A DNA stretch of 37,532 bases from Planctomycetota bacterium (GTDB taxonomy: Bacteria > Planctomycetota > Planctomycetia > Pirellulales > Pirellulaceae): positions 1 to 37,532 of the forward strand of contig JAGWWZ010000028.1 in assembly GCA_018970165.1 (NCBI GenBank), in the 5' to 3' direction. This document shows positions 1-37,532 of this stretch, piece after piece. Position 1 is the first letter of the stretch. Each line of letters opens with the position of its first letter. A model generated the notes under the pieces. That model was not told the origin of the DNA and did no database searches. It was given only the letters and a program-made list of their open reading frames with translations. The position numbers and the translations under genes are program-made.

Positions 1-28
1 CACGATCTGGAGTTTGCATAGAGTTTTC

Positions 29-1069
29 ATGATTGATCTAAGAAGCGATACCGTCACCCGTCCTACCCCCGCCATGAGACAGGCAATGATGACTGCTTCA
101 GTGGGTGACGATGTCATCGACATCGACCCGACTGTTGTGAGACTGCAGGAGCGGACCGCCGATTTGTTGGGAAAAGAAGGGGCGATTTTCATGCCCAGCG
201 GAACCATGACCAATCAGATAGCTTTGAGGATTCACTGCAGTCCTGGCGACGAATTCCTGTGCGAGTCGGATTGCCATATCTACAACTACGAGCAAGGAGC
301 ATTCGCTCAGCTGAGTGGGTTGGTAGCGCGTACGATTCAAGGGAAATGCGGGGTATTCGACCAGGAGCAACTCGATGGCATGGTTCGCCCCGAGAACGAT
401 CACATGGTGCGAACCCGTTTGCTATGTTTAGAAAACACGTCCAATCGCGGGGGAGGATCGGTATTTCCTCACGCAAAAGTAATGTCGATCAGTCGATGGG
501 CAAAAGAACATGGATTAATGTTGCATCTCGACGGAGCTCGCCTTTTCAACGCTGCCATCGCATCAGGAATCAGCCTCAGGGAGCTATCGGCACCTTTCGA
601 TTCGGTTAGCGTTTGCTTTAGCAAGGGTCTAGGCGCTCCGGTAGGCTCGTGTTTGGTGGGTTGCAAAGAGTTTGTTGCTCGGGCCCGAAGGGCACGGAAG
701 TTATTCGGGGGAGGCATGCGACAAGCGGGTATCGTCGCGGCAGGTGCGCTATACGCACTGGATCATCACATCGAGCGACTCGCAGAGGATCACGCTCATG
801 CCAAAGTTTTAGCAGAGGCCGTCCGCTCCGTCCCAGGCCTGCGACTGCTGGACGATCAAGTCGAAACCAACATCGTGATCTTCAAAATCGATGCGGCTTT
901 GGGTACCGCGTCGAATTTTGCGAGCAAGTTGCTCGATCGGGGAGTGCAGGTTCTCGCCTTCGGGCCTCAAAGCATTCGGATGGTGACGCACCTGGATGTT
1001 GACCGGCAACAAATCGATGAAGCATGCCAGGCTATCACTATCGTAGGAGAATCAGTTGCGACCGCCTGA
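29..1069 (+). CDS. ltaE: Low-specificity L-threonine aldolase (PLP enzyme)
   Basis: This predicted cytosolic enzyme cleaves L-threonine or L-allo-threonine to glycine and acetaldehyde, feeding glycine metabolism. The protein opens with IDLRSDTVTRPT, the hallmark N-terminus of the beta-eliminating lyase/threonine aldolase family. It also has GDDVIDIDPTVVRLQERTA, MPSGTMTNQIAL, LENTSNRGGG, LHLDGARLFNA and the PLP-lysine segment CFSKGLGAPVGS. At about 346 residues it has the usual family length. I chose the ATG at 29 rather than an upstream TTG at 14, because homologues begin at this methionine and the TTG would add five atypical residues. It is convergent with the FHA-GAF-phosphatase gene, 20 bp away. 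Neighbours give no metabolic context. I see no obvious terminator in the short gap. Confidence 0.93.
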   Translation: MIDLRSDTVTRPTPAMRQAMMTASVGDDVIDIDPTVVRLQERTADLLGKEGAIFMPSGTMTNQIALRIHCSPGDEFLCESDCHIYNYEQGAFAQLSGLVARTIQGKCGVFDQEQLDGMVRPENDHMVRTRLLCLENTSNRGGGSVFPHAKVMSISRWAKEHGLMLHLDGARLFNAAIASGISLRELSAPFDSVSVCFSKGLGAPVGSCLVGCKEFVARARRARKLFGGGMRQAGIVAAGALYALDHHIERLAEDHAHAKVLAEAVRSVPGLRLLDDQVETNIVIFKIDAALGTASNFASKLLDRGVQVLAFGPQSIRMVTHLDVDRQQIDEACQAITIVGESVATA

Positions 1070-1089
1070 TGGTTCGACTGGCTCAGGGA

Positions 1090-2778
1090 TCAAGTATCCC
1101 GTCCCATGATCACCAAGCACATGTCATCTTCTTGTTCGCAACCGACGATATGCTGTAAGACCTCGGCAATCACCTGGTCTCCCGCCTTCTGTACATTCCC
1201 CTTTGCATTTTCGATAGCCTCTCGCACTCGGGCGATTGAGTACTGTTGTCCCTCGGCGTTGGGGGCTTCAAAAATACCATCCGTGTACAAAGTCAGGCTT
1301 TCGCCGAGCAAGAGTTCCGTTTCGCAGGAATCAAATTCGATATCGGACATGATTCCCAGCGGAGGTCCACCGATCTCGGACCCGGGCTCGGTGATGCCTC
1401 CATCCTTGTCGAACTTGATCGGCGGCATGTGCCCTGCGATGACAATCGTCGCGCGATGGGTGGCTTTGTCCAGGATCATCGCGGTCATCGTGATGAATCG
1501 TTCTGCCTCGAGCGCCGTGATACGATCGTTCAAGTGAGCCATGGCTTTGCGAGGATCGACAATAGAGCCGAAGGCGAAACGAGTTTCCGCTGACAGTTTG
1601 GCCATGAACATCGCTGCGGCGACTCCGTGACCGACTACGTCAGCTAGAATGACAGCAAGGCGGTTGCCATCAAGTTCCAAAAAGTCAAAATAATCACCGC
1701 CGATCTGCTGTGCCGGGTTGTAGTACTTGAAGAATGAATAGCCCGGGACTTTGGGAAGTTCCTTGGGGAGAAACGCCAACTGTACCTGCTTGGCCAGTTC
1801 AAGATCCTGCTCAACTAATTTCTGTTCAACAACCCTTTCGTGCAATTGCGCATTCTCGATCGCAATTCCAGCCTGATTGGCAACGGCGATCAGAATCTCC
1901 AAGTCCTTTTGTTCAAACCCACCCTTCTGTTGAAGACTGTCGATTTGAATGGCCCCGATCGGTTCCCCCTCGCTGTTCAGAAGCGGCGCGATGATCATCG
2001 ATCGGATCCGGAAATCAGCCATGCTCTGACTTCCATCGAACCGTTGATCGGAACTCGCATCCAATGAGATGATCGCCTCCTTGGTTTGCATCACTTCACG
2101 CAGCACCGTACGGGATACGCGGATCAACTCTTCTTGATCAGGACGCCTTGTCTTTGTCCATCGCGGGGCAAGCGCTCCCGTTTCGTCCTTGAGTATGATG
2201 AATCCCCGGTCAGCTTGAATGAAGATCGTGAACAGCGAATCCAAAACCTTCGGGAGAACTCGGTCCAGCTCAACCGTCTTGCCTAGACTTTGCATAATCT
2301 CGAGGATTGCTGACAGCTTCATTTCCGCCGATGCGGTCAACTGAATCCCGAACTGGCTTCCCGACCTGGCATCGAGCTTTACTGTCTGAACGTACGAGCC
2401 ATCTTCCTCTTCTTCATCATCGACAAAAATGATGCCCATGCCAGAACTGCGCTCGTCTTGACCGGGAACCTTGATATCGGATGGCTGAATATCGTCGTAG
2501 TAGGCCAATTCGATATCGCATATGCGGACCATGTCGCCGTTGTGAAGCGGTGCGCGTCCTTGTATAAGCGTTCCGTTAACAATGGTTCCATTGCGACTAT
2601 TCATGTCCTCGATCGCGTAACCTGCGGGGACCTTAATCGCTTTGGCGTGCTGGCGAGAAACGGAACTGTCCTCGAGCACGATATCGCATTCCGGGTGGCG
2701 TCCAAGAACGTACTGATCGCGGGTCAGTGTAATGCGTTGGCCCATGGAAGGGCCGGTGATGGTTTCAAAGTACGGCAT
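1090..2778 (-). CDS. FHA-GAF-SpoIIE-type PP2C phosphatase
   Basis: This is a 562-residue signalling phosphatase with three parts. The N-terminal forkhead-associated (FHA) domain covers roughly residues 1-100: VLGRHPECDIVLEDSSVSRQHA and SRNGTIVNG are the phosphothreonine-binding loops. A GAF sensor domain lies at roughly 150-330. The C-terminal PP2C/SpoIIE (RsbU-like) phosphatase spans roughly 340-562, with GGDYFDF, LADVVGHGVAAAMFMAKL and LYTDGIFEA as metal-binding and fold motifs. Such proteins typically dephosphorylate anti-sigma-factor antagonists in partner-switching pathways, while the FHA domain docks phosphoproteins. No anti-sigma partner lies nearby, so the target is unknown. There is no signal peptide, so it is probably cytosolic. 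It is transcribed alone and diverges from fixH across 207 bp. The domain architecture is confident; the pathway is inferred. Confidence 0.92.
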   Translation of the reverse strand: MPYFETITGPSMGQRITLTRDQYVLGRHPECDIVLEDSSVSRQHAKAIKVPAGYAIEDMNSRNGTIVNGTLIQGRAPLHNGDMVRICDIELAYYDDIQPSDIKVPGQDERSSGMGIIFVDDEEEEDGSYVQTVKLDARSGSQFGIQLTASAEMKLSAILEIMQSLGKTVELDRVLPKVLDSLFTIFIQADRGFIILKDETGALAPRWTKTRRPDQEELIRVSRTVLREVMQTKEAIISLDASSDQRFDGSQSMADFRIRSMIIAPLLNSEGEPIGAIQIDSLQQKGGFEQKDLEILIAVANQAGIAIENAQLHERVVEQKLVEQDLELAKQVQLAFLPKELPKVPGYSFFKYYNPAQQIGGDYFDFLELDGNRLAVILADVVGHGVAAAMFMAKLSAETRFAFGSIVDPRKAMAHLNDRITALEAERFITMTAMILDKATHRATIVIAGHMPPIKFDKDGGITEPGSEIGGPPLGIMSDIEFDSCETELLLGESLTLYTDGIFEAPNAEGQQYSIARVREAIENAKGNVQKAGDQVIAEVLQHIVGCEQEDDMCLVIMGRDT

Positions 2779-2985
2779 GTGGCTGGGTTGTCGGGCAGCT
2801 AGGAACTAAATGTTCGGGCATCGATTCCGAAGATAACTCTCGCACCAGACCGAATATCATACCGTTTTCCGATTTAGACTGGGAGTCCTCGTGGCGGGGA
2901 CGTTTTCAGTTTCAGACTCGATGGCAATTTGTCGCTCTCGAGCTTTCGCTCCCCGAAAAACGCAATTTTTCTGTAAACTTCCGGT
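2779..2985. other. Divergent intergenic region, FHA phosphatase / fixH
   Basis: This 207-bp gap must carry promoters for both divergent transcripts. I see no convincing -35/-10 pair, RNA gene or repeat. A reading frame crosses it on the minus strand, but it overlaps fixH antisense and has no family features, so I do not call it a gene. Confidence 0.5.
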
Positions 2986-3495
2986 ATGAGTACTTCGACG
3001 TCGGACTCGAAATCTCAGGAACGTCGCTCCGTACGCTTCTGGTCTATCTTTATCCTTGCCCTGATGGCCATCAACCTTTCGGTGGCCCTCGTTGCGATCG
3101 TTATCGCAGTTGGGGATCCATCGTTTAAGCCGGTCCCCTCCTATGGGGAAAATGCTGTCGACTGGGAGACGCAGAAGAAATTGCAAGCGAAATCTGATTC
3201 TCTCGGTTGGACCGCAAGCCTGAATCGCAACCCTGCACGCAAAGAAGTCCTCGTTTCGATTATCGATCGAGTTGGAGACCCGGTCTCCGGGATGTCGGGA
3301 ACTCTCCGAGCTCACCACTTCACTCGCGCCAGTGAATCTGTCACCGTGCCGGTAGTCGAGTCGAAAACCGAGCCAGGACGTTACAAAGCCGATATCGATG
3401 TCTCAAAGGACGGCCGCTGGCAAGTTACACTGAGACTGATGCGAGGTGAGGACGAAGTATTTTTTTGGGACCATGATGTGGAGTGGTACCACTGA
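2986..3495 (+). CDS. fixH: FixH/CcoH family cbb3 oxidase assembly protein
   Basis: A 169-residue membrane protein with one N-terminal transmembrane helix (about residues 18-42, IFILALMAINLSVALVAIVIA) and an extracytoplasmic immunoglobulin-like domain. The motifs LGWTASLNRNP, VSIIDRVGDPVSGMSGTLRAHH, EPGRYKADIDVSKDGRWQVTLRL and a final WYH match FixH. FixH works with the copper ATPase FixI/CcoI and with CcoS in maturing cbb3-type cytochrome oxidase. Its last 13 bases overlap the start of the SafE-CcoI gene, suggesting translational coupling in a fixH-safE/ccoI-ccoS operon. The structural oxidase genes ccoNOP and ccoG are not in this window; upstream is an unrelated opposite-strand gene. The ATG at 2986 is the only sensible start ahead of the membrane helix. 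Confidence 0.88.
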   Translation: MSTSTSDSKSQERRSVRFWSIFILALMAINLSVALVAIVIAVGDPSFKPVPSYGENAVDWETQKKLQAKSDSLGWTASLNRNPARKEVLVSIIDRVGDPVSGMSGTLRAHHFTRASESVTVPVVESKTEPGRYKADIDVSKDGRWQVTLRLMRGEDEVFFWDHDVEWYH

Positions 3496-5315
3496 CGTTA
3501 TGGGAATGGGGCACGGCTGTCATCGTCGCATCATTGCTCGGGTCCGGCCATTGCGTGGGGATGTGCGGTCCATTTGCCGTTCTTGCAACCAGTACTCCAT
3601 CGACCGGAACCCGATCGAGCCAAGCCAACTGGACGCTTCGATTGACGACCTTGGCGAGTTATCACATAGGCCGACTTGCAACCTATCTGATGTTGGGTGC
3701 CCTCATGGGCGGGCTAGGAAATGTCGCTGACGGTCTAGCGGTTGGCTCGGGATGGGCTCCGATTGCCGCTCGTTGGGTGGGAGGTCTGATGGTGGTGATG
3801 GGCTTGGCCATCCTCGTGAAATGGTGGCGTGGTCGCCCGGGGTTGGTCCAGCATGCGGGCTGGGTTGCTCGTTGGACTCAAGGGATACTTCAGGTTCGCA
3901 AGCGATGGCGCGTTCGCAGCGCTTCGGGTGCCGCCTTTTCTTGGGGATTGATCAGCACATGGCTTCCCTGCGGATGGCTTTATGTATTTGCAATCGCTGC
4001 CGCAGGTGCCGGAGGTGTGGCCTGGGGAATGCTGTTGATGACTGCCTTTTGGGTCGGCACGCTCCCCCTTCTCTCAATGGTTCCGTTGGGAGCTTGGTGG
4101 ATCACGGGACGAGTGCTTTCAGATGAGGCTGCAACAGAGGAGAACCCGCATGTAAAGCCGATTGGCTGGAACGCCAGACTCAAAAGCTTAGTCACTTCGG
4201 TGCAGTCGCTTGTTCAACCGGCAGCAGCATGTATTCTGATCGCTTTCGGCGTGTTGACAGCCACCGGCAGGGCCGAGATTTCGCTCGCGAATCTCAAGGC
4301 ACCTGATTCGAATGCGGCTCAAATCGCCCCGAGCGAGCGATTGAAGGAAGCAACCGACCAGCCACTGCCATGTGCCAAGCGGACGAAGCAAGCTCCAACT
4401 CCGAGGAGAGCGATGGTGGCGACGACGAGTGAACCCGATCGCTTGTCTTCGACACTCTCTTCCGGTCGTCCGTTGACACAACCCTGCTCGCACTGTGGAC
4501 TTCCGACATGCACGGATGATCCCGCAGCGTTCATGGATACTTCATCTCGAATCTTATGTTGCCATGGATGCATGGGTGCGTACGCTTTGATTCACGAGTG
4601 CGGACTGCAAGACTTCTATGCCCTGCGAGATCAATCCCACTCGGAAATATCACTGGTAAAGAGTGTGCGCAAGCAGCACGTGTTGAACGATCTGGAGGCT
4701 GCAGGCGTACCGGTCGAGACATTTTCAGATGGCTTGTGCCGCGTCCAGTTGGCGGTCGATGGCTTGCACTGTGCAGCCTGCAGTTGGTTGATTGAAAAGA
4801 TGCGGGGGACTGTGCCGGGCTTAAAATCCGCACGAGTCAGAATGAGCGACGGGACGCTCGACATGGTCTACGATCCGCAAGTGACCAATGCTGCAAATGT
4901 TGCCGAACGATTAGGAAGATTAGGATATGTCCTGTCGCCGATCGATTCCCATGATGATTGCGAGTCTGCGGATCGAATGTTGCAACGCGATCACTGGATC
5001 GGGATGGCAACATCCTTTTTCCTCGCGGCCAACGCGGTGTGGATCGGTATTTCTCTCTACGCCGGAGAAGCCCATCTTTATTCCAGGCAATCAACTCGAA
5101 TCGATCGTGCGACTGGTCGACGCCTCGAAAAGTGCCGTCCGGGGCATTCGCGCTTGTTTTGCAGCTTCGCTCCTCTACAACACCATCACCATTTCTTTAG
5201 CAAGCAGTGGCTGGATTCATCCGCTGATCGCGGCTTTATTCATGCCGCTGAGTGGGATCACCGTCCTGACGATGGCGTTGTTGGTCCGCACATTCAAGAC
5301 CAGCACCCATCCTAG
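3483..5315 (+). CDS. SafE/TauE-like membrane protein fused to truncated CcoI copper ATPase N-terminus
   Basis: Residues 1 to about 270 form a six-helix SafE/UreH-like (DsbD-related) membrane domain with GSGHCVGMCGPFAVL, LASYHIGRLATYLMLG and STWLPCGWLYVFAIAA. Such domains sit beside ccoI in many cbb3 clusters. After a low-complexity linker the frame continues into the N-terminus of a FixI/CcoI P1B ATPase. It has the cysteine-rich metal-binding domain (CSHCGLPTC, CCHGCMGAYALI), then an HMA domain with VDGLHCAACSWLIEKM, then the first ATPase helix ending LYAGEAHLYS (base 5084). From there the frame reads unrelated sequence to a stop. The actuator, phosphorylation and nucleotide-binding domains (TGE, CPC, DKTGT and GDGxND motifs) are absent, and the true C-terminal helices follow in another frame. 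The protein can therefore have no ATPase activity, though the SafE part may still be made. An in-frame ATG at 4413 behind GAGGAG may be the original ccoI start. Confidence 0.85.
   Translation: MVPLTLWEWGTAVIVASLLGSGHCVGMCGPFAVLATSTPSTGTRSSQANWTLRLTTLASYHIGRLATYLMLGALMGGLGNVADGLAVGSGWAPIAARWVGGLMVVMGLAILVKWWRGRPGLVQHAGWVARWTQGILQVRKRWRVRSASGAAFSWGLISTWLPCGWLYVFAIAAAGAGGVAWGMLLMTAFWVGTLPLLSMVPLGAWWITGRVLSDEAATEENPHVKPIGWNARLKSLVTSVQSLVQPAAACILIAFGVLTATGRAEISLANLKAPDSNAAQIAPSERLKEATDQPLPCAKRTKQAPTPRRAMVATTSEPDRLSSTLSSGRPLTQPCSHCGLPTCTDDPAAFMDTSSRILCCHGCMGAYALIHECGLQDFYALRDQSHSEISLVKSVRKQHVLNDLEAAGVPVETFSDGLCRVQLAVDGLHCAACSWLIEKMRGTVPGLKSARVRMSDGTLDMVYDPQVTNAANVAERLGRLGYVLSPIDSHDDCESADRMLQRDHWIGMATSFFLAANAVWIGISLYAGEAHLYSRQSTRIDRATGRRLEKCRPGHSRLFCSFAPLQHHHHFFSKQWLDSSADRGFIHAAEWDHRPDDGVVGPHIQDQHPS
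4403..4415 (+). promoter_or_regulatory. Possible internal ribosome binding site and ATG for the CcoI part
   Basis: GAGGAG at 4403-4408 sits four bases ahead of an in-frame ATG at 4413, just before the CcoI metal-binding domain (MVATTSEPDR then CSHCGLPTC). This is where a separate ccoI would be expected to begin. No stop codon separates it from the SafE reading frame. The site could allow a separate CcoI polypeptide, or it may be a relic of two formerly separate genes. The spacing is a little short, so support is modest. Confidence 0.35.
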
Positions 5316-5331
5316 TAAGCAGGGTGCATGA
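5077..5331 (+). pseudogene. ccoI: Out-of-frame 3' remnant of ccoI (last two transmembrane helices)
   Basis: In the frame beginning at 5077 the sequence reads FIPGNQLESIVRLVDASKSA, then IRACFAASLLYNTITISLA and IHPLIAALFMPLSGITVL. This is the typical C-terminal end of FixI/CcoI copper ATPases: the last two transmembrane helices after the GDGxND region. Its TGA stop (5329-5331) overlaps the ccoS ATG as ATGA, the expected ccoI-ccoS coupling, which shows that this is the ancestral frame. The upstream SafE-CcoI reading frame enters in a different frame. Roughly 1.5 kb of catalytic core is missing between the two halves. The junction lies in or next to TTTATTCC (5077-5084), readable as the end of HLYS in one frame and the start of FIP in the other. 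I infer a deletion, but an assembly error is possible. Confidence 0.75.
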
Positions 5332-5555
5332 TAAGTGTTTTATACATCGCACTACCGTTGGCGATTCTCCTAGGGAGTGCTGAACTGGTGGCGTGCTGGT
5401 ACTGCATACGACGCGGCCAGTACGACGACTTGGAATCCCCCGCGGTTCGAATGCTGATCGACGAGGAACCGGAGCAAAAGATAGACTCAGCGGATGCTGG
5501 ATGCCGAGCAACAAAGTCCAGAAACCCCGCGGATTCGTTGGGATTTCGTGCCTAG
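5328..5555 (+). CDS. ccoS: CcoS-like cbb3 oxidase maturation protein
   Basis: A 75-residue single-helix protein starting ISVLYIALPLAILLGSAELV, followed by CIRRGQYDDLESPAVRMLID. The [RK]xGQ[YF]DDLExP motif right after the membrane helix is diagnostic of CcoS, which is needed to load heme and copper into cbb3 cytochrome oxidase. The start ATG overlaps the stop of the ccoI remnant (ATGA), consistent with the normal ccoI-ccoS order. Its TAG stop (5553-5555) lies directly against the 3' end of an opposite-strand tRNA gene, with no spacer. The last roughly 20 residues (ATKSRNPADSLGFRA) look unlike CcoS and may be a tail extended up to the tRNA. With CcoI disrupted, CcoS may lack a working partner unless one is encoded elsewhere. 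Confidence 0.85.
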   Translation: MISVLYIALPLAILLGSAELVACWYCIRRGQYDDLESPAVRMLIDEEPEQKIDSADAGCRATKSRNPADSLGFRA

Positions 5556-5628
<73 letters not shown>

Positions 5629-5641
5629 TACATCGGTCTGT

Positions 5642-5669
5642 AATGTACCGCTCCCCCGATGGCTTGCAA
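5642..5669 (-). promoter_or_regulatory. Putative sigma70-type promoter for tRNA-Lys
   Basis: Read on the minus strand, TTGCAA (5669-5664) and TACATT (5647-5642) are separated by 16 bases. The -10 box ends 13 bases before the mature tRNA 5' end, as expected for a short leader. This is assigned by consensus only. Confidence 0.45.
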
Positions 5670-5714
5670 GGGCCAAAAGGAACGGGCAAGTTGCGAAAAA
5701 TAGGCTAGCCCAGG

Positions 5715-5744
5715 TTGACCGGAAGGGCTGTCTTTGCCGATACT
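5715..5744 (+). promoter_or_regulatory. Putative sigma70-type promoter for infC
   Basis: TTGACC at 5715-5720 and GATACT at 5739-5744 are 18 bases apart. They lie about 80 bases ahead of the infC start, giving a leader of around 70 bases. This is a consensus match only, but it is the best candidate between the tRNA and infC. Confidence 0.4.
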
Positions 5745-5810
5745 TGCGGATAGTCCGGCCCTCGAACCGTTTTTCAACACAGGGGAAGGGAGAATTTGTT
5801 TCTACTAAAC

Positions 5811-5826
5811 AAGGAGTAAAGCGATC
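5811..5826 (+). promoter_or_regulatory. Shine-Dalgarno AAGGAG and ATC start codon of infC
   Basis: AAGGAG (5811-5816) is followed after exactly seven bases by ATC (5824-5826), in frame with IF3. No ATG, GTG or TTG lies in this frame between the Shine-Dalgarno and residue 19 of the protein, where a GTG would start too late. Rare AUU/AUC/AUA starts are known for infC, where IF3 rejects its own start codon and so autoregulates translation. ATT at 5833 is the alternative, but it is 16 bases from the Shine-Dalgarno. Confidence 0.75.
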
Positions 5827-6324
5827 GAACGCATTCAGACTCGGGTCAATAATCAAATCCGCATCTCACCTCTACGCGTGATTGGCCCTGATGGAACTCA
5901 GCTAGGAGTCATTACTGTCGAAGACGCGCTCGGCCGAGCGCGGGAAGCTGGCTTGGATTTGGTGGAGGTTGCACCCAACGAACGTCCCCCCGTCTGCCGA
6001 ATCATGGACTTCGGTAAGTACAAGTACGAGAAGAACAAGAAGTCAGGTCACAAGACTCATCAAACCAAAACCAAAGAGATTCGGCTCCGACCCAAGACCG
6101 GAGACCATGACGTAGAAACCAAAGTGAGGCAGGCGATCGGCTTCCTCAAGCACAAGGACAAGGTTCAAGTCACCGTCATGTTTCGCGGGCGTGAGATGGC
6201 TCACGTCGATGAAGGCAAACGAGTCATGGAGCATGTGCTCAACGATCTTGCTGAGTTCTCAAAGATCGAACAACCACCGCTTCAGCAAGGCAAGAAGATC
6301 ATTGCCATGCTCGCTCCGAAGTAG
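5824..6324 (+). CDS. infC: Translation initiation factor IF-3
   Basis: IF3 binds the 30S subunit, checks initiator tRNA and start codon pairing, and prevents premature 50S joining. From the ATC at 5824 the protein is 166 residues. Its N-terminus contains [18 protein letters not shown], which is essential and conserved in IF3, then [36 protein letters not shown], the linker region [15 protein letters not shown], and the C-terminal domain [16 protein letters not shown]. The GTG at 5878 would delete the conserved RVNNQIR segment and is rejected. The non-canonical start behind AAGGAG suggests autoregulation by IF3 discrimination. Downstream is a fumarylacetoacetate-hydrolase-family gene 11 bp away, not the usual rpmI-rplT pair. 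Confidence 0.95.
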
Positions 6325-6335
6325 GCACCGTTTCT

Positions 6336-7196
6336 ATGAAATTGGTTCGCTTCAGCAGATCCGATCAGACCGTTGGTTGGGGATTGCAAACCGAGCACGG
6401 AGTGCAGGATATCTTCGCCGCCGATCCTTCGTTGCCCGGATCGATGGTGGAACTGATTGCAAAGTGGTCCATGTATGAATCGCGAGTAGCGAGCCTTGGC
6501 AAGAAGCTTGGTTCGGTTCAAGAGCCCTTGCAATTGCTCTGTCCGATCGATCGTCCGGGAAAGATTCTCTGTATCGGTCTTAACTACCGCGATCACGCAA
6601 TCGAGACCAAGGCTTCGATTCCCACTGAACCGGTGGTTTTCTGCAAGATGCCCACTGCGATGATCGGCCCCTTGGACGCGATTCGCCTGCCTACAGTCAG
6701 CAACCAAGTTGACTACGAAGCCGAATTGGTGGTGGTGATCGGGCAACGCATCAAGCATGCGACACCGATTCAAGCTGCGCAGGCGATCTTTGGCTACACC
6801 GTGGGGCATGATGTATCGGCTCGCGACTGGCAGAAAGGAAAGCCCGGCAACCAGTGGTTTTTGGGCAAGTCGTTTGACACCTTCGCTCCGCTAGGCCCCG
6901 CGATCACCGTTGCCAGTTCCATCCCAGATCCCAGTCGACTCCGTATTCAATGCTGGATCAACGGCCAGTCCATGCAGGACTCCAACACGCGTGAACTGAT
7001 ATTCCCGCCGGCTTATTTGGTCGAATATCTATCTCAAGTGATGACGCTCGAGCCGGGCGATGTGATCTACACGGGCACACCTTCCGGGGTCGGCGTAGCC
7101 CGGACTCCCCCGCGATTTCTTAAGGTAGGTGATACCGTCGAAATCGAAATCGAATCGATAGGAAGATTAGTTAATTCCTGCATTGCGGATACCTAG
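6336..7196 (+). CDS. Fumarylacetoacetate hydrolase (FAH) family protein
   Basis: A 286-residue enzyme of the FAH/2-hydroxyhepta-2,4-diene-1,7-dioate isomerase superfamily. These metal-dependent enzymes hydrolyse, decarboxylate or isomerise acylpyruvate-type compounds. Visible motifs are LCIGLNYRDHAIE, VFCKMPTAMIGP, DYEAELVVVIGQ (metal-ligand acidic residues), GYTVGHDVSARDWQ, QWFLGKSFDTFAPLGP and PGDVIYTGTPSGVGVAR. The N-terminal 70 residues form the usual small lid domain. Length is typical. No other degradation gene is adjacent, so the substrate cannot be predicted. It follows infC after 11 bp and could be co-transcribed with it. Confidence 0.92.
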   Translation: MKLVRFSRSDQTVGWGLQTEHGVQDIFAADPSLPGSMVELIAKWSMYESRVASLGKKLGSVQEPLQLLCPIDRPGKILCIGLNYRDHAIETKASIPTEPVVFCKMPTAMIGPLDAIRLPTVSNQVDYEAELVVVIGQRIKHATPIQAAQAIFGYTVGHDVSARDWQKGKPGNQWFLGKSFDTFAPLGPAITVASSIPDPSRLRIQCWINGQSMQDSNTRELIFPPAYLVEYLSQVMTLEPGDVIYTGTPSGVGVARTPPRFLKVGDTVEIEIESIGRLVNSCIADT

Positions 7197-7251
7197 ATAC
7201 GATCTTCCGACCTACGCGGACGCGATGGCATCGAGTATGATGCGTTAGCGA

Positions 7252-8382
7252 TTGTTCGCCCCCCTGCCCCCCCACCCAATCGTTGACTCAACTGTGGAAT
7301 ACGCACGCATCGATCCGCTCAAACCGCGAGAAACGCGATCTTCACTCGCTGATTCTATCGCTATCGTCGCTTTGAGAATTATCTTTATTCTCGCAGCTGC
7401 CAGTGTCGGGGCGTCGCTTGCGCAGTCTTCATTGTCTCGACTGACCGAGGGAACGCAAACGCTCTCTTCTGTAGCTCCCTACTTGATCTTCAGCGGCGTC
7501 CTGCTGATCGCTTTCGCAGTCATCGCCCTCGACATGATTTTTCCAAGGAAGCGAATCGAAGTTATCTCGGCGATTTACTTCGGATTGCTTATCGGTGTGA
7601 TTTTCACCAATCTGCTCAACTTGGCACTCGAGCCATTTCTCGCGGGAGCACCCTTCGCATCCTACGTGGGGCTCGGAATCCTGATCGTCATGTGCTACGC
7701 CTGCGTAAGCCTGTTATTACAGACCAAAGACGATTTTCGTTTCGTGATCCCCTACGTCGAATTCGCTCGGGACTTCAAAGGGATCAAGCCTTTGGTTCTC
7801 GATACCAGTAGTGTGATCGATGGTCGACTCGCCGAGTTGGTGGAAACCAATATCCTCGATAGCCGCTTGGTCATGCCTCGCTTCGTTTTGATGGAACTGC
7901 AGTCGATTGCCGACAGTTCAGACAAACTCAAGCGAGTCCGCGGACGGCGAGGTCTGGATATTCTCAATCGTTTGCGAGGCAATGACAAAGTTGACTTCCT
8001 GATGTTCGATAACGAGCTACCGGAATTCGAGGGACAACCAGTGGATATGAAATTGGTCCTGCTGGCCAAGCATCTCGATGGCAAGCTGGTCACGGGCGAT
8101 TTCAACCTGAACAAGGTCGCCAAGCTTCACAATGTGGTCGTCATCGATCTGAATCAGGTTGCATCGTCCCTGCGGCCTCAATACCTTCCAGGTGAAAGCT
8201 TTCAGATTCGCATCGTCAAGCCTGGCGAAGGCCAAGACCAAGGAATCGGTTATCTCGATGATGGCACGATGGTTGTCGTCGAAGGGGGGCGAGACAAGAT
8301 CAGTCAAACCGTTCAAGTCGCAGTTACGAGTACGCTGCAGACCCAGGCCGGACGGATGATATTCACCAAAGTCGAAGGCTAA
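7252..8382 (+). CDS. PIN-TRAM membrane protein (YacL/PilT N-terminal-like)
   Basis: The protein has four N-terminal transmembrane helices (roughly residues 32-160), then a PIN ribonuclease-like domain. PLVLDTSSVIDGRLAE contains the first acidic residue, VLMELQSIADSSD the second, and LVTGDFNLNKVAKL the third. A C-terminal TRAM RNA-binding domain follows (LPGESFQIRIVKPGEGQ, GYLDDGTMVVVEGG). This is the YacL-type architecture found in many bacteria, presumed to be a membrane-anchored nuclease acting on RNA; its biological role is poorly known. The start is uncertain. TTG at 7252 and GTG at 7294 are both possible, and neither has a clear Shine-Dalgarno. I kept the TTG. An upstream ATG is blocked by TAG. 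Confidence 0.9.
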   Translation: MFAPLPPHPIVDSTVEYARIDPLKPRETRSSLADSIAIVALRIIFILAAASVGASLAQSSLSRLTEGTQTLSSVAPYLIFSGVLLIAFAVIALDMIFPRKRIEVISAIYFGLLIGVIFTNLLNLALEPFLAGAPFASYVGLGILIVMCYACVSLLLQTKDDFRFVIPYVEFARDFKGIKPLVLDTSSVIDGRLAELVETNILDSRLVMPRFVLMELQSIADSSDKLKRVRGRRGLDILNRLRGNDKVDFLMFDNELPEFEGQPVDMKLVLLAKHLDGKLVTGDFNLNKVAKLHNVVVIDLNQVASSLRPQYLPGESFQIRIVKPGEGQDQGIGYLDDGTMVVVEGGRDKISQTVQVAVTSTLQTQAGRMIFTKVEG

Positions 8383-8397
8383 TACACGGAACATTCC

Positions 8398-9897
8398 ATG
8401 GCGTTGTCGATGATCGGTTCCGCCGTGTTCATCGCTCTTCTTTTGCTATACGTCATCGTTTTGTTGTCGATCGGACGATGGTCGGCCAAAAAAGTTGATA
8501 GCTCAAACGATTATCTCTTGGCAGGACGTAGCGTCCCTCTCGGACTCTCGGTTCTTTCCCTCTTGGGCACCTGGTTCGGCTCGAGCGCCATTCTCGGTGC
8601 AACCCGAAATACCTACGAATCGGGAATGAACGGTACAGTGCTGGAGCCCTTCGCATGCGCGGCAACTCTGGCGTTCACCGGCATTTTCTTTGCTGGTCCA
8701 TTGTGGACTCGTCAGGTTGCGACGGTCGCAGACCTATTCCGAGAACGGATGGGACCTTCGGCAGAATGGATCAGTTGCTTGATTCAGATTCCGACCTTCT
8801 TCTGCTGGATCGGGGCACAGTATCTGTCCATCGGCGCTTTGCTGGAAACCTATCTCGGGATGCCCACTTGGATCGGTGCCATCGTTTCCAGCATGGTCGT
8901 GTTGCTCATTTTGTGGAGCGGTGGCATGTGGGCCGTCACGTGGACCAATTCGTTTCTTGTGGCATTGTCGATCGCCAGCGTGGTGATCCTGTTCATTGGA
9001 ACTGCATCGGCTGTTGGTGGAGGAGATGTGGTTTCGGGAGTCCGTGAGGTGTGGACGCAGACGCCGCGTGAACAACTGTCGTTCATTCCCGATATGCGTA
9101 TGTCCACGATCTTGGGCGTGGTCGGGATCTTTTTGACGGGTCTCCTTGGGAATGTTCCGGGCCAGGATCTGCAGCAACGGGTATTGTGCGCTCGAAGCCC
9201 TCAAGTCGCGCGGTGGTCTTGTATTATCTCGAGTGTTTTGTATTTGGCGGTTGGATTGATTCCCATTTTCGTCGGGTTCGCCGCGAGGCTTCATTTAGAA
9301 GAAAAAATCACACAAGACGATGTCCAAGGAGACCAGGTTCTGCCGATCGCCGCATCGCACTTTCTGAGTGAACCCTTTGAGATCGTCCTATTGCTGGGAC
9401 TCATCTCTGTGAATCTCGCGGTCGCCGCCAGCGCCACGATCTCGCAGACCACCATCCTCTCGAACAACGTTCTAGGGAGATGGTTGCGACATGAATCGGG
9501 AAATCCGATTCGCGAACGAGCCTGTGTTATCGCGGTGATGATCGGTTCACTTGTCGCCGCATTCTCCGGCGAATCGGTGATGGGACTGCTTGAGATTTCG
9601 CTTGTGATTGTGATGGTGGCTTTGTTTGTGCCGATGTGCGTCTGCTTGTTCGCCCGAACGGTCGTACCATGGACCGGAGTCGCTTCGATGCTTGCCGGAT
9701 CTCTTGTGTGGGGATGCCACGTCGCGGTGGAGGAATGGTTACCGCAGGATCTTGCAAGCAGCGGGACATCCATCGGGGTGTCAGCCTTGCAGTGGTATCT
9801 AGCGGTACCGGCTGAAATCCAAGGACTATTGGCTAGCTTGATCGTCGCTACTATCCCTCTGCTCGGTTATTCACCTGGTAAGGAGAATAATGCCTGA
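8398..9897 (+). CDS. Sodium:solute symporter family transporter
   Basis: A 499-residue integral membrane protein with about 13 predicted helices and SSS-family features: SSNDYLLAGRSVPLGLSVLS near the N-terminus, then GTWFGSSAILGATRNTY and GLLGNVPGQDLQQRVLCA in the central helices. Members co-transport sodium with sugars, amino acids, vitamins or anions; no substrate signature is visible here. The start ATG at 8398 is 15 bp after the PIN-TRAM gene, so the two may share a transcript. The gene is convergent with the alpha/beta hydrolase of the minus-strand operon, with only 11 bp between stops, so the two transcripts probably overlap. Confidence 0.9.
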   Translation: MALSMIGSAVFIALLLLYVIVLLSIGRWSAKKVDSSNDYLLAGRSVPLGLSVLSLLGTWFGSSAILGATRNTYESGMNGTVLEPFACAATLAFTGIFFAGPLWTRQVATVADLFRERMGPSAEWISCLIQIPTFFCWIGAQYLSIGALLETYLGMPTWIGAIVSSMVVLLILWSGGMWAVTWTNSFLVALSIASVVILFIGTASAVGGGDVVSGVREVWTQTPREQLSFIPDMRMSTILGVVGIFLTGLLGNVPGQDLQQRVLCARSPQVARWSCIISSVLYLAVGLIPIFVGFAARLHLEEKITQDDVQGDQVLPIAASHFLSEPFEIVLLLGLISVNLAVAASATISQTTILSNNVLGRWLRHESGNPIRERACVIAVMIGSLVAAFSGESVMGLLEISLVIVMVALFVPMCVCLFARTVVPWTGVASMLAGSLVWGCHVAVEEWLPQDLASSGTSIGVSALQWYLAVPAEIQGLLASLIVATIPLLGYSPGKENNA

Positions 9898-9908
9898 CCG
9901 CGCATTTT

Positions 9909-11924
9909 TCATTGCGGCACGGGTGGTTCACTGTTTGATTCTTCCGGCAATGTCCAATAAAGCAACTCTTCATCCACCGGCCAGGGTCGCAACTGGCGCT
10001 CTTGCGGGGAAAGAGACGAAATGAGGAGTTTTTGCACATCGATCAGTAACGGCAAGCAATCTCCATAATAGGAATGCCCGAGTAGATCCGTGTCGATGTC
10101 CGATGCGTCGACGGTGTCGACATCCTTGAGGACGAGCGCTCCCATGGAAGAATCCCCGGCACGCGTGCTGTCATTGAAATTTCGAGAAAGCAGTAAAGCC
10201 AAGTCGTTTTTGGAGCAATAGAGTGTTGTGCGATTCGCAGTCTTGGTCAATTTGGGGGCCAGTTGCATGCGAAACACATCGCGATCGATATCGGGCGCTG
10301 CGAGAACAATTTGATCGAAGATCTTGCCGCGTTCTCCGATTTCAGCGATCGCGCGACATGTTGCGTCGGCACCCATGCTGTGGGCGATCACATGGATGCG
10401 ATCGGCGTTAACCCGTTCGGCGACGTCGATCAGAAAATCCTTGATGGCAAGATGACTAACTTCGATTTCCGCGCGATCGTAAAAATAACCGAGAACACTC
10501 GCGCGAGACGGCCAACTAAAGAAAATAGGTGCACCTTCGAATCCTAGGTCGTAGTGGATCTGAGCGGTTCGACGAGCGGCGTTTTCGAAATCTACATTGA
10601 ATCCATGAATGAACACGAAACAGGATTTGTCAGATTTGGGCAAGCTCGAAATACGCGATCGCACTGCCTCAAAAAAAGCACTCTCATCCAAGATGTCGGT
10701 TCGCTGAATCACCACGTGTTCCTGTTCGTTTTCTGGTCCTAGCGTCGGTCGCTCGACGGTTCCGATCTCATGTCGAGGGGGAATCGTAACGTTGCATGTG
10801 CCGTAATGAGTAATGTTGTTTGCGTCTCGTTTAGGACCAAAAGTTGGACCGTTGTCCACTCGCCAGTATTGCTGCAGTCCGCCCACCATGGCGAATAGGG
10901 TCCAACCGATCCCCGCAAGCATGAGGGGTGTCATCAACCACTTGAAGCAACCCGACTTGCCGCTTTTGCTGTCCGGAGAATTTGCAAGAGTTGCAAAGAT
11001 CGCAAAAAGAAGGAGCGAAGCCACGAACGGATAGAGGGCGATCGACTGGATCGAGATGATCGGACGCTCACTCAATTCGCGGTTGGTTCCGTAAAAGACC
11101 GTAACCAGTTTTGGTTCCGGAGCCTCCATCAGCTTGCGGACTTCATGTTTGGTTTTCTCAGCCTTACCACTCTTACCGATGACTGGTGCAACCCCCTCAC
11201 TCATTTCCGGGGCCGCTTCCATCCGTGCCTCAGCAACTGCGTACCTCGTCGAAGTGGCTTGGGAATAAACAATATCCGCAAGCAGTTCCACCACCAAAGG
11301 AAGTCGGGTGTGTCCGGCTTTCCATGCTTCGATCAAGCCGGGCAAAGCTAATATTCCGTCTTGCTCAAGCCGATGCGCCGTGAGCAATGCGACGTAATCG
11401 TTTGGGTCAGCCAGCAACTCTATCTTGGCTCTTAAGGATTCCATCTCGGCTTGGTCGATGGGACTCGCCAGTTGTTCAAGACCTGCAATAGCGGCGTTTC
11501 GAGCTTTTGGATCCTGGCTTTCGAGAAACTCAACCAACAGATCATGAATCACCCACTCCAGTTCATGTTCGTTGCGCAACTCAGTCGCCGCTTGCTGCTG
11601 AACTTCCGGAAACTCCGATTGAAGTGCATCGACGAGTAATTGCCGTTTCTCATCGAACGGAGCGTCTTGGACTCGTCCGAGATGATCTGCGATAACGCGA
11701 CCTCGCCGCTTAGGATCCGCAAGTCCGTCGCGAATGTCCTGCAAGGAAACAGCATCTCGTTTTGCAAGGGGATCGTCAGCAAAAAATCGACGAGCCCAAT
11801 CGGGATCCTCAGGGGGAGCGGGTTCCTGGCCATCGCAAAAAGTCATGCATGCCAGGACTACGCTCGCAACCATGAAAAAGAGACGGGGGTATTTAGCGAT
11901 CGGAGGCGAGTAAAGAAATGTCAT
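9909..11924 (-). CDS. Exported DUF900-type alpha/beta hydrolase with HEAT-like region and membrane hairpin
   Basis: This 671-residue protein is the last gene of a four-gene operon. It starts with a signal-like helix (LFFMVASVVLACMTFC). A helical, HEAT-like region follows (about residues 55-230). Then comes the DUF900 alpha/beta-hydrolase domain: FYGTNR (277-282), FVFIHGFNVDFENAARR (about 436-452), FFSWPS and IAHSMGADAT. A likely triad is Ser516, Asp574 and His617. Two hydrophobic helices (about 289-314 and 328-350) are inserted between FYGTNR and the next family motif (YGTCNVTIPPRHEIG). The catalytic part is therefore tethered to the membrane by an internal hairpin. The family's substrate is unknown; esterase or lipase activity is inferred from the fold. 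The start lies 6 nt after the caspase-like gene. Confidence 0.85.
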   Translation of the reverse strand: MTFLYSPPIAKYPRLFFMVASVVLACMTFCDGQEPAPPEDPDWARRFFADDPLAKRDAVSLQDIRDGLADPKRRGRVIADHLGRVQDAPFDEKRQLLVDALQSEFPEVQQQAATELRNEHELEWVIHDLLVEFLESQDPKARNAAIAGLEQLASPIDQAEMESLRAKIELLADPNDYVALLTAHRLEQDGILALPGLIEAWKAGHTRLPLVVELLADIVYSQATSTRYAVAEARMEAAPEMSEGVAPVIGKSGKAEKTKHEVRKLMEAPEPKLVTVFYGTNRELSERPIISIQSIALYPFVASLLLFAIFATLANSPDSKSGKSGCFKWLMTPLMLAGIGWTLFAMVGGLQQYWRVDNGPTFGPKRDANNITHYGTCNVTIPPRHEIGTVERPTLGPENEQEHVVIQRTDILDESAFFEAVRSRISSLPKSDKSCFVFIHGFNVDFENAARRTAQIHYDLGFEGAPIFFSWPSRASVLGYFYDRAEIEVSHLAIKDFLIDVAERVNADRIHVIAHSMGADATCRAIAEIGERGKIFDQIVLAAPDIDRDVFRMQLAPKLTKTANRTTLYCSKNDLALLLSRNFNDSTRAGDSSMGALVLKDVDTVDASDIDTDLLGHSYYGDCLPLLIDVQKLLISSLSPQERQLRPWPVDEELLYWTLPEESNSEPPVPQ

Positions 11925-11930
11925 ACAAGC

Positions 11931-13049
11931 TCAGTATTTCATCCTGATAAGAGCATCGAAAGATCCCTTTTTTGCATCGCGAACGGTGATACGCATGATC
12001 TGAGGGGAAGCCTTGATCTCGCGCACGACCGACTCCGTGTCGGGGGTCGGTTTGCCGTTGACTGCGACTACCACTTGCTGAGGTTGAAGGGAAGCAAAAC
12101 GTTCCTCGCGAATAAGAAATACACCGGTAGCAGGCGAATTCGGTGTCACTTCGATGATCACAGAGCCACGTCCGGGGAAATCGCGCACAATGATTCCCGA
12201 TCTTGGGCCCTCGGCAGGTGGCATACCTGGATAGGTGAATGGAAAGATGCTTTGCTCGGTCTGGATCGGCGCCCCTTTGGCGATCGAAGCTCCCTTGGGA
12301 TAGTAATCGTGGAATGACTTGTGAACCATCAGGCCAACGGACCGGACCATCTCGTCCCAGTTGCGAGGTTTGTTCTTTTCCTGAGAGTTCCACTTCACCC
12401 AAGCCAACGTGAAAATGGACCCGAACGAATCTGGTGGTCCTTCCTTGATCGGGGCGAAAAAAGAACTCTGCCCTGGGCTGGAGCTATTGATGTCGACAAC
12501 TCCCTCTGTTTCGAAGAAAAGTTTCTTGAACAAAGGAGTCGGACTCCTGGGCCTTTCAACATGAATGTAGGGTGCGGCGTAGAGATAACCGTCGCTTCGC
12601 GTATTGCAACAGTCGGTGATCAGGGCGACCATCTTCCCGTTTTTACGAACGAGCGCGTCGAGTAGATCTTTGCGATAGAGCTTGCCTTGGGCCAGCGCCA
12701 GGTAATGTCCCTGGTCATCGGCCGAACCATGGCCGGTGAAATAGAAGAGGATGGCGTCACCTGACTTTGCCTCTATTCGCGAGACGGCATCGAGCAGATT
12801 TGCGGGCGAACTGTCCTGATCCTCCTCGATTTCGAGGCGGATCAGATGGACCCGAGATTCAGGCATGTTCTCCGAGATCGAAGTAGAAACATGGGTGAGA
12901 TCCATTGCGACCGAACCAGTATATTTTCCCCATTGAGCGGATGGAGACACATCCCCGACCAAGATCGCATGAAGAGTTTGTGCGTGCGTATCACGGTCAC
13001 ACAAACAAACGAATAGAGCAAACGAAAGTAAGCTGAGAACAAAACGCAT
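11931..13049 (-). CDS. Secreted caspase-like (C14) peptidase with PDZ domain
   Basis: A 372-residue protein with an N-terminal signal peptide (RFVLSLLSFALFVCLC, likely cleaved near THAQ). The caspase-fold domain carries FYFTGHGSADD (catalytic His107) and ALITDCCNTR, where the second cysteine (Cys148 in the D-x-C motif) is the expected nucleophile, so the dyad is complete. The C-terminal region (about 285-372: GSVIIEVTPNSPA, VVVAVNGKPTPDTESVV) is a PDZ domain, usually used to bind C-terminal peptides. The protein probably cleaves a protein substrate outside the cytoplasm after Arg/Lys or another specific residue, but specificity cannot be read here. It lies 1 nt after the patatin-like gene and 6 nt before the DUF900 hydrolase, so it is certainly co-transcribed. 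Confidence 0.88.
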   Translation of the reverse strand: MRFVLSLLSFALFVCLCDRDTHAQTLHAILVGDVSPSAQWGKYTGSVAMDLTHVSTSISENMPESRVHLIRLEIEEDQDSSPANLLDAVSRIEAKSGDAILFYFTGHGSADDQGHYLALAQGKLYRKDLLDALVRKNGKMVALITDCCNTRSDGYLYAAPYIHVERPRSPTPLFKKLFFETEGVVDINSSSPGQSSFFAPIKEGPPDSFGSIFTLAWVKWNSQEKNKPRNWDEMVRSVGLMVHKSFHDYYPKGASIAKGAPIQTEQSIFPFTYPGMPPAEGPRSGIIVRDFPGRGSVIIEVTPNSPATGVFLIREERFASLQPQQVVVAVNGKPTPDTESVVREIKASPQIMRITVRDAKKGSFDALIRMKY

Positions 13050-13050
13050 A

Positions 13051-14529
13051 TTACATCCCCCTCATGGTCTTGAGTGCGCGACGCGAAGAATCATTGCTGG
13101 GATCGACGAACATGTCAGGTGCGGGCTTGCTCGGATAAATCGCACGTTCGGCTGGGTAGAAATACTTGGGTTTGGCCACAAACGCGGGAACGCCGAGATT
13201 CGCTTCAAAGAGTTCCTTGGCTCGCTTGCGACCAAATTCGAACTCCTGTTCACCGGTCAAATCACGTACCTCGATATGGCTCTCGAACTCATAGTCGGGG
13301 TTCACCTCGAGATCCGACCAGTACTCGCTCAGAAATGCGACTTCTTCGCAATCCGCAAGGAGCCAGTTCTTGAGTAAGATGCGTGCGACCAGCGGATTGT
13401 GTCGCCATCCCGTTCCCAGGACGCGTATGCCTGGCAACATGCGTCGGACATCCTGTGCGGGCATGGAAATGATATAGCCACCGGTGTACGAGCGCTGAGC
13501 AATGGTCGAGGAAAAGGGATGCGTTGCACTGGGCAAAAGCTTCCCCGGTTCCCGCTCTACCACGGCCGGAAAATAAGAAGGTTCTGCTACGGAAGCGAGA
13601 ACCGCCGTCGCAACGTCGTTTGCATTGGTCATCAACCGTAAATCGGCGGTGCGTTCTTCTTCGGGAATACGACTAAGAAGTGCATACATCGAGGGATCAA
13701 CGAAGAATGTAACCGCCTTGCCGATGCGGCGCGTCGGGCCCAAGATCAACTTGGGATGATCCTTTGCGAAACGGTCTGGGTGCGACTTGTAGTATTCGTA
13801 GACCTCGGGGCGCCACGATACATCCATATTGCTAGAGTCGAATTCCTTGAGGTGACCAGGGGAAACTTGTCCATTGGGATTGCGATCTTCGAGTACTTCT
13901 TTGTTCGCCGCGACAATCAGACAAGGGAAACGGGGTTTTGCCTGGCTACGACGCACGATCTCTTCCAGGGATGTTGCATCCTGCCACCGTTGAACTCCCA
14001 AAGCAAAGGCGATGTACTCACGAACCTCCCAGTGGGAAATCTCTGTGGATTGCCCTCGAGTCACTTTCGAAATTTTATTGTTGACATCCTCCATGTTGCG
14101 AATCGAGTCGCGATTGCCGTACTTCAGACGTTCCTCGCAATGTTTCACATTCGCATCGGTGAAACCAAAACAACAAAAGAAAGCTGCGGGAATACTGCCA
14201 CTACTATTCCCCGACACGATGACGCGGTTATTGCGCAGAGCGGGAAATCGTTCGTACGCTTCGTGAAGAACTCCAGCATCGTAGGGGAGGCAGGAACCCT
14301 TGCCTTGAAAACAGAGCATCAATTCCATCTCGGAATAGTATTTCTGAAATTCCGATTCCTGATCGGTTGCCTTTTCCTGGGCAGCAAGTGGGGAGATGCT
14401 TGTGAACAGAAACCCTATTGAAGCTACAACTGCGCAATAAACCCAATTAAGCCCGTAAACCCAATTCAGAGAAGAAGCCAAAACACCATTACTACAGCTC
14501 ACCCTAGAGAACCCTGTTCGATGAATCAT
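13051..14529 (-). CDS. Exported patatin-like phospholipase-fold protein
   Basis: A 492-residue protein with a long signal-like N-terminus ending SPLAAQE. The patatin fold is indicated by LMLCFQGKGSCLPYDAGVL (oxyanion-hole glycines, about 76-84), VIVSGNSSGSIPAAF with the GxSxG nucleophile Ser109, and AEPSYFPAVVER followed by YTGGYIISMP. The last matches the usual 'D-G-G/A ... P' element, but with Thr349 where the catalytic Asp is expected. If that alignment is right, the Ser-Asp dyad is incomplete: either another acid serves or the protein is not a normal lipase. The start ATG overlaps the stop of the upstream gene (ATGA) and its stop is 1 nt from the caspase gene. An 18-bp duplication lies within the signal region. 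Confidence 0.75.
   Translation of the reverse strand: MIHRTGFSRVSCSNGVLASSLNWVYGLNWVYCAVVASIGFLFTSISPLAAQEKATDQESEFQKYYSEMELMLCFQGKGSCLPYDAGVLHEAYERFPALRNNRVIVSGNSSGSIPAAFFCCFGFTDANVKHCEERLKYGNRDSIRNMEDVNNKISKVTRGQSTEISHWEVREYIAFALGVQRWQDATSLEEIVRRSQAKPRFPCLIVAANKEVLEDRNPNGQVSPGHLKEFDSSNMDVSWRPEVYEYYKSHPDRFAKDHPKLILGPTRRIGKAVTFFVDPSMYALLSRIPEEERTADLRLMTNANDVATAVLASVAEPSYFPAVVEREPGKLLPSATHPFSSTIAQRSYTGGYIISMPAQDVRRMLPGIRVLGTGWRHNPLVARILLKNWLLADCEEVAFLSEYWSDLEVNPDYEFESHIEVRDLTGEQEFEFGRKRAKELFEANLGVPAFVAKPKYFYPAERAIYPSKPAPDMFVDPSNDSSRRALKTMRGM
14438..14466 (-). repeat. 18-bp direct duplication in the patatin-like signal region
   Basis: TAAACCCAATT occurs at 14438-14448 and again at 14456-14466, an 18-bp offset. 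On the coding strand this duplicates the hexapeptide NWVYGL/NWVYCA in the signal-peptide region of the patatin-like protein. It keeps the frame and lengthens the hydrophobic segment. Confidence 0.8.
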
Positions 14530-16379
14530 CGCGAACCTCCCTTGCTTGGCAGTTCGATGGGCTTAGACCGAGGCTCGGTATGAAACGCTAGGCCTGCTGT
14601 AAGCCAGCCTTCGCGTGCTTGAAGATGCTCGAGCGAGACGTATTGTTGCCACAACGACGGTCGAAATCGAGGAATTGGAGAAACGGACTCCGGCAGGAAA
14701 CGAGCAAGCAGTCCGATCCAGGCTTGCCGCTGGGAGCTGGTCAGGTTTCCAGCAAGTTCGATCTCATCTCGCACGATTTCAATCCCTGTTGATGACACAT
14801 TCAATCGATACCGAACCGTCGCGGTGCAGGGAGCGCCTATCGGAGACCCATCATCCAATTTGCCGTCCGCGAATCGCAATACGAACTCAGCGGTATGGTC
14901 CCCGAAATGAAACGCAGATGCTGTGGTGGAATCCAACGTGACCGAGGAGGGGATATGAGCGACGGTCGGAAGCTCCCATGGCTCATCGGTCAATTTGAGT
15001 TGAACTTGCCATACTCCGCGAATGGTTGCCTCGTCCAGGGTCTTCCCTCGCAAGCTTTCCAGAATATTCCTGATAGCCGACTCATGCACCATAGCGATCC
15101 AATCGAGTTTGCGCTCCAAATCGGGCTGCAAACTCGGCGGCCGTGTAAGCGATCCCAATTGCTCGGGAAGGGCGTAGAGCGATCGACTCTGCAGATAGAT
15201 TGGATCTGAGGAAAGCCATACGTGTGGCGCGAAGTCTAGCGACTCTAAACGGGACCAAACATTGTTATTGAGTATCGCGTTTACCTTGTTAGCTAGTTTG
15301 AATCCCTCCTCGGAAGCTTTCTCGCTTGATTGCTTTTCGATTTGCGACGAGAGATTGGCGTCCTGCTCAGCTAGCTTGTCCTTTGCGATTCGAGACAGCA
15401 ACCTTCGCAAAATATGTGACTTGTTCAGCAGACCTTCAAGACGAACGGACTGAAGTTGCGATGCCAAACGCACGTCGACTTGAGGTTCGCCTCGTTCCAC
15501 GCTTCTTTCCGTCAATTGCAACGGTTGGGTGGCTGAGCCGGTGGCATGGATATTCGCTTCGATGCTCGCCGAGGAACGCGTGACCTTCGCGTTGATATCG
15601 CCGTACCCAGTGACATCAACCAGGAGTGGAATCCAATGCGGGTTTTCTGGAAATCGAGTACTTACTTCGAACAGGAGGGAGCCATCTGCGGTCACGCGTG
15701 TTCGATCGCTGCAAGTTTCCGAATGCACTGGAATGTGGAACGGAATCCGGCTTTCTCGCTCCGCAACGTTTTTCTTGAGACGGAATAGAACATTCGGATG
15801 GGAAACAGTTCTCTGGATAGCGGTCAGTATCTGCGGAGACAGATTTGCGTGGTGGAGATGCTCAAAGGATCTTCGAATCTCTTCTTGATCTGGCAATGCT
15901 CCGGCGCTGATATGATTTCGCTGCGTTAGTACCGTGAAACGGTCGAGTGTTTCGCGAACTTCCGCGACCGACGATTCTGTTCCCGCCGACATGCGGCGGA
16001 ATGCCTCGACCTGTTTCCTCAGTTCATCGACAAGAGTCTGGTCCGAACCGGGAACGATCCTGTGAAGTCGCTTTTCGTAAGCGGTCAAGAGTCTCGCATC
16101 GGGGCTAGGTGCATCCAGATGCTCAATCAACTCGGGAAGTTTTAGATCCAGTGCAAGGACATAACCGATCGCTGTCCGAGACAAGCGATCGAGGGTTGAC
16201 TGGCACATTGCACGAGTCTGAACTCTTTGCTGCTCGAGTTGCTCGGTTTTCGTCGATTGTAGCTGGGCCCGAGCCTGCTGCAGCAGAGAGTCCAAGCTAG
16301 CCTGGAAACCGAACGATGCCTCATGATTAACACACCACGAGATCGCGATGAAAAAAACTAGCCGAAATGGATGGTGCAT
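14526..16379 (-). CDS. Exported protein of unknown function, first gene of hydrolase operon
   Basis: I do not recognise this protein. From the ATG at 16379 it has 617 residues. A signal peptide opens it (HHPFRLVFFIAISWCV, cleavage probably after SFGFQA). A helical, glutamine- and glutamate-rich region follows (about 28-190), then beta-rich stretches (TADGSLLFEVSTRFP, DVTGYGDINAKVTRSSASIE), a charged coiled segment (AKDKLAEQDANLSSQIEKQS), and another beta-rich C-terminal half (FHFGDHTAEFVLRFADGK). No catalytic motif or cysteine pattern is visible. A longer frame reaches 16508, but the extra 43 residues lack family character, precede the signal peptide, and cross a TATACT box, so I reject them. 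The stop overlaps the next ATG by 4 bp. Its place suggests a binding or structural role for the three hydrolases; that is inference only. Confidence 0.7.
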   Translation of the reverse strand: MHHPFRLVFFIAISWCVNHEASFGFQASLDSLLQQARAQLQSTKTEQLEQQRVQTRAMCQSTLDRLSRTAIGYVLALDLKLPELIEHLDAPSPDARLLTAYEKRLHRIVPGSDQTLVDELRKQVEAFRRMSAGTESSVAEVRETLDRFTVLTQRNHISAGALPDQEEIRRSFEHLHHANLSPQILTAIQRTVSHPNVLFRLKKNVAERESRIPFHIPVHSETCSDRTRVTADGSLLFEVSTRFPENPHWIPLLVDVTGYGDINAKVTRSSASIEANIHATGSATQPLQLTERSVERGEPQVDVRLASQLQSVRLEGLLNKSHILRRLLSRIAKDKLAEQDANLSSQIEKQSSEKASEEGFKLANKVNAILNNNVWSRLESLDFAPHVWLSSDPIYLQSRSLYALPEQLGSLTRPPSLQPDLERKLDWIAMVHESAIRNILESLRGKTLDEATIRGVWQVQLKLTDEPWELPTVAHIPSSVTLDSTTASAFHFGDHTAEFVLRFADGKLDDGSPIGAPCTATVRYRLNVSSTGIEIVRDEIELAGNLTSSQRQAWIGLLARFLPESVSPIPRFRPSLWQQYVSLEHLQAREGWLTAGLAFHTEPRSKPIELPSKGGSR

Positions 16380-16590
16380 AGCCGATGATCCAGAAGCTGA
16401 AACACGAAGCGCAATTTCCAATGAGCAACGACCAATCCAAAACGAAAGTATACCCGATAATTGATTTTCTAGGGTGCTGTACTTCGCCTCCTGCTTGCGG
16501 CAAATCACTACTCCTTCGATTTCTTTTTCGATACCCGGCGATTATTTGAGGAAAGCCGCACAGGTCGCACTGCACAACGGAACCGGTAGA
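16380..16590 (-). other. Leader/promoter region of the four-gene operon
   Basis: This 211-bp gap separates the RCK_C protein gene from the operon. On the minus strand it contains the TATACT box described separately. Nothing else is recognised, and no RNA gene or repeat is seen. Confidence 0.5.
16447..16452 (-). promoter_or_regulatory. Putative -10 box TATACT ahead of the four-gene operon
   Basis: On the minus strand the context TCGGGTATACTTTCG lies about 68 bases ahead of the chosen ATG at 16379. The same 15 bases occur ahead of the dehydrogenase gene at 20806-20820. No good -35 box is visible. Its position downstream of 16508 supports the shorter gene start. Confidence 0.4.
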
Positions 16591-17277
16591 TCACGATTTC
16601 GGTGCTTCTTGCATGACGAGCTTGGTACGGTCCTCCTGACCGTAGATCACCAGGACGTCCCCGACTTCGATCACGTCCGACGGGCCGGGGATGCCGGGAA
16701 GAAGGACATCATTGCGGCGAATTGCCAAAATGACGACTCCGGAATCCCACGGGCGCGAATGCCGCAGCATCTTGCCGACAAGTGGATTTCCATCTTCCAC
16801 GAGATACTCAGAAACAACATAGCCATGATCGACACGAAGAAGCAGTTCGTAGTCGAGGGCTCTGACCAATCCCGCACGCGACAACGAGTAAGCGATAATT
16901 CGATCGAGCGCCTTGCGAAACCAGCGCAACCTGCCGATGTAGCTGATCACGAGTGCAATCGCTACGGCTGCGAGAATGATCATCAAGGATTCGAAGACGT
17001 TGTTCCCCTGAACGAATGTGGCAACCATGGTGGCCAATGCGGAAGTCAAGCCGATATTCCCAACAAGGATCAGATCGCGAATAATTCGACGCCGCACCGG
17101 ATGATTCACCACCAACTCGGCCTCGCGTGTCGTAAAGCCTACGCCGAAGAAAGCGGAATAGCTCTGGAAGCTTGCGGTGTCGAAGCTCAGTCCTGTCATC
17201 ATCAAAGCGATCGTCGCAACCTTGATCGCGAGGAACGAGAACAGAGCGATAAAAATCAGGGTGATGATGGCGGTCAT
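16591..17277 (-). CDS. Membrane protein with C-terminal RCK_C (TrkA-C) domain
   Basis: A 228-residue protein from the ATG at 17277. One N-terminal helix (TAIITLIFIALFSFLAIKVA) is followed by a conserved cytoplasmic stretch (GVGFTTREAELVVNHPVRR). Two more helices come next (about 78-122 combined, LILVGNIGLTSALATMVA and LMIILAAVAIALVISY). The C-terminal ligand-binding RCK_C domain includes VVSEYLVEDGNPLVGKML and IEVGDVLVIYGQ. RCK_C domains bind small ligands such as c-di-AMP or other nucleotides and gate cation transport. Here there is no RCK_N nucleotide-binding domain and no pore loop, so it is a sensor or transporter subunit of unknown substrate. An upstream start at 17328 adds 17 unlikely residues. 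It does not obviously belong to the operon downstream. Confidence 0.8.
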   Translation of the reverse strand: MTAIITLIFIALFSFLAIKVATIALMMTGLSFDTASFQSYSAFFGVGFTTREAELVVNHPVRRRIIRDLILVGNIGLTSALATMVATFVQGNNVFESLMIILAAVAIALVISYIGRLRWFRKALDRIIAYSLSRAGLVRALDYELLLRVDHGYVVSEYLVEDGNPLVGKMLRHSRPWDSGVVILAIRRNDVLLPGIPGPSDVIEVGDVLVIYGQEDRTKLVMQEAPKS

Positions 17278-17417
17278 GGACAGGGGGCTCCGTTCGTGCG
17301 GACATAGGTATCTGCTGATACCTAACATAACGACAACCCACCGTCAAAATGATCGTGGGGCTAGAGTATCGCCGCTGGGACGTTGAGATTGTCTGTTTCC
17401 AAACCTGGAACCTAGCT

Positions 17418-19844
17418 CTATGGTTTTCCATCCGGGACAGAGACGGTCAGTTTACCCCAGTAGATTCCCTTGGGATCCCCTCGCTGAGTCAGTGACTCCT
17501 CCATCGCGAGAATCGTCCGTGGTATCAGACTGCTGACCAACTCGCGATCCCCGAATCGGACCGTGATGGGTTGGTTCATATCGACCAGATCGTCCCTGAG
17601 CAGGATGTTAACTGAGGGTTGGTCCGATTGCTCGATCTCGATGGTTTGACCATCGACTTTTGCGGTTACCAGTGCACGGTCCCGTACTTCCTTGGGGTCG
17701 ATGCTCAGCCAGTAGAACCGAGGCTCGACCACATCATCCTGTTTCCAGACGATCTTTTTAGGGAAACGATTGCGTGAGTACTGATGCATCCACGCGATCG
17801 CTTCTGCGTCCTGGCGATCCATCCAGTGACCTTTTCCTTCGTGTAACTTCACGAAGTGCGTATAGCCTTGCGGATCCGCTTGCTGCAAATCGGCAAGTTT
17901 GTTTTTCCAGTCCTCTGCGGTCTTGTTTCGGTTGTAGGCTCCATCGTTGGCGCCCATGTGAATGGTGAACGGCAAGTTGCGTAGTCCCAACGGTGAGGTT
18001 TCATTGGGATGGCCTGCCATCATCGATGCGGCTGCAAATCGATCTGCCATACGAGGAGCGACTTGATAAACGCCATCGCCACCCGCGGAGTAACCCATCA
18101 AGAAAACGCGGTCGGGATTTACCTCCTCGAACAAAACGAAATCTTCAATCAAGCGGTCGAAAAATGCGTCGATATGAGTTTGATGCCACAGGTCCCAAGT
18201 ATCGGTCGGAGCACGCGGCGCGACATACACTCCCTCCTCGAGTTGATAAAGTCGCTTTTGGTTTTCCCACTGGGAATCGTTCACTCGCTTGGGTGCTCCG
18301 CCACCACCATGCATCGAGATGTACAGGCTACGGCCCCCTGCCGGCTTATCTCCGAACACTTTGTAGGCAAAGGGCATCTTCAGTTCGCCGATCGCCAGTT
18401 GCCTCGCCTCGAATTCCTCCTTGCGCGCTTCGCGTTGCCGTTTCTGATAATCCTCAACGAGCAGTTTCTCAGCAGCGGTCGCTTGGTCCTTGCTCAGAGG
18501 CGTTGTCGCGAATGGTTGCTCTGAGAGTGGCTTGCGCGTTGCGAGGTCTTGAACTAAGTATTCTTTCAAGCCTGCGATCGCAGCGCTTGTATCCACGGTA
18601 CTGGGCATCTCTTCCGGAGTATCTGCTTTGGAATCGACAGAGGCTTCCCAGGAGATCAATCGTGGCTCTTTGCCAACTTGAAATGCATCCGACCAACGCT
18701 GCTGACCTACCTCGACCTCCACCGAGTAGCTTTCTCCCTCTTTGAGATACTGAAGCAAGTGATCGTTGGCATCGAATCTCTCGTCCTTGGTGATTCCCTC
18801 CAGCAGAACCGCTCCGGTCGCATCCTTGACGACGACCTTTGCTTGAGTTCGCGATCGCGATTTCGGATCAACGACTCGAAAGGAGATCATTTGTGTTCCC
18901 TCGGGGGGCTTGAATCCCAACTGCGTGTATCTGTCGGTGACATTGACGGCTCGGATGTAGTCGATCGACCGATCCCAGACGAGCGGAAAACGAAGCGGGG
19001 TCTTTTGAAAGCTGACTGCATAAATAGCATGTTTGGGATCATCGCGTTTAGCGGTAGATGCGCGGCCGATGAACCACGCCTGATTCAACTGGTCGCCGCT
19101 CGGTTCCGCTGCTCCGGTAAAATGCCAGCCGTTGTCCCAAACCTCAATCCAGGAGTGATTGCCGCTGTTATCCGACCAGAGCGGGGTACCGACAAAGCGG
19201 GCGGGAATACCCTGAGCGCGGCATGCATCGATCAACAGGACCGACAATCCAGTACAGGACGCCAAACCGGATTGGATCGATTCATACGGGCTTTGGTCTG
19301 CCTTGGCACGCTTGGTGGAATACTTGACATTCACCAAGGCGAACAGTTTCTGATTGAGCATTGCGGCGGCTTGATATGGAGTGGTTGCTCCATCTACTAG
19401 GGGCGCGAATCGCTCGCGGAAGTCTTTACGCCAAGGATCTCTCCGTTCATTGATGCTCGCGTACGGCAGGATGTTGTTCAGAAATATATCCTTAGGGATA
19501 TTCTTTCCCCAAGGGACTTCATCAAGAGTCTTATGGGCAAGCTGAATTTCGGCGAGAAGAAAATCGGCCTTGAGCGATCGCAAATCTCGCAATGGCATAT
19601 TGGCCACCAAGAACTCAGCGGACTCCTGCTCTTCGGACGTGACCGACTTTAAAAGCTTTTCGAGCTCCGGTCGGTTGTCTCCAGCTTGCTCCAACGCATT
19701 CTTTACGTCCGTGCTCCAAATGCGATTCCCTTCATCGGCAATCGTCAGGGGTGCGGCCAGTATGGCGAGGTAGAAGACAGTGCAGATTCCAACAATACGA
19801 AGGAGGGATCCGCCGTTGAGAAAAACGTCGTTGCGTGTTGGCAT
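17418..19844 (-). CDS. Exported transglutaminase-like / alpha-beta hydrolase fusion protein
   Basis: An 808-residue protein with a signal peptide (LLRIVGICTVFYLAILAA). Residues about 150-260 form a transglutaminase-like domain: GLASCTGLSVLLIDACRAQG with Cys197, GNHSWIEVWDNGWHFTGA with His230. A beta-sandwich segment follows (about 310-390), then a coiled linker. The C-terminal alpha/beta hydrolase of the esterase/dienelactone type starts with SLYISMHGGGGAP (oxyanion hole, about 507-519). FLMGYSAGGDGVY carries Ser586, MGANDGAYN carries Asp634, and GKGHWMD carries His663, giving a complete triad. It probably acts on peptides or esters outside the cytoplasm, perhaps on cell-surface polymer or extracellular protein; the substrate is unknown. 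It is 89 bp upstream of the RCK_C gene and is probably a separate unit. Confidence 0.85.
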   Translation of the reverse strand: MPTRNDVFLNGGSLLRIVGICTVFYLAILAAPLTIADEGNRIWSTDVKNALEQAGDNRPELEKLLKSVTSEEQESAEFLVANMPLRDLRSLKADFLLAEIQLAHKTLDEVPWGKNIPKDIFLNNILPYASINERRDPWRKDFRERFAPLVDGATTPYQAAAMLNQKLFALVNVKYSTKRAKADQSPYESIQSGLASCTGLSVLLIDACRAQGIPARFVGTPLWSDNSGNHSWIEVWDNGWHFTGAAEPSGDQLNQAWFIGRASTAKRDDPKHAIYAVSFQKTPLRFPLVWDRSIDYIRAVNVTDRYTQLGFKPPEGTQMISFRVVDPKSRSRTQAKVVVKDATGAVLLEGITKDERFDANDHLLQYLKEGESYSVEVEVGQQRWSDAFQVGKEPRLISWEASVDSKADTPEEMPSTVDTSAAIAGLKEYLVQDLATRKPLSEQPFATTPLSKDQATAAEKLLVEDYQKRQREARKEEFEARQLAIGELKMPFAYKVFGDKPAGGRSLYISMHGGGGAPKRVNDSQWENQKRLYQLEEGVYVAPRAPTDTWDLWHQTHIDAFFDRLIEDFVLFEEVNPDRVFLMGYSAGGDGVYQVAPRMADRFAAASMMAGHPNETSPLGLRNLPFTIHMGANDGAYNRNKTAEDWKNKLADLQQADPQGYTHFVKLHEGKGHWMDRQDAEAIAWMHQYSRNRFPKKIVWKQDDVVEPRFYWLSIDPKEVRDRALVTAKVDGQTIEIEQSDQPSVNILLRDDLVDMNQPITVRFGDRELVSSLIPRTILAMEESLTQRGDPKGIYWGKLTVSVPDGKP

Positions 19845-19941
19845 AGTTGATCGATCGAGAGCCCTGAGTGGATAGCAAATCAGCGTGGAGCTTTGAGTCC
19901 TTAAGGATACAGAGAACCTGCAATAACGCCAATCAATACCG

Positions 19942-20655
19942 TTACAGCCCGACGGATCCTGCGGCTACTAACGCCTGCTTAACCTTGCGAATTTCGTCTG
20001 GATCAGGGAGCCGTTTACCGTTGGTTTGGGATACTCCTCGCAAGGATCCATGCAACTGTTTGCATCCGGTGCTACGGAGGATTTGTCTGGCATTCGACGA
20101 TGTGACACCTCCGGCGGGGAGAAACTCCATCCGATCACCGAACGCTTCCTGCCATCGTCGGAGTTGTTCGAGGGATTGAACCGCATGTTCCGCGCCGCCA
20201 CTGGTCAATATTCTGCGATACCCAAGATCGATAAGCCGAGGAATGGCATACATCGGTTCGGGGACCGTATCAAAGACGCGATGGACGACCAATTCGAACC
20301 CGGACAAGTTTGCACACTGATTTGCGACCGATTCGAAAAACGCCCAGTGAAGATCGTGTCTGGGCACACTGGCTCCTACCGCCACCCCCGCGCATCCGAC
20401 TTCGATCGCTTGCTCGATCTCCTCGAGCATCTGTCCAAGCTCCGAATCATCAAACAGAAAATTCCCTGGTCGACAACGGATCAGAGCAACGACAGGCACA
20501 TCTGCCGCTCGGCAGATGTGAACAGATTCTCGGAGCAATTCGATTGCAGGAGTCACTCCGCCAACGTCCAGTCGCTCACTAAACTCGATTCGGTCGGCTC
20601 CTGCCTCCGCTGCAACGCGCACCCCGTCCAAGCACTCTACGCAAACCTCAAGCAT
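19942..20655 (-). CDS. cutC: CutC family protein (copper homeostasis CutC)
   Basis: A TIM-barrel protein of about 237 residues matching CutC: LEVCVECLDGVRVAAEAGAD, RIEFSERLDVGGVTPAIELL, VVALIRCRPGNFLFDDSE, GCAGVAVGASV, VVHRVFDTVPEP, YRRILTSGGAEHAVQSLEQL and LPAGGVTSSNARQI. The family is annotated as copper homeostasis, although a direct role of bacterial CutC in copper handling is disputed. Length is typical. I chose the ATG at 20655 because homologues begin at the LEVCVE strand; a TTG 18 bases upstream is possible. The copper link is mildly interesting given the CcoI copper ATPase at 3.5-5.3 kb, but the genes are 15 kb apart and nothing ties them together. Confidence 0.88.
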   Translation of the reverse strand: MLEVCVECLDGVRVAAEAGADRIEFSERLDVGGVTPAIELLRESVHICRAADVPVVALIRCRPGNFLFDDSELGQMLEEIEQAIEVGCAGVAVGASVPRHDLHWAFFESVANQCANLSGFELVVHRVFDTVPEPMYAIPRLIDLGYRRILTSGGAEHAVQSLEQLRRWQEAFGDRMEFLPAGGVTSSNARQILRSTGCKQLHGSLRGVSQTNGKRLPDPDEIRKVKQALVAAGSVGL

Positions 20656-20810
20656 TGTCGCAATTTTCCCCAACGCACACTTCGGCGCATCGATTTGTTA
20701 ATACTCGTGGAATCGCTTTAGATCCTACCCTTTTTTTCGGGATTCGGAACGGTTCCATACGTCCGAGAAGCCGAATTGCCGCGGCTTATTGCTCATCAGA
20801 GTTTTCGGGT

Positions 20811-20816
20811 ATACTT
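20811..20816 (+). promoter_or_regulatory. Putative -10 box TATACT ahead of the zinc dehydrogenase
   Basis: The context TCGGGTATACTTTCG (20806-20820) is identical over 15 bases to that ahead of the four-gene operon on the other strand. The box lies 61 bases before the ATG at 20878. No convincing -35 box is visible. Confidence 0.4.
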
Positions 20817-20877
20817 TCGGGTCCGTTTGTTGTGTATTGAAACCGATCTTTGTTCCTTCCTTTTGCTTTGTCGTACT

Positions 20878-21939
20878 ATGGCTGCTCATTCTGCGTCCAC
20901 TCAACCTGCCGTCGTCAATTTTTCTTCGGCGCCGATGTCGGTCGAACTGCGTGAGGTTCCTATTCCGGAGATCGGAGACGACGATTGCTTGATGCAAGTT
21001 GCTGCGGTGGGCGTTTGCGGAAGCGATTTGCATCAATGGGCAGGTGTTCACAGTTGGCCGGTGAACTATCCGGTGACGCTTGGTCACGAATTCGCGGGCT
21101 GTATCGTTCGAACAGGTTCTCGTGTAACGCAGTTCAAGGAAGGGGACCGCGTCTGCAGCGAAACAGCGGCGATCATTGATCCTCATTCTCCAATGACTCG
21201 CATCGGCCGTTACAACCTTGATCCCAATCGCAAGGGGTTTGGGTATGGCACCGATGGTGCGATGACTCGTTTTGTAAAGGTTCCTGCGCGGTGTCTGCAT
21301 CGCGTCCCAGACAATCTTCCGCTTCGTTACGCGGCCCTGACCGAGCCGTGCTGTGTTGCGTTCAGTGCCGTAGTCACCAACGTCAATATTCTCCCGGGAG
21401 ATCGCGTTGCGGTACTTGGGCCCGGGCCGATCGGATTATTGTGCGGCGCGATGGCGAGGCTTCGAGGCGCGGAAGTCGCAGTGGTCGGGCTGCCGCAGGA
21501 CAGCATTCGCCTCGAGCTGGCAAGGAAACTCGGGTGCACTCCTTTGTTCAACGAACAGCTCAAGGATTGGGCCAACGAGCGGGATGGGTTGGGTTGTGAA
21601 GGGGTGGTCGATGCCGCGGGAGTCTCCGCAACACTTAAAACCGCCATGGATATCGTGCGGCCGGCAGGATGGATCAGCAAAGTGGGTTGGGGACGCGATC
21701 CGTTGGGTTTCTCCATCGATCCTTTAGTGCAGAAGAACGTGACGCTGCAAGGAAGTTTTTCCCATACTTGGGCAATTTGGGAACGGGTTCTCGTCCTGTT
21801 GGCCAGCCGCGCGCTCGATGTATCGGCCGTGGTGGGAGGTGCTTGGAGCATCGACCATTGGCACGATGCCTTTGAAACGATGCACTCGGGCAAGATCGCC
21901 AAGGCGGTGCTCGAGATCACTCCCGATCTGGCTAAATAG
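20878..21939 (+). CDS. Zinc-type medium-chain dehydrogenase lacking the structural zinc site
   Basis: A 353-residue MDR-superfamily dehydrogenase of the sorbitol/threonine dehydrogenase group. The catalytic zinc ligands are visible in VAAVGVCGSDLHQW (Cys), VTLGHEFAG (His-Glu) and LTEPCCVAF (Glu). The NAD(P)-binding Rossmann motif is VAVLGPGPIGLLCGAMARL. The four clustered cysteines that bind structural zinc in most relatives are missing: between GDRVCSETA and GTDGAMTRF the loop has only one cysteine (IIDPHSPMTRIGRYNL). A longer frame exists upstream (20776), but the ATG at 20878 fits the family N-terminus and sits well behind the TATACT box. It precedes mtdB by 73 bp. The substrate is unknown; a C1 link is only suggested by position. 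Confidence 0.88.
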   Translation: MAAHSASTQPAVVNFSSAPMSVELREVPIPEIGDDDCLMQVAAVGVCGSDLHQWAGVHSWPVNYPVTLGHEFAGCIVRTGSRVTQFKEGDRVCSETAAIIDPHSPMTRIGRYNLDPNRKGFGYGTDGAMTRFVKVPARCLHRVPDNLPLRYAALTEPCCVAFSAVVTNVNILPGDRVAVLGPGPIGLLCGAMARLRGAEVAVVGLPQDSIRLELARKLGCTPLFNEQLKDWANERDGLGCEGVVDAAGVSATLKTAMDIVRPAGWISKVGWGRDPLGFSIDPLVQKNVTLQGSFSHTWAIWERVLVLLASRALDVSAVVGGAWSIDHWHDAFETMHSGKIAKAVLEITPDLAK

Positions 21940-22012
21940 TCGAGGCCGGGCGATCGTATACTAAATGAGTCCCAGAAATATTCTTCACTAGATTGGTTGG
22001 CTAGCACCAACC

Positions 22013-22903
22013 GTGAGCATGAGCATGAAACGAATTTTAATCCAACTCGACACCGATCCCCAGCCCAGTGTTTTTGATGCGGTCGTTGCTATCGATGCCG
22101 GAGTCGATCAATTGCTGCAGTACGGGAATGTCAAACCCGAACAGGTGCGCGATCTAGTACATGGTGCGATGTACACGCGTGGCCCGAGAGACCTTCAGAA
22201 CACGGCGGTCTTTGTCGGTGGCTCCAACGTCGCGCATGCTGAGCAGATTTTTTCGATCGTTCAGGAAACCATGTTCGATCCGTTCCGAGTCTCGGTGATG
22301 CTCGATTGCAATGGAGCCAACAGCACGGCCGCGGCGGCTGTATTGAACGCAGGTCGGCACGTGGAACTCGACGGAGCGACGGCGCTCGTGTTGGCCGCCA
22401 CCGGCCCGGTGGGCCAGCGAGTCAGCCGCATCCTCGCCAACGAGAAATGCAAAGTCTATGTATCCTCGCGCACCCTGGACCGTTCCCAGGAATGCGTCGA
22501 TCGTTTGGTAAGCGAAGGGGTCAACGAGAGCCGTCTCATCGCCATCGCTTCGCACGACCAGGCTTGGTTTGAGAAAGCACTTCATGAAGCCGATTTGATC
22601 TTTGCGTGTGGGGCAGCCGGGATTCGGCTCTTGTCTGAGGAACAGCTCCACTCGGCTAAACGGGTCAGAGTTGCGGTCGATCTCAACGCCGTTCCACCGC
22701 TCGGAATCGATGGTCTGACCATGACCGACGCAGGTGTCGAACGGAACGGTCGCATCGATTATGGGGCCTTGGGAATCGGCAGACTTAAAATGAAAATCCA
22801 CAAGGCGGCGGTCGCCGCCCTCTTCGAATCGAACGAAAAAACAATGGATAGCCAAGAAATGATGACCGTCGGACGGGATATTTTGGCCCGGGAGGTCCGG
22901 TAA
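22013..22903 (+). CDS. mtdB: Methylene-tetrahydromethanopterin dehydrogenase, MtdB type
   Basis: This enzyme oxidises methylene-tetrahydromethanopterin (H4MPT) with NAD(P)+ to the methenyl form, a step in formaldehyde oxidation. Diagnostic segments are LIQLDTDPQPSVFDAVVAID, VDQLLQYGNVKPEQV, MYTRGPRDLQNTAVFVGGSN, FRVSVMLDCNGANSTAAAAV, the Rossmann LVLAATGPVGQRVSRILA and FACGAAGIRLLSEEQL. DYGALGIGRLKMKIHKA closes the family region. This matches what I recall of Methylorubrum MtdB. Length (about 296) is normal. The start could be GTG at 22013, ATG at 22019 or ATG at 22025 (MKRILIQ); the last fits homologues best. Many planctomycetes carry H4MPT C1 genes, often scattered, and no partner (mch, fae, fhc) is in this window. 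Confidence 0.88.
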   Translation: MSMSMKRILIQLDTDPQPSVFDAVVAIDAGVDQLLQYGNVKPEQVRDLVHGAMYTRGPRDLQNTAVFVGGSNVAHAEQIFSIVQETMFDPFRVSVMLDCNGANSTAAAAVLNAGRHVELDGATALVLAATGPVGQRVSRILANEKCKVYVSSRTLDRSQECVDRLVSEGVNESRLIAIASHDQAWFEKALHEADLIFACGAAGIRLLSEEQLHSAKRVRVAVDLNAVPPLGIDGLTMTDAGVERNGRIDYGALGIGRLKMKIHKAAVAALFESNEKTMDSQEMMTVGRDILAREVR

Positions 22904-22922
22904 CACTTCCCCAACGCGTCAT

Positions 22923-22950
22923 TTGACAGTTGGGCCACTTCCAATAAGAT
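22923..22950 (+). promoter_or_regulatory. Putative sigma70-type promoter for the tatA pair
   Basis: TTGACA (22923-22928, perfect) and TAAGAT (22945-22950) are 16 bases apart, 63 bases ahead of the first TatA ATG. A dyad CCCAAC/GTTGGG (22910-22915, 22929-22934) flanks the -35 box and could be an operator, but is short. Confidence 0.55.
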
Positions 22951-23002
22951 AGGAGGAGAGAATCGGTTAGATTCACTTCCCTCCCCCCTTCCTTCCTCCT
23001 AT
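22949..23002 (+). repeat. 9-bp inverted repeat in tatA leader
   Basis: ATAGGAGGA (22949-22957) and TCCTCCTAT (22994-23002) are exact inverted copies separated by 36 bases. In the transcript they could form a stem that locks up the AGGAGG sequence just ahead of the first TatA start. The loop is rich in pyrimidines. The first stem arm begins inside the -10 box, so the true transcription start decides whether the whole stem is made. Confidence 0.5.
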
Positions 23003-23013
23003 CGCGAGCTTCT

Positions 23014-23184
23014 ATGGGTATCGGCTGGCAGGAAATATTGATTGTCTTGGTTCTAGTCATGTTGCTCTTTGGCAGCGCAAGGCTCCCCTCCCTCATGAGG
23101 AACCTGGGGCGAAGCGCCGTTGAGTTCAAGAAGGGCATGCGAGACGACGACGATGAACCGGTTGTCGACTCGAACAAACCGTAA
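23014..23184 (+). CDS. tatA: TatA-type Sec-independent translocase subunit (first copy)
   Basis: A 56-residue protein, [20 protein letters not shown] then [20 protein letters not shown], ending in an acidic tail (RDDDDEP). It has one membrane helix, the FG hinge and an amphipathic helix, the standard TatA layout. It is short but complete. TatA multimerises at TatC to export folded proteins with twin-arginine signals. The ATG at 23014 has no Shine-Dalgarno directly ahead; the TCCTCCTAT element stands there instead. A second TatA-like gene follows after 22 bp. tatC is not in the window. Confidence 0.9.
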
Positions 23185-23206
23185 TCGGATCGAGGTAGAC
23201 CGCACG

Positions 23207-23479
23207 ATGTTCGGAGGTATCGGTACGCCTGAATTGATTGCTTTTGGAGTCCTGGCACTGATGCTCTTTGGTGCAAGGCTTCCGGAGGTCGCCCGCAACC
23301 TCGGTAGCACCTATCGCGGCCTGAAAAAGAACGTGGACGAGTTTAAACGGGAATTTCAAGCGGTCGAAACCTATGACCCGAAACCACGATTGACCAGCCA
23401 AGTCGAAGAGCCCCCACCAATCGAGGACGACGCTCCCAAATTCACGCCGCCGCCCCAACAGGACACAGGATCGGACTGA
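23207..23479 (+). CDS. TatA/TatB-type translocase subunit (second copy)
   Basis: A 90-residue protein starting FGGIGTPELIAFGVLALMLF with the FG hinge and ARLPEVARNLGSTYRGLKKN amphipathic helix, then an acidic, proline-rich tail (VEEPPPIEDD, FTPPPQQD). It may serve as TatB or as a second TatA; the GLKKNVDEFKREF helix is TatA-like, while the longer tail leans to TatB. The ATG at 23207 fits the family N-terminus; a longer frame from 23120 overlaps the previous gene and is rejected. It is 22 bp after the first copy, so the two are surely co-transcribed. A stem-loop spans its stop codon. Confidence 0.88.
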   Translation: MFGGIGTPELIAFGVLALMLFGARLPEVARNLGSTYRGLKKNVDEFKREFQAVETYDPKPRLTSQVEEPPPIEDDAPKFTPPPQQDTGSD

Positions 23480-23491
23480 TCCGACCGTCCT
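23460..23491 (+). terminator. Possible stem-loop terminator after the tatA pair
   Basis: AGGAC (23460-23464) pairs with GTCCT (23487-23491) around an inner stem TCGGA/TCCGA (23471-23475, 23480-23484) with a four-base loop. A pyrimidine-rich run (CTTTCCCTCC) follows, but there is no clear T tract. It overlaps the stop codon of the second tatA gene. This could be a Rho-independent-like end or an mRNA-stabilising hairpin. Confidence 0.35.
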
Positions 23492-23557
23492 CTTTCCCTC
23501 CTCCGTTAAGCCGGCGACCTCTATTGCGGCTTTCTTTCTACAGTCTTGCCTGCAAGC

Positions 23558-23563
23558 TATACT
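23558..23563 (+). promoter_or_regulatory. Putative -10 box TATACT ahead of the cytochrome c peroxidase
   Basis: CTATACTTTC stands about 100 bases before the peroxidase ATG. TATACTTTC is also found in the boxes ahead of the dehydrogenase and the four-gene operon. No good -35 box is seen. Confidence 0.35.
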
Positions 23564-23658
23564 TTCCCATGAGGTTATGCTGCAGAAGTGCTGTTGCTTT
23601 CTGTCGGTCCCCTATTTTTCTTGGCCACCAAATTTATTGTTCCTCTTCGGAGTTTCCG

Positions 23659-24894
23659 ATGAAAGTCACTTTGAAATACAGCTCGTTCGTTGCCTTGGGT
23701 ATCATCGCTGGTGCGACGGCCCTAGCCGTGGAAAATGTTCGGCTTGGCGACCCTGCTCTTACCTCGGGCATTTCTGGGGCGGGGCCACTGAAAGTCGCTG
23801 AGATCAAAAAATTCCTCAGCGATCCCGCAAACCACGCCGAGTTGTCCGTGGATCTTCCGGAAGGTTTGGCTGCGGGCAAGGAAGCGATCTACATTCCCGC
23901 CGATAACCCACTGACTCGTGCGAAGATCGAACTGGGTCGACAACTGTATTTTGATCGTCGCTTGTCGGTCGATGGAACGGTGAGCTGTGCCGACTGCCAT
24001 TCCCCATCTGCGGGCTATGGGGCCAACACTCAGTTCGGGGTGGGAGTCAAAGGCCAAACCGGCAACCGAAACTCCCCCACTTCCTTCAACCGCATTCTCA
24101 GCAAGTCCCAATTCTGGGACGGGCGAGCCAAGAGTCTGGAAGAACAGGCCGTTGGACCTATCGCCAACCCCATCGAGATGGGCAATACCCATGCAGCAGT
24201 CGTGAAGTTTGTTGCAGCAAACGAAGGCTACCGCATTCAGTTTGAAAAAGTATTCGGTGCCGCTCCGACGATCGACCATGTGGGCAAGGCAATCGCTGCC
24301 TTCGAACGAACCATTGTCACCGGGGCGAGTCCCTATGACTACTATGAGCCTCTTCGCAAATTTGAAGAAGCTTTCAAGGAAGAACTCGAAGACGTGGACA
24401 GCTTCAAGTCAGACGATCCACAGAACTACGATAAATACATCGCTCTGAAGAAACTCAGCGATGCTCATCCGATGAGCGAATCAGCGAAGCGCGGTCGCGA
24501 CCTATTCTTCAGTACCAAGTCGAATTGCTCTGCTTGCCACGTCGGCGCAAACTTCTCCGACGAACTGTATCACAACCTCGGTGTAGGGATGGATGCCAAG
24601 GAGCCAGACCTCGGTCGCTACAGCCAAACCAAGATGGAGAAGGATAAGGGAGCATTCAAGACTCCGACCCTTCGCAACATCGAGCTGAACGCACCCTACA
24701 TGCACGATGGAAGCCAAGAGACCCTCGAAGAAGTTGTCGAATGGTACGCCAAGGGTGGCCATCCCAATCCTTACTTGAGCGATAAGATCAAGAAGCTTGA
24801 TTTGTCCGAACAGGACAAGGCTGATTTGGTTGCCTTCATGAAGGCTTTGACCGGACCGCTGCCGAAGGTCGCCGAAGCTCGCCTGCCCGAGTAG
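23659..24894 (+). CDS. Di-heme cytochrome c peroxidase (CcpA/MauG family)
   Basis: A 411-residue periplasmic enzyme that reduces hydrogen peroxide using electrons from cytochromes or similar donors. It has a signal peptide (SSFVALGIIAGATALA) and two c-type heme motifs, CADCH (in GTVSCADCHSPSAGYG) and CSACH (in KSNCSACHVGANF). Further family motifs are LGRQLYFDRRLSVDG, NRNSPTSFNRILSKSQFWDG, GPIANPIEMG, FKTPTLRNIELNAPYMHDGS and LVAFMKALTGPLP. The ATG at 23659 is chosen because it begins the signal peptide; a longer frame from 23524 has no family sequence. It is probably a separate transcript from the upstream tatA pair. Substrate may be peroxide or an unknown small molecule, as MauG-like proteins in planctomycetes are diverse. 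Confidence 0.92.
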   Translation: MKVTLKYSSFVALGIIAGATALAVENVRLGDPALTSGISGAGPLKVAEIKKFLSDPANHAELSVDLPEGLAAGKEAIYIPADNPLTRAKIELGRQLYFDRRLSVDGTVSCADCHSPSAGYGANTQFGVGVKGQTGNRNSPTSFNRILSKSQFWDGRAKSLEEQAVGPIANPIEMGNTHAAVVKFVAANEGYRIQFEKVFGAAPTIDHVGKAIAAFERTIVTGASPYDYYEPLRKFEEAFKEELEDVDSFKSDDPQNYDKYIALKKLSDAHPMSESAKRGRDLFFSTKSNCSACHVGANFSDELYHNLGVGMDAKEPDLGRYSQTKMEKDKGAFKTPTLRNIELNAPYMHDGSQETLEEVVEWYAKGGHPNPYLSDKIKKLDLSEQDKADLVAFMKALTGPLPKVAEARLPE

Positions 24895-24932
24895 CTTCCA
24901 TCGGAGCATCGAAAATGCTTCCCGAGGAATCT

Positions 24933-26897
24933 CTACTTCGACATCGCTGCTGTACCTGAATCGTTCGCGATTTCCTGGTACAGCGGCAAGTATCGGTAGT
25001 AGACTTCCAAGCACATGCAGGCCGTAGCCGTTGAATAAATCCGGCCTCCATAGGAACCCCAGACACAGGTAGGGTTCCATGATCCTGCATCCGGACCCTG
25101 GACAACTTGCGAACCGCACAACTGACGCTTCATCGCGTCGTTCCATCGCTCCCAAGCTGCATCGGTTGCTGCCCCGGCTCTCGTCCCATACGCCAAGTTG
25201 GTTTGGCTGCGCAATTGAAACATGGTTAGCGCCGCATAGTACCAATAGTACAAGTTTTCTTGGCTGCGCCCCGGCAAGTTGGCCAGAATCATTTCCTGGG
25301 CCTCTCTTGCGGCGCTCGCTGAGATCGGCAAATCCAGCATGCATCGCATCGCCATTGCCTCGGCGGTCATCGCGGGAGTGGCGGCAGAGATGGGGGCGGG
25401 TGCTCCCTGGGTGATATTGCGATACACGGCCAGACCGCCGTGCCGCCCGGTGCTCACCGAATCCAGAAAGCGTTGTAGCCCCAACCGATTAGGCCCAGGA
25501 ATTGCGATGGCCCGACTCTTGGATGCACTGTTGAGTAGCATGGCTTGCCATCCGAATTGGCTTGTATCCCCTGGGTCATCGCTCGCGAAATCGTAACGCC
25601 ATCCTCCTGTTCTAGAATTCATGGCCTGCAGGGAATATGCTGCGGCCGCTTGCAATGCGGGGAGTAGCGATGCATCGCCCGTCATTGCGTAGGCTTCGGC
25701 GATCGCAAGCCCCGCCATGCCGTGACTGTACATGCGCGCATAACGAACCGTCGGCTCCTGTCCTATTTGATTGCGGCCCGAGAGATCTCCCGATGGGAAT
25801 TGCTGGGACCTCAGATACTGTAAACCTTTTTTTACGGTCTCGGCATAATATCCTTCGCGATGGGTATGCCCCGCGCCGAGGAACGCCAACAGAGCCAGTC
25901 CCGTCATTGCGGTGTCCGCTCGTTGGCCCGCATTGGACCGATATCGCCCTTCGGTTTCCGATGCAGCCCCTCGATCTATACTCCCTGCGCCGAACTGCTG
26001 AGCATTCCATGATCCATCGGGTGACTGCGAGCGTGCCAACCAAGCCAACGCGTTTTGAACAGCGGTTTCCGTATTGGCATCTCCACCGAGGCTGGCCGCA
26101 TACTGAGATCGCTCAGGAGACATCCGCATTCGATACATCACCGGTACATTGGCAAGTGACGCTGCGCTACGCGCGGCTGGTGGAGGTGGCGTAGCCGCAG
26201 GAGTCGCCGGCACCACGGATGCCGGAGGAAGTGTTGGATCGATCGGCAAGTCTGCAAGGCTCAACAGTTCGCTCTCAGCGAGCATCTCCGTAAGATCCAT
26301 CAGGCCTTCGATCGACGACGTTTCATCTGGGCTTGGTTCGGCTAGATGAACCGACTCCTTGGGTAACTTCGGTGCATCTACTTGTTCAGAAACGAGCCGC
26401 GACGATGCTAGTTCCCAGGGTTGTGCGGCGGGAGTGATCGCATCGACAGTTCGATCGTTTGCGGAGTGTTGATTCCTGTCCAGTGACGGGGTGGATGATT
26501 CGTCCGCTGAGGTCGCATCGGCCACTGACGTCGCATCGGCCGAGGAGGTAGTAGTGGCCGGGGAGGTAGCCATTCCTTCCCAAGCAAACGTTGCTGGCGG
26601 ATCGCTAGACTGCTGGACTCCACCGTCCGAACCGGGCCCAAAGCCAGGTGAGACGATGCGAGTCCCATAGGCATACATCAGGAGCCATATATGAGCCAAC
26701 ACGGCGATGCCGACACATTTGGCGAGCGGTTTGGTTTGCCCCCAACGGGTCCAAGATGCGATCAGCAGACTTAGGGCGATGATCGCGAAGACAACCCCCA
26801 AGATGATCGCCCACGCACGGCTAGCGGGTGGGGCTCCGATCGTCGCGATCCACCAACCGGTGGTAATCTGGTCAACGATGTGCCCGGTGTGGTTCAT
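24933..26897 (-). CDS. Membrane protein with prenyltransferase/squalene-cyclase-like alpha-alpha barrel
   Basis: A 654-residue protein. Two N-terminal helices (AWAIILGVVFAIIALSLLIA and CVGIAVLAHIWLLMYAYG) are followed by a long low-complexity region rich in Ser, Ala, Thr and Pro (about 90-250). The C-terminal part (about 275-640) contains repeated helical motifs: NALAWLARSQSPDGSW, GLQYLRSQQFPSGDLSGRN, MNSRTGGWRYD, YYWYYAALTMFQLR and MCLEVYYRYLPLY. This is the alpha-alpha toroid seen in prenyltransferases, squalene cyclases and complement-like proteins. No catalytic DxDD or zinc motif is visible, so a cyclase reaction is unlikely. It is the last gene of the TPR-ExbB-ExbD operon, 5 bp after exbD, and could be an energised periplasmic partner of the ExbB-ExbD motor. 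Confidence 0.8.
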   Translation of the reverse strand: MNHTGHIVDQITTGWWIATIGAPPASRAWAIILGVVFAIIALSLLIASWTRWGQTKPLAKCVGIAVLAHIWLLMYAYGTRIVSPGFGPGSDGGVQQSSDPPATFAWEGMATSPATTTSSADATSVADATSADESSTPSLDRNQHSANDRTVDAITPAAQPWELASSRLVSEQVDAPKLPKESVHLAEPSPDETSSIEGLMDLTEMLAESELLSLADLPIDPTLPPASVVPATPAATPPPPAARSAASLANVPVMYRMRMSPERSQYAASLGGDANTETAVQNALAWLARSQSPDGSWNAQQFGAGSIDRGAASETEGRYRSNAGQRADTAMTGLALLAFLGAGHTHREGYYAETVKKGLQYLRSQQFPSGDLSGRNQIGQEPTVRYARMYSHGMAGLAIAEAYAMTGDASLLPALQAAAAYSLQAMNSRTGGWRYDFASDDPGDTSQFGWQAMLLNSASKSRAIAIPGPNRLGLQRFLDSVSTGRHGGLAVYRNITQGAPAPISAATPAMTAEAMAMRCMLDLPISASAAREAQEMILANLPGRSQENLYYWYYAALTMFQLRSQTNLAYGTRAGAATDAAWERWNDAMKRQLCGSQVVQGPDAGSWNPTCVWGSYGGRIYSTATACMCLEVYYRYLPLYQEIANDSGTAAMSK

Positions 26898-26902
26898 GAT
26901 CG

Positions 26903-27334
26903 CTACCGAATCGGCGCGTTGGGCATGCGCGAAGCAGTCATTGTCCAGCCGACATTTTTGACCCCTGCCCGGCTGATAGCCTCCATGACCTGCGATGCCT
27001 GCATGACGGAGCCGCTTGCATCGGCGCGCAGTTGGACTCGCACATCGGGATAGTTTTGTACCGCGGGCAGGAGCACGCTGGTCAGTTGATTCGCGTTCAT
27101 CCTCTGGCCATCGAGTTCGATGCTTCCGTCGGAGTACATCGTTACAACCTTGGGAGACGGTTGAGCCGCCATCGAGGTCGGCGAGGATGCCTTGGGAAGA
27201 GTCAACTGGATCTGTCGTTCACTCTCGGAGAATCGTGTGCCAACCATGAAGAAGATGATCAGCAGAAACAGCACGTCAATCATGCTCGTGAGATTGATAG
27301 CTGGCAGTTCCTCGGAGCTCGTTTTGAGAGGCAT
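26903..27334 (-). CDS. exbD: ExbD/TolR family biopolymer transport protein
   Basis: A 143-residue protein with a short cytoplasmic start, one membrane helix (SMIDVLFLLIIFFMVGTRF, whose Asp is the conserved proton-carrying residue) and a periplasmic domain ending IRAGVKNVGWTMTASR-like sequence. Motifs ELPAINLTSMIDVLFLLIIF and VRVQLRADASGSVMQASQVM fit ExbD. With ExbB it forms a proton-driven motor that transmits energy to an outer-membrane or periplasmic partner (in E. coli, TonB). There is no TonB in this operon. It lies 21 bp after exbB and 5 bp before the alpha-alpha-barrel gene. Confidence 0.92.
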   Translation of the reverse strand: MPLKTSSEELPAINLTSMIDVLFLLIIFFMVGTRFSESERQIQLTLPKASSPTSMAAQPSPKVVTMYSDGSIELDGQRMNANQLTSVLLPAVQNYPDVRVQLRADASGSVMQASQVMEAISRAGVKNVGWTMTASRMPNAPIR

Positions 27335-27355
27335 CGTTGACTATCCTCCCTAGAA

Positions 27356-28393
27356 TCAAGCAGCCTTGCGCGATCGGCTGCGAGAACGGCCCGAGTCGCT
27401 TTCCTGAAGACCTTCGGCACTGACCACATCGACCAATCGCTGAGCGTGATGATCCATTTCGATGATCAATCGATCGATGTGCCCAACGAAGTAGACGTAC
27501 ATCGCATACGCGGGGATCGCGACGAGCAGTCCTGCGGCCGTGGTCAACAGCGCCTGGCTGATTCCACCTGCAAGCATCTCCGGTCGCCCCATCGCCTGGG
27601 AAGTCGAGATGTCGTTGAAGGATTGGATCATTCCCATCACCGTACCGAGCAAACCGAGGAGCGGCGCGATGTTGCTGATCGCGCTGAGAAGACGCATATA
27701 TTTTTTGAGATGGTTGCTCTCTCGCTCACCCGCATCGAGAACCGCCTGCTCCACTTCGACGGCGGATTTGCCATAGCGTTTGAGGGCCGCCATCATGATT
27801 CGCGACATGGGATTAGAATTCTTCTCGCACAATTCGATCCCTTCTTCACGATCGATTTGTTGCTGTTGCAATTGCTCGATCAATCGATTCACGAAAGGTC
27901 GTGGGATCACCCGTCCCCTGCGCAGGTTGATCAATCGCTCAAACGAGAACACCATCAACGCAAACGAGCACAAGGCGATCGGGTACATCATCAACCCGCC
28001 ATCGTGGAAGATCTGCAGCAGGTTGCGAACCGGGATCTTGCCTTCGGCATTTGCATTATCCAATGATCCGTCGGGCCGTGCGCTCGATACGGCAACCCCC
28101 GTAGCTGGATTAGGATTGTTCGCGTTGGGTAATGAAGCGACCCGTGGATCTACCCTGCCACCCACGGCATTTATGTTGTTCGCGTTGCCGTAACTGACAT
28201 TCCCAGCGTTTGGGTTGAGTGCCCCGTTGTTCGAAGGGAATCCGCTGGTGACTGGAGAACCATTCGGAAACTGCGGACTCGGACGCCACGAGTTCCCTTG
28301 TCCCATCGCCGTCGGCGCATACATCAGCGCCAGCACGGCAAGCCAGCCGTACCATACGCATCGAACTGCGGACAGGCACACGTGGGATTTCAT
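27356..28393 (-). CDS. exbB: ExbB/TolQ/MotA family proton channel protein
   Basis: A 345-residue protein with an extra signal-peptide-like start (CVWYGWLAVLALMYAPTAM). An Asn/Gly/Pro-rich periplasmic segment follows (about 33-120, SYGNANNINAVGG). The ExbB core has a first membrane helix (MMYPIALCSFALMVFSFERL), a cytoplasmic loop, and two further helices (AISNIAPLLGLLGTVMGMIQ and QALLTTAAGLLVAIPAYAMY). The core motifs PLLGLLGTVMGMI and GISQALLTTAAGLLVAIP are diagnostic. The start ATG overlaps the TPR gene's stop (ATGA), so translation is coupled. The N-terminal extension is longer than in classical ExbB, as is common in planctomycetes. It ends with a basic RSRSRSRKAA tail. Confidence 0.92.
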   Translation of the reverse strand: MKSHVCLSAVRCVWYGWLAVLALMYAPTAMGQGNSWRPSPQFPNGSPVTSGFPSNNGALNPNAGNVSYGNANNINAVGGRVDPRVASLPNANNPNPATGVAVSSARPDGSLDNANAEGKIPVRNLLQIFHDGGLMMYPIALCSFALMVFSFERLINLRRGRVIPRPFVNRLIEQLQQQQIDREEGIELCEKNSNPMSRIMMAALKRYGKSAVEVEQAVLDAGERESNHLKKYMRLLSAISNIAPLLGLLGTVMGMIQSFNDISTSQAMGRPEMLAGGISQALLTTAAGLLVAIPAYAMYVYFVGHIDRLIIEMDHHAQRLVDVVSAEGLQESDSGRSRSRSRKAA

Positions 28394-30414
28394 CGTTTAT
28401 TGCCAACGGGGGATTCGTTGGATGTTCGGTTGCTCTGGAGTGTCGGTGCAACAGTCGGTTCCAGGGAATTCAGTTTTTGCTGCGCCATGGCACTGAAGAC
28501 TCCATCAGCATCCCTGTCCAAAAGACTTTGGTATGCGTTTCGAGCCGCCGAGCCATCGCGCAACAATTCATAGCACTGGCCAATCTGCATGCGTGCCGCA
28601 GATTGCCAGTACAGACTGCTCCCCGTTCCCAAGACACCCTCGTATGCTTGCAAAGCTTCCGCATAACGCCGCTGCATCAGAAACGTTTCTCCCATCATCC
28701 AACTGGCTCTTGCAGCCAGATCGGGCGACGGATGAGTTGGTTCCCGAGCGATACGGTTGAGAAGTTGTCGAGCATCATCGAAACGCGCCTTGGAAATAAA
28801 ACAACGCGCCCTGATATAATCGACATCATCCCGACAATCGCATTCGGGAAACTGGGACTGAATTCGGGAAACGATCGTTTCCACGGCTACCCAGTTTTGC
28901 CTCAATGCTTGCATTTCTGCTTGATGAAGCCAGACGCGAGCCATCCACTTGGGAGGATGGGCATCGGAATCTGGAAATCGCTTTATAAGGACTTCCCAAT
29001 GTTTATTGGCGTCGTCCCATTGCTGTCGCTGCAAGAGAGCTTCCCCCAATTCGAATCGGATCGCGGTCTCCAACTCGATATTGTCTACGGGTGTGTTTAA
29101 GTCAGACGTATTTTCGTCGATTTGGAGGTTTTGTAGCGCGATCACCAAGTCATCGTGGGCTGCTTCGGGAAGTCCGAGTTCCAGCAGCACCTGCCCGCGG
29201 GCTAACCGAGCGTGGGGGATCCAAGTGCGGGAGCATCCCAAATCGATGGCTTGGTCCAGCCGTTCTTTCGCTACTTGCCAATCGCGACGTTGAATAGCAC
29301 CCCTAGCCAACCGGATCCGAGCTTCGATTGCGAGGGGGTGTTTGGACTCACGTTCGATGACATGATGGAGCAGTGCGTCGGCATGTTCATCATCGCGGGC
29401 TTCGATCAATGCGAGCGCCAGCTCGTATGCGGTAGTCAAATCCGTTTGCCCTGCCAACGTCCATTCGATTGCGGGCTGGAGTGCCTGCGCAAAGGCCGAG
29501 GCATCGTGATTCGCCCGAGCCGCTTCGCTTCGCAGCAACGCCGACCGAGTGCGCCATGTGGGATTCGGAGCCACTTTTTCCAGTTGCTCGATCCCCTCGA
29601 TCACCTGTTGCGGTTCCGACAAGCGGATATGCGACTTGACAAGTGCAGTCCGTGCCCGGCAGTGCAACTCGGAACCTTCGCGACTTGATTGAATCGCATT
29701 TTGGAAGTACTTCAAGGACTTCTGCCAGTCGTTGCGGCATTCTTGGGCGACCAATCCGAGTTCGTACCAGGCATTCGCTGCAGCCTCTCCTTGGGTTGGC
29801 CATGCCCATTCAGCAGATCGCTCGCTACCTGGGATTTGAAGCAACCCTTGGAGTCTCCGTTCGGCGAGTTCCGTTTGCCGTTGCTGGCGTTCGTGCTGCG
29901 CGGCCAGAAGGTGCGTATTAGCGATCCACGATTCCCATGTTTCGGGTGCTGTTCGTTTCGCCAGTGCGATGCGATCCTGCAACGACTTGGCATCGCGCAG
30001 CCATTGCAACATGGACTCGTAAGTCTTGGGATCCTGAAGCTTCCCGTCTGCGAGCATTGCAAAGTAATTCGATTCGAGAGCCAACGGGGAGCCTGGGCAT
30101 GCCTTACTCACTTCCCGAAATAAAGCCGATGCTTGGTCCCACTGCTGATTGCTGAATGCATTGCGAGCTTGGGTAAACGAGCGGACGATCAACCCTTTGG
30201 TATCATCGAGGGAGTTAGCACTCGGAGCTTCATCTTCAGCGACCCGATCGCCTGCGATTTGGCCTCCCGTATTTTGGCCTCCCGTATTTTGGCCTCCCGT
30301 ATTTTGGCCAGCAGCGATTTGGCCGTAGGCCATTGCGAGCACAAGCCCACCTAAGGCCAGCGAAAACGATTTCGTTTTGCTAGCAACTATCGATCGCTTC
30401 AACATAGGCATCAT
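28390..30414 (-). CDS. Exported TPR-repeat protein, first gene of the ExbBD operon
   Basis: About 674 residues from the ATG at 30414 (or 671 from 30405). A signal peptide (FSLALGGLVLAMAYGQIA) is followed by a tandem QNTGG repeat and an acidic linker. The rest is made of many TPR-like helical repeats (NQQWDQASALFREVSKACPG, LAERRLQGLL, VAKERLDQAIDLGCSRTWIP, RRYAEALQAYEGVLGTGSSL, YELLRDGSAARNAYQSLLDR). TPR proteins bind partners; this one probably acts in the periplasm with the ExbB-ExbD motor. The longer frame to 30558 runs through palindromic repeat A and is rejected as artefact. Its stop overlaps the exbB ATG by 4 bp. It diverges from the TPR lipoprotein gene at 30874. Confidence 0.8.
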   Translation of the reverse strand: MMPMLKRSIVASKTKSFSLALGGLVLAMAYGQIAAGQNTGGQNTGGQNTGGQIAGDRVAEDEAPSANSLDDTKGLIVRSFTQARNAFSNQQWDQASALFREVSKACPGSPLALESNYFAMLADGKLQDPKTYESMLQWLRDAKSLQDRIALAKRTAPETWESWIANTHLLAAQHERQQRQTELAERRLQGLLQIPGSERSAEWAWPTQGEAAANAWYELGLVAQECRNDWQKSLKYFQNAIQSSREGSELHCRARTALVKSHIRLSEPQQVIEGIEQLEKVAPNPTWRTRSALLRSEAARANHDASAFAQALQPAIEWTLAGQTDLTTAYELALALIEARDDEHADALLHHVIERESKHPLAIEARIRLARGAIQRRDWQVAKERLDQAIDLGCSRTWIPHARLARGQVLLELGLPEAAHDDLVIALQNLQIDENTSDLNTPVDNIELETAIRFELGEALLQRQQWDDANKHWEVLIKRFPDSDAHPPKWMARVWLHQAEMQALRQNWVAVETIVSRIQSQFPECDCRDDVDYIRARCFISKARFDDARQLLNRIAREPTHPSPDLAARASWMMGETFLMQRRYAEALQAYEGVLGTGSSLYWQSAARMQIGQCYELLRDGSAARNAYQSLLDRDADGVFSAMAQQKLNSLEPTVAPTLQSNRTSNESPVGNKR
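30259..30309 (-). repeat. 15-bp tandem repeat, three copies plus partial
   Basis: TTGGCCTCCCGTATT occurs at 30259-30273, 30274-30288 and 30289-30303, followed by a partial TTGGCC (30304-30309). On the coding strand it encodes QNTGG repeats just after the signal peptide of the TPR protein. Repeat length is a multiple of three, so copy-number change keeps the frame. Confidence 0.9.
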
Positions 30415-30873
30415 TCGAAGTTGGCCTCTATTCGGAGCGTAAGCTTGAAAGCTACGATTTTGGCGGTTGGGATTGCCAGCAGTCATGGTTTCGCCGGGGA
30501 TTATCATAACCCGACGCGTGAGCGAGGGACGTACGAGGGAAAACGTCGCGAGCGCCATGTGTCTATCCCTCGCTTACGCTTCGGGTTGAGATCACCTCGA
30601 AAATCGCAACTCTAACACCCTCGCGTCGGGTGATGATCAAGACCGAAACGTAGGAGTTAGAGAAACCGCCACATAGAATCAAGGCAAACTGGGTGGAATT
30701 GGATCGATTGGCAAGGCAGGCATGGTGAAGGGGCTTGAGTTAAGGAGTTCTGCTTTGCTACAAGAAAGAGCGGGAAGCAGTTCATTGTGAAGGAAGCAGG
30801 TAATGCGTTATTCATGATTGCTCACTACAAGGGCATCGATCGATTTGAGGAATCCTTTTCTCGCTGTTTGCAT
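30415..30873. other. Divergent intergenic region with palindromic repeat A
   Basis: This 459-bp gap between the TPR/ExbBD operon (minus strand) and the TPR lipoprotein gene (plus strand) holds palindromic repeat A (30508-30587) plus a decayed half-copy to about 30632 (ending CCCTCGCGTCGGG). It should contain both divergent promoters. No confident promoter pair, RNA gene or coding sequence is seen. Confidence 0.6.
30508..30587. repeat. Palindromic intergenic repeat, copy A (80 bp)
   Basis: The ends are 22-bp inverted repeats: AACCCGACGCGTGAGCGAGG... at 30508-30529 and its near-perfect complement at 30566-30587 (ending TACGCTTCGGGTT), with two mismatches. The interior contains GAGGGAAAACGTCGCGA, shared with copy B. 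Flanking GGGATT(A/T)TCA just upstream is also shared with B. It is REP- or MITE-like and has no coding capacity. Confidence 0.85.
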
Positions 30874-31875
30874 ATGCGAGTGGAGATTCCCTGCGCATGG
30901 TTCCTGCTGTTGGCCATTCTTCTCGGATTCAGTGGATGCCGTGTCTTGAGGGGGGACACCAGCAACAAGTCGCTGGTGACTGCTCGACAGTTGTCGTTGC
31001 GGGGAGCCGATGCTCTTCAGCGATCTCGGGATCAGGATGCGGAGCTTCTGTTTTCTCAGGCCCTTGCGTTATCTCCGCTCGACGAGCGTGCTCAATGGGG
31101 ATATGCGATGACGTTGTGGCAGCGCGGTGATAAGCAGAAAGCGACTCAGCACATGAGTGAAGCGCTCCGACTCTCTGGCCGCAACCCTGAGTATGCGATT
31201 CAACTCGGAGAGATGTACCAAGAGCTTGGAGACTATGCGGCAGCGAAGAAACTGGGGCTGGATGTTTTGTCGGGGAACCGAAACCATGCCCGCGCGTGGG
31301 CGCTGCTCGGGGACACCCATCGGTCAGCTGGTGAGTGGGTCGATTCGTTGGAATGTTACCATCGAGCATTGCTGATCCGAAGCGATTATCCCAAGGTACA
31401 AGTGGCGATCGCGGAGCTCTATCGTCGCCAGGGGAAACCGGAACGAGCATTAGCGACCTTGGATCGGATGGCTGACTTGCACGGATCTGTTCGAGACGAT
31501 CCCGAGCACATGTTGTTTCGAGGGTTGGTGTTTGCCGATCTGAATCGTCCGCAGGAAGCTGCAGCGCTTCTGGCCCGAGCGGCGGAACGTTTACCGACCG
31601 ATCAACTCGATCGACATTTGGAGATCCTCGATACCCAATATCGAATGGGGGAATTGGTGCAGGCTCGCATGACGTTAGGGAGGCTTGCATCCGAGCATTC
31701 CCAGGATCCACGGGTCCAGGTCGCCAAAAGTCAATTGGACCAATCCTTCGCGGCGATGGCCAAAGAGGGTGAAATCCCTTCGGTCAGAAGCGTCGACTCG
31801 GGAAATGCTGGAACAAGCGAGTCGGAACGTGGCATCGCGGCCCGTCAGGCGTCCGGTGCAGCCCTCTATCGCTAG
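30874..31875 (+). CDS. TPR-repeat lipoprotein
   Basis: A 333-residue protein from the ATG at 30874. The N-terminus RVEIPCAWFLLLAILLGFSG followed by Cys is a lipoprotein signal (lipobox FSGC). TPR repeats follow: ADALQRSRDQDAELLFSQAL, ERAQWGYAMTLWQRGDKQKA, PEYAIQLGEMYQELGDYAAA, ARAWALLGDTHRSAGEWVDS and VQVAIAELYRRQGKPERALA. It is probably anchored in a membrane facing the periplasm, and acts as a scaffold. The frame extends upstream to 30787, but those 29 residues lie before the signal peptide and are unlikely. It diverges from the TPR-ExbBD operon; both encode exported TPR proteins, but no direct link is shown. It ends in a low-complexity acidic/Ser-rich tail. Confidence 0.82.
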   Translation: MRVEIPCAWFLLLAILLGFSGCRVLRGDTSNKSLVTARQLSLRGADALQRSRDQDAELLFSQALALSPLDERAQWGYAMTLWQRGDKQKATQHMSEALRLSGRNPEYAIQLGEMYQELGDYAAAKKLGLDVLSGNRNHARAWALLGDTHRSAGEWVDSLECYHRALLIRSDYPKVQVAIAELYRRQGKPERALATLDRMADLHGSVRDDPEHMLFRGLVFADLNRPQEAAALLARAAERLPTDQLDRHLEILDTQYRMGELVQARMTLGRLASEHSQDPRVQVAKSQLDQSFAAMAKEGEIPSVRSVDSGNAGTSESERGIAARQASGAALYR

Positions 31876-32022
31876 CTGTTTCGCCATTGCCAGCGTCAGA
31901 AGCAGCAATTGAGAATTTCCAAATCTCGGCGACTTGGTATCATCCTGCCGTGTTGTTGATTTCTGGAGTTGCGATCTTACGGTCACCGACTCTCATAAAT
32001 TTGGTTTATCAGGGATTTTCAC

Positions 32023-32102
32023 AACCCCACGCGTGAGCGAGGGACACAAGAGGGAAAACGTCGCGATCGACGTAAGTCCATCCCTCACTTACGTTTCGGG
32101 TT
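32023..32102. repeat. Palindromic intergenic repeat, copy B (80 bp)
   Basis: Same 80-bp length and ends as copy A (AACCCCACGCGTGAGCGAGG ... TCCCTCACTTACGTTTCGGG). The core GAGGGAAAACGTCGCGA is identical to A. It is followed by a spacer GTGATGACCTTGAAAAACGC, which resembles the sequence after A, and then by copy C. Confidence 0.85.
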
Positions 32103-32123
32103 GTGATGACCTTGAAAAACGCA

Positions 32124-32197
32124 AACCCGACGCGTAAGCGAGGGATGCAAAAAGTAATATGTCGCAAGCGACGCGCGCCTTCCCTCGCTCACGCTTA
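32124..32197. repeat. Palindromic intergenic repeat, copy C (about 74 bp)
   Basis: It starts AACCCGACGCGTAAGCGAGG and ends TCCCTCGCTCACGCTTA, so the right arm lacks the last CGGGTT. Its interior differs from A and B (GTCGCAAGCGACGCGCGCC) but is also partly palindromic. It forms a tandem with copy B, with a 21-bp spacer. Confidence 0.8.
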
Positions 32198-32218
32198 CTC
32201 ATTTAACCTTTCGATACG

Positions 32219-33997
32219 ATGTCACTCATTGTCCAAAAATTCGGCGGCACCAGTGTTGCAACTCCGGAGAAAATCCAATCGGCGGCGCGCAAGGCCATAC
32301 GCGCTCAGCAGGAAGGAAACCAAGTGGTCGTCGTGGTCAGCGCCATGGGCCATGAGACTGATCACTTGATCGATCTTGCGAAGCAGATCAACGACGAGCC
32401 TCCAGCTCGCGAAATGGACATGCTTTTGAGCACAGGCGAACAGGTCAGTGTCGCGTTGATGGCGATGGCGGTCCATCGTTTTGGATACCGCGCGATTTCG
32501 CTTACCGGTGCCCAGATGGGGATTCGGACCGACAACTCGTTTACTAAGGCTCGCATCAAAACCATTTCCACCGAACGCATTCGAAAGTTGCTCGATGCAG
32601 GAAACATTGTGATCGCGGCTGGGTTCCAAGGTGTGGACGACGATTTCAATATCACCACGCTGGGTCGCGGTGGAAGCGATACCACTGCGGTCGCGCTCGC
32701 CGCAGTTCTCGGCGCGGACGCATGCGAAATCTATACCGATGTGGATGGCGTCTATACAACCGATCCGCGATTGCTCCCCGAAGCGAGGCAGATGGACCTG
32801 ATCAGTTACGACGAAATGCTGGAGCTTGCCAGTTTGGGAGCCAGCGTCATGCACAATCGCTCGATCGAGTTCGCGAAAAAGTTCGATGTACCGATCCGTG
32901 TTCGCAGCAGTTTTTCTGATGCGCCAGGTTCGATGATTGTTTCGATCCCGGAGTCCCATTCAGTCCCTGTCAGCGGCGCGGCGTTGACTCGCGAAGAGGC
33001 TCGCATCACGGTACAAGGCGTTCCGGATTCTCCGGGCATGAGTTATGAGATCTTTCGCCGTCTTGCGGACCGCAAGATCACGGTCGACATGATCGTGCAA
33101 AACATCGGCATGGAGGATCGAGCCGACATCTCCTTCACCATCCCCAACAACGAACTCAAGGAAGCTTTGCGGGCGATCGAAGAAGGGGTCAAAGTCACTG
33201 GCGCGACCGGCTATACCTATGACGATGCGGTTGCCAAGGTTTCGGTTGTAGGTCTCGGCATGGCGAATCAAACCGGGGTCGCTGAGAAGATGTTCGCTTC
33301 TCTCGCGAGCGCGGGGATCAATATCCAGATGATCACCACCAGCGAAATCAAGATCAGTTGCTTAGTCCAACGTTCCGAAGCGACCGCAGCCTTGCGCGCT
33401 GTGCACCAAGCATTCTCGCTCCACAACAAGCCGGTCGATGCCAACGAGTGGCGGATCGGACAAGCCAATGCAGGAACACAAAGCGCCAGCGAAATCGTCG
33501 ATCGATTGAGCAAATCCAATCTCGAGCAATTGACACTGCTCGACATCTCACTCTTGGGTGATCAGGCTCGCGTCACCCTGACCGGAGTTCCCGACACCCC
33601 CGGTCTCGCGGAAAAGGTATTCCGCGAGGTTGCTCAGGCCGGTGTGTTCGTCGACATGATCATCCAAAGCTGCGATGGCTATCTCGGCGAAACCAGCATC
33701 TCGTTCACTGTTCCCGAAGAGCAGATGTCTACGTGCTTGGATGTACTGGGCAAGACCGGCTACAACTTTCGCAAGATCGGTGGCTCGACCGATATCGCGA
33801 AGCTCTCGGTCAGTGGAATTGGTTTGCGAAGCCACACCAGCGTCGCGATCGCGATGTTCAAGGCTCTCGCCGACGAAGGAATCAACGTCCTGATGATCAA
33901 CACCAGCGAGTTAAGAGTGAACGTGGTCATCGAAGGAAAAGATGGTCAGCGAGGTCTCGCGGCTTTGCAAAAAACCTTTGCGGGAGCGTTGGTGTAA
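32219..33997 (+). CDS. lysC: Aspartate kinase with four ACT domains
   Basis: It phosphorylates aspartate, the first step to lysine, threonine, methionine and diaminopimelate. The kinase domain (1 to about 250) has IVQKFGGTSVATPEKI, VVVVSAMGHETDHLIDLAKQ, TTLGRGGSDTTAVALAAVLG, EIYTDVDGVYTTDPRL and LELASLGASVMHNRSIEFA. At 592 residues it is about 190 longer than the common 400-residue enzyme. The extra length is a second pair of ACT domains: about 265-340 and 345-420 (VQGVPDSPGMSYEIFRRLAD, VGLGMANQTGVAEKMFASLA), and 435-510 and 515-590 (LTGVPDTPGLAEKVFREVAQ, SGIGLRSHTSVAIAMFKALA). Four-ACT aspartate kinases are known, for example in cyanobacteria, and are feedback-inhibited in concert. The gene starts 22 bp after repeat C. 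A HAD hydrolase gene follows at 2 bp. Confidence 0.95.
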   Translation: MSLIVQKFGGTSVATPEKIQSAARKAIRAQQEGNQVVVVVSAMGHETDHLIDLAKQINDEPPAREMDMLLSTGEQVSVALMAMAVHRFGYRAISLTGAQMGIRTDNSFTKARIKTISTERIRKLLDAGNIVIAAGFQGVDDDFNITTLGRGGSDTTAVALAAVLGADACEIYTDVDGVYTTDPRLLPEARQMDLISYDEMLELASLGASVMHNRSIEFAKKFDVPIRVRSSFSDAPGSMIVSIPESHSVPVSGAALTREEARITVQGVPDSPGMSYEIFRRLADRKITVDMIVQNIGMEDRADISFTIPNNELKEALRAIEEGVKVTGATGYTYDDAVAKVSVVGLGMANQTGVAEKMFASLASAGINIQMITTSEIKISCLVQRSEATAALRAVHQAFSLHNKPVDANEWRIGQANAGTQSASEIVDRLSKSNLEQLTLLDISLLGDQARVTLTGVPDTPGLAEKVFREVAQAGVFVDMIIQSCDGYLGETSISFTVPEEQMSTCLDVLGKTGYNFRKIGGSTDIAKLSVSGIGLRSHTSVAIAMFKALADEGINVLMINTSELRVNVVIEGKDGQRGLAALQKTFAGALV

Positions 33998-33999
33998 TC

Positions 34000-34614
34000 G
34001 TGGCCACCATTCCTCGTCCCGATTTCATGTATTTCGATCTTGGAAATGTATTGCTATTCTTTGACCATGGATTGGCGATCCGTTCGATGGCCAAGATTGC
34101 TGGGGTCGCCCCCGCGAAAATGCGTTCGTTGATCATGGATTCCGATCTACAGATCGAATACGAAACGGGGCTGATCAGCGGCGAAGAGTTTATTGAGCGG
34201 ATCGCCGCAGGCTTGGGCAAGTCGCTCGATTCACGCGAGATGTTGCAGGCCGCAGCCGATATGTTCATCCCGAACCTACAGATCCTGCCGGTCATCGAGC
34301 ATGTCAAACAGGTTGGCGTTCCGATCGGGTTGCTCTCTAACACATGCCAAGCCCATTGGGAATGGATCTTGGAACAACGATATGCGTCTGTGGTGGATCA
34401 TTTTGGTCCGATCGTACTCTCCTATGAAGCCAAGAGTATGAAGCCCGACTCGCAGATCTACCGAGTCGCTGAGCAACATGCTGGCTGCCCTCCAGAGAAA
34501 ATCTTTTTTGTCGATGACCGCCACGACAATGTAGAAGGAGCTCGCAGGGCGGGTTGGATGGCTGAACCCTTCACCAGCGCCGACCGACTCATGGACCAAA
34601 TCAGGCTCTGGTAG
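34000..34614 (+). CDS. HAD-superfamily hydrolase (YihX-like)
   Basis: A 204-residue phosphatase-type protein with HAD motifs. Motif I is FMYFDLGNVLLFFDHG (nucleophile Asp in DLGNV), motif II is IGLLSNTCQAHW, motif III is the Lys in YEAKSMKPDSQIY, and motif IV is EKIFFVDDRHDNVEGARRAG. This subgroup includes sugar-phosphate phosphatases such as YihX; the substrate is unknown. The start is GTG at 34000, two bases after the lysC stop, or ATG at 34027 (MYFDLGNV). I prefer the GTG because of the tight spacing, but the ATG starts right at motif I. It is probably co-transcribed with lysC, though a lysine-pathway role is not implied. Confidence 0.88.
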   Translation: MATIPRPDFMYFDLGNVLLFFDHGLAIRSMAKIAGVAPAKMRSLIMDSDLQIEYETGLISGEEFIERIAAGLGKSLDSREMLQAAADMFIPNLQILPVIEHVKQVGVPIGLLSNTCQAHWEWILEQRYASVVDHFGPIVLSYEAKSMKPDSQIYRVAEQHAGCPPEKIFFVDDRHDNVEGARRAGWMAEPFTSADRLMDQIRLW

Positions 34615-34772
34615 TAGGCACTGGTAGTATTGGTATTCGGGTAACTCTTGCACCCTGCGTCACGGTCGCACCCAAACAGGCCCAAAGCAGGCTATCATAG
34701 TGGATATTACTGTCGGGATTCTCCTGTAGAGCCTTTTGCAAGCGACCGTTTCTCCAACCATCCCTCCCAGCC
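34615..34772. other. Short intergenic gap before the ceramidase-like gene
   Basis: 158 bp with no recognised promoter, RNA gene or repeat. The start of the next gene has no Shine-Dalgarno. Confidence 0.4.
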
Positions 34773-37532
34773 ATGGCATGCGACACCCAAGTTATTCGGT
34801 TCGTCAGGTCAACTCTGTTGGTCTTTGCTGCAATCATCCATATCGCGATGGTCAAATCAGCACAGGCGCAACAGCCCGATAGTGCGCACATTTTTCGTGC
34901 GGGTGCGGCTACGGTAAACATCAACCCAACGAGTCCGGAGTCGATTATCGCCGGTGGATTTCTGGAAGGTCGCGCATCGACCGTTCAGGATTCCCTGTGG
35001 GTTCGCGCGATCGTTCTCGATGATGGAGCAACGCAATTGGCACTGGTGGTGGTCGATACCTGCATGATGCAACAGACGCTGATCGATCAAGCCAAGCGGA
35101 TGGCCAGCGAACAATGCGGAATTGTGGTCCAAAACATGTTGGTTTCTGCGACGCATACCCATTCGGCACCGGCTGCAATGGGATGCCTCGGAACCAGGCA
35201 GGATGAAACCTACGCTGCGATGTTGCCCGGGAAGATTGCTGAGGCGATCGTCGCTGCACATGGTCGCTTGCAACCAGCGCGGATCGGCTGGGGTTCGGTG
35301 GATGACTGGGAGCATACGCATAATCGCCGCTGGGTTCGTCGCGACGATCGCAAAGTGGTCGATCCGTTTGGAGATGCAACCGGAATGGCCAATATGCATC
35401 CGGGTTACTTGAGTCCCGACGTGATCGGCCCATCGGGGCCGGTCGATCCAACGTTATCGGTGATTGCGATTCAATCGCTCGAAGGCAAACCGATTGCGGT
35501 CTACGCCAACTACTCGCAGCATTACTTTGGCGCTCCTGCGATCTCCGCGGATTACTACGGTTTGTTTTGCAAATACATCGCGGAGATGTTGGGGGAAAGC
35601 GGAGATGGAAATGGGCCCTTCGTCTGCGCGATCTCGCAAGGGACCAGCGGCGACCTGATGTGGATGGATTACGGTAGTCCCGCTAACAACATTACGATGG
35701 CTCAGTATGCGGAAGCCGTCGCTCGTTATGCTGAGAAAGCGATCGATGGCATTCAGTACCAACCCCATGCAGTCTTGGGTTGCGTCGAACAGAATCTCAA
35801 ATTGCGTTACCGCGTCCCGAGCGAATCTCGCCGGAAATGGGCCGAACCGATCGCGGCTCAAATCCAAGGAGATGTCCCCAAGTCGATTCAGGAAGTCTAT
35901 GCCCGCGAAGCGCTGATTCTGCAGGAACGGCAGTCGACCGAGGTCAAGCTACAATCGATACGAATCGGCGATGTGACGATCGCTGCCCTGCCGAACGAAG
36001 TTTACGCATTGACCGGTTTGAAGTTGCGAGGCCGCTCTCCCGCAGCGCATCACTTCAACGTCGAACTCGCCAACGGTGCCGAAGGCTATATCCCTCCTCC
36101 TGAACAGCATAAACTCGGCGGGTATACCACTTGGCCCGCGCGCACCGCCGGACTGGAAGTTCCTGCGGAAACGAAAATCGTCGATGCTCTCGTCGAAGGA
36201 CTCGAAAAAGTCACTGGCAAACCTCGACGCGTGATGAGCGATGAACATGGTCCGTACTCGCAACATGTTCTATCGCTCAAACCGATCGGGTATTGGCGAC
36301 TCAATGATGAAGATGGACTCGTCGCTCGCAATGCAGTCGAGGGAGGTGTCGAAGGGAACTTGGTAGGAAGTTATGCATGGTACTTGCCAGGCGTTGGAAG
36401 CGGCACAGGGATCGGCGATGGCCGGGCACTTCGCCCCTCGAAGTTTTCTGGTCCTGCTCAAATCAATCGCTCGGTGCATTTGGTCGATGGATTGTTCTTT
36501 GCCAATATCGAAGGTGTCGGCGATCGATATTCGCTCTCCTATTGGTTCTGGCTCGGAGAAAAGAGTGGAGCGAGTCAGCGAAGCGGTATTCTTAGCAGCG
36601 GCCCGCAAGGAGAGAAACTGATTGTAGAGCAAGATGCCGAGCATCGCGCGCGACTCAAGTTGGAAGTGCCTGTTCCATTAGGCGAACAACCTCGCACACT
36701 AACCAGCCAAGCCACGTTTGATGCCGACCGCTGGAATCATGTGGTCATGACGCGAACGGGTAAACGAGTACGAGTATTCGTCAACGGCCGATTGCAAGAA
36801 GATCTCGTCATCGACAATGCGCCGCTGCTGGCATCGATCCTGCAGTGTGGAGTCAAGTTGCAAGGGAAGCTGGATGAAATCGCTCTTTTTGGCGATGAGT
36901 TAAAAGAGACCGATATTGAATCCCTCTGGAAATCGTCCGGCGTAGACGGTGGCCAAACAACTACAACCGCCCAGGCATCGCCGCGCATGCGACCGCTTGA
37001 TCCGGAAGAGGCGAAGCGGTCGATCCATGTTCCACCCGGTTACCGCGTTGAGTTGGTTGCTTCGGAACCCCAGGTGATCGATCCTGTCGCTTTTGATTGG
37101 GATCTGCAGGGGCGATTGTGGGTGGTGGAAATGGCCGACTACCCGCTCGGGATGGACGGTCAAGGAAAGCCGGGAGGTCGCGTTCGCGTCCTCGAAGATC
37201 GCAATCGAGACGGAGTGTACGAGAGTGCTACGTTGTTTGCGGAGGGGCTCAGCTTTCCGACCGGCATTCTGTGCTACCGCGATGGAGTCATCGTAACCGC
37301 AGCTCCAAAGATGTGGCTAATGAAAGATACCGATGGTGATCTGCGAGCCGATCACTCGGAAGTTTTGTTTGAAGGGTTCAACGAAGGGAACCAGCAACTG
37401 CGTCTCAATCACCCCCGTTTTGGGATCGACGGGTGGGTGTACTGCGCGAGTGGCGGACATCATCCAGGGCACGGAGTCGGAGTCGAGATTCGATCGTTGC
37501 GAAATGGGAAGACCTATAAGCTCGGTAGTCGC
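34773..37532 (+). CDS. Exported ceramidase-like / LamG-like / PVC-type dehydrogenase fusion (3' end cut)
   Basis: 920 codons are open to the window end, with no stop. The protein starts with a signal peptide (LLVFAAIIHIAMVKSAQA). Next is a neutral/alkaline ceramidase-like domain (about 40-480): FRAGAATVNINPTSPESIIA, QLALVVVDTCM, LVSATHTHSAPAAMG with zinc-binding histidines, ISQGTSGDLMW and ALPNEVYALTGL. A LamG/concanavalin-like domain comes next (about 500-715: IGYWRLNDEDGLVARNAVEG, DRYSLSYWFWLGE, WNHVVMTRTGKRVRVFVNGR, GKLDEIALFGDEL). A PVC-type 'membrane-bound dehydrogenase' beta-propeller begins about 745 (HVPPGYRVELVASEPQVIDP, GRLWVVEMADYPLGMDG, EDRNRDGVYESATLFAEGLS, MKDTDGDLRADHSEVLFEG, LNHPRFGIDGWVYCASGGHH). 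Such proteins normally end with a heme c CxxCH domain, which would be beyond the window. Substrate is unknown; extracellular lipid or carbohydrate breakdown is a guess. Confidence 0.85.
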   Translation, partial: MACDTQVIRFVRSTLLVFAAIIHIAMVKSAQAQQPDSAHIFRAGAATVNINPTSPESIIAGGFLEGRASTVQDSLWVRAIVLDDGATQLALVVVDTCMMQQTLIDQAKRMASEQCGIVVQNMLVSATHTHSAPAAMGCLGTRQDETYAAMLPGKIAEAIVAAHGRLQPARIGWGSVDDWEHTHNRRWVRRDDRKVVDPFGDATGMANMHPGYLSPDVIGPSGPVDPTLSVIAIQSLEGKPIAVYANYSQHYFGAPAISADYYGLFCKYIAEMLGESGDGNGPFVCAISQGTSGDLMWMDYGSPANNITMAQYAEAVARYAEKAIDGIQYQPHAVLGCVEQNLKLRYRVPSESRRKWAEPIAAQIQGDVPKSIQEVYAREALILQERQSTEVKLQSIRIGDVTIAALPNEVYALTGLKLRGRSPAAHHFNVELANGAEGYIPPPEQHKLGGYTTWPARTAGLEVPAETKIVDALVEGLEKVTGKPRRVMSDEHGPYSQHVLSLKPIGYWRLNDEDGLVARNAVEGGVEGNLVGSYAWYLPGVGSGTGIGDGRALRPSKFSGPAQINRSVHLVDGLFFANIEGVGDRYSLSYWFWLGEKSGASQRSGILSSGPQGEKLIVEQDAEHRARLKLEVPVPLGEQPRTLTSQATFDADRWNHVVMTRTGKRVRVFVNGRLQEDLVIDNAPLLASILQCGVKLQGKLDEIALFGDELKETDIESLWKSSGVDGGQTTTTAQASPRMRPLDPEEAKRSIHVPPGYRVELVASEPQVIDPVAFDWDLQGRLWVVEMADYPLGMDGQGKPGGRVRVLEDRNRDGVYESATLFAEGLSFPTGILCYRDGVIVTAAPKMWLMKDTDGDLRADHSEVLFEGFNEGNQQLRLNHPRFGIDGWVYCASGGHHPGHGVGVEIRSLRNGKTYKLGSR

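Follow-up and report, generated by a model that had tools for sequence, protein, structure and literature searches.

A four-gene cluster of Pirellulales predicted to join a TULIP lipid carrier and a patatin-fold protein to a caspase-type protease and a DUF900 hydrolase

Introduction

The patatin-like phospholipases include CapV and CapE of the CBASS defence systems, whose effectors are cytosolic. Proteins of the TULIP fold are also found in bacteria, among them P47/OrfX, YceB, DUF4403, DUF2140 and DUF2993, and DUF4403 has been described as a full-length BPI-like pseudodimer (Levine, 2019; PMC6791001). In the text of that paper, the words "lipase" and "operon" occur 0 times. For bacterial homologs of caspases (peptidase C14, orthocaspases), surface or fratricidal roles have been suggested when the proteins are extracellular (Asplund-Samuelsson, 2012; PMC3501461), and the text of this 2012 survey contains the word "PDZ" 0 times. 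Here we describe a planctomycete locus in which predicted relatives of these proteins and a DUF900 alpha/beta hydrolase are encoded side by side.

Results

The window, by which we mean the whole stretch of 37,532 nucleotides from a bacterium of the Pirellulaceae (contig JAGWWZ010000028.1), carries four adjacent genes, here called P1 to P4 (Table 1). They lie on the minus strand with a 4-nt overlap between P1 and P2 and gaps of 1 nt (P2-P3) and 6 nt (P3-P4), exactly as a first-pass annotation had described, and the residues that it named were all located (P2 Ser109 within GNSSG, P3 His107 and Cys148, P4 Ser516). The mechanical ORF of P1 opens at a GTG (16508), and the length that we use starts at the ATG. 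The cluster is flanked by a TrkA-C-like gene upstream of P1 and, downstream, by an SSF transporter gene (Pfam). The sole Rfam match in the window was a tRNA-Lys, and a scan for promoters and terminators returned counts under the shuffled expectation (1 versus 4.3 and 5 versus 7.3).

Table 1. Coordinates of the cluster genes and of selected regions within them
Feature	Position	Strand	Length and evidence
P1	14526..16379	-	617 aa counted from ATG at 16379; ORF, AlphaFold model, Foldseek, VIA-align
TULIP region of P1, residues 193-602 (predicted)	14574..15803	-	range aligned by VIA-align
P2	13051..14529	-	492 aa; ORF, Pfam Patatin below cut-off, VIA-align
Ser109 codon of P2 (GNSSG)	14203..14205	-	Ser in 18/18 orthologs
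P3	11931..13049	-	372 aa; ORF, Pfam, His/Cys in 13/13 orthologs, weak PDB PDZ matches
P4	9909..11924	-	671 aa; ORF, Pfam DUF900, HEAT-type profile matches

All four products are apparently exported, judging from hydrophobicity and motifs. The 12-residue hydrophobicity maxima of the window proteins (P1, 2.16; P2, 2.27; P3, 2.68; P4, 2.75) are non-discriminating when taken alone because several other ORFs of the window have similar values. The signal-like N-terminal segments noted in the first-pass annotation recur in the orthologs of all four proteins (12-residue maxima of at least 1.72), the exception being P2 of genome G548 (0.89), where it follows P1 in a fused protein. In addition, the likely cleavage site of P3 has AQ in 12/13 orthologs (THAQ in the window). 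The G548 fusion has no inner hydrophobic segment.

The signal-like N-terminus of P1 is followed by a helical N-domain (residues ~20-192) and a predicted two-domain TULIP region (~193-602). The TULIP assignment comes from one AlphaFold model with a pLDDT of 79 (60-66 in the remaining four runs). CETP, BPI and LBP top both structure comparisons of this model, with E values of 1e-11 to 9e-11 in Foldseek and Z scores of 12.5 (CETP), 12.3 (BPI) and 10.6 (LBP) in VIA-align. The predicted model superposes on CETP over 357 residues with an rmsd of 6.9 (VIA-align) and places two tubular barrels in one chain. Bacterial TULIP proteins scored lower (Z of 8.0 for P47, 7.3 for OrfX3 and 6.4 for YceB), in a range in which chance matches are frequent. 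The helical N-domain matched designed helical bundles and unrelated chains (Z of 7.8 and below) mixed with weaker TULIP rows, and we gave these matches no weight. At the sequence level, TULIP Pfam models had 0 matches in eight operon P1 members (E up to 1) or in one paralog, and a PDB profile search with P1 matched no TULIP chain. P1 is predicted to be a two-domain TULIP lipid carrier of the BPI/CETP/LBP type, which it resembles in the modeled two-barrel arrangement and the signal-like start. It differs from BPI, CETP and LBP in being bacterial, in lacking detectable sequence similarity to them, in its added helical N-domain and in having a patatin-fold protein as operon or fusion partner. The predicted fold and the presence of relatives in 383/396 genomes of the order contradict the earlier view of P1 as an orphan. 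In an unrooted tree, one branch (support 100/100) parts 18 operon P1s from 10 paralogs (G050 contributes no P1). A phylum sample searched with the P1 profile yielded 4/109 genomes, namely the window's own and three of the same class.

The Pfam Patatin match of P2 (21.9 bits, E 2e-4) is below the cut-off of 27.7 bits, and its assignment stands instead on motif, orthologs and fold. VIA-align matched the P2 model to CapV (Z 17.5), CapE (16.0) and patatin-17 (14.4), and PlpD is also among the structural matches; the model has a pLDDT of 65, with much of residues 335-422 under 50. We found no sequence-level link between P2 and the patatin chains of the PDB, a search of which gave four weak matches (E 0.24-0.4) to zearalenone-type hydrolases around GNSSG. 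The serine of GxSxG is kept in all 18 orthologs and the first glycine in 17 of them. By contrast, the catalytic aspartate of the DG[GA] motif is present in 0/18, with T, Y, N, V, I, C or S in its place in the alignment; the equivalent motif in the window is YTGGY. In six of eight members scanned, the match to the Pfam profile stops at position 169-173 of 191, and in the other two it stops earlier. P2 therefore shares its fold and GNSSG elbow with the patatin-like phospholipases, CapV and CapE included, and differs from them in the replaced aspartate and the signal-like start. The proposal that P2 is a patatin-like hydrolase holds for the fold and Ser109, but the missing aspartate makes lipase activity uncertain. 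The sequence would also suit a dead, lipid-binding protein, which P2 may be. Across the phylum sample, P2 was found in 2/392 genomes, the window's own and G048.

P3 has a signal-like N-terminus, a caspase-type domain and a C-terminal PDZ domain (Pfam stretch 321-357). Both Pfam matches are below their cut-offs (C14, 17.8 versus 21.4 bits; PDZ, 18.9 versus 27 bits, with weak PDZ matches in the PDB), and the two assignments stand on motifs and orthologs. The His/Cys dyad is kept in 13/13 orthologs, and distant relatives in G732 and G721 exceed the C14 cut-off (29.9 and 32.1 bits). Such distant relatives adjoin serpins in five of six loci read, a non-random set drawn from the strongest P3 matches in family f17. 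P3 is like other bacterial caspase homologs in its dyad and motif order and unlike them in its signal-like start, C-terminal PDZ and partner DUF900 gene.

P4 combines a signal-like N-terminus with HEAT-like repeats (~60-190), two hydrophobic segments (~295-352) and a DUF900 domain (428-621). The DUF900 match (PF05990) is firm (166 bits versus a cut-off of 20.5, E 1e-48), and profile matches to HEAT-type alphaRep chains reach 3e-24. The nucleophile Ser516 is kept in 13/13 orthologs, as are the Ser, Asp and His motifs, the catalytic Asp and His being assigned from motifs. With a loop between the hydrophobic segments that is net positive in 11/13, P4 appears from its sequence to be membrane-anchored. 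What separates it from other DUF900 hydrolases is that the domain follows the HEAT-like repeats and the two hydrophobic segments, and the caspase gene beside it in 13/13 loci.

Of 22 genomes with P2 or a close P3, 11 have all four genes (including G005 and G050, where contig ends split the cluster), seven have P1-P2 only and two have P3-P4 only; G660, with nothing but a P2 fragment, and G455, whose contig stops within P2, were left unclassed. P1 adjoins P2 in all 19 genomes with a usable P2 (G660 omitted), and P3 adjoins P4 in 13/13. P2 is present in nine of the 11 genomes with a strong P3 match versus 0.5 expected (P 4e-12, 396 genomes), which supports the claim of a conserved unit. P1 and P2 can overlap by 4 nt at an ATG in 10/17 loci (the window and 16 others), and in G548 the two form a single ORF of 1116 aa, where a proline-rich linker replaces the hydrophobic start of P2. 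The locus of G026 has an inserted esterase-like gene (DUF676, just below the cut-off).

P2 is patchily distributed (18/396 genomes), and the first-pass annotation had asked whether the cluster sits in variable islands. It does not look mobile: the P2 tree mostly tracks families, with six family changes versus a minimum of five, the exception being G022 and G026 of family f1, which cluster with f8 at an open fork. A pattern-based scan of viral contigs gave 110 matches to P2, none confirmed as a relative, and no P2 relative was found in plasmids; we thus rejected a mobile island. The empty-site search matched the TrkA-C-like gene in 13/30 relatives and the SSF gene in 27/30. None of the four genes is present in five TrkA-side regions, the non-cluster ORFs called at the G018 and G005 loci matched none of the compared window ORFs (a set that excludes the TrkA-C gene), and no clean empty site was found among the regions compared.

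Discussion

The likeliest function of the locus is that of an exported pair for lipid transfer and lipid processing, to which a protease and a membrane-anchored hydrolase are often added. We give an even chance to its being an exported module of Pirellulales that handles lipids and has two parts. In the first part, P1 and P2 would operate as a single unit: the BPI/CETP-like P1 would pick up lipid, either in the periplasm or extracellularly, and pass it on. The recipient would be P2, a serine protein of patatin fold that may bind or hydrolyze the lipid via a non-canonical active site. Computation supplies the gene order, co-occurrence, fusion, predicted folds and conserved key residues, whereas the compartment and this hand-over, like any activity of P2 or cutting of partners by P3, are our inference. 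The second part, P3-P4, would be a separable companion, in which P4 would be anchored in the inner membrane and expose its HEAT-like repeats and DUF900 domain to the periplasm. P3 would act as a protease of the caspase type, and its PDZ domain may tether it to a partner or sense substrate. Jointly, the four proteins could process envelope-derived or incoming lipids, the protease serving as a switch or quality-control step. The seven genomes with P1-P2 and no adjacent P3-P4 indicate that joint action of the two parts is not required.

If right, this lipid-handling module would add a BPI/CETP-like carrier family that is near-universal in one bacterial order and unmatched by Pfam in the scanned members. 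One branch of the family would be tied to a lipase-fold partner, to which it is fused in one genome, and both would be linked to an exported caspase. The cargo of bacterial TULIP proteins, the targets and restraint of exported bacterial caspases and the movement of lipids through the planctomycete envelope would then become testable. More tentatively, the locus could encode an envelope machinery of a new kind, a periplasmic caspase-lipid pathway in which the lipid-transfer protein P1 and an acyl-processing P2 would be physically coupled and gated by the exported caspase and the inner-membrane HEAT-DUF900 hydrolase. If true, such a pathway would be the bacterial counterpart of what animals have in their protease cascades and lipid-presenting plasma proteins. 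Its caspase has serpin-linked relatives.

A doubtful reading, built on the cascade idea of the first-pass annotation, is an exported protease-to-lipase cascade, in which stress or attack activates P3 to cleave P4, P2 or P1 and the freed hydrolase activity harms the cell's own envelope or that of a neighbor. The invariant dyad of P3, the serpins beside its distant relatives and the roles suggested for extracellular caspase homologs (Asplund-Samuelsson, 2012) are consistent with it. So is the presence, in 4/4 loci read in genus g23, of a second caspase gene upstream of P1 that exceeds the Pfam C14 cut-off; this gene, with a signal-like start judged by eye, fits a proteolytic system. In one of these genomes (G473), a CHAT-TPR gene lies between the second caspase and P1, and G496 has a 52% homolog of it there. 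However, P2 lacks the canonical aspartate, and the P1 and P2 columns that differ between genomes with P3-P4 (n = 10) and without (n = 7), two and four in number, include no Arg, Lys or Asp, nor is there a P3-linked insert. Furthermore, the genomes with only P1-P2 (seven) or only P3-P4 (two) show that P3 is not an obligatory activator of P2; a cascade of this kind would be a non-obligatory one.

It is unlikely that the locus is a catabolic operon for nutrient scavenging, free of signaling, that extracts and degrades the lipids of prey or organic particles while P3 digests proteins. The signal-like starts of all four products, the esterase-like insertion in G026 and a ceramidase-like gene elsewhere in the window would suit this role, yet P4 appears membrane-anchored and carries HEAT-like repeats, and a caspase-type protease with a PDZ domain would be, in our judgement, an unusual digestive enzyme.

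Defence against phages or competitors, with P2 resembling the CBASS phospholipases and P3 the defence caspases, is improbable. CapV and CapE are the closest folds to P2, the distribution is patchy and the PADLOC caspase model matches P3 weakly (2e-4). PADLOC models also matched some of the 10 flanking proteins scanned, a pair from each of G018, G048, G464, G611 and G022: a caspase model in G048 and G464, a kinase-like model in G048, PDC-S27 in G022 and an ABC-type ATPase in G611 (Pfam ABC_tran). A TPR protein of the window matches PDC-M16B (4e-6). These matches are not numerous enough to speak of a defence island. Unlike cytosolic CBASS effectors, the products look exported, and the family-tracking tree and the viral and plasmid searches also speak against this role. 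No CD-NTase or second-messenger synthase was detected among 16 window proteins scanned with PADLOC (E up to 0.1 or 1e-5), and the downstream neighbor is the SSF transporter rather than a CD-NTase.

That four unrelated exported housekeeping genes lie together by chance is barely credible: DUF900 proteins do occur mostly outside the cluster, as that reading expects (a match in 25/60 relatives, seven of them within the cluster), but the cluster itself is conserved, and the same arrangement across several families, the gene overlap, the P1-P2 fusion and the co-occurrence counts contradict it.

Conservation and linkage of the four genes

The genes for P1 (predicted TULIP), P2 (patatin fold), P3 (caspase-PDZ) and P4 (HEAT-DUF900) form a minus-strand cluster, and re-examination of the open reading frames reproduced exactly the coordinates, strands, 4-nt overlap and 1- and 6-nt gaps of the first-pass annotation. 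The signal segments of P1–P4 were judged from hydrophobicity only. Pfam made a firm call of DUF900 in P4 (166 bits; cut-off, 20.5). The window proteins scored below the cut-offs for patatin in P2 (21.9 versus 27.7 bits) and for caspase and PDZ in P3 (17.8 versus 21.4 and 18.9 versus 27 bits, respectively); these assignments rest on motifs and orthologues and, for P2, also on fold.

Features of the cluster and of related loci (window coordinates unless a locus is named)
Feature	Location	Strand	Pfam
P1	14526-16379	minus	
P2	13051-14529	minus	
P3	11931-13049	minus	
P4	9909-11924	minus	
Second gene upstream of P1	17418-19844	minus	
MotA/TolQ/ExbB-TPR cluster	24933-30558		
ORF open at the window edge	34773-37532		
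Second caspase genes, genus g23	L057:4933-7152, L119:13264-15459, L121:10602-12773, L120:16390-18591		C14
Serpin-associated loci, family f17	L132, L133, L134, L135, L137		
Esterase-like gene, G026	L055:11360-12373		
P1 paralogue in the window's own genome (G000:C327)	L172:7357-9306		
P1 paralogue scanned with Pfam	L180:6923-8806		

The window is one complete contig of its genome (G000; 5.2 Mb in 330 contigs), which shares its genus-level group with G018, G005, G022 and G026. P2 was found in 8 of 60 relatives, and a strong P1 match adjoined it in all eight (contig ends split G005 and G050); strong P3 and P4 matches were also present in seven, the exception being G040. Across the order Pirellulales (396 genomes), 18 genomes carried P2 and 11 a close P3 (E below 1e-100), with P2 present in nine of the latter versus 0.5 expected (P 4e-12; 396 genomes). 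A pattern-based search of genome contigs with the P2 profile, which missed G040 and G050, returned 10 loci, nine labeled Pirellula, Pirellulales, Planctomycetaceae or Planctomycetota and one plain "bacterium."

The arrangement of the genes was read by tblastn on fetched stretches of every genome in which P2 or a close P3 had been found (22 genomes). All four occurred together in 11 (G000, G018, G005, G026, G022, G048, G050, G611, G464, G496 and G473), scoring G005 and G050 as complete though contig ends split the cluster. Seven genomes had P1–P2 without P3–P4 (G040, G453, G516, G548, G633, G666, whose contig is short, and G704), two had P3–P4 alone (G332 and G793), and two (G455 and G660) were placed in no class. 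P1 adjoined P2 in 19 of 19 genomes (fragment G660 excluded) and P3 adjoined P4 in 13 of 13, the latter pair being inverted in G022 and G026. Of 17 loci, counting that of the window, 10 allow a 4-nt ATG overlap between P1 and P2, and G548 encodes both proteins as one 1116-residue ORF with a proline-rich linker in place of the hydrophobic start of P2. Based on these counts, the cluster is made of two modules, P1–P2 and P3–P4, which are often but not always together. The G026 locus also has an esterase-like gene (DUF676/DUF7379, below cut-off) between P2 and P4.

A predicted lipid carrier with a patatin-fold partner

The AlphaFold model of P1 (mean pLDDT 79; 60–66 in the other four models) combines a helical N-domain with two mixed domains. 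Its top Foldseek matches were BPI, CETP and LBP (E 1e-11 to 9e-11, probability 1.00), and VIA-align paired it with CETP (Z 12.5, 357 residues, rmsd 6.9), BPI (Z 12.3 and 12.0), LBP (10.6) and P47 (8.0). Below P47 (Z < 8.0), weaker TULIP rows, which we take to be OrfX, YceB and BPIFA1, were mixed with unrelated chains, and the tool calls such values common. Pfam and PDB profile searches found no sequence-level link to known TULIP families. The model thus reassigns P1, initially called an orphan, as a predicted TULIP lipid carrier with relatives in most of the order: the P1 profile matched 383 of 396 genomes, and 4 of 109 in a phylum sample, one of the four being the window's own. Operon members scored 238–918 bits (278 and 184 for the two pieces in G050), the best listed match outside P2-bearing genomes scored 173.5 bits, and one branch of the unrooted tree, at 100/100, parts 18 operon P1s from 10 paralogues. 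The spread, score gap and branch indicate that P1 forms a separate, operon-specific branch within a family found throughout most of Pirellulales. A paralogue is also present in the window's own genome, another that was scanned had no Pfam match, and a one-family gene of 158–189 aa adjoins the paralogue in 7 of 10 loci read.

P2 has a clear fold match to CapV (VIA-align Z 17.5), CapE (16.0), patatin-17 (14.4) and PlpD (13.7), from a weaker model (pLDDT 65, with much of residues 335–422 below 50). The GxSxG serine is kept in all 18 orthologues. The motif aligned with DG[GA] is Y-x-GG and lacks an Asp in 18 of 18, a position placed by alignment and by its location after EPSYF, where the model is unreliable. 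The Pfam patatin match stops at profile position 169–173 of 191 in six of eight members scanned. Either another residue would replace the Asp or P2 would be a binding protein.

Caspase, hydrolase and serpin neighbors

P3 retains His107 and Cys148 in 13 of 13 sequences. P4 likewise retains Ser516 in 13 of 13, along with Asp and His motifs, which we take to complete its putative triad. Two hydrophobic segments, joined by a loop that carries a net positive charge in 11 of 13 sequences, separate the HEAT-like and hydrolase domains of P4. By the positive-inside rule, both soluble domains would be periplasmic, provided that the N-terminal segment acts as a signal peptide.

In genus g23, all four loci read have a second caspase gene upstream of P1 (723–739 aa; C14 at 3e-15 to 8e-18, above cut-off; signal-like start judged by eye). 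It lies directly upstream in G048 and G464 and past one large gene in G473, where this encodes a CHAT-TPR protein, and in G496, where the counterpart is a 52% homologue. G793 also has a C14 gene beside P3–P4. In family f17, a serpin adjoins a distant caspase-PDZ relative of P3 in five of six loci read (G740, G732, G721, G783 and G526), and none was found among the eight neighbors scanned in G631. The P1 position of the serpin reactive loop (not protein P1) is Lys in 5 of 5, four counted from the hinge by serpin numbering and the fifth by an aligned PKS motif. Orthocaspases cleave after positively charged residues, according to the abstract of PMC6426788. Together, this specificity and the serpin neighbors with Lys suggest that exported caspases of the P3 kind may be active and restrained, and the f17 genes are a possible bacterial caspase-serpin pair. 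No related paper on a planctomycete caspase and serpin was found by title in the open-licence literature.

Proposed roles

The most economical reading is that P1–P2 would couple a lipid carrier to a lipid-processing partner, with P3–P4 as putative companions supplying a protease and a membrane-anchored hydrolase. The first-pass annotation had envisaged a surface protease-lipase cascade; its conserved linked unit held up, but the sequences gave no sign of P3 cutting P1 or P2, and P1–P2 can do without P3, as in the seven genomes above. On sequence evidence, a role in using nutrients, in quality control of the envelope or in damaging it in a controlled way would be equally compatible with the cluster.

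The cluster combines known folds in a combination for which we found no prior description in the open-licence literature. Levine (2019; PMC6791001) and a 2017 review (PMC5507252) catalogue the bacterial TULIPs known at the time, and "Planctomycet" is absent from the text of both. Among the matches listed for TULIPs and planctomycetes, titles were mostly microbial-community studies, with one on the lipocone superfamily.

Other genes in the window

The second gene upstream of P1 encodes a transglutaminase-core domain (3e-16) and has a weak dienelactone-hydrolase match. Another cluster encodes a MotA/TolQ/ExbB protein, a TPR protein and a third product with sub-threshold squalene-cyclase-like and DUF6288 matches. 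The ORF at the window edge has ceramidase-like, concanavalin-like and DUF7133 domains.
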